This document shows, piece by piece, positions 1-43,657 of a stretch of DNA of 43,657 nucleotides (position 1 is the first letter of the stretch; every line of letters begins with the position of its first letter). Under the pieces are notes generated by a model that made no database searches, was not told where the DNA came from, and saw only the letters and a program-made list of their open reading frames with translations. The stretch covers positions 1-43,657 of the forward strand of contig NZ_LWBP01000219.1 of assembly GCF_002078015.1 (NCBI RefSeq). Reading direction: 5' to 3'. This stretch comes from Niastella populi (GTDB lineage: Bacteria; Bacteroidota; Bacteroidia; Chitinophagales; Chitinophagaceae). Position numbers and translations under genes: made by a program.

Positions 1-7
1 ATAGCGT

Positions 8-91
8 ACCATTTTCATATGAAAACATGGTGTTTTCATATGGTGGAGTACCATTTTCATATGAAAATGGCATATCAGCATATGTATGGAA
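8..91. repeat. Four phased 21-bp repeats centred on CATATG
   Basis: CATATG occurs at 16-21, 37-42, 58-63 and 79-84, exactly 21 bp apart. Copies 1 and 3 contain TTTTCATATGAAAA, a perfect palindrome, and copy 3 extends to a 20-bp perfect palindrome at 51-70. Copy 2 keeps TTTTCATATG and copy 4 keeps mainly CATATG. Spacing of two helical turns puts all sites on one face of the DNA, as in iterons or cooperative operator arrays. The array may continue left of the window. Function is not known. Confidence 0.8.
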
Positions 92-98
92 TTAAACA

Positions 99-141
99 AA
101 AATGCCTTCCGGTTGGAATCACTTTCCAACCGGAAGGCATT
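99..141 (-). terminator. Intrinsic terminator of the 178-621 gene
   Basis: A perfect 18-bp stem (101-118 with 124-141) and a 5-nt loop are followed, read on the minus strand, by a T-rich tract (TTTGTTTAAT). It lies just after the stop codon of the minus-strand gene ending at 178. Confidence 0.85.
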
Positions 142-177
142 AGCCTTTTAAAAATCTAATTTTACAAAAAAACGTAG

Positions 178-621
178 TTATTCAATTGAGTGATCAGGTC
201 CAATGTCGCGCAAGGCTCTGCGTATGTCCTCTTCATCCTGCTTGATTAGTCTGGAAAACTCTTTCACACTGATAAAATCGTTCTTCTCTTTGCCAAGTAT
301 TGCCCGATTACTGGCTAATATCATTTGGGCTTTGCGTATTCCACATCCAAGCAATTCAGCTACCTGATTGGTATGAATAACAAACTGATACTTGTCATTC
401 CTTGCATACATTGGTTCGCCAAGTGGAAATTCATCGAACCATTCCATGGCTCGTTGCTTAAGGATCTCAATACCTTCGGCGGTCAGATACGGTAACCCGT
501 TAACAACAAAATAAGGCGCTTCACCAGGCTTAAGCCTCGCAATTGACTCGAGCGCCTTTTTCTTACTTTTTTCAGCCTGTGCCCGCGCTTCGGGCGAGTT
601 AAAAAATTCGACCATCTCCAT
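178..621 (-). CDS. Small protein with C-terminal helix-turn-helix-like region
   Basis: Not assigned to a named family. The frame is open to a TTG at 666, but the first ATG is at 621, giving about 147 residues starting MEMVEFFNS. The N-terminal half is charged and partly helical. The C-terminal third (VAELLGCGIRKAQMIL, then ISVKEFSRL) reads like an excisionase-type or MerR-type helix-turn-helix, so DNA binding is an inference. A strong terminator follows at 99-141, and beyond it lies the phased CATATG array, which could be its operator or target; that link is a guess. A frameshifted small gene lies immediately upstream at 681-891, and the two may once have formed a pair. Confidence 0.6.
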   Translation of the reverse strand: MEMVEFFNSPEARAQAEKSKKKALESIARLKPGEAPYFVVNGLPYLTAEGIEILKQRAMEWFDEFPLGEPMYARNDKYQFVIHTNQVAELLGCGIRKAQMILASNRAILGKEKNDFISVKEFSRLIKQDEEDIRRALRDIGPDHSIE

Positions 622-639
622 GTTAAAAGCTTTTAGTGA

Positions 640-956
640 TAAAATACTGTTACTAATAGCTACCAATCAGAGAGAAAAGTTTACATAGAAGGGAAATTAT
701 TTAATAGAACTATAGAAATTTGATTAAGCTTAACATCAGGAGGAATGAATTGTATAATATCGCGTGTTTCTTCCTCATTAAGACGAAACAAATGGCAGAA
801 TTCATTTTAATGTAGCAGCATTTAAAACAGCCTTTCTTTTGCCTCTTTCAAATGGGGAATTCCGGGTGTTGTCGTCGAAGTTATTATCCATGGTAAAAGA
901 TTATAGTTTGCGTACAAATAACAATACTAATCCTTACCAATCAGAGCGGGCGCTTA
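640..956 (-). repeat. Direct repeat pair CTCTGATTGGTA...ATTAGTA
   Basis: On the minus strand, two copies about 275 bp apart (about 640-690 and 915-956) share TATGTAA, a short variable stretch, CTCTGATTGGTA, three variable bases, then ATTAGTA. They sit just before the two small genes at this locus. This suggests a tandem duplication or a shared leader or regulatory sequence. Confidence 0.45.
681..891 (-). pseudogene. Frameshifted small gene upstream of the 178-621 gene
   Basis: From ATG at 891 the frame reads MDNNFDDNTRNSPFERGKRK and runs on to a stop after 29 residues near 802. A shifted frame then continues with a protein-like stretch containing FRLNEEETRDIIQF and ends with FPSM and a stop at 681. 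Joined by one indel it would be roughly 70 residues. Family unknown. The stop and the segment after it (TATGTAA...CTCTGATTGGTA...ATTAGTA on the minus strand) recur about 275 bp upstream. Confidence 0.45.
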
Positions 957-1077
957 CATAAGGGCGGGAGTTGTGGGAGAATTGATTTGTAAATATAAAA
1001 AATCTATGAAAATAAAAAATAATACGGCCGGGAAATTATACCTGCAATGCAGGCACGCAACGCTACCCATACAGGTA

Positions 1078-1113
1078 TAAAAAAGTCCCGCTCACATTTC
1101 GTGGCGGGACTAC
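1078..1113 (-). terminator. Intrinsic terminator downstream of the 1389-residue secreted protein
   Basis: AGTCCCGC (1084-1091) pairs with GCGGGACT (1104-1111), extended by CAC/GTG across a one-base bulge. On the minus strand it is followed by TTTTTTATA. It lies about 105 bp beyond the stop at 1216, after a stretch of GTCAAC-rich low-complexity sequence. Confidence 0.8.
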
Positions 1114-1215
1114 GTTAGTCGGGAGTACAGGATTCGGAAACTATGGTATTGGTCTTAATACTTTATAAATAACTCATCAACTAGCCAACCTGTCAACAAC
1201 CAGTCAACTCGTCAA

Positions 1216-4200
1216 CTACTCCTTAACAATCTTCCTCGTAACAACCTCCCCACCACGCTTCACCTGGATGAAATACGTCCCCTGCATATACTTACTTACA
1301 TCTATCCGATGCACGGCGCCTGTCATTCGCGCAACATGCACCACCCTCCCCATTACATCATGTACCACAATCTGCGCCCCGGCGCCATATTGAACAACCA
1401 GCTGATCCTTCACCGGGTTAGGATAAATAACTACCCCCCGCTCCATTTCACTCATCGCTGCCGGCGCTGCCGCCTGCCGCGCAGTCATCAATTGAGTAGC
1501 GCCAATGGTAAAGCTGCCTTCCGGTGCAAAGGCACTCCCTGCATACGCGGCATCTATCGTTTGCACACTCCACACATAATCACCCGGCGGCAATCCTTTC
1601 AGCTTCCATCCCAGGTTCTGGTAGGCATTGCCCAGTGAACTCGTCATGCGCACGCCCGTTGAAATATTCGCATTGGGGAAAATATAGTAATGCCCGTTCG
1701 CGCCCTTTACATATAAGTTATAACTCAGCGCTTTTACCGGCGTTTCGGCATCGGCGCCGGCTGTCCAATTCAACTGTACGCTATCACCCGCCACCTGCGC
1801 CTGTAAACCCGATGGCGCTAATGGCGTATTATTCGTATTCATTGTTACGTTCTTAAACAGGAACGCCACATTGCGCGTATACGCTCCACTATAACCGTTC
1901 AACAACACATCGGTTCTGCCATCATGATCGAAATCGCCCAGTTCTATAGTGCCTTTATTGATGCCGGGTAAATTCAAACTCTCGGGGCTTTTTGTAAACA
2001 CGCCCGTTCCATCGTTCAGGAAAATATTCGTTACCTCGCGCGCTTCACTGCTGCTGCGGCCGGTTAATAATATGTCGTAATCGCCGTCATTGTCCCAGTC
2101 TACAAACGCACTGCCTTTTCCATTACAGTTTTGGCGGTAATTCTGGAAAGTAGCTTTCTCTGTATAATTACCCGTACCATCGTTCAGGTACAACCGGTAA
2201 ATATCATGACTTCCGGCATCGCTGTAACCATCGCCATCGCCGTTCAGCAACATATCGAGGTCGCCATCGGCATCCACATCGGCAAACTGCGAACTGCCCC
2301 AGTGTTTTTGTTTGAACGGAACCGCCTGCTCGGCAAACGTTCCATCCCCATTGTTCTTCCACACTTGTGTATACCGGCGCGATGCGCTGCGGTTCCAGGC
2401 CTGCACACAAAAGTCGATATCCTGGTCATTGTCTATATCAACCCAGCTGGCATCGGGGTCCTGGATGTTCATCGCATTGTTCACCCGGTTCACCGGCGCC
2501 TGCACGCCTGTACTGTTTTGAAAATAGAACTTGTTGGCATTGCCATTTCCTATCATGAAATAATCGGGGTAACCGTTATTGTCCAGATCGGCAATACCCG
2601 CCACCGGCGCATTTACCTGCGGCATGGTTTCCAATGTGAAAAACCCGGTTCCATCGTTGCGCAACAGGCGCGCATAGGGCGCCCAGGCATTGGCGCGGTC
2701 CCACCCGGCAACAATCACATCCAGGTCGCCATCGCCATCCACATCACCGGCGTTTATACCCGGTGTATAGATGCCGGGAATACTTTGACCCGTGGAGGTA
2801 AAATTGCCATGGCCATCATTTTTCATTATGCCGCCTACATAGGGATCAACGCCTGAATAAATAATATCGAGGTCGCCATCGTTGTCGATATCGGCCGACA
2901 ATGATTTCCCGTAATCGAACCCAACGCCCACGCCGGCATATTCAATAGGCGGCTGTGGCGGCGGTATATATGGCCTGTTGAATGCCATCGCTTCATTATA
3001 CGCCATCGGCGATTTTTTATCGCGGTATACCATACCCGCCGGCGTTAGTACGGTGGGCGATTTATAGAACATGCGCCGGGTATCGCCTACCCATTCGTAC
3101 AATGCATAGCGTTCTACAAACGAACAGGTATCGAGCACGTTCAAAAACTTCGCAATGGTCTCCGCCTGATCGGCATAACCGGGCGTACAACAGGTCCAGT
3201 TGGCGCCATTGTTCCATTCGGTGATCCAGAGCGGACGGCCCGTACGGTCGTGTATTGCTTTTAAGCGGTTGTATAATTGTTGCGGTGTTTGTCCGCCCAG
3301 ATAAAAGTGCATGGCCACAAAGTCAACGCGGTAGTTCAATGCATCGGCGCGATCGATAAACGAATACAGCCATTCGAGTCCGCCATCACTGGGTGAAGGC
3401 GATCCGAGGCGCAATCCGCTGCGCATGAGTTCGGGCCACAATGCCAGCGCATCGTCGATGCTCATATTGGCCTGATCGGTACGTTCGGGTTCATTGAACC
3501 CAAGCGCATGGGTGCTTTTCTTTTTATTATTGATATTGCTGAACGCATTCCACCAGCGGTTGTGCCGCATAGGGATGTATTCAACATTGTGTCCGCTTAC
3601 GGCTACATTGTCCCAGTCGTATTGCCAGCTGGCATTGAGCGCTTCGGCGGCATCGCGTCCGCTCGTCCAGCCCTTTTTCGCAACCCAGCGCCAGGGTAGT
3701 ACGCGAACAAACGATACATCGTTGTACAAACCGGCGGGCAGCGAGTCGATAACAAGATCCTGTTTATCGGCAATATATACGCGGCTGTAACCCGTGCCCA
3801 TAGAGTCTTTGGCAAAAGTGGCCATATAGCCTTTTTTCAGCCGGAACGATTTTATGGCATCGTGCATGCCGCCCAGTTCGCCTGCTCGATTATACGTGTA
3901 CATTCCCAACTGCTGTGAAGCGCCGGAGCGGTTCAACCCGTCATATACCTGTAGTGGTTTGTAATCGTGGGGGTGACTGATCACCATGGTTCCCTGCAGG
4001 TATTGTTCTACCCGAATATTGCTATCGATCACCGCTTTTTTGCCATCGACCATTATCTGCGGCAGATACGTATTGGCGAGAACCGAGGGTTTTATATTCG
4101 GAAAGTACAACCATACGTTCTCACTCCGCAGATCGAGCATGGAGCCTTTTAACGGGTTGGCATCACCGGTGATGGTCACCTGCGCATTACCGAACAACAA

Positions 4201-5385
4201 TAATATTTTGTTGGTGATGGCAGCCACCGTATCAGTATAGTTATTGCGAATGAACGGCAGCATGGGCAGCGGTACGCGTTTTATCGAATACGTTTTGCTG
4301 GCGCCATTCTCGGCGGTCACCACAATTTTCATCTGGTTGGTGATATAGGCCGTAACCGGAGCCGCCACGCCGCCGGTATCTGTTATTGTAAAAGTAGCAT
4401 GGGGCGATACGGTGATGGCCGATCGCAGTTGTGCCACCCTGCAATTGATGGGCAGCCACACGCTCGCATTAAGGGGATTAAGCAAACCAACCGATACGTT
4501 GGTGATCTTGTTCTTCTCTCCCACATCGCGCAGCGTTATGGGGTATTGGCCGGAACCGTTCAAACCCTTTACCAGCACGGCCATGGTATCGGACACTTTT
4601 GCGGTGTCCTGCATGGCCACAGGTAAGCCACTTACCAAACTCACAATATCAACCGTTGCGGTGGGCGCCACCTGCAGCGCGCCTTTTAATTGTGTCACCG
4701 TTTTGCCAGGGGTAACGTTTATAAGGGTATGATTGGTTGTATCGATGCTGCCCTCGGTGGTGGAGAGGATGGAATAATCATTGATAAGGCTTACTTCCAA
4801 CTCATCGATCAGCACCTCGAGCGGTGCGGGCAGGGTGGTTGCGGAAGAACCGGTTTTGATGGCGAAGTATACATCCACGAATGCCGAGGTATCGGTTCCC
4901 GGTACTTTAAACACCTTTTTACCGCTGCAGCCATTCATTACGAAGGTGCCGTCGGTATTGGGACCGCAGCCGGCCCAGGTGCTGAAACCGCGCACCACAT
5001 CGCCGTTGTTGTTTGGGGCATAATCGGCGTTGGGATTAGGGGCTATGGTGCTCAGATAAATTTCGCACCAAAAGCTGGCGGCCATACCGGTTTTAAAAGC
5101 GCCATTCACCACATAGGATTTACCTACCTGCAGGGACAGTTTTTGCCAAAAAAGGATATTAGTCCGGTTGGGACTGGTGATGCGCAGGCATCCACCTGCC
5201 CCGGCCGCCGGCGTTTGGGCGGTATAGTTAAACGCATAGGACGCCGGGAATGCGCTACCCTGGTGGTAGACGGTCCACCCCGCGGAATCGCTCATATTAC
5301 CATTCGTTAGTTGTTGCTGCGCAAACAGCGCGGCAACCGGTAATATGGTTAGAAAAAATAATAGACATACATGAACTTTTTTCAT
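1216..5385 (-). CDS. Secreted multidomain glycoside hydrolase (GH128/Asl1-like) with FG-GAP repeats and T9SS sorting domain
   Basis: A 1389-residue exported protein. Residues 1-22 are a signal peptide ending in LFAQ. Residues 25-200 look like a galactose-binding-type beta-sandwich, and 205-370 like Ig-type repeats. Around 560-815 is a TIM-barrel-like region with GFNEPE (about 630) and LWITEWNNG (about 723), the two glutamates expected of Asl1-like/GH128 beta-1,3-glucanases. Seven calcium-type FG-GAP/VCBS repeats (DxDxDGDxD) follow at about 832-1155, then a fibronectin-III-like domain (about 1180-1280). The C-terminal region from VIYPNPVKDQ (about 1318) to the lysine-rich end is a type A T9SS sorting domain. 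Expected to be secreted by T9SS and surface-anchored or released. The substrate (a beta-glucan, perhaps fungal or algal) is inferred from family only. Monocistronic, with its own terminator. Confidence 0.85.
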   Translation of the reverse strand: MKKVHVCLLFFLTILPVAALFAQQQLTNGNMSDSAGWTVYHQGSAFPASYAFNYTAQTPAAGAGGCLRITSPNRTNILFWQKLSLQVGKSYVVNGAFKTGMAASFWCEIYLSTIAPNPNADYAPNNNGDVVRGFSTWAGCGPNTDGTFVMNGCSGKKVFKVPGTDTSAFVDVYFAIKTGSSATTLPAPLEVLIDELEVSLINDYSILSTTEGSIDTTNHTLINVTPGKTVTQLKGALQVAPTATVDIVSLVSGLPVAMQDTAKVSDTMAVLVKGLNGSGQYPITLRDVGEKNKITNVSVGLLNPLNASVWLPINCRVAQLRSAITVSPHATFTITDTGGVAAPVTAYITNQMKIVVTAENGASKTYSIKRVPLPMLPFIRNNYTDTVAAITNKILLLFGNAQVTITGDANPLKGSMLDLRSENVWLYFPNIKPSVLANTYLPQIMVDGKKAVIDSNIRVEQYLQGTMVISHPHDYKPLQVYDGLNRSGASQQLGMYTYNRAGELGGMHDAIKSFRLKKGYMATFAKDSMGTGYSRVYIADKQDLVIDSLPAGLYNDVSFVRVLPWRWVAKKGWTSGRDAAEALNASWQYDWDNVAVSGHNVEYIPMRHNRWWNAFSNINNKKKSTHALGFNEPERTDQANMSIDDALALWPELMRSGLRLGSPSPSDGGLEWLYSFIDRADALNYRVDFVAMHFYLGGQTPQQLYNRLKAIHDRTGRPLWITEWNNGANWTCCTPGYADQAETIAKFLNVLDTCSFVERYALYEWVGDTRRMFYKSPTVLTPAGMVYRDKKSPMAYNEAMAFNRPYIPPPQPPIEYAGVGVGFDYGKSLSADIDNDGDLDIIYSGVDPYVGGIMKNDGHGNFTSTGQSIPGIYTPGINAGDVDGDGDLDVIVAGWDRANAWAPYARLLRNDGTGFFTLETMPQVNAPVAGIADLDNNGYPDYFMIGNGNANKFYFQNSTGVQAPVNRVNNAMNIQDPDASWVDIDNDQDIDFCVQAWNRSASRRYTQVWKNNGDGTFAEQAVPFKQKHWGSSQFADVDADGDLDMLLNGDGDGYSDAGSHDIYRLYLNDGTGNYTEKATFQNYRQNCNGKGSAFVDWDNDGDYDILLTGRSSSEAREVTNIFLNDGTGVFTKSPESLNLPGINKGTIELGDFDHDGRTDVLLNGYSGAYTRNVAFLFKNVTMNTNNTPLAPSGLQAQVAGDSVQLNWTAGADAETPVKALSYNLYVKGANGHYYIFPNANISTGVRMTSSLGNAYQNLGWKLKGLPPGDYVWSVQTIDAAYAGSAFAPEGSFTIGATQLMTARQAAAPAAMSEMERGVVIYPNPVKDQLVVQYGAGAQIVVHDVMGRVVHVARMTGAVHRIDVSKYMQGTYFIQVKRGGEVVTRKIVKE

Positions 5386-5618
5386 TGGCAGGCAATTGTG
5401 GTTGAATGAATTTGTAAGGTGGGCAAGGTGCGTTGGATTTTTTTTCTGATGGAGGGTGGTTTTATGATTTTAGGGGGGACAAACTGGTAATGGGGGGAGT
5501 TGCAAAGGTGCTAAAAGGATTTGGGGAAGAATGCTTAGCTCCCTGGTTGACACGAGTCAACAAATCAATTAAAACCAACCACTTACCATACAATGAAGGC
5601 CATAGCGGCTAAATTCGT

Positions 5619-5626
5619 TATATTTG
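5619..5626 (+). promoter_or_regulatory. TAnnTTTG -7 box for the toxin/antitoxin-like pair
   Basis: TATATTTG matches the Bacteroidota -7 consensus and lies 22 bp before the ATG at 5648. No clear -33 TTG is visible. The upstream TTG at 5624 overlaps the box and so is unlikely to be a start codon. Confidence 0.55.
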
Positions 5627-5647
5627 ATTAGAATAATTTTAAATGAT

Positions 5648-5890
5648 ATGGCAGCCGGGAAACTTTTTTTTAAACTAAGCGCTGAAGAACAGGAAAACAG
5701 GTTAAAAGCTGTTTTGGAAAAGGAAATGGAAATTGCAAAAGCCAGGAACCTGCCAATCATTTACAGGAATGAGTTATGCGTTAAGCCAAATTATTTCATT
5801 CACAAATACCCCAACGGACGGCAGGAGCTGATAGAATTGAATCCCGACAATTCTGAAGAAACTGTAATAAAGGTTTTACAGGAAGCATGA
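5648..5890 (+). CDS. Putative antitoxin partner of zeta-like kinase
   Basis: About 80 residues from ATG 5648 (MAAGKLFFKLSAEEQENRL). An upstream TTG at 5624 would fall inside a promoter-like box. The N-terminal half is charged and helical; the C-terminal half contains YRNELCVKPNYFIHKYPNGR. Its stop codon overlaps the start of the kinase gene (ATGA at 5887-5890), so the two are translationally coupled. Small genes in this position before Bacteroidota zeta-like P-loop kinases are usually the neutralising partner. That role is inferred from position and size, not from a recognised domain. Confidence 0.6.
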   Translation: MAAGKLFFKLSAEEQENRLKAVLEKEMEIAKARNLPIIYRNELCVKPNYFIHKYPNGRQELIELNPDNSEETVIKVLQEA

Positions 5891-6498
5891 ACAATCCCGG
5901 TCTTTTTATAATAGCAGGACCAAACGGCGCAGGTAAAAGCCTTTTCTCAAAAGAATTAGCAATAACAGAACTGGAAGTTTTTGACGGCGACAAACACATG
6001 GCCGTACTGGTAAAGAAATATCCCGAAACGGGTAGTGAGGCGCTATGGTCGTATATCAATGAAAACATATTCGAGGAACAAAAGAAAAAGGTCATTCGTT
6101 CACGCCAAAATTTTGCGTTTGAAACCAACTTCAGCTCAGCGAATCCCATGAAGACTGCCCGGGAATTTAAGAAAGAAGGATATCAAATACATTTTGTCTT
6201 TATGGGACTTTCTTCAATAGAAGAATCGTTAGAACGAGTAGCGTGGCGTGTTCGTTTGGGAGGACATAAAGTGACAGAAGAGTCAATCAGATATAATTAT
6301 GAACATGGTTATAAAAACCTGTACAAATACATAACCGAATTTGATACAGTTCTTATTATAGATAATAGCATTTCTTTGGTTGGAAAAGTTGTAATACCTA
6401 AAAGAATACTACATATAGAGAATGGTGAAGTTTCCTTAATACCAGAGGAATATCCAGCCTGGGTGCAGCCAATTCTCGATACTTTCAAAATTTCGTAA
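5887..6498 (+). CDS. Zeta-toxin-like P-loop kinase
   Basis: A 203-residue protein that opens with FIIAGPNGAGKS (Walker A, residues about 8-18). It continues with FAFETNFSS and VAWRVRLGGHKVTEESIR, motifs typical of the zeta-toxin/AAA_33 kinase group, and IDNS near the C-terminus. Family members phosphorylate small substrates such as UDP-N-acetylglucosamine and are held in check by a co-encoded antitoxin. The overlap with the 80-residue upstream gene supports a toxin-antitoxin pair. Some relatives in Bacteroidota are annotated simply as AAA or zeta-family ATPases without proven toxicity, so the toxin role is probable, not certain. Confidence 0.75.
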   Translation: MNNPGLFIIAGPNGAGKSLFSKELAITELEVFDGDKHMAVLVKKYPETGSEALWSYINENIFEEQKKKVIRSRQNFAFETNFSSANPMKTAREFKKEGYQIHFVFMGLSSIEESLERVAWRVRLGGHKVTEESIRYNYEHGYKNLYKYITEFDTVLIIDNSISLVGKVVIPKRILHIENGEVSLIPEEYPAWVQPILDTFKIS

Positions 6499-6527
6499 AA
6501 AGCAGTTACTTCAGGGTGGGCGTAAAA

Positions 6528-6710
6528 TAAAAAAGGTCCACTGTAGAAACAGCCGACCTCTAACGATTGCTTGCCATATGAAAAAAAACGTAAGATCTGA
6601 TTTATAGTGAAGCTTTCGCTTCGTGGCAGCCTTCTCCTCTTTTGCCTTTATGCCTCTTTGCCTTTCCCTTTATGCCTCTATGCCTTGTTGCCTATGTGCC
6701 TTCTCTTATG
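6528..6710 (-). repeat. Copy A of the five-copy hairpin/terminator element (promoter-less)
   Basis: Carries the element's invariant parts: terminator hairpin 6535-6558 (GGTC, CTGT, AGAA loop, ACAG, GACC) followed on the minus strand by a T tract, the invariant CATATGGCAAGCAATCGTTAGA block, and the GAAGC-loop-GCTTC hairpin near 6609-6622. Instead of the promoter half it runs into low-complexity TTTGCC/ATGCCTC sequence and then the 3' flank of the 6744-7244 gene. It probably serves as that gene's terminator. Confidence 0.75.
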
Positions 6711-6743
6711 CCAGCCGGTGGAACTATTTGAAGAAATCACTGG

Positions 6744-7244
6744 CTAATCAACTCTTCCAACCAATTGAAAAACGGTATCGCGATAGTTACTGTTTGCATA
6801 TTCGAAGCTGACAGTGTCATGAAGAAGTATACTATAATACTTTTTTTCAGACATGGTATTTTTTGATATGAATGCAAAATAATAATTAACGTCGGTTCTA
6901 CCTGGCGCTATTTTAAAAGTATCAGACAAGGTTTTTACGTTGAACGCTTTGGCCATTTGACGTGGTACAATATCATATTCGCCGTTTTTTGAGCTGATTG
7001 AAAAATCGCGTATGTCAAAAAGTAATGAGTCCCTGTTTTTATTAATTATAACACATTCAATGGCAATTGACTTCTTTTTGCCTGAAGTGTAAAAAAAATG
7101 TGCATTAGAAAATTCTATAGTTAGTTGATTTTTTGCTGTAAAATTCTGGCAATACCTCTTACTGCATATAAAACGCGCATGATCAGGGTACCGGTGACAA
7201 TTAAAAGGCAATATAAACAGTAACCCAACAAACAACAGCTTCAT
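6744..7244 (-). CDS. Small secreted protein, paralogue 1 of 3
   Basis: A 166-residue protein with a hydrophobic N-terminal signal (MKLLFVGLLFILPFNCHRYP). No family recognised. It shares long blocks with the products at 7634-8134 and 10912-11409: the N-terminal YPxHAxFIC with a following Cys, a central KKKSIAIEC, a DSLLFD...FSISS block, PGRTDVNYYFAF, SEKKY, and a C-terminal QLVGR. The preserved cysteines suggest an exported, disulfide-bonded small domain, probably beta-rich. Downstream sits copy A of the repeat element. Immediately upstream is a decayed coding fragment resembling the end of a larger secreted or Rhs-type protein, so an accessory or immunity role is possible but unproven. Confidence 0.7.
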   Translation of the reverse strand: MKLLFVGLLFILPFNCHRYPDHARFICSKRYCQNFTAKNQLTIEFSNAHFFYTSGKKKSIAIECVIINKNRDSLLFDIRDFSISSKNGEYDIVPRQMAKAFNVKTLSDTFKIAPGRTDVNYYFAFISKNTMSEKKYYSILLHDTVSFEYANSNYRDTVFQLVGRVD

Positions 7245-7264
7245 AGTTTATGCATTTTAATATG

Positions 7265-7540
7265 TTACTGAGCTATGAATTTATTATAAATATGGTCTCG
7301 AAAATATTTGTAAAATCTATCTGAGGCATTTTCATTCGTTCCTGGCGTTTGATCAGAATCACCTCCTATAATCCATTGTTCATGCATACCTCAAAAGCCT
7401 TTGAACTGCGGTATTGCACCCTCAGCCGCACCTATAACGGATCCCCAGGTAATTTCATTGCCAAAGGCTACATTAATACCGGCGTTTGTAGCAATAAATT
7501 GAGCCATTCCATGATGAGGACAAGGTAAGGCTGTATTAAG
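7265..7540 (-). pseudogene. Decayed C-terminal fragment of a larger (Rhs/polymorphic-toxin-like?) protein
   Basis: The minus strand reads continuously as protein-like sequence (HHGMAQFIATNAGINVAFG, then GAAEGAIPQFKGF), meets an in-frame TGA at 7391-7393, and resumes with MHEQWIIGGDSDQTPGTNEN and SDRFYKYFRDHIYNKFIAQ to a stop at 7265. No start codon or N-terminal part is present. The style recalls C-terminal tails of Rhs-type proteins, but the family is not identified. It lies directly upstream of the 166-residue secreted paralogue, an arrangement repeated at the right edge of the window. Confidence 0.5.
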
Positions 7541-7585
7541 AATAATTAAAGCCCGTAATCTATGTGATTACGGGCTTTAATTATT
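7541..7585 (-). terminator. Perfect 20-bp stem terminator after paralogue 2
   Basis: 7541-7560 is perfectly complementary to 7566-7585 with a 5-nt loop. The stem core is GCCCGTAATC and the outer part is AT-rich, giving T-rich flanks on both strands. It lies about 50 bp beyond the stop of the 7634-8134 gene and may work in both directions. Confidence 0.8.
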
Positions 7586-7633
7586 TTACCTGAGATCGAT
7601 GGCCAGCCGGTGGAACTATTGAAATATTGCCGG

Positions 7634-8134
7634 CTAATACCTTGATCCAATCAACTGTAAAATGGTGTCGTGATAATTACTTCCCGAATATTTGAAGTTG
7701 ATAGTATCACTGAAAAGAATATCGTTATACTCTTTTTCAGACATCTTATTCCGTGAGACGAAAGCAAAGTAATAACCCAAACTGGTTATACCTGGTCCAA
7801 TTTTGAAAACGTCTGACTTAGATTTTACATTAAACGCTTCTGCCATTCGCCCTGGCACAACATCGTATTCGCTATTATTCGAGCTGATCGAAAAATCACG
7901 ACTATCAAACAGCAGGGAATCCGAAGTCTTATTATGTATAGCACACTCAATGGCAATTGACTTCTTTTTATCCGAAGTGTAAAATAAAATTGATCCTGTA
8001 AATTCTATCGTCAATGAATTTTCCGTCACGAAACTTTCACAAGGCCGCTGGCCACATATAAATTTCGTATGATCGGGGTACCTGTGGCAATGATACGGTG
8101 CTATAAATAATAAACCAGCAAACAACAATTTCAT
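7634..8134 (-). CDS. Small secreted protein, paralogue 2 of 3
   Basis: A 166-residue product with signal MKLLFAGLLFIAPYHCHRYP, the closest relative of the 6744-7244 product. Shared blocks include FICGQRPC, KKKSIAIEC, DSLLFDSRDFSISS, FKIGPG, YYFAF, MSEKEY, and a C-terminal QLIGSRY. Its 3' flank (GCCAGCCGGTGGAACTATT) also matches the 3' flank of paralogue 1. The duplication therefore included flanking DNA and is fairly recent. Function unknown. Exported, with conserved Cys. Terminated by the 20-bp stem at 7541-7585. Confidence 0.7.
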   Translation of the reverse strand: MKLLFAGLLFIAPYHCHRYPDHTKFICGQRPCESFVTENSLTIEFTGSILFYTSDKKKSIAIECAIHNKTSDSLLFDSRDFSISSNNSEYDVVPGRMAEAFNVKSKSDVFKIGPGITSLGYYFAFVSRNKMSEKEYNDILFSDTINFKYSGSNYHDTILQLIGSRY

Positions 8135-8239
8135 AAATAACTTATTAGCGTTTATTGTTCTATAAAATCAGGACCATACGTTTGTTTATAAAATCATGCC
8201 GGGCGGAGGAGCCGCCGGGCGCGACCAGGTGTATAAAAG

Positions 8240-8386
8240 AAAAAAGGTCCACTGTAGAAACAGCCGACCTCTAACGATTGCTTGCCATATGAAAAAAAAC
8301 GTAAGATCTTGTTGGGGTGAAGCATTTGCTTCGTAGTAGCTTTCTTCTCTTTCTTTTTCCACTTTTACTGTGCTACCGTTGTTGAT
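8240..8386 (-). ncRNA. Putative multicopy small RNA, copy B
   Basis: Read on the minus strand. A promoter (TTATG, 19-nt spacer, TACTTTTA at 8391-8422) precedes about 145 nt that contain the invariant GAAGC/GCTTC hairpin, the CATATGGCAAGCAATCG block and the terminator hairpin at 8246-8269, followed by a T tract. It lies between the HxlR gene and paralogue 2. No conserved reading frame was found on either strand. The transcript is inferred from sequence only. Confidence 0.55.
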
Positions 8387-8390
8387 GATG

Positions 8391-8422
8391 TAAAAGTACA
8401 GCGCGCATCGTTTATTGCATAA
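8391..8422 (-). promoter_or_regulatory. Promoter of element copy B
   Basis: On the minus strand: -33-like TTATG, exactly 19 nt, then TACTTTTA as a TAnnTTTG-like -7 box. The same layout with an identical 19-nt spacer occurs in copies C, D and E, although spacer sequences differ. Confidence 0.55.
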
Positions 8423-8644
8423 TCACCTTTTTCACAAATTCATGATGGCTAACGAAGCTATATAAATGCAAAACCCGCGGCCAGTCTGGAAAAGCACCCC
8501 ATTTTGTTTATGATCTCCGCACCTGTTTTATCAATGAAAAAAGAGGTGTTGATTAAACGTTTTGCCTGTATTAACCAGGGTGAGTAGGTAAGGTTGCATG
8601 CGTGAATAAAAAAAACAACAGGCAATGAGCAACCACTATCAACG

Positions 8645-9010
8645 CTAAGGTACCAGGTTGGATTTACTGTCCTTTATCGCCCAGTCGGCCATGGCCATCA
8701 GGATCGGGGACAGTGATTCACCGGCCTGGGTAAGAGTATATATAGTGATCGGCGGCATCAGCTGCTCTACCTTTTTTGCCACCAGGTTATCGCCCACCAG
8801 TTGTTTTAAATGCTGCGCCAGCATCTTCTCCGTAATAGCAGGGATAGCCCTTTTGAGCTCACTGAACCTTTTTGGGCCAGCCATCAGGTTATACAAAATA
8901 ACAGGCTTCCAGTGGCCGCCCACCTTGTTCATTGCATACGTTATGGGACAGGCACTTGCGGAAATGCCCTTATTCTGATTCCTGGTTGATTGCTCTTTTA
9001 CTTTTGTCAT
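8645..9010 (-). CDS. HxlR-family transcriptional regulator
   Basis: A 121-residue winged-helix protein with the HxlR signature: a Cys in the N-terminal segment (ASACPITYAMNKVGGHWKPV), the FSELKRAIPAITEKMLAQHL recognition region, and a wing followed by YTLTQAGESL. HxlR proteins often sense electrophiles or quinones through the N-terminal Cys and control a divergently transcribed reductase. Here the divergent neighbour at 9088 is an NmrA-type NAD(P)-binding oxidoreductase, matching that pattern. The intergenic region contains an inverted repeat (9015-9030) suited to a dimeric regulator. Confidence 0.88.
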   Translation of the reverse strand: MTKVKEQSTRNQNKGISASACPITYAMNKVGGHWKPVILYNLMAGPKRFSELKRAIPAITEKMLAQHLKQLVGDNLVAKKVEQLMPPITIYTLTQAGESLSPILMAMADWAIKDSKSNLVP

Positions 9011-9014
9011 GACA

Positions 9015-9030
9015 CTTACTTTGGGGTAAG
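9015..9030. promoter_or_regulatory. Candidate HxlR operator
   Basis: The inverted repeat CTTAC-n6-GTAAG lies 5 bp upstream of the HxlR start codon and about 27 bp before the -7 box of the divergent oxidoreductase gene. Both position and symmetry suit autoregulation plus control of the neighbour. Confidence 0.4.
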
Positions 9031-9033
9031 CTA

Positions 9034-9064
9034 TTGTTATAAAGTTAGATCAAAAATAGCTTTG
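9034..9064 (+). promoter_or_regulatory. Promoter of the NmrA-type oxidoreductase gene
   Basis: TTG at 9034-9036, a 20-nt spacer, then TAGCTTTG at 9057-9064 match the Bacteroidota -33/-7 layout closely. The start codon follows at 9088. Confidence 0.7.
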
Positions 9065-9087
9065 CTGAAACATTTAAACAATTAAGC

Positions 9088-9975
9088 ATGAAATACACAG
9101 TAACCGGTTCACTCGGCAATATCAGCAAACACATCGTTGACATACTTGTTAAAAACGGGCACGACGTCACTGTTATCAGCAGCAACCCGCAAAAGCAAAC
9201 AGCCATCGAGGCCCTGGGCGCGAAAGCAGCCATTGGCTCTGTCACCGATGCCGCCTTTCTCACCAATGCATTCAAAGGCGCAGATGCCGTTTACACGATG
9301 GTTCCACCCGATTTTACTAAAAGCGATTATCGCCAGCATATGGCTGATACAGGTAAGAACTACCTCGGGGCGATCAAGGCCTCCGGCGTAAAACGGGTCG
9401 TTAATTTAAGCAGCATTGGCGCTCATTTGAGCGCAGGAACCGGTCCCATCGCCGGGCTGCATGAAGTGGAACAATTACTGAATACGCTGGATGGCGTGGC
9501 CATTAAACATTTACGTCCGGGTTTCTTTTATACCAACTTCTTTTTTGATGTGGCTGTGATCCGTAACCATGGGATCATGGGGAGTAATTATAGTGCTGAC
9601 AGCAAATTATCGATGGTACATCCAAAAGATATTGCGGTAGTGGCAGCGCAGGAACTGCAAACCGCATTTGAAGGTAAAAGCCATGAGTATATTGTCAGCG
9701 ATGAACGAAAAATGGCCGAGGTAGCACAAACTTTAGGCGCTGCTATTGGTAAACCGGAATTGCCATGGGTTACCATCAGCGATGAGCAGTTATTGGGCGG
9801 TATGACCGGCGCCGGCATGGGCGATTCGATTGCCAGATTGTATGTTGAAATGGGACATGCTATCGGCAAAGGCATCCTGTTCGAAGATTTCCATAAGCAG
9901 CCTGAATTCGCGGGCAAGACAAAACTCACCGATTTCGCTAATGAGTTTGCAGCAGTATATAATTCAAACCAATAA
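9088..9975 (+). CDS. NmrA/atypical SDR NAD(P)-binding oxidoreductase
   Basis: A 295-residue protein with an N-terminal Rossmann fold whose nucleotide loop reads VTGSLGNISKHIV, then VISSNPQK and the mid-domain GADAVYTMVPP, LSSIGAH and RPGFFYTNFF segments typical of the NmrA/azoreductase-like atypical short-chain dehydrogenases. These proteins act as NAD(P)H-dependent reductases or redox-sensing binders; a substrate cannot be assigned. Divergent from the HxlR gene at 8645-9010, which probably controls it. A clear TTG-n20-TAGCTTTG promoter precedes it. Confidence 0.85.
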   Translation: MKYTVTGSLGNISKHIVDILVKNGHDVTVISSNPQKQTAIEALGAKAAIGSVTDAAFLTNAFKGADAVYTMVPPDFTKSDYRQHMADTGKNYLGAIKASGVKRVVNLSSIGAHLSAGTGPIAGLHEVEQLLNTLDGVAIKHLRPGFFYTNFFFDVAVIRNHGIMGSNYSADSKLSMVHPKDIAVVAAQELQTAFEGKSHEYIVSDERKMAEVAQTLGAAIGKPELPWVTISDEQLLGGMTGAGMGDSIARLYVEMGHAIGKGILFEDFHKQPEFAGKTKLTDFANEFAAVYNSNQ

Positions 9976-10061
9976 AAGTTTTATAATTCTGCCCATGTAG
10001 GAGCCGCAAAAGTGATTATAGTCAACGCGCGGCAGCACTCCCTTCAGGGGTCAGGGGCATA

Positions 10062-10283
10062 AAAAAAGGTCCGCTGTAGAAACAGCCGACCTCTAACGAT
10101 TGCTTGCCATATGAAAAAAGTTATAATCGAATTGAGTTGAAGCGTTCGCTTCGTAAGCGCGCGACTTGAGGCTTTGCAGCTGTATTTGCTTTCGGCTTTA
10201 GCCTGTATTTGCCTTTCCGCCCTCTATGCCTTTGTGCCTTTGTGCTTCTCTTCTGCCTCTATGCCTTATTGCCTTTTTTTTAT
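10062..10283 (-). ncRNA. Putative multicopy small RNA, copy C (long variant)
   Basis: Terminator hairpin at 10068-10091 and the GAAGC/GCTTC hairpin near 10139-10152 are preserved. The interior is lengthened by inserted low-complexity TTTGCC/CTGTATTTGC sequence, so the transcript would be about 220 nt. The promoter is at 10289-10320. The gap 9976-10911 holds this copy, copy D and no supported protein-coding gene. Confidence 0.5.
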
Positions 10284-10288
10284 TGATG

Positions 10289-10320
10289 CAAATTTACAAT
10301 GCGCATCCATCACTGCATAA
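10289..10320 (-). promoter_or_regulatory. Promoter of element copy C
   Basis: On the minus strand TTATG, 19 nt, then TAAATTTG, a perfect TAnnTTTG match. Copy C thus shows that the divergent TACTTTTA of the other copies occupies a -7 box. Confidence 0.65.
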
Positions 10321-10560
10321 TCGGCTTTGTCACATATTCATGATGCCTAACGCTGCAATACATATGCAATTTGGCTACCAGTCTATAACATCATTGTTGC
10401 TTACCGGATATTAAACGGGCATCATGTATAAAAATTGTATTAATTGTAAGTTTTACTAATAAAATCCATGTACTACCAGGAACAGGACAGTGCAGGATAG
10501 TGCACTATAAGTATTCAGTTCTGAGTTCCGGGTTCCGCGGGGGACAGGGGATATAAAAAG

Positions 10561-10713
10561 AAAAAAGGTCCACTGTAGAAACAGCTGACCTCTAACGATT
10601 GCTTGCCATATGAAAAAAAACGTAAAATCTAATTTGGGTGAAGCCTTTGCTTCGGGTAGCTTTCTTCTCTTATCCTCGTGCCTCTGTGCCTTTTTCTTTG
10701 CTACCGTTGTTGA
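10561..10713 (-). ncRNA. Putative multicopy small RNA, copy D
   Basis: Terminator hairpin at 10567-10590, GAAGC-CTTT-GCTTC hairpin, and the invariant GCTACCGTTGTTGATGATG block just after the promoter are all present, giving about 150 nt. On the plus strand this copy alone has an open frame of 47 codons from the CATATG, but copies A, B, C and E break it, so it is not taken as coding. Located between the third secreted paralogue and copy C. Confidence 0.55.
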
Positions 10714-10718
10714 TGATG

Positions 10719-10750
10719 TAAAAGTACAGCGCGTTTCGCCGCATTCCTAA
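10719..10750 (-). promoter_or_regulatory. Promoter of element copy D
   Basis: On the minus strand TTAGG, 19-nt spacer, TACTTTTA. Same geometry as copies B, C and E. Confidence 0.5.
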
Positions 10751-10911
10751 CCAGCTTTTTGGTCATTTCATTACGCCAACCGCTGCTATACAACTGCAAA
10801 ACCCTTAACCATCCTGCATTTCAGCCAATTTTACGTGTGATCGTTACCACCTGCGTTCAGGATAGTACAGGATAGTACAATTGGCAATAACTATTTAAAA
10901 TAAATAACCGT

Positions 10912-11409
10912 TTAATCCCTGCCAATCAATTGCAGTACGGTGTCATAGCGATCACCCCGGGCGTACCCGAACGTGATAGTATCACGAAACAGGATATTCG
11001 AATACTCCTTCTTTGACATTTTATTTTTGGACCTGAACGCAAAAATGAAATTGTACTTTTTACGGCCGGGAGCCAGTTTGATCGTGTCGGGCATAATATA
11101 CTCCGAATATCCGGGCGCGCCTTCACTCGATACGGCTTCATATTGGGCGTATTTCGAGCTAACGGAAAACGCGCGTTTATCAAACAGTAAGGTATCGGCG
11201 CTACTGTTAATTAAATTACAACCGATGCCAATTGACTTTTCTCTATCCAGGCGAAAAAAACGAGCATATACAAATTCAATATCCGGCAAATTAGCTGTTT
11301 TGAAAACCTGGCAATTCGAACGGCTACAGATAAAATATGCATGAGTTGGGTACCGGGTGCAAACAGCAGATGATAACATAAACATCAATGCTACTAATAT
11401 GAATCTCAT
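10912..11409 (-). CDS. Small secreted protein, paralogue 3 of 3
   Basis: About 165 residues from ATG 11409 (MRFILVALMFMLSSAVCTRYP). A TTG one codon further upstream is not needed. It is more divergent than the 6744 and 7634 products but keeps YPTHAYFICSRSNC, EKSIGIGC, DTLLFDKRAFSVSS, IKLAPG, FAFRSKNKMSKKEYSNILF and the C-terminal QLIGRD. Secreted, with paired Cys, function unknown. Flanked by element copies D (downstream) and E (upstream), as the other paralogues neighbour copies A and B, so gene and element appear to have been amplified together. Confidence 0.7.
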   Translation of the reverse strand: MRFILVALMFMLSSAVCTRYPTHAYFICSRSNCQVFKTANLPDIEFVYARFFRLDREKSIGIGCNLINSSADTLLFDKRAFSVSSKYAQYEAVSSEGAPGYSEYIMPDTIKLAPGRKKYNFIFAFRSKNKMSKKEYSNILFRDTITFGYARGDRYDTVLQLIGRD

Positions 11410-11492
11410 CAATAATTATTTAGCCGCGAAACTGATTTATATGATCTCTGAAATGATTAACGACTTTCCTTTAGGCGGGACAAGGGGGATAA

Positions 11493-11633
11493 AAAAAAGG
11501 TCCACTGTAGAAACAGCTGACCTCTAACGATTGCTTGCCATATGAAAAAAAAGGTAAAATCTGATGTAAGTGAAGCTTTCGCTTCGGGTAGCTTTCTTCT
11601 TTTCTTCTGCCTCTTTCCCTGCTACCGTTGTTG
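11493..11633 (-). ncRNA. Putative multicopy small RNA, copy E
   Basis: The most compact copy: promoter at 11640-11671, then the conserved leader, the GAAGC-TTTC-GCTTC hairpin (GAAA loop on the minus strand), the CATATGGCAAGCAATCG block and the terminator hairpin at 11499-11522. Predicted length is about 140 nt. It lies upstream of paralogue 3. Confidence 0.55.
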
Positions 11634-11639
11634 ATGATG

Positions 11640-11671
11640 TAAAAGTACAGCGCGGCAAATTCCTATCATAA
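11640..11671 (-). promoter_or_regulatory. Promoter of element copy E
   Basis: On the minus strand TTATG, 19-nt spacer, TACTTTTA, as in copies B and D. Confidence 0.55.
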
Positions 11672-11934
11672 CAAGCTTTTTCACTGTTTTATTATGGCAA
11701 AGCCTTGTACACACTAACAAAACCCTTGCTACACAAGCCTTTCAGCCGGTTATATCTGTAATAGCCAACGCAAAAAAACAGTGAATAACCATGGCAAATT
11801 ATACGCCCCTTTACTTTTCTTTAACATTTTTAACAACATCGATGCCCTGAAACCGGCCTGCAGCCGGCATTTCAGCTAAACATTTCAGCAGCCTGATGAC
11901 CTGCTTCTACCCAATAACTAAAGCACCCGCCCAT

Positions 11935-12054
11935 CAACCTGCCAGCCGTTACTTACAAGGCCGCACAGCGTACACCCATTCACCATTGACCACTCAACCT
12001 GCCTGCCATTACTTATGAAGCCGCACAGCGTACGCCCTTTCATCATTGACCATT
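11935..12054. repeat. 60-bp tandem duplication
   Basis: Two adjacent units of exactly 60 bp (11935-11994, 11995-12054), each beginning CAACCTGCC and containing CCGCACAGCGTAC and a CATTGACCA word, with several substitutions. They are followed by further ATTCACCATTGACC words. The stretch 11672-12067 shows no protein-coding potential. Confidence 0.7.
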
Positions 12055-12067
12055 CACCATTCACCAT

Positions 12068-12392
12068 TGATGCGCCATCGGCTAAATTAAAGTTCATGGT
12101 AAGGCTACCAGTGTTGCGTATACGGGTACGCTGACTGCCATTTTTTCTATCGGTTGATAAATTACCGATAAGGCGTCGTTGAAATTCCGGGAGCCTGACG
12201 AAAGCGTAACGTTGCCTGCCGTGTAGGCAGTTTTGGTGCCCGATTCAAAGGATTCGGTCAGCGTTGTCAATTCGGTGCACCGGTAGTTGAACCGGCGCCG
12301 TCAACACCATCGATATTCCAGGCCGTAAACAGGAGGGAAATAGAAAAAACGCCGGCCAGTAGCCGAACATTCATATTGGTTGGTTGAGTCAT
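12068..12392 (-). pseudogene. Decayed 5' fragment of a secreted protein (nuclease-associated beta-sandwich)
   Basis: From ATG 12392 the frame reads a signal peptide (NVRLLAGVFSISLLFTAW), is frameshifted near GAPN, continues in another frame as LTESFESGTKTAYTAGNVTL and SSGSRNFNDAL, shifts again, and continues as LSTDRKNGSQRTRIRNTGS and LTMNFNLADGA. I recognise this as the ESFE...NFNDALIG...NGSQSxRxRNTG domain common at the N-terminus of secreted Bacteroidota nucleases and lamin-tail proteins. At least two frameshifts and loss of everything after about residue 105 make it a remnant. Confidence 0.7.
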
Positions 12393-12987
12393 ATAATTAA
12401 AGGTTTAAAAGCAAGTACGTCAAATATTCCAACTGATGCGTTTAATACCTTTCTAATAATATTCTAATAATCCTTTATGGCAATTACGAGGTAAATGTGA
12501 TGTACTTAAATGGAAACTTAAAGGGAGAATAACATAAGTAAGGCGGAAGACTGTGTACTTTACTACAACTTGCGGAAGATTTTGAAGTGTATCGTTTGAA
12601 CGAGTGGGTTAAAAGAGGGGCTGGATAGACATCCGCCCCCGTTTTAATCCAAAAATACTCTTTGAAAAACTAATGTAACTTAGTTCAAATTACACGCCAA
12701 TCGCATAATAAACTAACTTTTGCTTATCTATTTTGTGGCAATGTGAATTAATTTCCTCCTCAGGGGATTATTTATTCCTTTATCGTTGACGAAATTCCCG
12801 GTTTAGGAACGTTAATGTACTATAGTACAATGACTTTGATGTTTATTTATTTATTTAAACGTCGACAGGGGAACGCTGCCGTTATACTAACGCAGGCGTT
12901 CCGCCATGTAGTCATGCACACACCACTTCATGTACATAGTATTTCTACTGCCGGGTTCATAAAAGTGTACAGCCTGTGCTTTATCCT
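12393..12987. other. AT-rich intergenic region without recognised genes
   Basis: Contains a short direct repeat (CTAATAATATTCTAATAATCC near 12451-12473) and scattered AT-rich tracts. Open frames here lack protein-like composition. Only the promoter at its right end (12988-12995) is supported. Confidence 0.6.
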
Positions 12988-12995
12988 TACTTTTG
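12988..12995 (+). promoter_or_regulatory. TAnnTTTG -7 box of the Gfo/Idh/MocA gene
   Basis: TACTTTTG matches the -7 consensus, 18 bp before ATG 13014. The TTG of an apparent longer frame (12993) is the end of this box, which argues for the ATG as start. Confidence 0.65.
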
Positions 12996-13013
12996 AAAAA
13001 AAGAACTCATATT

Positions 13014-13985
13014 ATGCACAAAGTCCGCTGGGGTATTTTAAGCACCGCCAAAATAGCGCGGGAGAAAGTGATCCCCGCCATGCAACGTGGAAAGTATTGC
13101 TACATCGCCGCCATTGCTTCCCGCAACATCGGGCAGGCAACCGAAACGGCCGCCCGGCTGAATATCCCCACCGTATACGGTTCGTATGAAGAATTACTGA
13201 ACGACCCCAACATAGACGCGGTATACATTCCGCTGCCCAACCATATGCACGTTGAATGGGCGCAGAAAGCCATTCAGGCCGGTAAACATGTGTTGTGCGA
13301 AAAACCGGTTGCCCTTTCTTCAACCGAAGCCAGGCAATTGCTAAAGGTGGCGCAGGAGCACCCGCAGGTTAAAGTAATGGAAGCCTTTATGTACCGCTTT
13401 CACCCGCAATGGGTGCGCGCCAAAAAGCTGGTCGATGAAGGCCGGATCGGGCAGTTGAAAACCATTCACTCCTTCTTCTCTTACTTCAATGCCGACCCCA
13501 ATAACATCCGTAACCAGAAAGACATGGGCGGCGGCGGCATGATGGACATCGGTTGTTACTGCGTTTCGCTGGCGCGGTTTATCTTCAACAGCGAACCGTT
13601 GAAAGTATACGGTCACGTTACCATCGACCCCGTGCTGCTTACCGATACCATGGCTTCGGGTATGCTTGAATTTTTAAACGGAACCGCCACTTTTACCTGT
13701 TCAACCCAGTTAATGCCTTACCAACGGGTACAGGTACTCGGTACCGAAGGCCGTGTTGAAATTGAAATACCTTTCAATGCGCCGCCCGACGCGGTAACCC
13801 GTTTGTGGCTGCACTCAAAAAGCGGTTCGGAAGAGATTACTTTTGAACCGGTTGATCAATACACGCTGCAGGGTGATCTTTTTGCACAGGCGGTTATAAA
13901 CGATACACCGGTGCCTACCCCTTTACAGGATGCCATCAACAATATGAAGGTCATTGAAACAGTGTTGGCAGGCGGGCAGCATTGA
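13014..13985 (+). CDS. Gfo/Idh/MocA family NAD(P)-dependent oxidoreductase
   Basis: About 323 residues from ATG 13014. N-terminal Rossmann domain with WGILSTAKIAREKVIPA and VYIPLPNHMHVEWA, then the family's CEKPVAL (Lys about 97), and a C-terminal alpha/beta domain with GGGGMMDIGCYCVSLARF containing the conserved D...Y/H-type catalytic segment. Such enzymes oxidise or reduce sugars, cyclitols or related alcohols (glucose-fructose oxidoreductase and trans-dihydrodiol dehydrogenase are relatives). The substrate is not evident. Convergent with the response regulator gene: the two stop codons are only 2 bp apart. Confidence 0.88.
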   Translation: MHKVRWGILSTAKIAREKVIPAMQRGKYCYIAAIASRNIGQATETAARLNIPTVYGSYEELLNDPNIDAVYIPLPNHMHVEWAQKAIQAGKHVLCEKPVALSSTEARQLLKVAQEHPQVKVMEAFMYRFHPQWVRAKKLVDEGRIGQLKTIHSFFSYFNADPNNIRNQKDMGGGGMMDIGCYCVSLARFIFNSEPLKVYGHVTIDPVLLTDTMASGMLEFLNGTATFTCSTQLMPYQRVQVLGTEGRVEIEIPFNAPPDAVTRLWLHSKSGSEEITFEPVDQYTLQGDLFAQAVINDTPVPTPLQDAINNMKVIETVLAGGQH

Positions 13986-13987
13986 CG

Positions 13988-14413
13988 CTACCATGCTGCA
14001 TGACGATTTTCGCTTGCCGAATCGTGAAGAAAACGCGCCGTTGAAATGGTTTGCTGAAAACGCGCCGGCTTTTTGATAAAGTCAACCGCGCCGATCTCAA
14101 GGCATCTTGCTTTTTCTACCTCATGCACCGAGGTAGTGAAAATAATTACGGGGATGTTTTTGTAAACATTATGCGATTTTAAACGCGACAGTGTTTCCAT
14201 GCCATTGAGCATTGGCATATTGAGGTCAAGCACTATCAATGAGGGCATGCCCGATTGTTCTATAAAGGTGTCGAGGTAGGAGAATACCTGCAACCCGTTT
14301 TCAACCAGATAAATATCATTAGATCGTCCTATCTCTTCAAATGCCGTATGCAACAAATACCGATCTTCCTGATCATCATCGGCAATTAAAATAAAAGGTT
14401 TTTGACTCATCAT
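13988..14413 (-). CDS. Single-domain response regulator (CheY/Rcp1-like)
   Basis: About 141 residues from the tandem ATGs at 14413/14410 (MMSQKPFILIADDDQEDRYL). The apparent longer frame to 14470 adds a non-homologous hydrophobic stretch. Receiver domain complete: acidic pair IADDDQED, phospho-acceptor Asp in IVLDLNMPMLNG, Thr in IIFTTSV, Lys in FIKKP. No output domain. Stand-alone receivers of this Rcp1-like type usually work with histidine kinases encoded elsewhere. No kinase is nearby. The gene ends convergent with the oxidoreductase. Confidence 0.88.
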   Translation of the reverse strand: MMSQKPFILIADDDQEDRYLLHTAFEEIGRSNDIYLVENGLQVFSYLDTFIEQSGMPSLIVLDLNMPMLNGMETLSRLKSHNVYKNIPVIIFTTSVHEVEKARCLEIGAVDFIKKPARFQQTISTARFLHDSASENRHAAW

Positions 14414-14976
14414 TATTAGTAATATCAGTAAACAATACAAATCAGGTAAGTACACGAGGTATTTACGCAATTCAGAACCAGCCGGGTCTTTCGGCGGAAT
14501 AACAAAAAATCAAATAACAGTGTTTCTTAATTCGGTACAGGATACTAATAATCAGAGAGAGAACCTGGATCCTTAACTTAATGAAAGTGTTCTTCGGGTT
14601 TGTGTAATCAATCGAGAAGTAAGTTAAATCTTTAGGTCGAAAAATAAAAATGTTTGACAAATTTTACTTCAAATCCCGTCATTTTACGGTGACACCATGC
14701 TGGTTAAAGTTAAACCATTGAGCATGCATCAACATTCACTACTGTCATCTTCTATACAAATTCAATTTGCTTTATCATTGTAGCGTATCGTTGCAACAAT
14801 CAAAGGGAAACAATAAAAATAAACCCGCTATATCTTGTACCGATCGCCTGCAAAATGTAGTATATTTAGAAACGCTGTTTGTATAATTTCTTATCCCATC
14901 CCATCATCCCATCCCATTATCCCGGTATCCCAACGCCCCTGTACCCCAACATCTCAATATTTCTTCACTTAAAAAA
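14414..14976. other. Intergenic region with CCCATC-type low-complexity tract
   Basis: 14471-14880 is AT-rich without convincing coding sequence. 14890-14955 is a degenerate repeat of CCCATC / CCCAAC words, another example of the low-complexity intergenic tracts seen throughout the window. Confidence 0.6.
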
Positions 14977-14982
14977 TTGTTT

Positions 14983-15390
14983 ATGGAAACCTTAGTTCAC
15001 TATGGCATGAAAGTAAACCAACTTTACGATGCCTTCAACCGCCGCGACATTGATACTATTCTGAGATCACTGAGCAACGACTGCATTTGGGAGGTGATGG
15101 GACAACCGGAAATTTCCTTTGCCGGCATCTATCATGGCCGCAACGATATAAGGGAGTTCTTCGGTAAACTGAACGATGCGCTTAATATGACCGACATGAC
15201 CGTTGAACATATTCTCGAGAACGGCAACCTGGTTATTGCAACCGGTCACTACACCGCGGTGGCGCGTAAAACGAACAAACGCTTCTCTTCTTTCTGGTCC
15301 ATGACCTATGAGTTCAATGATAACGATCAGATAGTTCATTTCCGCGATTGTTTTGATACGCTGGTTTGCGCGCGGGCAATGAGAGAGTAA
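14983..15390 (+). CDS. SnoaL/NTF2-like protein
   Basis: 135 residues from ATG 14983 (METLVHYGMKVNQLYDAFNR). The frame opens at a TTG two codons upstream, which is not needed. The NTF2-like fold is suggested by the N-terminal helix LYDAFNRRDIDTILRSLSND, the W-containing strand CIWEVMG, FAGIYHGRNDIREFF, and the closing FSSFWSMTYEFNDNDQIVHFRDCFD. Relatives include ketosteroid isomerase-like and SnoaL-like proteins, most with unknown substrates. Stand-alone gene followed by the terminator at 15438-15475. Confidence 0.8.
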   Translation: METLVHYGMKVNQLYDAFNRRDIDTILRSLSNDCIWEVMGQPEISFAGIYHGRNDIREFFGKLNDALNMTDMTVEHILENGNLVIATGHYTAVARKTNKRFSSFWSMTYEFNDNDQIVHFRDCFDTLVCARAMRE

Positions 15391-15437
15391 TGTGCTAATG
15401 AAAATCCAAATATAGCGTCAGTTAATGCGCCAATGAA

Positions 15438-15475
15438 TAAAGACCCGTAAGCGTAAGCGTTACGGGTCTTCTGTA
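15438..15475. terminator. Bidirectional intrinsic terminator
   Basis: AAGACCCGTAA (15440-15450) pairs perfectly with TTACGGGTCTT (15460-15470) around a 9-nt loop. It lies between the convergent SnoaL-like gene and the FHA gene, with A/T-rich flanks on both sides. Confidence 0.8.
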
Positions 15476-15519
15476 TTTTTAATTAGCTAATCAGCACATT
15501 AGCAACTTAGCACATTCAG

Positions 15520-16404
15520 TTATTTAGTAAACACCAATATCGCAGCGCCGCCTAATTCAATCTGATCGCCATGCTGCAATTCATGCGCTACCCCCGGTAC
15601 ATTCAGCGACTTCACTTTATCATCGGCAGTATAGATCTTCGTTTTGTTGCCGTTTTCGGGCAGCCCGCCCCTGTCGGGGAACAGAAAGAATTTATCAAGC
15701 TGCGGGTTATACATGATGTAGGCATGATTGCGGCTTACATGTAAATTGGCTTCGCCGTTTTGCGCATCGAACGCCGCATCTTCCTTTCCCCAGAACACGA
15801 TATCATTGGTATGAATTCTTCCGCTGGTGAGCTGCGGACTTTTTGTTCTGCCTATATTGAACTTCAACTGCTGCTGCGGGTTCAGTTCGTATTCGGGAAA
15901 CTCGGCTTTTCCTACCAGCACCTGCAGGCGGGCAACGGAGTACTGCTGTACGAAATCCTGCCCGCGCCTGATCACTTCAAGCCCCATAGTGCCATTGGTG
16001 ATGCAATAGTCGGGCACTTTATCTTTTACAATATGATGTTCAAAGAACCAGCCTTCGGAGAGTTGAATGAAATTATTTACCAGCTTGCGCTCGAGATGAT
16101 CTTTGCGGAACATGCCCGGCGTATCGCTGCACAGGGCTACGGCCAGCGTTTCTTCCAGCTCCTTGCTGTTACACAGCATGTATAACCGCAAGCCGGCAAT
16201 GGTATGTCCTTTTTCATCAATATAGGGCTTTAACCCGTTGATGATAAACCGTACGATCTCTTCCCGTTTTGCCCTTGTGGCCGGAATGGATAATGCCGGT
16301 TGCATCCCTGCTGCCACCGGCTTACCGGTGGCCGGCGTGTGTTCACCCTGTTCAGGCCCTCCCGGCGTGGGGTTGGAAAGCAGGCGTTTAAGGAAGTTTT
16401 TCAT
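15520..16404 (-). CDS. FHA-domain protein (distal gene of the kinase/SEDS-PBP cluster)
   Basis: 294 residues. Proline/glycine-rich start, a folded N-terminal region about 45-180 with no recognised family (FIINGLKPYIDEKGH, GWFFEHHIVKD), then an FHA domain about 190-294 with FNIGRTKSP, LHVSRNHAYIMYN (the SRxHA phosphothreonine-binding motif) and NKTKIY. FHA domains bind phosphothreonine, so this should read out the Ser/Thr kinase at 21116-22912. It is last in transcription order, 282 bp beyond the SEDS-PBP gene. The gap contains a low-complexity array, so it may be a separate transcript. The layout (variable N-domain plus C-terminal FHA) resembles actinobacterial FhaA in outline only. Confidence 0.88.
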   Translation of the reverse strand: MKNFLKRLLSNPTPGGPEQGEHTPATGKPVAAGMQPALSIPATRAKREEIVRFIINGLKPYIDEKGHTIAGLRLYMLCNSKELEETLAVALCSDTPGMFRKDHLERKLVNNFIQLSEGWFFEHHIVKDKVPDYCITNGTMGLEVIRRGQDFVQQYSVARLQVLVGKAEFPEYELNPQQQLKFNIGRTKSPQLTSGRIHTNDIVFWGKEDAAFDAQNGEANLHVSRNHAYIMYNPQLDKFFLFPDRGGLPENGNKTKIYTADDKVKSLNVPGVAHELQHGDQIELGGAAILVFTK

Positions 16405-16504
16405 TATTATGATGTATGGTGGTTATTGATACTGTTACGTCTTACTTTATCAGCAAAAAGCCTAAGCAAATTTTTTACGCCTTTCGGTTTTAACTTTCGG
16501 AACC

Positions 16505-16650
16505 CTGTATTCGCTTGCAGCTTGCAGCGTGCAGCTTGCGGCTTGCAGCGTGCAGCTTGCGGCTTGCAGCTTGAAGCTTGAAGCTTGCAGCTGTATTTGC
16601 TTTCAGCTTGCAGCTTGAAGCTTACAGCTGTATTTACTTTCAGCTTCCCT
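16505..16650. repeat. Low-complexity array of GCTTGCAGC / CTGTATTTGC words (array 1)
   Basis: Degenerate tandem words (GCTTGCAGC, GTGCAGCTTGCGG, GCTTGAAGC, CTGTATTTGC) between the FHA and SEDS-PBP genes. The open frames it creates are artefacts of the repetition. Related arrays lie at 20880-21065 (same orientation) and 25680-26005 (inverted). Confidence 0.85.
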
Positions 16651-16686
16651 TCATACCTCGGTGCCTGTCGCTCAACCATATCTCAC

Positions 16687-19600
16687 TTAAAACGATACGA
16701 TGTACCCCCTCCTCTCCAACACCTTCGCAATGGAATTCGCCACCAGCACGGCGTTGGACGAACCCTTCCCCCTTTCTATTCTAATACAGGTTACCGTGCG
16801 CGACTTGCGATCGGGCGTTGGCGCAAAGAACACGTACCAGCCGTCAGATTCTATCTCGCCATTGATCACCCGCTCTGGCGTACCCGTTTTACCGGCCACT
16901 ACCAGGTTCTTTATTTTCTGTTTATACGGCTGATTGCTCTGATCGATCATATACCGGGTGAGGGTACCCGCATACGACGTATCCTCCGTTATTTCAACAC
17001 CTGTGCCCACTGGCTGCTTCAGTCCCGCTTCCTGCAACAGATACCTCGATGGCATCATCACCCCGTTATTGGCAATAGCGCCCGCCATCCGCGCCATAGC
17101 GGCCGGTGTGGAAGTGAGCGTGCTTTGCCCCCAGGCCAGCCCCGAGAACGGACTGCGATAACGGTTCTTGGTGCCCTGCAAACGCGGGTTGTTATATGCC
17201 CGCCGGTCGTGGTTCAATACTTCTTTCCGCCAGAAGGCCAGCTCTTCCGATAACTTTTCCTGGTTCGATGAGGGCGCAAAATCGTACCCGCCGCGCTGAC
17301 TGATATTCATTCCCGTTGCCTGGTACAGCGCAGCCAGCTGATCTTCGAGGTTGTTCTCATTGGCCATGCGAATGAAAAAGATATTGCTCGAATTCACGAT
17401 GGCTTCATGCATATCGACATAATTCACCTTGGGAATGAACGGTTCCTGTTCGGTGGGGTTATCGCGGAAGATCTCGTTGCGATAGATATCGCGGTATTTC
17501 ACTTTGGCGGCATCGGCGCCCATTTTATTAAAGGCGGCCAGGCCGGTCAGTATTTTTGCGGTGGAACCGGGCGCCGTGGCGTACGTCATGCCGAGGTCGC
17601 GGTCGGTTACCGGTTTGGGCAGTTTATTTCTTTCGCGGTCGGGCAGCAGCATCAGGTCGGGCATTTGCAGGTTGGGCAGCGGGTTCAGCGCAGAAGCCAG
17701 CAGGTCGCCCGTGCCCGCATCGAGCACTACCACGGCTATGCGATCATTTTTGAAATTGCTTTTGCGTAAGGAATCCTGGATCTCTTTCTGCAAAGCCGCA
17801 TCGATGGTTAAATGAATATCGCGGTCCTTATGTTTTATTTTTCGCACCGCTTCATTGGTGGTATCGATGCCCGATTGCAGGCTTTCCGCCAGCGGCGAAT
17901 AATCATAACTCACCAGTTTGATGGTCTTTTGCACCGGCCGCGTAAATTTATCGGCCCGGTATTCCGTACTTACATAATCGCGTTTTTCCGGACTGGTGGC
18001 ATAACCGCGCAATGAGGTCAAATGCCGCGCTTCGGCAAAATAACCATTGCTTTGCCCCCAGAACAACCGGGTATTGTAATCGCCCGTCCAGAAGAAAAGG
18101 TCTTCCCCGAACGGATAAAAACGCACCACTCTTTTCTGCACCAGGTTCTGCAACCGGAATGTATCGATACCTGCTGCGAGATAAGCATCCATATGTTGAC
18201 GGATGTCGTTGGGCTCGCTGGTAGCAATGACCAGGCCGTTGCGGTCGTAGATAGAACCGGCTGCCAGCACCCGCGTGAGCTTATCTATCCGCGGGTTGTA
18301 ACTATAAATAGGCAACCCGTTGCGGTTGATAACGCGGGCCGCTTTTACCAAAATCTCTTTACTATGCACTACCTGCACCTGGTACAACTTCACCATGAGC
18401 GCCACAATACCGGAGAGGAAAAATATGATCCCCGTTCCCAGTACAAAATCATAATACCGGCGCAGGTGTCCGGTTTGAATGGCCAGGCCGGGCCGGGAAG
18501 AAATACCGGCTACAATACCCATGGCGGCAAGGTTAACTATAAGCGAGATCTTTCCATAACTCAGGAAGGGAACCGTTACACCCGTCAGGGGCAATAAGCC
18601 TATGGAACCGCCGGCGATCAGCAGGAACTGGATACCCGTGGCAATGGCAATACCGGCGCATAAATAAAAACTGAATGGTTGTCCTGCCCGGCGTGCATGT
18701 AAAAATGAACGGTGAATGAGCATGCCGAACAACAGGAACACGGCCACCAGGCCGAGCCAGCCCAGTTCTTCCCCAATGCTCGGCAGGATCATATCGGTAT
18801 GCGCAGCGGGCATGGTATTGGGAAAACCGCGGCCGGGGCCTTGCCCGGTCAACCCGCCCGAAGCGAGCGTCCAGTAACTATGCGCGAGGTGATCGCCGCC
18901 AAAAACGTCATTATTCCACTGGCTTAACCACATGGCTTTGCGATCGGCAAGGCGGTCGCCGATACCGGGCAACTGATCGCCAAAGGCAAAGGCAGCGATC
19001 ACCAGTAAAACGATAACAGGCGCATCGGCCAGCACGGCAAGGGCGCCATACCATTTTACGGTTTTCACCTGCCGCATTGCAAACATGGTTACAATAACCG
19101 CCGCAAAACTGATGGCGGTGGCCAGCCAGCCCGGAATAAAATTGAGCAGCAGACAATACACGATACCGGCCAGCAGGGTGATCAATAAATTCCCGCGTGC
19201 AATGCTATAGAAAAACAAAAAGGTAAAACACATTACCATGGCCGGCCCCATATCGCCCATTAATAAGTACAACGCCAGCACAAAGCCTACACCCACCAGT
19301 ACGCCAATGCTAACGATAAAACGCCAGCGGATATCCGATAAGTTGCGGATGTTCTCTTCATTGGCGGCAAAGAAACCGGCGAGGAACAACAACAGCAGGT
19401 ACTTGGTTATTTCACTGGGCTGAAAGGTAAAACCGCCGAGCTGGATGTTCACTTTCACCCCGCTGCCTTCCGGACCGGTACCTATCAACAAGGTCAGCAG
19501 CGCCATAGCTATGGCCAGAACGAGCCAGGTGTACCCGCGCAGGCCATACACGCTTTTCTTTTTGAAATTGAACAGCGCATCGAACCACCAGCGGGTATAT

Positions 19601-20706
19601 AATTTACGAATATCGATCAATGCAAAAGCTACAAACCCTGCCAGACCAACTATAACTCCCTGTAATGCCTGTGCTGCATGCAGGGTATCGGTAAGGGGGT
19701 GTTGAATGCTGAAGAGTAATAAGATGGAAATGCCGCATAACAACAGTAACAGCGGCAGTATAAATACATCGGGTTGTTTTTTGCGGAACCATAAAATAAG
19801 GTGGGCCAGGAAGAAAGCCAGGATGCAACCGCCGGCGATGAGCCAGTAGGAAGTTATGAATTCTTCGGGTGTGCGAACCAGCAACACGCCGTCGGCTTTT
19901 ATTTGTGCGTATGCGATGGCGCCGATCAACCTGATCTTATGCGGTTTGCCGGTAAACGTAAACGATTTGTTGCCGGCAAGCTGGGCGCTCCCCTTTCTGC
20001 TCCCGAATTCAAAACCGGGTTGTAAGGGCAATACGCTGTAACCTGAATCCTTTATCAAACCCGTAAACTGAAATTTGCCATCGCTGCCGGTGCGGGCATA
20101 AACCACATGATCGTATAACGAATCTTCATTGGGCGTGGCAATATGTTCGCGCAACTGCACCAGTGTGCCGGCCATGGGTTCGTCCTGGAAAAGAACTCGT
20201 CCGCTTATTTCATATTTTCCGGTGGAAATTTTTACTGTAGAAGGATAATTGACGGGTTCTTTCAATTCCTGCTGATACAAAACCGAATCGAAACCGAGGC
20301 GTTGACGCGAAGCTTCTATGCGGCCCTGAAAATCTATGCCGCCTTCGGGCGATTTCCACGATAGCGGGGCATACAATCCAAATGCGCTTTTATTGATGGA
20401 GCCGAGGTTATCGATATGGCCGGTATTCATTAACCGGGCCGACAGTGAATCAACCAGCAGGTCAACATCGCGTTTGTCGGAGAAATAATTACCGGCGACG
20501 ATTATCTTTTTTAGGGAGTCCCTGTTGATAGCGGCTTCCACTTTTATGGCGCGGCCATTTTGCAGGGCTTCATTGGTCCGGGTTAAACCGGGATATAATG
20601 TAAAGAAGAGTTTTCCAAACAATACCAGCAGTAGTACGGCGGCGCCGGTTAACAATAACCACCCTTCTGTTTTATTAGAATTATATGTACTTCGTGGGGC
20701 GTCCAT
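16687..20706 (-). CDS. SEDS (RodA/FtsW-type) glycan polymerase fused to class B PBP transpeptidase
   Basis: 1339 residues combining two enzymes normally encoded separately. One N-terminal membrane helix (about 17-38), then an extracytoplasmic region with a carboxypeptidase-regulatory-like beta-sandwich (about 164-225: SGRVLFQDEPMAGTLVQLRE, SDGKFQFTGL), then multiple membrane helices (about 275-765) forming the SEDS core. The latter has GGLTGQGPGRGFPNT, AHTDMILPSIGEELGW (Asp about 636 is the expected catalytic Asp) and TVPFLSYGK. After the last helix come the PBP dimerisation segment AAGSIYDRNGLVIATS (about 817) and a complete transpeptidase: STAK (about 1047), SSN (about 1105), KTGT (about 1273). 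It should both polymerise lipid II and crosslink the strand. The usual SYGG reads SYGK here. Next to kinase, phosphatase and FHA genes, so probably phospho-regulated. Confidence 0.92.
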   Translation of the reverse strand: MDAPRSTYNSNKTEGWLLLTGAAVLLLVLFGKLFFTLYPGLTRTNEALQNGRAIKVEAAINRDSLKKIIVAGNYFSDKRDVDLLVDSLSARLMNTGHIDNLGSINKSAFGLYAPLSWKSPEGGIDFQGRIEASRQRLGFDSVLYQQELKEPVNYPSTVKISTGKYEISGRVLFQDEPMAGTLVQLREHIATPNEDSLYDHVVYARTGSDGKFQFTGLIKDSGYSVLPLQPGFEFGSRKGSAQLAGNKSFTFTGKPHKIRLIGAIAYAQIKADGVLLVRTPEEFITSYWLIAGGCILAFFLAHLILWFRKKQPDVFILPLLLLLCGISILLLFSIQHPLTDTLHAAQALQGVIVGLAGFVAFALIDIRKLYTRWWFDALFNFKKKSVYGLRGYTWLVLAIAMALLTLLIGTGPEGSGVKVNIQLGGFTFQPSEITKYLLLLFLAGFFAANEENIRNLSDIRWRFIVSIGVLVGVGFVLALYLLMGDMGPAMVMCFTFLFFYSIARGNLLITLLAGIVYCLLLNFIPGWLATAISFAAVIVTMFAMRQVKTVKWYGALAVLADAPVIVLLVIAAFAFGDQLPGIGDRLADRKAMWLSQWNNDVFGGDHLAHSYWTLASGGLTGQGPGRGFPNTMPAAHTDMILPSIGEELGWLGLVAVFLLFGMLIHRSFLHARRAGQPFSFYLCAGIAIATGIQFLLIAGGSIGLLPLTGVTVPFLSYGKISLIVNLAAMGIVAGISSRPGLAIQTGHLRRYYDFVLGTGIIFFLSGIVALMVKLYQVQVVHSKEILVKAARVINRNGLPIYSYNPRIDKLTRVLAAGSIYDRNGLVIATSEPNDIRQHMDAYLAAGIDTFRLQNLVQKRVVRFYPFGEDLFFWTGDYNTRLFWGQSNGYFAEARHLTSLRGYATSPEKRDYVSTEYRADKFTRPVQKTIKLVSYDYSPLAESLQSGIDTTNEAVRKIKHKDRDIHLTIDAALQKEIQDSLRKSNFKNDRIAVVVLDAGTGDLLASALNPLPNLQMPDLMLLPDRERNKLPKPVTDRDLGMTYATAPGSTAKILTGLAAFNKMGADAAKVKYRDIYRNEIFRDNPTEQEPFIPKVNYVDMHEAIVNSSNIFFIRMANENNLEDQLAALYQATGMNISQRGGYDFAPSSNQEKLSEELAFWRKEVLNHDRRAYNNPRLQGTKNRYRSPFSGLAWGQSTLTSTPAAMARMAGAIANNGVMMPSRYLLQEAGLKQPVGTGVEITEDTSYAGTLTRYMIDQSNQPYKQKIKNLVVAGKTGTPERVINGEIESDGWYVFFAPTPDRKSRTVTCIRIERGKGSSNAVLVANSIAKVLERRGYIVSF

Positions 20707-20855
20707 CCTGAGTTTGTGGTTTATGGTTTGTTGTTTGTGGTTCTTCCAACCCGAGCCTCATAATAACGAGCAGCAGCTTCCATCCTTAGTTTGTGGTTTG
20801 TCGTTTGTTGTTTGTGGTTCTTCCAACCCGAGCCTCATAATAACGAGCAGCAGCT
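20702..20855. repeat. 77-bp tandem duplication spanning the SEDS-PBP start codon
   Basis: Two adjacent copies (20702-20778, 20779-20855), nearly identical, both beginning TCCATCCT and containing TTCTTCCAACCCGAGCCTC. Copy 1 overlaps the ATG at 20704-20706. Copy 2 carries a duplicated ATG at 20781-20783 that opens a roughly 20-codon frame ending upstream of the true start. The duplication may act as a leader or be neutral. Confidence 0.85.
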
Positions 20856-20877
20856 TTCAGATCCTGGATTTTGCTTA

Positions 20878-21070
20878 CAACTGTATTTGTATTCGCTTGC
20901 AGCGTGCGGCTTGTAGCTGTATTTGCCTTTTGTATTTGCTTTCGCCTTTCGGCTGTATTTGCCTTTCAGCTTGCAGCTTACGGCTTGCAGCTTGCAGCTT
21001 GCAGCTGTATTCTGTATTTGCCTTTAGCCTTTAGCCTTTAGCCTGCATTAGCTTGCAGCTGTATTCAAAA
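20878..21070. repeat. Low-complexity array 2 (GCTTGCAGC, TTTGCC, CTGTATTTGC words)
   Basis: Same vocabulary and orientation as array 1, extended with TTTAGCC words and, at the right end, AAACTTATAACTTAC words up to the kinase stop. It separates the kinase gene from the SEDS-PBP gene (409-bp gap). No coding potential. Confidence 0.85.
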
Positions 21071-21115
21071 CTTAAAACTTATAACTTACAACTTAAAACT
21101 TATGAAAACTTATAA

Positions 21116-22912
21116 CTACCTCGTGCCTTTTACAATCAACTGATCAAAAGCTACCGTTTGCGCCCCATCGACCCGCAGGCCGAAACAATTGCCGTAGCCG
21201 CCGGTAAATGGCAACACATTTTCTACTTTATCATTTATATAAAAATAGATCGAGTTGTTTCTTTTTTCAATGCTCAGCGTGTTCATGGCATTATGCTGGT
21301 GAATATTCACCGAGCGCGTCCAGTTGATGATGGGATGCCAGTCGCCATTGGTCATGGCGCCGATGGCATAATACCCGCTGGCGGTGATATAATACACGAA
21401 ATAGGCGTCGCTGTCGGTATTGCCGCAAAAGTTGATGCCATAGGCTTCATCGGGTTCATTGCCCCATTGGGTAGCGCTGGCCGACACGCTGAAGTTGCGT
21501 TGGATATCGAGGTCGAACTTTACGGTGGCATGATAGGTCAGTGAATCGGTGAGTCCTTTGATGATATATTTTCCGCGTTCGAATTTGAACTCGCTGTTCT
21601 CATCTTTACCGGTTTCCCAAATGGTATCGGCGCCACCGCTGAAATCATCGTAATACACGCCGTTGGGCAAACCAACACCCGCATCGTGTGGCGCAGCCGG
21701 TGCGGCGGCACTGGCAACTTCCACCAGTTCGCTATCCGGTTCGGGTGTTGTATGCACCGCGGGTGTTACCAGTGATTTATTATCTGGTGCGGTGCCTGAT
21801 TTACGTTTTACCTGTGCAACGGATACCGAATCGACCGGCAGCACAGTGGCGGCTTCCTCTTCGGCCGACTTAGCACTTTTCTTATGCGGGAACACTGCCC
21901 ACATGCCCATCATGAATGCGCTGAACAACAACACGCCCATTATGGTAAACACAATTTCCTTTTTTTTGCCTGCCACTACTTTGGGCACCGCCATGGGTTT
22001 GTTGAAAACCTGCGTAAGCTTTTTTTCTTTGGGCGGCGCCGGTAATGTTTTTTTCCTGAACTGGCCCTGTGCATTTTCAATGGCCGCTTTTTGCAACTGC
22101 GCCCGCACCTGCGCGGTATCGCTTAAGCGGTACATGGCCTGCTTCGTCAGCAATGCATGCAGCAGTTGCAGCAGGCTGGGCGGCAGATACCGGTCATCGG
22201 GCAGTACCGGTTCGGGTACCGGCGATTCAATTACGCGGTTGATATGCCACAACAGGTCTTCATCGTGATAGGCAAACGGTACGGTGCCGGTGAGGCATTC
22301 ATACAGTACAATACCGAGTGAATAGTAATCGGTGGGCGTTGATACGGTCTTTGAATGATTGAACTGTTCAGGCGATGCATACTCATAGGTAAGCATGGAA
22401 GAACCGGTAACCGTATTGGTTTGCTCGCGCAATTTGGCAATGCCGAAATCGGTAAGCAGGAACTGCAGTTCGCCGTTGGGCATGCGGCGGTACATGATGT
22501 TCTCGGGTTTTATATCGCGGTGCACAACGCCTTTGGCATGGATGGCTTCCAGCGCATCGGTCATATGCTGCGCCAGTTGGATCACCGTATCTACTTCGAG
22601 CGTACCGCGCTCTTTCAGCAGGCGGCGTACATCGCCGCCCTCGATCAGCTGCATCACGATATACGGCAGTTCCGCATCGAGATGCACATCGACGATCTTA
22701 ACAATATGATCGTGCTGGATAGATTTCATGATCTCCGACTCGCGCTGGAAACGGCGCAGCGTGTCGGCATCGGTGTTAAAGGCAAAGTGTTTGATGGCAA
22801 CGAGGTTACCCGAAACCAGGTGCCTTGCTTTAAGCACGCGGGCATTGCCCCTGCCTATTTCACCCAGGATCTCGTATCCTTTAAAATATTCTCTGAAAAT
22901 GGATGTTGCCAT
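21116..22912 (-). CDS. Transmembrane Ser/Thr protein kinase with LamG-like outer domain
   Basis: 598 residues. Kinase domain about 13-270: GEIGRGNARVLKARH (glycine loop, with a degenerate third glycine), VAIKHF, HRDIKPENIM (about 131), DFGIAK (about 155), YASPEQF, DYYSLGIVLYECLTG. A basic juxtamembrane stretch follows, one membrane helix (about 320-343, FTIMGVLLFSAFMMGMWAVF), an alanine/threonine-rich linker, and an outer domain (about 414-598) resembling concanavalin/LamG or DUF1080-type beta-sandwiches (YYDDFSGG...YGINFCGN...NSIYFYINDK...FDQLIVKG). The outer domain could sense a glycan, where actinobacterial PknB uses PASTA repeats; this is inference. Only 2 bp separate it from the phosphatase gene upstream, so the two are co-translated. 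Confidence 0.93.
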   Translation of the reverse strand: MATSIFREYFKGYEILGEIGRGNARVLKARHLVSGNLVAIKHFAFNTDADTLRRFQRESEIMKSIQHDHIVKIVDVHLDAELPYIVMQLIEGGDVRRLLKERGTLEVDTVIQLAQHMTDALEAIHAKGVVHRDIKPENIMYRRMPNGELQFLLTDFGIAKLREQTNTVTGSSMLTYEYASPEQFNHSKTVSTPTDYYSLGIVLYECLTGTVPFAYHDEDLLWHINRVIESPVPEPVLPDDRYLPPSLLQLLHALLTKQAMYRLSDTAQVRAQLQKAAIENAQGQFRKKTLPAPPKEKKLTQVFNKPMAVPKVVAGKKKEIVFTIMGVLLFSAFMMGMWAVFPHKKSAKSAEEEAATVLPVDSVSVAQVKRKSGTAPDNKSLVTPAVHTTPEPDSELVEVASAAAPAAPHDAGVGLPNGVYYDDFSGGADTIWETGKDENSEFKFERGKYIIKGLTDSLTYHATVKFDLDIQRNFSVSASATQWGNEPDEAYGINFCGNTDSDAYFVYYITASGYYAIGAMTNGDWHPIINWTRSVNIHQHNAMNTLSIEKRNNSIYFYINDKVENVLPFTGGYGNCFGLRVDGAQTVAFDQLIVKGTR

Positions 22913-22914
22913 AT

Positions 22915-24399
22915 TTATTGTATCTCCGTATTGGTCATTTGTACAGAGAGACCTTTATTTGTAGTGTCAGGTTTAACCAGGTTACTCACAGGATACTTAA
23001 CGTTTTCAAAAAATGTGTTCTCCAATTTTACATGAACCGGTATGCTCACCTTTATGCCGGTCTCAAACCCTTTCAGCCGCAGGTTTTTGATGACAATTGT
23101 ATCGCCTGCCCTGCCTGACGATTTGTTAATTTCTACTGCCGCAAAATGATTTGCCTTTTCTTTCGCCGGCATCAGCAGCAGGTTGTTGCCTACACTATCG
23201 GCAAAATGCTGTACATCGGTGATGTTCTTCGGGCCCGTCAGCCGCATGGTGTCCGGCGCTTTTTCCACAACAGGTCCCGATGGCGCTGCATGCTGGCCGC
23301 TGAAAATAGATGAAGGCATTTTGCTGCCGGTATCTTCACCGGCTGGGGCGATCGTTGCTTCATTCCTGCCTGGCCTTCCATTAGCTTTTTCCTTTTGCGA
23401 GAAGAAGAACCAGCAACTGACCGCCAGTAACACAATTACAAGGACGTTCCATTTCACCCATTTGTTACCACCGCCTGTTTTTTTAACAGTTGTGCTTTTC
23501 GCTGAAGGTTGTGTGGTGGTTTCAGTGGCAGGCTGTTCAGGCGGTGCGCTGTTCTTGTCTGTTGATGGAGGTGAAGCAATTGCGCCGTTTTTTGTTTTAA
23601 CGGTCTTTTTAACTTTTGTACCGTTAGTTGGCTGCACGGTTTGTTTGGTGCGGTTGTTCTTCAACAGCACAACGGTTATATTATCGTGGCCACCTGCTTC
23701 ATTGGCAAGCGCGATGATGTTATTGACCTTTGTATTCAATGCAGCGCCGGAGGCCAGGATCTCCGCTATTTGTCTGGCGGTAACCATATCTGTAAGTCCG
23801 TCGCTGCACAACAGCAGTCCGTCACCCGGCAGCAATTCCTCCCGGCCGTATTGCATAAAATCATCGTCATCGATGCGGTGAATGGTAGAACCTACTTCAC
23901 GCAGGATCTGGTTACGCTGCGGATGGCTCATGGCTTCGCGTTCGGTTATTTCACCGGCATCTTCGCGCAGCCCAACGAATGAATGGTCTTTGGTAAGTTT
24001 TTGCAATACGCCTTTGCGGTAACGGTACATGCGCGTATCGCCCACGTGCACAAAATAAACCGCGCCGGCGCCTGCATCGGCGACGGCCGCTGTAAGCACA
24101 CAGCACATTTCGCTGTACTTCGGGTTTTGCGCGCGCTCTTCGGCAATACGATTGTTGGCGAAGATCACCGCTTCGCGCAACATGGTAAGCGTATCGCCTT
24201 TTGGCGTTTGCATGTACTGGTCGATAGCTTCCCTGGCAATAGCCGCCGCCCTTTTTCCTCCTGCATACCCACCTACCCCGTCAACCACAACCAGCAACGC
24301 CTGATCGGGCGTCCATAACGGCCGGCAGGTATAGGTATCCTCATTTTCCGTCCGTCGCATGCCGGGATGCGTATTGCCACTGATCAAAATAGTTTTCAT
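22915..24399 (-). CDS. PP2C-family Ser/Thr phosphatase with membrane anchor and outer domain
   Basis: 494 residues. PP2C domain about 1-245 with RRTENEDTY, VVDGVGGYAGG (metal-binding Asp about 37), LLCSDGLTDMV and GGHDNITVVLL. Then a Thr/Lys-rich linker, one membrane helix (about 320-338, NVLVIVLLAVSCWFFF) and an outer region of about 150 residues with no recognised family (GRAGDTIVIKNLRLKGFETG, VKLENTFFENVKYPVSNLVK). Like mycobacterial PstP it is a membrane-anchored partner phosphatase for the adjacent kinase. The stop (22915) is 2 bp from the kinase ATG. One base separates it from the upstream microgene. Confidence 0.93.
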   Translation of the reverse strand: MKTILISGNTHPGMRRTENEDTYTCRPLWTPDQALLVVVDGVGGYAGGKRAAAIAREAIDQYMQTPKGDTLTMLREAVIFANNRIAEERAQNPKYSEMCCVLTAAVADAGAGAVYFVHVGDTRMYRYRKGVLQKLTKDHSFVGLREDAGEITEREAMSHPQRNQILREVGSTIHRIDDDDFMQYGREELLPGDGLLLCSDGLTDMVTARQIAEILASGAALNTKVNNIIALANEAGGHDNITVVLLKNNRTKQTVQPTNGTKVKKTVKTKNGAIASPPSTDKNSAPPEQPATETTTQPSAKSTTVKKTGGGNKWVKWNVLVIVLLAVSCWFFFSQKEKANGRPGRNEATIAPAGEDTGSKMPSSIFSGQHAAPSGPVVEKAPDTMRLTGPKNITDVQHFADSVGNNLLLMPAKEKANHFAAVEINKSSGRAGDTIVIKNLRLKGFETGIKVSIPVHVKLENTFFENVKYPVSNLVKPDTTNKGLSVQMTNTEIQ

Positions 24400-24400
24400 A

Positions 24401-24484
24401 TTATCGTGGCAGGTTTTTAAAATGCCGAATTAATAAAACGATCACAAATACGAACAACGCTATGGATGAGATGGTGTTGATCAT
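24401..24484 (-). CDS. 27-residue single-pass membrane microprotein
   Basis: ATG at 24484 and stop at 24401 give a 27-residue peptide with one hydrophobic helix (INTISSIALFVFVIVLLIRH) and a basic tail (RHFKNLPR). It fits tightly between the FHA-like gene (stop at 24493, 8 bp) and the PP2C gene (ATG 1 bp after its stop), as expected of a real operon member. No homologue is recognised. Possible roles are a small regulator of the kinase, phosphatase or SEDS-PBP membrane complex, or a translational coupler. Chance cannot be excluded at this length. Confidence 0.55.
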   Translation of the reverse strand: MINTISSIALFVFVIVLLIRHFKNLPR

Positions 24485-24492
24485 GGAATTGT

Positions 24493-25518
24493 TTACAACT
24501 GTTTAAATGTAAGCGTTACCATGCCGTTCAGCAATACCTGGCTTTTGTCGCGCAGATCGAACCAGCGGGGGTTGCCGGCTTCACTTTTCTCTATCACCGT
24601 TTCGTTTACCCGGGTTTCGTTATTACTGAAGGAAGCGATCTGGAATGAGCGCTGCGCTTCATTCCACCTTATGCGTGCATGCGGGTTGCTGACGAACCCC
24701 GATTCTATCAACAGGTAATTGCTGTAGCCCAGGTTCTCCGGTTCCTTTCGCGCGATCACGATTTCGGTATCTTTCATAATATACACCGCATCTTTACTGG
24801 TATCGGCGGTATAGTATTCAATACGGGCCAAACCGGCATCGGCCTTGCGGGCCGTGATTTGCGTGGTGGCGTTATTGGTTACGGCAACATGGGTGATGTT
24901 TAATTCGGGATTGAACTTTACCGTGAAGGTGCCGTTCTCGGCAAAATGTAAATGGCGCAGCACATCGAGGTTGATATCCATTTTATCAAAAACATTGGTA
25001 GCTTTTGATTTCATGGTCACTTTGGCGGTATTATGCCGGTCGCCGCCGCCGCTGCCGATAGGTTTCAGTCCGGTAAGCATCCCGATAACGCGTACATCTT
25101 CCACCGTTATTTTTTCCTGGTTGAAATCGGTGCCTGGTGCAAACCGGAAATGCCAGTGAAACGACACGGGCGACAGTTCATCGTAATTCTTTTTATAACT
25201 TTTGAGCTTGAGGTAAAATGCTTTCAGCGCTTCTTTTACAATGATGGGAAGTGATGATAACCGCTCTTCGTACACATCGGGGTGAAGAATGACCAGGAAA
25301 TGCATGTTGAATAATAAACTTTTACCAACCGACTCCCGTTTGCATGAATTGTCGAAGCAGTCGAGCAATTCTTTCAGGATAACGTTGTTGGTGACCGGTC
25401 CGTTAGCGGCACGCTGGTCATTGCTTTCCGGTAGTATTATTGATTTGAGGGCGGAAAAAAAATCCCCTGACTTTTTCTTCATGGAATTCCCTGTTTTAAC
25501 CTGGTTTACGGCGATCAT
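24493..25518 (-). CDS. FHA-like protein, first gene of the kinase/phosphatase operon
   Basis: 341 residues from ATG 25518 (a second ATG at residue 13, MKKKSGDFF, is possible). The N-terminal part (about 25-235) has no recognised family: a helical segment (FLVILHPDVYEERLSSLP) then beta-rich sequence ending in THVAVTNNATTQ. Residues about 246-341 look like a divergent FHA domain: TEIVIARKE, FVSNPHARIRWNEAQRSF (SxxHARI, the phosphothreonine-recognition motif), FSNNETRVNET, then LLNGMVTLTF. It leads the minus-strand operon with the microgene, phosphatase and kinase. Expected to be a phosphothreonine-binding adaptor. Divergence of the glycine-arginine loop lowers confidence in the FHA call somewhat. 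Confidence 0.75.
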   Translation of the reverse strand: MIAVNQVKTGNSMKKKSGDFFSALKSIILPESNDQRAANGPVTNNVILKELLDCFDNSCKRESVGKSLLFNMHFLVILHPDVYEERLSSLPIIVKEALKAFYLKLKSYKKNYDELSPVSFHWHFRFAPGTDFNQEKITVEDVRVIGMLTGLKPIGSGGGDRHNTAKVTMKSKATNVFDKMDINLDVLRHLHFAENGTFTVKFNPELNITHVAVTNNATTQITARKADAGLARIEYYTADTSKDAVYIMKDTEIVIARKEPENLGYSNYLLIESGFVSNPHARIRWNEAQRSFQIASFSNNETRVNETVIEKSEAGNPRWFDLRDKSQVLLNGMVTLTFKQL

Positions 25519-25674
25519 TTAGACGAATTAAAAATAATTGATTTGAGAACGTGCGCTTCGTAAAGAAAACATAAAATGCATAGGTTTGGAATGCTCTTTG
25601 TAGTGGAGAAAACCCTGCCAGGATTGTTTTAACAGTTTCATGTGGAGGGTTTAACGAACTGTTAGGAAATGCGG

Positions 25675-26010
25675 AAAGAGGCTGCAAGCTGAAAGGCAAA
25701 TACAGCTGCAAGCTGCAAGCCGTAAGCTGAAAGCGAATACAGCCGAAGGCGGAAAGCCTAAGGCCTAAGGCAATACAGCTGCAAGCTGCAAGCCGTAAGC
25801 TGCAAGCGAATACAGCCTAAGGCGGAAAGCCTAAGGCGGAAAGCCTAAGGCCTAAGGCAAATACAAAATACAGCTGCAAGCCGTAAGCCGTAAGCTGCAA
25901 GCTGAAAGGCAAATACAGCCGAAAGGCGAAAGGCGAAAGCAAATACAAAAGGCAAATACAGCTACAAGCCGCACGCTGCAAGCCAAATACAGCCGAAAGG
26001 CGAAGGCTAT
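25675..26010. repeat. Low-complexity array 3 (inverted: GCTGCAAGC, GGCAAATACAG, GGAAAGCCTAAGG words)
   Basis: The longest of the three arrays, written in the opposite orientation to arrays 1 and 2. Several words recur many times (CAAGCTGCAAGC, AAATACAGC, CCTAAGGC). It lies upstream of the FHA-like operon. 26140-26205 continues with CATTGACCATTCACC words. No protein-coding gene is seen in 25519-26211. Confidence 0.85.
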
Positions 26011-26107
26011 CGGTACTTCTGAATTTATACGCTCAATTTTACTTGCTCACGGCTTTAGCCTTAAGCTATCGACGCTCGTTGCCTCGTTGCCTTTTTTGCC
26101 TTTACAT

Positions 26108-26136
26108 TAAAAAAGCCCCCGCTATCCGCAGAGGCT
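26108..26136 (-). terminator. Terminator of the beta-propeller gene
   Basis: On the minus strand an imperfect GC-rich stem (AGCCTCTGC... GCGGGGGCT) is followed by TTTTTTAATG, about 80 bp beyond the stop at 26212. Confidence 0.6.
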
Positions 26137-26211
26137 CACTTATATCTTAGTCATTGACCATTCACCATTGCCCATTCACCTTTGACCATTCACCATTGAC
26201 CATTCACCACC

Positions 26212-27069
26212 TTACAACTTCAGGATCACCAGCTTCCCTTCCACCATCGCCGGTATCACCAGCCGGTCCTCGAGGGGGTCGAAGTAAAAATCTGCCGGTC
26301 CGCCGATCACGGGCCCATCTAATTTGGTGACTTTATGGGTTTTGAGGTCGATCTTTTCCACAAAACCGGCCGCATGGTCGAGCGCGCCCCAGTCGGAAAC
26401 GATGAGCGTAGAATCATCGAGCAGGGCCAACCCGTCAAAAGCGCCTTTTACGTCGCCTATCCTCTCGTAAACAGGCATATGGCCTTTCCAGCTGATCACC
26501 CCTACCTCACCGCCTTTCAGATTGTCAAAACTAAAGCTGCAGGTATACAGGCGCCTGGTTGCCTTATCAAAATAAACGCCGTTGGCACCTTTTACATCGG
26601 CGATCGCTTTGTTGAAGCCATTCCTGATGTTCACCTCGATGATCTTGCCTATATCAGTAGCCGAAACATACAGGGTAAAATCGTCCTGCACCGTAAGATC
26701 GTTCAAAAACGAAGTGCCGTGGCCGCTTAAATTAATTTCGATTATCTTCTTTCCGTTCGCCAGGTTAAATCCAACGATGCGATCGATATCCGCCACATAC
26801 AAAGCGCCGCGAATGATGGCCGTTCCCTTGGGCGCATTGAGTTTTGTATCTACAAACGACTTTTCGATCATTTTACCATCGAGCGATAATTTGCTGATAT
26901 AGCCATCACCGTCCTTACCCGTGGGGCCCTGGGCCTTTCCAAGATTGGTTACATACAGGTACTGGCCATCTGAGATCACGCTTTCCGGACTGGCAAAGCC
27001 GGTAGAATCCTGCGCAAGGGCGCTGCCCGCCAGTACCAACCCGGTAACAAATGCAATTACTCGTTTCAT
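26212..27069 (-). CDS. Exported beta-propeller protein (SMP-30/gluconolactonase or YncE-like)
   Basis: 285 residues with signal peptide MKRVIAFVTGLVLAGSALAQ. The rest consists of repeated beta-propeller blades (SPESVISDGQYLYVTNLG, GALYVADIDRIVGFNL, DFTLYVSATDIGKIIEV, ARRLY-type and STLIVSDWGALDHAAGF, then DPLEDRLVIPAMVEGKLVIL). The architecture fits SMP-30/gluconolactonase/LRE-like or YncE-like periplasmic proteins. Whether it is a lactonase or a binding protein cannot be decided. Single gene with its own terminator. Confidence 0.75.
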   Translation of the reverse strand: MKRVIAFVTGLVLAGSALAQDSTGFASPESVISDGQYLYVTNLGKAQGPTGKDGDGYISKLSLDGKMIEKSFVDTKLNAPKGTAIIRGALYVADIDRIVGFNLANGKKIIEINLSGHGTSFLNDLTVQDDFTLYVSATDIGKIIEVNIRNGFNKAIADVKGANGVYFDKATRRLYTCSFSFDNLKGGEVGVISWKGHMPVYERIGDVKGAFDGLALLDDSTLIVSDWGALDHAAGFVEKIDLKTHKVTKLDGPVIGGPADFYFDPLEDRLVIPAMVEGKLVILKL

Positions 27070-27147
27070 CCTTAATATTTTTAATGCCGCTAAGTTATTC
27101 CGGCACGTATGGTTCTAATAACGAAAAAAGCTCAAATAATTGCATTT

Positions 27148-27330
27148 TTAGCCGGGGATAATATCCTTTCCAGCGCCGGGAACGGCGGAAATGGCCTCTT
27201 TTCCCCGCAGGGTATTGGGCGTATAGCCAAACTTTTGTTTGAAGATCCTGATGAAGTGGGGAATATTTTCAAACCCGGCGTCCAAATTTACAGGGGTAAG
27301 TGATTTCGGCGCCTTCCCGCATTACAGTTG
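27148..27330 (-). pseudogene. AraC-family regulator, C-terminal remnant
   Basis: The minus strand encodes LDAGFENIPHFIRIFKQKFG followed by YTPNTLRGKEA and a stop at 27148. This is the second helix-turn-helix of AraC/XylS regulators, including the GFxxxxHFxRxFKxxFGxTP signature. No start codon or N-terminal ligand domain is present, and similarity is lost upstream of about 27310, so this is the last quarter of a deleted gene. Confidence 0.8.
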
Positions 27331-27447
27331 TTTTATAGCGTAAAATTCAGTAAATTATATTAGGCAATTTATATCTGTTATCCTCCCCATGAACATTAAT
27401 TATTTCTGCTACAGGCAAACAACGATTTTTAAAAAAATATAAAGTAT

Positions 27448-27807
27448 ATGACAATTCCTCCTATTGCCAACCCCGTGGTGTTTTTCGAGATCGGCTGTAA
27501 GGACCTATCCAAAACCGCTTCTTTTTACTCCGATCTTTTTGGCTGGACGCACACCGGCGTTCCGATGGCGTCGCTGATCAATACCAATTGTGCAGATGGC
27601 ATCCAGGGACAGATCACCTCATTGGGCCATGAGCCACAGAATTATGTACTGTTCTACATCCAGGTAGATGATATCAATGATGCGCTGACAAAGATCATCG
27701 ACGCGGGCGGCAGAAAAATGTTCGGACCGGTAATTCTCCCCAATAACAAACAATTTGCCTGGTTCAGCGACCCCGAAGGCAATCTCGTTGGTTTAGTTTC
27801 CAGGTAA
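27448..27807 (+). CDS. VOC-superfamily (glyoxalase/bleomycin-resistance-like) protein
   Basis: 119 residues, one VOC module pair: NPVVFFEIGCKDLSKTASFY, FGWTHTG, VLFYIQVDDINDALTKIIDAGG, and the closing FAWFSDPEGNLVGLVSR with the typical D-PxGN and metal-ligand region. Members bind a divalent metal and act on small molecules or antibiotics; the substrate is unknown. Stand-alone gene. Confidence 0.85.
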   Translation: MTIPPIANPVVFFEIGCKDLSKTASFYSDLFGWTHTGVPMASLINTNCADGIQGQITSLGHEPQNYVLFYIQVDDINDALTKIIDAGGRKMFGPVILPNNKQFAWFSDPEGNLVGLVSR

Positions 27808-28126
27808 CCCATGGCAATTGGCAATAAACAATTGGCAAATTAGCATTCCGGAGGTATCGCTTACCTCGCATTATTCAGACAATATTGCCTTTTATCTTTT
27901 GTATTTTTCCTATTGTCAATTGCCTATTGCCTGTTGTCTATTGGCTTCAGACAGCCGCGCTGCATTAACATTCCAACAACTTTTTACTATTTTGTAATTC
28001 TGAATAATTCGTATATTTAAGTAAGACATTACTCCGGAAATAATGCTTGTTATGCGTTCCATAACTTCTTAAAGCATTTGTATATAGCAAACTCCCATTT
28101 TTTTACGCTCTAAAAACTGTTTCATT
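27808..28126. other. Intergenic region with CAATTGGC/TTGCC words
   Basis: Contains ATTGGCAATAAACAATTGGCAAA and, around 27890-27945, CAATTGCCTATTGCC-type words partly complementary to it, which could form a long weak hairpin. No gene seen. Confidence 0.5.
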
Positions 28127-28954
28127 ATGGTTATAGATGCACACGTTCGTTTTTGGAAATATGAAACCCCTGCTAACTGGATAAACAAGGATATGCGCGT
28201 TCTTCACCAGGACTATCTGCCCGAACATCTTGAACTAAATGAAAAGCGAAATCATATAGATGGCCTGGTAGCCATTCAGGCCCGGCAAACGGAACTGGAA
28301 ACGCGGTTTATGATAGAGATCGCGAAAACTCACCCTGAGATCAAAGGTTTCGTTGGCTGGATAGATCTTACCGACGAAGATGTAAAGCAAAAACTGGAAC
28401 ATTTTTCACAATACCCCATTATAAAAGGCTGGTGTTATACTGCCGGAGAAGCGGATACCGGCGATGCGTTACTGAACGAAAATTTCTTAAAGGGCATGAC
28501 GCATTTGGGTAAATATAAATATACATTCGACCTGCACATAAATCCCCAGCAATGGGCTGCAGCCGCAGAACTGATCGGGAGATTTCCCTATCAGAAATTT
28601 GTGGTTGATCATTGTGCACGGCCCGATATAAAACATAAGATCATCGATGACTGGAAATCCTGGATCAGGGAATTTGCAAAGTACCCGAATGTATATTGCA
28701 AGCTGTCGGGATTGATGACGGAGGCGGCATGGAGATTATGGCATGCGAGTGAGTTCTATCCTTACCTCGATGTAGTGTTTGAAGCGTTCGGCACCAACCG
28801 GCTGATCTTCGGCAGCGACTGGCCTTCGATGCTTTTGTCGGGCAAATATGTGCAATGGAAAAGTTTACTGCATAAATACATGGTTGACAGGTATACCGTT
28901 GAAGAAAGAGAAAATGTATTCGGCGTAAATGCGGTGCGGTTCTATGGGTTGTAA
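28127..28954 (+). CDS. Amidohydrolase-2 / L-fuconolactonase-like protein (COG3618) with altered HxH
   Basis: 275 residues of a TIM-barrel amidohydrolase: IDAHVRFWKYETPANWI, GFVGWIDLTD, KGWCYTAGE, FDLHINPQQW, KFVVDHCARPDI, YCKLSGLMTEA, RLIFGSDWP. Relatives hydrolyse lactones such as L-fuconolactone. The N-terminal metal motif, usually HxHFW, reads HVRFW here, so the second His is Arg. The other expected ligands (H in VVDHCARP, D in FGSDWP) are present. The change may alter metal dependence or specificity. Followed by a strong terminator at 28974-29007. Confidence 0.82.
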   Translation: MVIDAHVRFWKYETPANWINKDMRVLHQDYLPEHLELNEKRNHIDGLVAIQARQTELETRFMIEIAKTHPEIKGFVGWIDLTDEDVKQKLEHFSQYPIIKGWCYTAGEADTGDALLNENFLKGMTHLGKYKYTFDLHINPQQWAAAAELIGRFPYQKFVVDHCARPDIKHKIIDDWKSWIREFAKYPNVYCKLSGLMTEAAWRLWHASEFYPYLDVVFEAFGTNRLIFGSDWPSMLLSGKYVQWKSLLHKYMVDRYTVEERENVFGVNAVRFYGL

Positions 28955-28973
28955 CTGATAAAAAAACTATAGT

Positions 28974-29007
28974 AAAAAGGATCATCATAAGCGGTGATCC
29001 TTTTTTT
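28974..29007. terminator. Intrinsic terminator after the amidohydrolase gene
   Basis: AAAAAGGATCA (28974-28984) pairs with TGATCCTTTTT (28994-29005), followed by a run of T. The A/T-rich arms make it potentially bidirectional. Confidence 0.85.
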
Positions 29008-29127
29008 GTTGGCACATAAGCCAAACATATATCGATTTACAACAAACTGATGCAACCTTCTACCACTTTAGGTAATTGCTGATCGATCAAATGGCGGTAA
29101 CTTCAGCAACAACAAAAAACTTATGTT

Positions 29128-29775
29128 ATGAAACCCGAAGCAACCACCAACCGCAGGGGATTTATAAAAACTACCGCCACCCTTGCTACCGGCTTAACCG
29201 CGCTTCCTGCTATCATGATGGCCGCCGATCGTGCGGTAGAAGATGGCATTCATATTATTGGACCGAAAGAAGGTTTTTCACCACAGGTAGGCACCCTGGT
29301 ATCGATGATGAACTGGATGCGTGAAACCGTATTGCGGTCGGTGAAAGGAATGAAAATGGAAGAACTGGACTACCTGCACGATCCCAAATCGAACACCATT
29401 GGCGCTATGTTATTGCACCTCGCTGCAACCGAAGCCTATTACCAGGGTAATACATTTGAAGGATTGCGGGAATTCAAAGACAAAGCAAAATGGTCGGTGC
29501 CCATGAGTTTGGGCGACGAAGGCCGTAAGATCATTAAAGGGCATGACCTTGCTTATTATGTCGACATCCTTAGAGAAACCCGCGAAAAAACACTGGCCGA
29601 ACTGCGCAGGCGCGACGATAAATGGCTGATGACCGTTGACCCGAAATTCTTTGGCGGCCAGCCCACCAATAATTACTGCAAATGGTTTCATGTGGTAGAA
29701 CATGAATCGAACCACAACGGCCAGATCAAGTGGATCAAGGGAAGATTACCGGGCGCTGCAGGTGGCGGGGACTGA
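29128..29775 (+). CDS. DinB-family protein with twin-arginine signal
   Basis: 215 residues. The N-terminus has a Tat-type signal (NRRGFIKTTATLATGLTALP) ending near Ala-Ala at about 32, unusual because most DinB proteins are cytoplasmic. The remainder is a DinB/YfiT four-helix bundle: MMNWMRETVLRSVKGM, NTIGAMLLHLAATEAYYQG with the first metal-ligand His, and WFHVVEHESNHNGQIKWIKG with the two further His. Family members bind Zn or Ni and often use thiol cofactors. Export suggests a periplasmic or lipid-facing role. Stand-alone gene. Confidence 0.82.
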   Translation: MKPEATTNRRGFIKTTATLATGLTALPAIMMAADRAVEDGIHIIGPKEGFSPQVGTLVSMMNWMRETVLRSVKGMKMEELDYLHDPKSNTIGAMLLHLAATEAYYQGNTFEGLREFKDKAKWSVPMSLGDEGRKIIKGHDLAYYVDILRETREKTLAELRRRDDKWLMTVDPKFFGGQPTNNYCKWFHVVEHESNHNGQIKWIKGRLPGAAGGGD

Positions 29776-29837
29776 TAAACTGCCCTTGTCACATTGCATA
29801 GTCACGAATGCCCCCTGCCTGCGTTAGCCTGTCTATT

Positions 29838-29845
29838 TAGCTTTG
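29838..29845 (+). promoter_or_regulatory. TAnnTTTG box before the dihydrofolate-reductase-like remnant
   Basis: TAGCTTTG, 24 bp before ATG 29869. No clear -33 TTG. It suggests the start of an originally complete gene is still in place. Confidence 0.45.
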
Positions 29846-29868
29846 TAGCATCAACAAAATAAAATGAT

Positions 29869-29967
29869 ATGCGAAAAATTATTGTTGCCACCTTTTTGAC
29901 AATGGATGGCGAAGTTAGGCATGGGTCGTTTGTACCAGACGAAGTGAGTGATGCCGAATTGGCCTGA
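29869..29967 (+). pseudogene. Truncated RibD/dihydrofolate-reductase-like gene
   Basis: A 32-codon frame begins MRKIIVATFLTMDGE, the hallmark first strand of the RibD C-terminal/dihydrofolate-reductase-like family, whose members are about 180-200 residues. The sequence then leaves the family (VRHGSFVPDEVSDAELA) and stops. An internal deletion removed nearly the whole domain. Confidence 0.65.
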
Positions 29968-30024
29968 AGGGAGAAATGGAGCCGCGAGTAATTTTTTTCA
30001 TTGTAATTTCGGGACTTTATTTTA

Positions 30025-31473
30025 TTGGCTGTTTTAACTTTTATTCATTTAAAACGTAAAGTCCTGAAGTACTTATTTTTTTGTCTCGCATCTTTTATTG
30101 CAATAACCGCCGCTGCTAAACCGGAGTTACCCCTCGTCTTTGGCGATCACATGGTTTTACAACGCAACAAACCCGTACCGGTTTGGGGGAAGGCCGAAGC
30201 AGGCGCTGCTGTAAAATTGATCTTTGGTAACCAGGTAAAAGAAGGCGTTGCCGGCGCAGATGGTTCTTTCCGGCTGTTGCTCGATGCCATGCCTGCTAAC
30301 AGCAATGGGCAATCACTGTTCGTGATCAGCGGAGACACCGTTGAATATAAAGATGTATTGGTTGGTGAAGTTTGGCTTTGTTCGGGGCAAAGCAACATGG
30401 AATATACCATGAATAAAAGCGGTAAACATTATAAAGCCAACCGATCACAGGGACTGGATTCGGCACAGGTAAGCCAGGAAAACAATCCCGCAATAAGGCT
30501 GTTCCTGGTGAATCGCGATCTCAACAAACGTTCAGACCGGAATAAAGGCTGGCAAAGGGCTGAGGCTCCCTGGGTAGGTCAGTTTTCAGCACCGGGATAT
30601 TATTATGCGCGGGAATTGCAATCGCGGTTAAATGTACCTGTGGGTATGATGGCGGCTTCCATTCCCGGTTCGGCCATCGAGCCCTGGTTACCGGCGCATA
30701 CGGTAACAGACAGTTTAAAAACAAGGCAGGAACCTGCCGGCAAATTTTACACCGGGCTTATTCAGCCATTGGCGCCTTATGCGCTCCAGGGCTTTCTGTG
30801 GTACCAGGGCGAAACGAACTGCATGTTGAACCAGCGCGAAGAATACACTAAGAGTATGCAGTTGCTCATTATGAGCTGGCGGCATCTTTGGAACGATACG
30901 AACCTGCCTTTTTATTTCGTGCAGATCGCACCATTCTACTATAGCCGGTCTAAACAAAAAGTGCAGTTGAATGAGCGCAGTCTGCCTTTCTTCCGTGCGG
31001 CGCAGGATAAGGTGCTGACAACAAAAAACACCGCCCGCATTATTACCACCGACCTGGTCGACAATCCCGAAGATCTTCATCCTTCCTACAAATGGGAAAT
31101 AGGCAAACGCCTCGCCTGGCTGGCGCTTGACCGCACGTACGATGTAAAACAGGTTTCGGCCGGCCCGCGAATTGAGAAGGTACGCTTCAAAGATCAGGAA
31201 GCACGCGTAACTTATGTAAACCCTGAATCAGGACTGGTTGTGCGCGACAGCAGCAGCATCACCGGTTTTGAACTGGCGGGAACAGATGGCAAATTTTACC
31301 CGGCTACAGGAGTGGTGAAGAAGAATAAATATGTAGTGGTAAGTTCACCGGCGGTCTCTGGCCCGGCAGCACTACGCTTTGCGTGGAAAGAGGACAGCCA
31401 GCCGAATCTTTTCAATAAGGCAGGTTTACCGGCAGAGCCGTATCAAACGGGGAGCCGTGAAATGCCGGAGTGA
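30025..31473 (+). CDS. Sialate O-acetylesterase (SASA/SGNH family), exported
   Basis: Up to 482 residues. The frame opens at a TTG (30025) and no ATG precedes the signal peptide (LKYLFFCLASFIAITAAAKP), so the start is uncertain. A small beta-sandwich (about 35-110, FGDHMVLQRNKPVPVWGKAE) comes first, then the SGNH hydrolase: EVWLCSGQSNMEY (nucleophile Ser about 121), WYQGETN (about 255), and the Asp/His pair in NPEDLHPSY (about 350). Such enzymes remove acetyl groups from sialic acids or, in polysaccharide degraders, from xylan or pectin side chains. The C-terminus is another beta-domain. Confidence 0.87.
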   Translation: MAVLTFIHLKRKVLKYLFFCLASFIAITAAAKPELPLVFGDHMVLQRNKPVPVWGKAEAGAAVKLIFGNQVKEGVAGADGSFRLLLDAMPANSNGQSLFVISGDTVEYKDVLVGEVWLCSGQSNMEYTMNKSGKHYKANRSQGLDSAQVSQENNPAIRLFLVNRDLNKRSDRNKGWQRAEAPWVGQFSAPGYYYARELQSRLNVPVGMMAASIPGSAIEPWLPAHTVTDSLKTRQEPAGKFYTGLIQPLAPYALQGFLWYQGETNCMLNQREEYTKSMQLLIMSWRHLWNDTNLPFYFVQIAPFYYSRSKQKVQLNERSLPFFRAAQDKVLTTKNTARIITTDLVDNPEDLHPSYKWEIGKRLAWLALDRTYDVKQVSAGPRIEKVRFKDQEARVTYVNPESGLVVRDSSSITGFELAGTDGKFYPATGVVKKNKYVVVSSPAVSGPAALRFAWKEDSQPNLFNKAGLPAEPYQTGSREMPE

Positions 31474-31592
31474 TGAGGCAGCCCGGAAGCAATTTTACAA
31501 AGTTCCGTATCATTGATAAGATGTAAATTACCTGTAGGTCTGGCCGCATTCAACGAACCGGACCTGGATAAATCATTTTATTAATAATTCTT

Positions 31593-31979
31593 ATGAGTAA
31601 AATTCTGGGCATTATTGATGAGGACGGCTTTCCTGTCATACCGGAGGTGACACTGATCAACCCTGTAAATAATTATGAGATCAAACCAAAAGCGATCATC
31701 GATACCGGCGCCATAGAACTACATATAAAAGCGGAGATCATCAAGTCATTGGAGCTGGAAAAGATTGACGGCACTTTTACCTTACATCCGATCCATGGCA
31801 GGCAACCCATAGATATTTTCAAGGCCGGGATCAGGATCCAGGGGATAGAATTTGGATTGGTGCCGGTGAGGACTATGCTGAATAACTTTCCTTTTGATTT
31901 AATTATCGGGTGTAGTTTTATCAGAGATGGTAAAATGGTATATGATGGAACTGATAAAACTATAGAAATAAATATTTGA
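31593..31979 (+). CDS. Retropepsin-like aspartic protease-fold protein
   Basis: 128 residues. The DTG catalytic motif appears in PKAIIDTGAIELHI (about 37-42), followed by an IHG flap-like region and FDLIIGCSFIRDGKMVYDG near the C-terminus, which matches the second conserved segment of single-domain retropepsin-like proteins. Active forms are dimers. No signal peptide. Substrate unknown. Stand-alone gene. Confidence 0.75.
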   Translation: MSKILGIIDEDGFPVIPEVTLINPVNNYEIKPKAIIDTGAIELHIKAEIIKSLELEKIDGTFTLHPIHGRQPIDIFKAGIRIQGIEFGLVPVRTMLNNFPFDLIIGCSFIRDGKMVYDGTDKTIEINI

Positions 31980-32037
31980 GAAAAAAATGTGTTAGTCTCT
32001 CAAGATCAAACAAAGCATACCTGCCCAGGCATTGCGC

Positions 32038-32271
32038 TTAACCGATAGAAAGATTATTTTTTATGCAAAACTCGTCGAGCCCCGCGGTATGATTCAGGTT
32101 ACGGGTATGAGGAGTGGACTTTGTGCGGTTGGCTTTGGCAATCTGGGCTATTGCATCGAGGATCTCTGCCGGGGGATTAGCCCCATAGGTGTTTTTTACC
32201 TCATTTAGTAAAATGCGCATTTCCAGCATGGCCCAGCGTTGTTCTTCTATACTGTTATAAATTTCGTTCAT
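32038..32271 (-). CDS. Small hypothetical protein
   Basis: 77 residues from a clear ATG. Helical, charged N-terminus (MNEIYNSIEEQRWAMLEMRI, NEVKNTYG) and a basic middle (KANRTKSTPHTRNL). No domain recognised. Its composition is protein-like and it does not overlap another gene. No obvious partner. Confidence 0.45.
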   Translation of the reverse strand: MNEIYNSIEEQRWAMLEMRILLNEVKNTYGANPPAEILDAIAQIAKANRTKSTPHTRNLNHTAGLDEFCIKNNLSIG

Positions 32272-32502
32272 ATCAGGGGTATCAAATTATAGCCACAAAA
32301 TAATTCCTTTGCAATAGAGTTAGCCAGGTTGTTTTACGGTTTTTAATGCCGTCTTTTTACGGGAATTTTGCTGTTGACCAGGAACAGTACAACAACCACA
32401 ATCTTGCTTTTAGGGCCGGAGGTTTTACTTCAGGTGTCGGTAAGATACCCCACCTCGCCCCGTGGTATGCCTTTTATACTATTACAAGTAGCATAAAGAC
32501 AC

Positions 32503-33387
32503 ATGAAACAAGTAATACTGATCCACAATCCAACAGCTGGGAATGAAAGCCATAGCAGGGAAAACCTGGTGGCCTTAATTGAAAAAGAGGGCTTCACCTG
32601 TAGACATTACTCTACAAAAGAGAAAGCATGGAAAGAACTTGATTACCATGCAGATATGCTTACAATTGCAGGGGGTGACGGAACAATAAGAAAAGTGATC
32701 AAGCAACTATTCAAACAAAAGAAAAATATTCCAATTGCATTGCTGCCTTTGGGTACCGCTAATAATATTGCCAAAACGTTAGAACTAAAGGGTGAACTAA
32801 AACAAATCATCAGGTCCTGGAAAAAAGCATCGATAAAAAAGATTGATATCGGTCTGTTGCACAACGTGCCCGAAGAGAATTTCTTTCTGGAAGGTTTTGG
32901 CTTTGGCATCTTTCCTTATCTCATGAAGGAAATGAAAAAAAGCGAAACGGAATACGACAGTCCGGCAGCTGAACTAAAAGGCGCATTGAAACTATTACAT
33001 GAGATACTCCTATCGTATGAGCCCCGGAAATGTCATCTGGAAGTTGACGGCACCGACCACTCGGGCACGTTTTATATGGTAGAAGTGATGAATATGCGCT
33101 CTATTGGGCCTAACCTGGTATTGAACCCTCAAGCCGATCCCGGTGATGGCGAACTGGAAGTGATCCTGATCCCGGAAGCGCACAAGGATAAATTCGCTTC
33201 CTATCTCATGCAAAAGCTGTCAAATGGAGAAGATGAATACCAGTTCCATACTTTAAAAGGAAAACAAATCAAGATCAATTTCGATGGAAAAAATCTTCAC
33301 TCCGATGATAAACTACTGAAGGTTGACAATGAAGTTGAAATCCTGATTGAAATCAAGGAAGGTTACCTGGACATCTTAATGCCTTGA
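32503..33387 (+). CDS. Diacylglycerol/lipid kinase family protein (YegS/DgkB-like)
   Basis: 294 residues. Opens with ILIHNPTAGNESHSRENL, then the nucleotide-binding TIAGGDGTIRKVIKQL (GGDGT about 57) and LLPLGTANNIAKTL, the signature of the DAGK catalytic domain. The C-terminal beta-domain includes GFGFGIFPYLM, YMVEVMNMRSIGPNL and DPGDGELEVILIP. The family phosphorylates diacylglycerol, sphingoid or related lipids with ATP at the inner membrane face. A DUF3606-like frame on the opposite strand overlaps the last 12 bases. Confidence 0.9.
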   Translation: MKQVILIHNPTAGNESHSRENLVALIEKEGFTCRHYSTKEKAWKELDYHADMLTIAGGDGTIRKVIKQLFKQKKNIPIALLPLGTANNIAKTLELKGELKQIIRSWKKASIKKIDIGLLHNVPEENFFLEGFGFGIFPYLMKEMKKSETEYDSPAAELKGALKLLHEILLSYEPRKCHLEVDGTDHSGTFYMVEVMNMRSIGPNLVLNPQADPGDGELEVILIPEAHKDKFASYLMQKLSNGEDEYQFHTLKGKQIKINFDGKNLHSDDKLLKVDNEVEILIEIKEGYLDILMP

Positions 33388-33551
33388 CCCGGTTAAGACC
33401 TTTTTAACGTCATCAACCCTGGGGCCAACCTGATCTACAGCTTTCTTTAACTGCTCAGGTGATATATTAAGCTCTTTTGCCCAATAGGTTACCTCATGCT
33501 CGTGGAAGATGTTTATCTGAATATCATCCTGTTTACCTGTTTTTCCTATTC
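33376..33551 (-). CDS. DUF3606-like small protein, start codon lost or atypical
   Basis: The minus strand reads KTGKQDDIQINIFHEHEVTY, WAKELNISPEQLKKAV and DQVGPRVDDVKKVL to a stop at 33376, a near-complete DUF3606 domain (usually about 60 residues: basic start, YWxKxL, LxxAVxxVGP). The frame has a TGA just upstream of ATAGGAAAAACAGGT and no ATG, so it either starts at a rare codon or has lost the first five or six residues. It ends inside the lipid kinase gene, convergently. Confidence 0.6.
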
Positions 33552-33733
33552 AAGGTAAGGAGTAGCCAAATTATCTCCTCACAAATACATTCCGCATTAT
33601 CATCTACGACGAGGTTTGCAATTAAAACCTATATATACTGCCGGTTAACCTGCATTTCAGGCTTTGGCTGATTTTGATTTATTCAGTGTTTGTCATGGCC
33701 CATTTTTAGCATGCGAATTCGTTAAACGAACAA

Positions 33734-34975
33734 ATGGAATACCTTGTAGGGTTGATAACAATAGGCATTGCGGCGTTGGGTATGGCCTGGATGCCTACCA
33801 TCAGTTCATTTGTTCGTATTTCCTACTCTATAGTCTATATTATCATAGGCATTTTACTGTTTTTAATATTACCCATGCTGCCGTATGCAGATCCGCTCCA
33901 GCATCCAGCGATCACATTGCATTTAACCGAAACAGTTGTGCTGGTTGCACTTATGGGATCAGGTCTTAAGATCGATCAGCCATTTTCTATAAGGGAATGG
34001 AAACATTCGCTAAAATTGGTAAGTGTGGGTATGATAAGCAGCATAGCACTTACAGCTTTTATAGCCTGGTATTTCGTAGGTATGGATATAGCGTCGGCCC
34101 TGCTGCTGGGCGCCATACTTTCACCTACTGATCCCGTACTTGCCTCTGATGTACAGGTTGGTCCGCCACAGGAAAGCGAAAAGGATTCTGTAAAGTTTAC
34201 CCTGACTGCTGAGGGTGGTATGAATGATGGAACTGCCTTTCCCTTTGTATGGCTTGGCATTTTAATGGCCACTGGTTTCCTTGCCAAACCAGGAGCCTGG
34301 ATGGAATGGACGAGCTATTACCTGTTGTATAAACTGCTTTGCGGACTGGCAGCCGGTTACCTTTTGGGAAAACTCTTTGGATACGTTTTGTTTTCACTGC
34401 CCGAAAAATACCGCGTGGCGCGTATTGAGGACGGCTTTGTTGCACTTTCTATTACATTGGTTGTATATGGCTGCACAGAATTACTGAATGGATACGGCTT
34501 TATTGCCGTGTTCACCTGCGCGGTAACGCTTAGAAACTACGAAATGGGTCATGATCTGCATCGCACCTTACATTCCTTCAGCGATCAAATTGAACGTATG
34601 CTGGTGGCAATTGTACTGTTGCTTTTTGGCGGGAGCATTGTTAACGGGCTACTCGATCACCTAACCTGGCCACTGGCTATGCTTGGATTAGGCTTTTTGC
34701 TGATCATACGCCCGCTTGCCGTTTGGCTCACACTTAGCGGATCGAAACTGACCTATCGGGAAAAATCGGTCATCTCGTTCTTTGGGATCCGCGGCGTTGG
34801 CTCATTGTATTACATGAGTTTTGCAACCCAACATACATCATTGACCTGGCTAAAATCGATGTGGTCAACCGTTGCGTTTGTTATTTTACTTTCCGTTCTT
34901 ATTCATGGGCTTACTGCATCCAGGGCAATCAGCATGCTGGATAAAGGCAGAAAAACAAAAAAAGATGAGCACTGA
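33734..34975 (+). CDS. CPA1-type Na+/H+ antiporter
   Basis: 413 residues with about 12 membrane helices. Diagnostic segments: LLLGAILSPTDPVLASDVQV (about 123-142) and EGGMNDGTAFPFVW (about 159-172), holding the acidic pair used for cation exchange in NhaP/CPA1 transporters, then FFGIRGVGSLYY in the C-terminal half. Catalyses exchange of Na+ (or K+) for protons at the inner membrane. No cytoplasmic regulatory tail. Stand-alone gene, with no obvious ion-responsive regulator nearby. Confidence 0.9.
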   Translation: MEYLVGLITIGIAALGMAWMPTISSFVRISYSIVYIIIGILLFLILPMLPYADPLQHPAITLHLTETVVLVALMGSGLKIDQPFSIREWKHSLKLVSVGMISSIALTAFIAWYFVGMDIASALLLGAILSPTDPVLASDVQVGPPQESEKDSVKFTLTAEGGMNDGTAFPFVWLGILMATGFLAKPGAWMEWTSYYLLYKLLCGLAAGYLLGKLFGYVLFSLPEKYRVARIEDGFVALSITLVVYGCTELLNGYGFIAVFTCAVTLRNYEMGHDLHRTLHSFSDQIERMLVAIVLLLFGGSIVNGLLDHLTWPLAMLGLGFLLIIRPLAVWLTLSGSKLTYREKSVISFFGIRGVGSLYYMSFATQHTSLTWLKSMWSTVAFVILLSVLIHGLTASRAISMLDKGRKTKKDEH

Positions 34976-35011
34976 GAAGCAGACATAAAATATTATCAGG
35001 GCTACACTTGT

Positions 35012-35512
35012 TTACTTCATCCTGGAAAGGATTGCCTTCATTTGAGCTGTTTCTCTTTCCTGGGATTCAATGATCTCAAGAGACAGCTTTTTTACCTCCG
35101 GATCGGTGATAGTAGCATTCCTGCTCGTCATGATGGCCGAGGAATGGTGAGGTATCATTGCTTTCATATACTGAACATCGCCTACAGGGGTTTGGGATCG
35201 CAGCGCTGCCAATATGATCCCAAAAAGGATAACAGCGCCCACCACTATAGTAATATTCATTTTCTTACTGGGATACATTTTATTCATCATCGCTATCATT
35301 ACCACGGCCATAGGTAAAGACATCAGCAGTGCCATATATGTTCTCGAAATGCTAAGAAAAATATGACTGGCATCATCCACGTTTAAAAACATGACTGCAT
35401 ACATCGTAAAAAATGATATTGCTATCATTAACAGTAATTTTTTGTAGCCCATCATCTTTTTCTGGTCTACAAAATGATCGTGTTGCTTTCTCATTTCCTG
35501 ATTGTGTTCCAT
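35012..35512 (-). CDS. DUF305-family protein with N-terminal membrane helices
   Basis: 166 residues. Three predicted membrane helices (about 23-45, 58-78, 85-105), then a DUF305 segment: YMKAMIPHHSSAIMTSRNAT and VKKLSLEIIESQERETAQMK. The MIPHH motif is the family hallmark and a possible metal site. The N-terminal MEHNQEMRKQHDHF is also His/Met-rich. DUF305 proteins commonly accompany copper-resistance genes. Here it is 6 bp downstream of a truncated multicopper oxidase gene, supporting a copper context. Confidence 0.82.
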   Translation of the reverse strand: MEHNQEMRKQHDHFVDQKKMMGYKKLLLMIAISFFTMYAVMFLNVDDASHIFLSISRTYMALLMSLPMAVVMIAMMNKMYPSKKMNITIVVGAVILFGIILAALRSQTPVGDVQYMKAMIPHHSSAIMTSRNATITDPEVKKLSLEIIESQERETAQMKAILSRMK

Positions 35513-35518
35513 ATTTTT

Positions 35519-35878
35519 TTATTTAGTACATAAAAGTGATTCCCGCTCCCATTTAAAATCGCTGTCATAGTTCCCGGACAGTGAAATATTTTTATTAAAT
35601 TCAAAAAGATGCGTGTTGCCTCCTTTGATGGGAGCCGTTGCCAGGTGAGGCACCCCATCGTCGCGATTTGACAACAGAATGCCATGCCAGTGAATGGAAA
35701 CTTCCTCCTTTTTCCCGTTATTGTAGACGACAATTTTTCCCTTGCGCAATGGCATGCCTCTTTGCTCCGAAGCTTCACCAGGTTGTAGTTCCAACGTAGT
35801 ATCACTGGAAGGGATTTGCCGGCAGAATCCTGAATAGCCCAAACAAATCAGGGCAACAGTGAAAGAAAAACACTTCAT
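35519..35878 (-). pseudogene. Multicopper oxidase, N-terminal fragment
   Basis: From ATG 35878 (MKCFSFTVALICLGYSGFCR, a signal peptide) the frame contains VSIHWHGILL, DGVPHLATAPIKGG and THLFEF, the first cupredoxin domain with its copper-ligand HWHG. After that the sequence jumps to unrelated residues (KWERESLLCTK) and stops. Full enzymes are about 450-750 residues and have three cupredoxin domains, so most of the gene was deleted. Upstream frames begin at a TTG (35914) that is not a credible start. Confidence 0.75.
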
Positions 35879-35994
35879 ACAAATTGGTTGAGAAGAAACT
35901 TTTGTAAGAATCAAAAACGGATCTGCAAGAAATACACAAGGCTATAAGATGACACAATTGTGCCTGCGCGGCTGCGCTACAGCCGGGGAAGAAA

Positions 35995-36390
35995 TCAAAT
36001 GCGGAAATTCTGATACTGAATAATGAGCGCGCTCTTTAGTAAAGGCGGGCTAAAAGCCCGGAAGTTTTTTTGAGTTGAACGTTCGCTCAGGTTAATTTCG
36101 GAAACAACATAATATACAGGATGCACAGTGAATGAAAGGGCGGAAGAAACATAGTGAAATTGGGGAAAAGTATGATCATCACCTGATTTTAAAACTATTG
36201 AAATATCCCTGCAGCAGTTCTTACTTTCGTTCGTATGCTTTTCCATTCCACATTTTCCGCATTCCTGGTCCCTTAAGGTAAACAGGGAAGCACCCACCAT
36301 TTCTCCCATGCAATAGTGAACATTCAGCGTAGCACCTACGCTGAAGCTGATATAGATGAACGTTAATATGAATGCCAGGCACTTTTTCAT
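35995..36390 (-). CDS. HYC_CC_PP-like exported metal-locus protein
   Basis: About 131 residues from ATG 36390 (MKKCLAFILTFIYISFSVGA); a GTG five codons upstream is possible. After the signal peptide come LNVHYCMGEMVG, CGKCGMEKH and SKNCCRDIS, the HYC...CxxC...CC pattern typical of a small Bacteroidota exported family usually found beside cation-efflux and copper genes, and ending in a Pro-Pro motif (AFSPPLLKS). Metal binding by the Cys/His residues is likely. Part of the remnant copper locus with the DUF305 protein and broken multicopper oxidase. Confidence 0.75.
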   Translation of the reverse strand: MKKCLAFILTFIYISFSVGATLNVHYCMGEMVGASLFTLRDQECGKCGMEKHTNESKNCCRDISIVLKSGDDHTFPQFHYVSSALSFTVHPVYYVVSEINLSERSTQKNFRAFSPPLLKSALIIQYQNFRI

Positions 36391-36950
36391 TTCCAACGCG
36401 TACACACTTTGTATTTGATCAACTTACCAATGGACAGCAATTTTAAAGCCAGCTGACAATTAACTTCGGCAATCCGGCCATATATCAGGTTGATAAACAA
36501 CAGGATTAAGATTCAGCCAGCCAATAATTCGCAATCGTCAAAATCATTATCGTGGAGGGATTAAAGAAAAAGTGTAGAGTAATATTTTCCTCACGTTTTG
36601 AGCACGTCTCAAAAAAATATTTACGAGATACAGGCTGATTTTTTGGGAATGAAACGTCCATGGAAAAATTTCTATTTTAGGCGTATAAGTTACCTATAAG
36701 AGGGAAGCAATCGACAACTTAGGGACCTAAGTTTACAACTTAGCGCTGATGTTTGCAACTTTCCAGGCAATCTTTGAAACTTCCCAATCAATCTTTGCGA
36801 AACCACGCTAATTCAACTTTACGGCAAAGAGTCTCGAATAACGTCAATCAGAAGTTCGGGATTTAATTCTGACCGGACTGGCAAAATTGGAGATTAGTTC
36901 TTATTTTTCGTCTTACTAAAAAAATACTAGATCATATAATAATTCATACG
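36391..36950. other. AT-rich intergenic region
   Basis: No coding sequence seen. Contains an inverted repeat ACTTAGG-GA-CCTAAGT (36719-36734) and repeated CAATCTTTG words (about 36768-36800). Either could be regulatory for the gene at 36951. Confidence 0.45.
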
Positions 36951-37412
36951 ATGAGTTTTTTAGGCCGCATATTTCGAAGCAACATGGTAGAATGTCCGCG
37001 CTGTTTGGGAAAAGGTACTGTGGACATCGACGATATTAAACGCCTCAAGAAAGAACTATTCTGGGCACCAGGAAAATGTGCCTATTGTAACGGATTGGGG
37101 AAGGTACCTCCTGACAGAATCGAAAAATTGGACCCGGATGTTGAATACTTAACCACTGACTTACCTTCCTGGGAAAGACACAAAGTGATCACCGGAGACG
37201 ATGACGCCATGAAAAGAGCAAGAGAATTCAAAGAGACGGTTTTGGCAGTCGTTGAAGAAATTGAACAAATGTATTACATCGAAAATAAGGAACCCTGTGA
37301 AATCGCCGGGCACCTATTTCACAAGCAGGGAAGATTCGTGTATTCTGCTTCCGAAAAACAAGAGATGGTTGAATACGTAGAAAAAGTAATCAACAGCAAG
37401 CTCAAAAAATAG
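36951..37412 (+). CDS. Hypothetical protein with DnaJ-like CxxCxGxG zinc motifs
   Basis: 153 residues. Two CxxCxGxG-type elements (CPRCLGKG about 15-22, CAYCNGLGK about 43-51) form a DnaJ-like zinc ribbon near the N-terminus. The rest is helical and charged (DDDAMKRAREFKETVLAVVE) with no recognised family. Cytoplasmic. Probably a structural or protein-binding zinc module, function unknown. Confidence 0.65.
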   Translation: MSFLGRIFRSNMVECPRCLGKGTVDIDDIKRLKKELFWAPGKCAYCNGLGKVPPDRIEKLDPDVEYLTTDLPSWERHKVITGDDDAMKRAREFKETVLAVVEEIEQMYYIENKEPCEIAGHLFHKQGRFVYSASEKQEMVEYVEKVINSKLKK

Positions 37413-37480
37413 GAAGCACTGGTTTTTCCTCACGGGCCGACAATTTTCAGGAATCCGAACTACGTTTAAGCACCATTAGA

Positions 37481-37738
37481 ATGTACAACGTTATCTTAAT
37501 TGGCACAAGACACGAAGCAATAGGAAAATGCAACGCGGATGAATTGTGTAAAATCATTGAACGCATAAACCCGGATGTAATTTTTGAAGAAATTCCGCCT
37601 TCTTACTTTGATACATTTTATATCAACAAGAGTCGACGTAATCTGGAAACAGATTCGATAAACAAATATCTGGAAAGCCACATCATCAAACATATTCCTG
37701 TAGATTCGGATGATGTACCACCGGAATCCTTCTTTTAA
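37481..37738 (+). pseudogene. Truncated TraB/PrgY-like or DUF5694-like protein
   Basis: 85 residues. The start MYNVILIGTRHEAIGKCN and CKIIERINPDVIFEEIPPSY resemble the first third of TraB/PrgY-like haem/peptide-handling proteins, which are usually 230-300 residues. It stops soon after PVDSDDVPPESFF, and the following DNA holds no continuation, so a C-terminal deletion is likely. It may alternatively be a genuine short protein. Confidence 0.5.
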
Positions 37739-37823
37739 CGCTGTAGAGCGACCATCTGATCATGCTACTCCGCCAGCAAGAAGAAAGAAAATAAACGATT
37801 TATTTTATCGCACAACTTAAGTA

Positions 37824-38570
37824 ATGAGTAAGTGGACTTTAATACTACTAATATATGGATTTACGATAGGTTGTAAATCTGAAAAAAAAGCTTCGCCCCA
37901 ATTAAATATTATTCTTTTCGGCTACGATTCTATTGCCTGCTATTATGGAAACAGTACTGAATTGACGGATTTGAGATATGGAAAAATTACTGATCCACTT
38001 TTTATGGATACGATTTTAACTAATGCAAGAGACCGAAGACCGGCGCTGATTGTGTTAAAGCCTGGAGATGGTGCCGCAGTCCTTGGGAATTGGGAGCACC
38101 TGGATACGCTGTTTAAAATAAATAATTTTGAGAACAGAAAAATAGACACGCTTGACGAAAAAGAACAGAAATTCTTTAATACTACATCGATAATTCCCTG
38201 GCTGAAAGAACATGAAAAGCCATTGAAACTTTTTTTGCCAAAGGACGAAAACGAGCATGTTGTTGTGCCATCCGACAAAACACTGGTAGTTCTTATTCTT
38301 AATGAGCAGGAAGCATACGCCTACAATGGAACTGCAGTGAAAACTGGAAGGAAATACACCTATGAAGAACTGGGATTATACCTGGGTACAAAGAAATCAC
38401 GATCTGGCTTTCTTGTTGTACTCAAGCCTGGCGAAAAATGTTCTTACAAAAGTGCTGTAGATATGCTAGACTTAATGACGATCCATAGGGTAAAGAATTA
38501 TAGAATGGAATCCCCAACCAAAGAGGAACAGACTCTCATTAATGAACTGTTAGAAACAAAAGCCGAATAA
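37824..38570 (+). CDS. Lipoprotein with ExbD/TolR-like domains
   Basis: 248 residues. Signal with lipobox FTIGC (Cys about 17), so lipid-anchored. The C-terminal part FLVVLKPGEKCSYKSAVDML then DLMTIHRVKNYRM matches the periplasmic ExbD/TolR fold of Bacteroidota (IKP...YKNVVDxLDEMTI...Y). An earlier stretch, ALIVLKPGDGAAVLGNWEHL, looks like a second degenerate copy. Unlike true ExbD it has no transmembrane helix and no membrane Asp, so it cannot be a proton-channel subunit. It may bind peptidoglycan or partner proteins. The tie to TonB-type energy transduction is inference. Confidence 0.65.
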   Translation: MSKWTLILLIYGFTIGCKSEKKASPQLNIILFGYDSIACYYGNSTELTDLRYGKITDPLFMDTILTNARDRRPALIVLKPGDGAAVLGNWEHLDTLFKINNFENRKIDTLDEKEQKFFNTTSIIPWLKEHEKPLKLFLPKDENEHVVVPSDKTLVVLILNEQEAYAYNGTAVKTGRKYTYEELGLYLGTKKSRSGFLVVLKPGEKCSYKSAVDMLDLMTIHRVKNYRMESPTKEEQTLINELLETKAE

Positions 38571-38689
38571 GCTGATACACTATGAGCACCTATGTCATCG
38601 GAGATCTGTTATTTATTTTATAAAAACAGACATACCTAAGCCTAGATAAAGACATCCTGAATTACAATAAAGCAAAATTGGAATTAAAA

Positions 38690-39517
38690 ATGAACAAACT
38701 TTTACTATTGTTAATTTACTTCTCTTTGACAATCTTTTCTGCGGTGGGTCAGAATGAACAAATAGCACAAATCCAGGACCTCATTGACCAGGAACAGTAT
38801 GATAAGGGGCTTGAAATAATTGACAAGGTAATTTCAAAGCACCCAACTAACATTTTATTTTACTATAAAGCAGTATGCGAACAACAGAAGAACTTGCTTA
38901 AACCGGCGGCAGTTTCAGCATCTTCAGCTCTGAAAACAACCATAACTACCGATACATTATACGAACGTATTCTTTTTTTACGCTCCTTCTGTTACGCACA
39001 TTCCGGTGAACTGGATTTAGCGATTGCAGATAATGAGACATTGTTAAAGCAATTCCCAAACGACATTCACTATCTGCTTAATATGTCCTTTTTGTATGGA
39101 GAAAACCGACAGTTTGAAGATTGTATGAAAGTACTTCGGAAAGCATTAACAATTGATTCCTCCAAAATTTCAATCTTTACTAATCTTAGCTACTACAGTA
39201 CTCAATCAGGTAAATACGAGGATGCAATCAAATATAGTGAGAAGGGGCTATCTCTGACAAAAGACTCCGTTTGGGTAGCCTCCCTTTTAAATAGTTTAGG
39301 CTTTGCACAGGCAAAAACAATTTCAGTTGAAAAGGGACTTCAGACTATTAGGCAAGCTATCAGTTATCAGCCCAATAACCCTTATGCCTTTTTCAATCTG
39401 GGGCTTATCTACCTCAGTAAAAAGGAAATTGAGGAAGCGTGTAAAAATTTTAACATAGCGCGGCAATTAGGCGGTATAAATATGACTGAAGAATATATAA
39501 AGGCGTATTGCAAATAA
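38690..39517 (+). CDS. Exported tetratricopeptide-repeat protein
   Basis: 275 residues from ATG 38690 (MNKLLLLLIYFSLTIFSAVG); a TTG four codons upstream is not needed. After the signal peptide come about five to six TPR units, for example LIDQEQYDKGLEIIDKVISK, RQFEDCMKVLRKALTID, GKYEDAIKYSEKGLSL, and YAFFNLGLIYLSKKEIEEAC. Periplasmic scaffold of unknown partners. The ExbD-like lipoprotein gene is 119 bp upstream in the same direction, so the two may be co-transcribed. Confidence 0.82.
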   Translation: MNKLLLLLIYFSLTIFSAVGQNEQIAQIQDLIDQEQYDKGLEIIDKVISKHPTNILFYYKAVCEQQKNLLKPAAVSASSALKTTITTDTLYERILFLRSFCYAHSGELDLAIADNETLLKQFPNDIHYLLNMSFLYGENRQFEDCMKVLRKALTIDSSKISIFTNLSYYSTQSGKYEDAIKYSEKGLSLTKDSVWVASLLNSLGFAQAKTISVEKGLQTIRQAISYQPNNPYAFFNLGLIYLSKKEIEEACKNFNIARQLGGINMTEEYIKAYCK

Positions 39518-39553
39518 ATGCACAGCAAAAGCAGCTAATATATTGGAACCAAT

Positions 39554-39600
39554 TTGGCCGTTGACAACGGCCCAACTATTTCCATTCTAGAAATAGTTCC
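39554..39600. terminator. Two adjacent hairpins between converging genes
   Basis: GGCCGTT-GAC-AACGGCC (39556-39572) is followed directly by AACTATTTC-n7-GAAATAGTT (39574-39598), both perfect stems. The position between the convergent TPR gene and ORF6N remnant suggests transcription termination, though no long T tract follows. Confidence 0.5.
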
Positions 39601-39648
39601 CCTAATTAATATCACTTTTTAAGTTAATTACTAAACAATGGTACAACA

Positions 39649-40201
39649 CTACCTTTTAAATCCTATTCTATCCCTATCTTCCCATTTCCTTTGTTCCGCT
39701 TTTTCATCCAGCAAGTTTTCCAGGGCATCATAAATTTGGTTGAGTTGGACATCATGTTCGCCTAATCGCTCTTTAATTTGTTTTAATTGTTCTACCAGGT
39801 CATTTTCCTTATAGACAACCCGCCTTATTTGAATAAATGCTCTCATGATAGCAATGTTCATGTTTATTGCCCTATCACTATTTAGTATACCGCTGAGCAT
39901 AGCAACGCCCTGTTCAGTAAAAACATAGGGCAACGCACTATTGGGGCGCCTGCCTGGGTATGTCATCACAAATTGTGATGTCATACTTTTCTGTGAACTC
40001 TCCATCTGCAATCTTACACTTTCCCATTCGTCTCTTGTTAGTTAACATAAAATCGGCAGGGAAACGCTTTCCATTCCGCTTAACAGACTGGTTAAATATT
40101 CTTGTTTCTACATCGTAAAGGGCAGCCAGATCCCTGTCAAGCATCACCCTTTCGCCTCTTATTTCATAAATTCTATTTTGAATACTTTGAATAATTTCCA
40201 T
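39649..40201 (-). pseudogene. ORF6N-domain protein gene broken by a 4-bp duplication
   Basis: From ATG 40201 the frame gives MEIIQSIQNRIYEIRGERVM, LDRDLAALYDVETRIFNQSV and KRNGKRFPADFMLT, the ORF6N (KilA-N-associated) domain. It then goes out of frame. The correct continuation (RDEWESVRLQMESSQKS, then SALPYVFTEQGVAMLSGILN) is in another frame and runs to a coiled-coil C-terminus ending at 39649. The break coincides with a tandem GTTA-GTTA at 40037-40044; removing one unit restores an about 183-residue protein. ORF6N proteins are typical of phages and integrative elements, fitting the adjacent integrase. Phase variation or assembly error remain alternatives to true decay. Confidence 0.8.
40037..40044. 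repeat. 4-bp tandem duplication GTTA-GTTA
   Basis: Inserted within the ORF6N gene. Deleting one unit restores the reading frame from FMLT to RDEWE. Confidence 0.7.
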
Positions 40202-40270
40202 TTTACTAGATTTAAACTGTAAAAAAGTATCTGTCCGCACAGGCAACGATCGACCAAGTCAGTTTATTGA

Positions 40271-41644
40271 TTATTGGTTAATGTCTTTATTTAAAACAAT
40301 TGTAGTATCGGTTTGTACCAACCGCATCCCATCCCTCTTTATCCACAACTCTTTTATTTTATTAGCAGCCTCTTCCGGCGAAATACGGATATACTTATAA
40401 AAATCCTTTGTTCGTTTGTGGCCGCTGATCTTCATTATCAGCTCAACCGGTGTGCCAGCCAGGAATTCATTGGTGCAGAATGACCGGCGGGCAGTATGCG
40501 AAGTGATCCAGTCGTATTTGGGTTTTATGACCTCGATACTTTTGTTTCCTTTTTTGTAGGAGAATTTAATGGAGCGGTTTAGTCCAGCCAGTTTGCCGAT
40601 GGTTTTAATGTGGCGGTTAAATTCAGGATTGGTAAGTGCGGGTATGCGCTCACGGAACTGGCAAGTGAAGATATGCTTGGCTTCCTCGCGTAAGGGAATA
40701 ATAACCCAGTGATCTGATTTTTCCTGTTTCTTGTATAACATATCAATTTGCAGATCTTCGGGCTTTAAGGTAGAGAAATCGGAGAACCGCAAGCCGGTAA
40801 GACAGCCCAGCACAAACAAATCGCGGTATTCGATAAGATGAGGATGGGCAGATAGATCAGTTTGGTAAATGGCTATTATTTCCTGGTGACTTAAATAAAT
40901 AGCATCGCATTCTTCTTCGGGTATTTTGAAATCGGTGAGGTCGATGGGTGTAATGATCTTTCTTTTAACCCGGTCTTTTATAAAACCGCGCAGATGCTTG
41001 ATGGCTTTACCAATGGTATTCAGCTTTAAACCCGTCAACACCTCTTGGCGACGCATATGCACATGCTCAAAGGTGAGGTAGTCAATAAAGTCGTGGTAGA
41101 AATTAAAATCAAAACTGGCAAAGAAAATTTTCTCCTGGCGGTATTTTTCAAATGCCTGTAGATGTGCCTTTACATTGCCATATACGGTCAGTGTTGCCTT
41201 GCTTACTTTTCGTTCTTTGGTATTAATGTAATCATCAAACTGGTAGTAGATATCCTGCTTAGCTTCTTTCTTTGCTGCTTCCTGTTTGGCAACAGCGCTT
41301 ATGCGCTCATCGAGAACACTTAAATCCAGTGTAGGAGTAAAAGCCTTTTTTACAAACGAACCTTTGTCGGTAATCTGTTTGCGGGTAGCTTCAGCAACCA
41401 GGTCCTCTACTAATCTTTTAATACGAAGTAATTCATCATTCAATTTTACCGGACTACCATATTCAGCTGGTAGCTGTGGTGACACGCGTAATTGTTTGGG
41501 ATGCCAGTACTGTGGTGGAATGTAAATGCCAGTGTTTAGTAGTGTACGGTTCGTTGCACTAAAGCAGTACAGAAAAAAAATCGGTGCAGTTCCGTCTTTT
41601 CTAACTCTCTTGGCTCTGCAAATTGGCTTGATCGGTAACAACAT
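40271..41644 (-). CDS. Tyrosine recombinase/integrase (Bacteroidota type)
   Basis: 457 residues. N-terminal arm-binding domain (about 1-90; IKPICRAKRVRKDGTAPIFF), SAM-like core-binding domain (about 125-235; YQFDDYINTKERKVSKATLT), and a catalytic domain with LTGLRFSDFSTL (Arg about 285), SHTARRSFCTN (HxxR about 380) and GHKRTKDFYKYIR (His about 409, nucleophile Tyr about 416). Catalyses site-specific recombination of an integrative element. The ORF6N remnant lies downstream on the same strand. A tRNA 3'-end-like sequence 160 bp upstream (41804-41828) is a candidate attachment site, though its orientation suggests it may belong to a different insertion. Confidence 0.92.
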   Translation of the reverse strand: MLLPIKPICRAKRVRKDGTAPIFFLYCFSATNRTLLNTGIYIPPQYWHPKQLRVSPQLPAEYGSPVKLNDELLRIKRLVEDLVAEATRKQITDKGSFVKKAFTPTLDLSVLDERISAVAKQEAAKKEAKQDIYYQFDDYINTKERKVSKATLTVYGNVKAHLQAFEKYRQEKIFFASFDFNFYHDFIDYLTFEHVHMRRQEVLTGLKLNTIGKAIKHLRGFIKDRVKRKIITPIDLTDFKIPEEECDAIYLSHQEIIAIYQTDLSAHPHLIEYRDLFVLGCLTGLRFSDFSTLKPEDLQIDMLYKKQEKSDHWVIIPLREEAKHIFTCQFRERIPALTNPEFNRHIKTIGKLAGLNRSIKFSYKKGNKSIEVIKPKYDWITSHTARRSFCTNEFLAGTPVELIMKISGHKRTKDFYKYIRISPEEAANKIKELWIKRDGMRLVQTDTTIVLNKDINQ

Positions 41645-41776
41645 TTTTTAGGTCGATTTTTGGTCGACTAACGAATGTGTCTACCTGAATTAAAGGTCGG
41701 AAGAATAAAAACTGCCCGCTGTTATGAATACCTGAAAATCAACCGGCTGCAAGTAAAGATGGATAAAAATAAAAAA

Positions 41777-41798
41777 GGTCCATCATTGCTGATGAACC
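41777..41798 (-). terminator. Terminator adjoining the tRNA 3'-end remnant
   Basis: GGTCCATCA pairs with TGATGAACC (one G-U pair) around TTGC. On the minus strand it is followed by TTTTTTATTTTTATCC. It sits immediately after the tRNA-like 3' end, where a tRNA gene terminator would be. Its end (GGACC plus T tract) resembles the terminators of the five-copy element. Confidence 0.75.
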
Positions 41799-41803
41799 TC
41801 TTT

Positions 41804-41828
41804 TGCGGACCGGACGGGACTTAACCCT
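41804..41828 (-). other. tRNA 3'-end remnant, candidate attachment (att) site
   Basis: The minus strand reads GGGTTAAGTCCCGTCCGG then TCCGC, which is a T-arm and 3' acceptor strand of a tRNA, with one base missing from the T-loop. No 5' acceptor partner or anticodon arm is found upstream (41829-41900), so this is not a complete tRNA. Integrative elements commonly duplicate exactly this part of a tRNA gene. Confidence 0.55.
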
Positions 41829-42013
41829 AACGGTTACAATTACTTGAAAATGAAGCGCATACTCTTTGCTGTTTATAATCTTACGCGACCAATCCTGTTT
41901 TTTTCAAAAAACTTACACATCCATACGTATCCGAACATGTCATTACAAATATAGCCAAAATGGCAATAACATATGTTTTTCCCCGCGAGTATTTCTTCCA
42001 TTTATAGGGCACC

Positions 42014-42115
42014 TTACCCTACAATGCGCGAGTCCAGTTTGACACCATCATCACCCACGCCTAAATGAAACGGAATAGGCATGTTCTTTCCTGATAGCCT
42101 GCCGTGTTGTATACC
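42014..42115 (-). pseudogene. Small coding-like fragment, family unknown
   Basis: The minus strand reads GIQHGRLSGKNMPIPFHLGV and GDDGVKLDSRIVG to a stop at 42014, with protein-like composition but no start codon. It is one of several fragments in the 41830-42920 gene graveyard. Confidence 0.3.
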
Positions 42116-42222
42116 GCAGTCTACTAGTCATGACTATAGGCAAAGACGTTAAAGGAAAATAAAAGACAACTGCAACTGGTGAATAGGTTACAGTTTTCGC
42201 CGCCACATCTGGAAATCACGGT

Positions 42223-42375
42223 TCACTTATTTTTCTTTTCGTGATAGGAGGGTTTCCAGTTATCTTTTAGCTTCAACATTTCAAGTAGGTCTTTATTGAA
42301 AAGAAACATGATCAGTTTACCGTTTTCTTTCAAGGCACCACAAAACCGAAGTTTTTCAAGATACCGCAATAGACC
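42223..42375 (-). pseudogene. C-terminal fragment of a small (possibly winged-helix) protein
   Basis: The minus strand reads LRYLEKLRFCGALKENGKLI and MFLFNKDLLEMLKLKDNWKP to a stop at 42223. The wing-like ...GKLIMFLFNKDLLEML pattern resembles the end of an ArsR-type regulator, which would fit the nearby ACR3 fragment, but this assignment is weak. No start codon. Confidence 0.3.
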
Positions 42376-42422
42376 AAGGGAAATCAAAGAACACAAACGA
42401 ATATTATGGCTATTATATAACC

Positions 42423-42581
42423 CTAACCTACTATTTCCCCGGCTCCCAGGACACTGTCAATATGATAGGCACGTCCATAATGATAGCCCTTGTCGGTTAC
42501 CATATAACCGTCACCATCCTGGCTGATGAGGCCACGATCCCTCAGTTGCTCCAGTGCAGACTTGTAGGCCGCCACGTTTTG
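42423..42581 (-). pseudogene. Winged-helix-like C-terminal fragment
   Basis: The minus strand reads AYKSALEQLRDRGLISQDGD and GYMVTDKGYHYGRAYHIDSV to a stop at 42423. The Lxx-Lxx-RGLI...GYxVTxKGYxY pattern is that of a winged-helix wing. The upstream part is cut off where the ACR3 fragment begins, on the opposite strand. Confidence 0.45.
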
Positions 42582-42582
42582 T

Positions 42583-42912
42583 TACAGTATTGCCTCCCTT
42601 TTTTGATATTACAGGCTCAGAGGTTAATATAACCATTAGTGAAATTGCAGAAAACGTTGCTATTTATTTAGGCTTTCCTTTCGCAGCGGGCTTTTTACCC
42701 GGTTTATCTTACTTAAGCTAGGGGGCGAAAACTGGTACGAAAAGGAATTTATCCCATTTATTTCTCCTATCACATTAATTGCATTGCTGTTTACAATTGT
42801 TATAATGTTCAGTCTAAAGGGAAAACTGATCGTTCAGATACCTTTTGATGTAATCAGGATTGCCATCCCACTGGTCATCTATTTTGCTATATGGTCGGGT
42901 AAATTTGAATAA
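42583..42912 (+). pseudogene. ACR3-type arsenite efflux transporter, internal fragment
   Basis: The plus strand reads [20 protein letters not shown] then [15 protein letters not shown], is frameshifted near 42694, and continues as [40 protein letters not shown] and [19 protein letters not shown] before a stop at 42912. These are recognisable middle helices of ACR3 arsenite permeases (about 350 residues when whole). Both ends are missing, so an arsenic-resistance locus was once here. Confidence 0.8.
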
Positions 42913-42992
42913 TATGTTTCTTACGGCAAATTAATTTGATAAATGTGACTAATAGCCAATAGGCGTGTTATTTTGGGCGATAAGTGTGTAAA

Positions 42993-43027
42993 AAAACATG
43001 GCCGGGATGAGAACCCAGCCATGTTAA
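42993..43027 (-). terminator. Terminator of the small secreted protein gene
   Basis: AACATGGC (42995-43002) pairs with GCCATGTT (43018-43025), extended by GGG/CCC. On the minus strand the stem is followed by TTTTTTTACAC. Confidence 0.8.
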
Positions 43028-43052
43028 TTTTATTGGTGCCGTTAATTTTCAA

Positions 43053-43481
43053 CTAGTGAGCGCCGGCACCTTTTACTTTATTTACCCTGGTAAAAATTAA
43101 TAGATTATGCTCATACAATATCAGGCAGCCCTTCTTATCCGTAGCATAAAATAGATCACAGTTACTGGGCACCGATGAAAGTATTATATAGTTTCCCTTA
43201 GCAATTAATTTCTCCAGCCCGATCGAAAATAAAATAACAGGATCTGGCTTGGTCGTTAACGCTTGCAATACCCGCGGGTTTGTTATTTCTACCCTAAGGC
43301 TATACTTTTCATTCAATACTATTTTATAATCATTTTCAAGTATTTTTATTGTATCAGAACTTTCCTGGTATTTATTACATTTATACAAATTGCCCCCATG
43401 CGCATTTTTAGGTGAGATCATGAAATTACTTATGATTATAATACCCACTTTCACCAGGTTTAATACCCTGAACTGTGCCAT
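43053..43481 (-). CDS. Small exported hypothetical protein
   Basis: 142 residues from ATG 43481, with a likely signal sequence (LVKVGIIIISNFMISPKNAH). The first 56 bases overlap the end of the upstream gene in another frame; an alternative ATG at 43421 removes the overlap but also the signal. The mature part has a Cys near each end (YKCNKYQ, SNCDLFY, KKGCLILY) and is beta-rich (YSLRVEITNPRVLQAL). Family unknown. Its position directly after a larger gene resembles a cognate immunity or accessory protein, and parallels the fragment plus secreted-protein pairing near 7 kb. Confidence 0.6.
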   Translation of the reverse strand: MAQFRVLNLVKVGIIIISNFMISPKNAHGGNLYKCNKYQESSDTIKILENDYKIVLNEKYSLRVEITNPRVLQALTTKPDPVILFSIGLEKLIAKGNYIILSSVPSNCDLFYATDKKGCLILYEHNLLIFTRVNKVKGAGAH

Positions 43482-43657
43482 ACTCTGGAATTTTTGATTG
43501 TAACGTTGATAATTTCATCACTTCAGGTTTAATTGACCAACCATTCTTTGTATAGATATACGTTGTGCCATCCTGACTTTTTCCATAAAAAACAGCCGCA
43601 TGTTGCGCGTCCGGTCCTTTACTTGGATCTGCAAATCTAATAACTGTTTGACCAAAT
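43426..43657 (-). CDS. C-terminal end of a larger protein, cut by the window edge
   Basis: The minus strand is open from the window edge to a stop at 43426, giving about 77 residues: FGQTVIRFADPSKGPDAQHA, AVFYGKSQDGTTYIYTKNGW, SIKPEVMKLSTLQSKIPEYG, TVQGIKPGESGYYNHK. The HAAVFYGKS...TYIYTKNGW style resembles CHAP/NlpC-like or Rhs-type C-terminal domains with a conserved His, but the family is not certain. The overlap with the next gene implies tight coupling. The start lies outside the window. Confidence 0.6.
   Translation of the reverse strand, partial: FGQTVIRFADPSKGPDAQHAAVFYGKSQDGTTYIYTKNGWSIKPEVMKLSTLQSKIPEYGTVQGIKPGESGYYNHK

Follow-up and report, generated by a model that had tools for sequence, protein, structure and literature searches.

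In actinobacteria, genes for FHA proteins, a PP2C phosphatase, a SEDS protein, a transpeptidase, and Ser/Thr kinases are linked in the locus fhaA-fhaB-pstP-rodA-pbpA-pknA-pknB (PMC6554272). A six-gene set on the minus strand of the soil-type Bacteroidota bacterium Niastella populi has a similar parts list, in a similar order. It occupies positions 15520–25518 of the window, the whole 43,657-nucleotide stretch that was analyzed, and it raises the question of whether Bacteroidota possess a peptidoglycan synthase of their own that is controlled by phosphorylation, and whether such a system shares its origin with the actinobacterial locus. We consider it probable that the set encodes a third dedicated synthase under Ser/Thr phosphorylation control and is the Bacteroidota homologue of the actinobacterial locus.

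Organization of the Locus

Reading of the individual genes bore out the cluster proposed in the initial annotation, in which a kinase, a phosphatase, and FHA proteins surround a fused SEDS-transpeptidase. FHA-A (341 amino acids, 24493–25518) is FhaA-like, with an N-terminal α/β domain and a C-terminal FHA fold. The gene for a single-pass membrane microprotein of 27 amino acids (MINTISSIALFVFVIVLLIRHFKNLPR; 24401–24484), an open frame conserved across loci, begins 8 nucleotides after FHA-A and ends 1 nucleotide before the PP2C gene. The phosphatase (494 amino acids, 22915–24399) has a PP2C domain, a membrane helix at about residues 315–333, and a C-terminal extracytoplasmic part. The Ser/Thr protein kinase (598 amino acids, 21116–22912) has its kinase domain at residues 13–266, a membrane helix at about 320–338, and an extracytoplasmic predicted jelly roll at about 410–598. 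The synthase (1339 amino acids, 16687–20706) is followed by FHA-B (294 amino acids, 15520–16404), whose C-terminal FHA domain is canonical, with GR and SRxH retained. A 90-residue frame at 16407–16679 was discarded as a gene because it is located in intergenic repeats.

The Synthase Is a Single Chain

SEDS and transpeptidase domains are encoded in one 1339-codon frame, as originally proposed, and separate rodA and pbpA genes are absent from the locus. The chain comprises a membrane helix, a periplasmic N-terminal domain, the SEDS domain (about residues 300–745), and the transpeptidase (about 746–1339). Both domains are on one chain in all of the best 120 of 1433 homologues. The SEDS catalytic aspartate lies in an HTD motif (H636-T637-D638) that is invariant in 15 aligned sequences, as are the transpeptidase motifs SxxK (S1048/K1051), SxN (S1106-S1107-N1108), and KTG (K1273/G1275). 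Counted on the structure-match alignment, D638 corresponds to D262 of E. coli RodA, whose substitution by alanine abolishes polymerization (PMC6207328). The SEDS part is predicted to polymerize lipid II and the attached transpeptidase to cross-link the product; because the two are covalently joined, the ratio of polymerase to cross-linker would stay at 1:1. RodA-PBP2 chains engineered in the same domain order function in E. coli (PMC6207328), although that fusion has a man-made linker and neither an N-terminal domain nor kinase linkage. In a narrow search of mostly open-access literature, neither naturally occurring SEDS-PBP fusions nor this Bacteroidota locus turned up as the subject of a paper, and mentions elsewhere are possible.

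Elsewhere in the genome, a dcw-type cluster contains ftsI/ftsW-type genes, and genes of the mreBCD/mrdA/rodA type are also present. The genome thus has both divisome-type and Rod-type synthases besides the locus, which therefore encodes a third synthase, in agreement with the earlier suggestion of a machine distinct from the housekeeping RodA/FtsW. The locus synthase has the SEDS aspartate and the SxxK, SxN, and KTG motifs in common with RodA-PBP2 and FtsW-FtsI, but differs from them in being covalently joined, in being a third genome copy, and in belonging to a different SEDS group.

The Neighborhood Is Conserved

Conservation of the gene order in relatives, which the initial annotation had proposed as a check, was surveyed in 80 related loci, 66 with at least 6.5 kb upstream, 73 with at least 3 kb downstream, and 64 with both. 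FHA-A, PP2C, FHA-B, and kinase all lie beside the synthase in 59 of the 64 loci with both flanks; the two outcomes that the initial annotation had named as speaking against it, a neighborhood not conserved in relatives and kinase and SEDS-PBP genes always apart, were therefore both absent. On the upstream side (66 loci), FHA-A was found in 62, PP2C in 64, and the kinase in 53; on the downstream side (73 loci), 71 have FHA-B. The cluster is incomplete at loci L030 and L045, and the number and position of kinases differ from clade to clade. Profile searches of 20 kb each, with a crude choice of frames on G+C-rich DNA, found no kinase or PP2C at L121–L123 and no kinase, PP2C, or FHA-A at L124. 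In L125, PP2C, SEDS, and transpeptidase form a single frame. Such fusion of PP2C onto the synthase occurs in 5 of the 120 homologues listed (the best 120 of 1433), at two separate places on the tree and hence in two lineages.

The relative order FHA-PP2C-SEDS-PBP also occurs in four actinobacterial records, which upholds the likeness first drawn to the fha/pstP/rodA/pbpA/pkn locus. The Niastella locus differs from its actinobacterial counterpart in that a single chain carries SEDS, transpeptidase, and an additional N-terminal domain, a PASTA match is missing, one FHA gene lies at the opposite end, and a microprotein gene is added; this bacterium additionally has separate MreB-type RodA/PBP2 genes. 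A clostridial operon (Monoglobus, L133) has consecutive FHA, SEDS, and PBP genes, but SEDS and PBP are separate there, and no kinase or phosphatase is annotated in the 16 kb shown.

Relationships of the SEDS and Transpeptidase Domains

Unrooted trees were built with 30 fused SEDS domains from Bacteroidota and Acidobacteriota and three actinobacterial RodA rows. All 30 fused domains form one group. Together with actinobacterial RodA and the SEDS protein of the clostridial FHA operon, they are split from standard RodA/FtsW with 100/99 support, a branch that, being unrooted, reads equally as standard RodA and FtsW grouping together. Within their side of this branch, support for any one closest relative of the fused domains is low (64/40 in one tree; the other gives 89/70 for actinobacterial plus clostridial). 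Placing the fused SEDS with Bacteroidota RodA was rejected (p 0.004), and placing it with Bacteroidota FtsW gave a borderline p of 0.045. Generic models score it closer to FtsW (162.8 bits) than to RodA (136.7 bits), and among solved structures it matches FtsW at 97 bits versus 62 bits for RodA. In a search of plasmids, the top match outside Bacteroidota was clostridial (114 bits), and Listeria and Rossellomorea (102 bits) outranked Arthrobacter (86 bits) and Nocardia (80 bits).

A plasmid search with the transpeptidase half returned Spirosoma oryzicola as the sole match. The transpeptidase tree, which leaves out one E. coli row in which the motif pair was not found, is compatible with kinship to PbpA as well as with its absence (p 0.30). 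The top transpeptidase match in the PDB is PbpA (54.6 bits), slightly above PBP2 prime (51.3 bits).

Kinase and FHA Proteins

The earlier reading of the kinase outer domain as something other than PASTA proved correct, since neither the window kinase nor eight kinases of relatives has a Pfam PASTA match; an NCBIfam PASTA-kinase model covers the kinase part only (204.8 against a cut-off of 450). Its further description as LamG-like is accepted at the level of the fold only: a jelly-roll fold is indeed predicted, but no LamG match was found by sequence. The outer domain is predicted to be a lectin-like jelly roll. By Pfam, the whole genome has only two kinases (Pkinase) and two PP2Cs.

The fold search on FHA-A covered its FHA half only, and this FHA fold lacks part of the canonical phosphothreonine-binding motif; the canonical arginine is lost in the window's clade. 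FHA-A of L121, from another class of Bacteroidota, matches FhaA_N at 27.4 bits, above the Pfam cut-off of 25, and that of L125 matches it weakly (17.7 bits). Among 30 members of the window's clade there was no match at an E value of 1 or better, and a profile comparison with actinobacterial FhaA was not significant. Assignment of the N-terminal domain as FhaA_N was therefore dropped for this clade, and the lead is kept through L121.

A Model for the Locus and Its Alternatives

A working cycle is proposed for the locus. The kinase would sample glycan outside the membrane through its predicted lectin-like domain and phosphorylate cytoplasmic threonines of the synthase or its partners. The canonical FHA-B and the FhaA-like FHA-A may bind these phosphosites or serve as scaffolds of the complex, while PP2C, anchored in the membrane, would reset the state. 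In this scheme glycan sensing, the phosphosites, the phospho-switch, and conditional use of the synthase are inferred; the gene set with its order and conservation, the intact catalytic motifs, the grouping of the SEDS domains, the fusions of PP2C to the synthase, and the selection acting on the microprotein were observed.

The resemblance to actinobacteria could instead have arisen by convergent assembly, an option left standing in the initial annotation, in which an ordinary Bacteroidota FtsW/RodA-PBP pair became fused and then gained unrelated kinase, PP2C, and FHA genes. FtsW is the top-scoring generic SEDS model, the test against Bacteroidota FtsW is borderline, a link to PbpA receives no positive backing from the transpeptidase tree, and the N-terminal domain of FHA-A in the window's clade has no significant profile match to FhaA, all of which fit such a history. 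We nevertheless regard convergence as improbable because the fused SEDS groups with actinobacterial RodA and clostridial SEDS (100/99, unrooted) and FHA-A of L121 has FhaA_N; the gene order shared with the four actinobacterial records argues in the same direction. As a homologous module, the set may have spread either by transfer, the other option named in the initial annotation, or by ancient descent.

Somewhat less improbable, though still unlikely, is a homologous locus whose phosphorylation chiefly controls other targets, with the synthase a mere neighbor or a minor client. With two Pkinase matches in the genome, the locus kinase could serve many targets, and both the varying number and place of kinases between clades and the failure to find one beside the synthase in L121–L123 are consistent with this; against it stand the in-frame PP2C-synthase fusions in two separate lineages and the linkage retained in 59 of 64 loci. 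That the genes form an anti-phage defense kinase system seems very improbable. PADLOC models of PD-T4-6 match the kinase at up to 208 bits, but any member of this kinase superfamily would be expected to match them, none of the four other locus proteins searched has a PADLOC match, and what is conserved beside the kinase is a cell-wall synthase. Defense was therefore dropped as the main reading.

If the locus is indeed a phosphorylation-controlled homologue of the actinobacterial one, kinase-linked SEDS synthases belong to a multi-phylum module and are not an actinobacterial specialty, and the module occurs here in Gram-negative bacteria equipped with synthases of the MreB and divisome types as well. 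A genome in which two kinases were detected, with a polymerase joined covalently and 1:1 to its transpeptidase, would make a simple setting for studying how Ser/Thr phosphorylation turns SEDS on or off, and the PP2C-synthase chains would allow this control to be tested within one purified protein.

A Conserved Membrane Microprotein

The microprotein is likely a small membrane subunit and offers a new handle on the system. A broader proposal, which we advance tentatively and hold to be somewhat doubtful, is that the fused SEDS-transpeptidases of Bacteroidota and Acidobacteriota are a widespread, monophyletic third machine controlled by phosphorylation, and that the Bacteroidota core includes an unrecognized membrane microprotein of 22–36 residues, encoded just after the FhaA-like gene, which would be an obligate subunit regulating either the synthase or the kinase-phosphatase pair. 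By a motif rule the microprotein is present in 69 of 71 loci (absent from L031 and L051), and by a looser rule in 68 of 71. The motif rule also matches 52 of 2960 random stretches, a rate that is not strictly comparable because lengths differ among the locus stretches. L124 has only a 19-residue frame without ATG. Comparable small frames were found in other lineages, and in three clades the microprotein is under purifying selection, with pN/pS of 0.16–0.20.

Organization of the Locus

The six genes occupy the minus strand and follow one another, in order of transcription, as FHA-A (24493–25518), a membrane microprotein of 27 residues (24401–24484), a PP2C phosphatase (22915–24399), a Ser/Thr kinase (21116–22912), a SEDS-transpeptidase protein of 1339 residues (the synthase, 16687–20706), and FHA-B (15520–16404). 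From the coordinates, the gaps separating the first four are 8, 1, and 2 nt, which suggests that these genes form a single transcript. The kinase/synthase and synthase/FHA-B spacers are rich in repeats. Imperfect repeats based on AAATACAGCTGCAAGCTGCAAGC fill both spacers that flank the synthase gene as well as DNA upstream of FHA-A (16504–16648, 20870–21060, and 25681–26014), and repeats of this type overlap a 90-residue frame (16407–16679). Two 77-nt direct repeats, 95% alike, lie directly upstream of the synthase start (20699–20852). Elsewhere in the window, the minus strand encodes a tyrosine recombinase with a SAM-like domain (40271–41644); it lies some 15 kb away from the locus and may point to a mobile element. 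A 1389-residue protein, also on the minus strand (1216–5385), combines a glycosyl hydrolase core with FG-GAP repeats and a Por secretion tail.

The Synthase

After its first membrane helix (residues 17–35), the synthase has a stretch of about 245 residues that matches CarboxypepD_reg weakly (15 bits against a cut-off of 32.3); an alignment of this N-terminal domain by itself retrieves the fused protein from other genomes. The SEDS helices start near residue 283, and a last helix at 754–772 precedes the transpeptidase. All 15 aligned sequences keep the polymerase HTD motif unchanged, and the same holds for the transpeptidase SxxK, SxN, and KTG positions. By residue count on a pairwise alignment, D638 is the counterpart of E. 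coli RodA D262, whose substitution by alanine is reported to block polymerisation (PMC6207328). The same study describes an active, man-made RodA-linker-PBP2 chain from E. coli, with the domain order of the natural synthase (PMC6207328).

The window lies on one contig of an 8.6-Mb draft genome that encodes three SEDS proteins. The initial annotation had proposed checking for separate rodA/mrdA and ftsW/ftsI genes elsewhere, and both were located: one SEDS belongs to a dcw-type cluster that also has an FtsI-like transpeptidase, and another adjoins a PBP2-like transpeptidase and a group of MreB type, judged by neighbor gene names read from frame sequences. This leaves the locus protein as the genome's third synthase.

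Conservation and Distribution

The locus is real and conserved. A scan of named GTDB genomes yielded 248 stretches encoding synthase relatives, of which the best 80, mainly from Chitinophagaceae, Spirosomaceae, and Sphingobacteriaceae by record title, were kept. The nearest named relatives of the synthase are from Niastella (85–86% identity, best segments up to 89%), which makes the window's source a Chitinophagaceae member of Niastella type. Partners were sought with profiles (E 1e-4), those for kinase and PP2C being made from these same loci. Where at least 6.5 kb was available upstream (66 of 80 loci), FHA-A was found in 62, PP2C in 64, and kinase in 53; where at least 3 kb was available downstream (73 of 80), FHA-B was found in 71. 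The neighborhood proposed from the window is kept in relatives, since 59 of the 64 loci with both flanks long enough combine one or more kinases with FHA-A, PP2C, and FHA-B; a kinase is present in 62 of the 64. The profile search did not find FHA-B in L025 or FHA-A in L043 and L044; it found FHA-B as sole partner in L030 and no partner inside 7.5 kb in L045.

Kinase position varies between groups. Niastella has one kinase between PP2C and synthase, the Spirosoma group mostly has two there, and the Sphingobacteriaceae-Segetibacter group has the kinase outside FHA-A or FHA-B. A plasmid record of Spirosoma oryzicola (L132, NZ_CP089545.1, 67287–86510) has a complete cluster in its annotation, so the cluster can be plasmid-borne; the record is 137 kb and typed non-mobilizable.

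The distribution of the synthase is patchy. An even draw of Bacteroidota genomes gave matches in 17 of 392, and 15 of these counted as the fused type (strong match, open frame of at least 1222 residues); the other two, G200 and G206, matched weakly. Among the neighborhoods read, profiles bore out nine of the 15. In the class of genomes G215 and G050, 5 of 117 genomes have the fused type, and the other 21 matching genomes have short, weak matches. Within the genus, a close FHA-A (at least 89% identity) occurs in 9 of 10 genomes, the host's own counted; the exception is 61% complete. Genome G167 encodes a second, divergent fused SEDS-transpeptidase of 1307 residues (L151, 5165–9088); a kinase-like frame lies some 4 kb upstream of it.

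The Microprotein

In 69 of 71 loci, the window counted, a motif rule places a microprotein in the interval from FHA-A to PP2C; the rule hits 52 of 2960 random stretches. Lengths range from 23 to 36, and 54 of the 69 have 27 or 32 residues. Over 21 anchored codons, in pairs less than 30% apart, pN/pS was 0.16 (8 sequences, 28 pairs), 0.20 (19, 66), and 0.19 (34, 40) in three clades; one shifted frame gave 0.69 to 0.76, and the other exceeded 3 or had no synonymous change. This codon comparison shows selection on the microprotein. Outside these clades, comparable frames directly follow FHA-A in loci of other lineages, L121–L123 (27 residues), L125 (30), and L126 (22). The Spirosoma oryzicola record, whose gene table is incomplete, lists no gene at this position.

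Relationship to the Actinobacterial Locus

In Tsukamurella the annotated order is FhaA (DUF3662 and FHA), FhaB, RodA, PBP, and two kinases, with a profile match placing PP2C between FhaB and RodA. Profile matches in Nocardia, Nonomuraea, and Arthrobacter run from PP2C through RodA and PBP to two kinases, and each of the three records has an FhaA N-domain upstream; Arthrobacter rodA is split into two frames. The relative order FHA–PP2C–SEDS–PBP is thus common to these loci and ours, and FHA-A of L121, from another class of Bacteroidota, carries an FhaA_N domain (27.4 bits against a cut-off of 25).

An unrooted SEDS tree of 36 rows (18 fused proteins, three actinobacterial RodA, one clostridial SEDS from the FHA-SEDS-PBP operon of Monoglobus, and 14 RodA/FtsW including the host's own two) has a branch (100/99.6) separating the first three sets from the RodA/FtsW rows. 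Constraining the fused proteins with Bacteroidota RodA was rejected (p 0.004); with Bacteroidota FtsW the outcome was borderline (p 0.045). A second unrooted tree of 47 rows, with five dropped (four fused, one RodA), places 30 fused proteins, including ones named Bryobacteraceae, Thermoanaerobaculia, and Acidobacteriota, to one side of a branch (100/100); a further branch (100/99) encloses these together with the actinobacterial RodA proteins and the clostridial SEDS. The shared order, the way the SEDS proteins group, and the FhaA_N domain of L121 favor descent of the module from a common ancestor; it may also have been transferred between phyla. Support for which sequences are the closest neighbors of the fused clade is low in the first tree (64/40), clostridial and some Bacilli SEDS outscore actinobacterial SEDS in the plasmid search, and against generic models and solved structures the fused SEDS scores closer to FtsW than to RodA. 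The fused transpeptidase part forms one group (100/100, 30 of 40 rows), for which kinship with PbpA is neither supported nor rejected (p 0.30).

Phosphatase Fusions and FHA Proteins

In L125, a single 1384-residue frame comprises PP2C (residues 10–261), SEDS, and transpeptidase, with a membrane helix read from sequence behind the PP2C part. All three domains are present in 5 of 120 listed homologues of this frame by precomputed Pfam, each of the five having most, not all, PP2C motifs in a motif scan. Four of the five were placed on the SEDS tree at two separate spots, so the joint would have arisen at least twice or been lost several times. This covalent joint is the strongest sequence evidence that phosphatase and synthase work together. 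About 5 kb upstream of the L125 fusion, WD40 beta-propeller repeats are fused to a kinase (603–3116).

FHA-A keeps its fold and, in the window's clade, has lost the SRxH arginine (SNPH in the window, SREH in L121). FHA-B has both GR and SRxH, which we take to be the phosphothreonine-binding residues, and so appears the better candidate binder. At the level of sequence, the presence, order, and conservation of the parts are established, as are the catalytic motifs, the grouping of the SEDS domain, the fusions, and selection on the microprotein; the system may sense glycan, carry phosphosites, dock through its FHA domains, control peptidoglycan synthesis, and use the synthase conditionally. Specialists should be surprised by its occurrence in this phylum, the synthase in a single chain, the fusion to a phosphatase, and the hidden microprotein. 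Two FHA-B homologues (L125, 12478–13752; L124, 12434–13804) carry an N-terminal Swt1-like HEPN domain.
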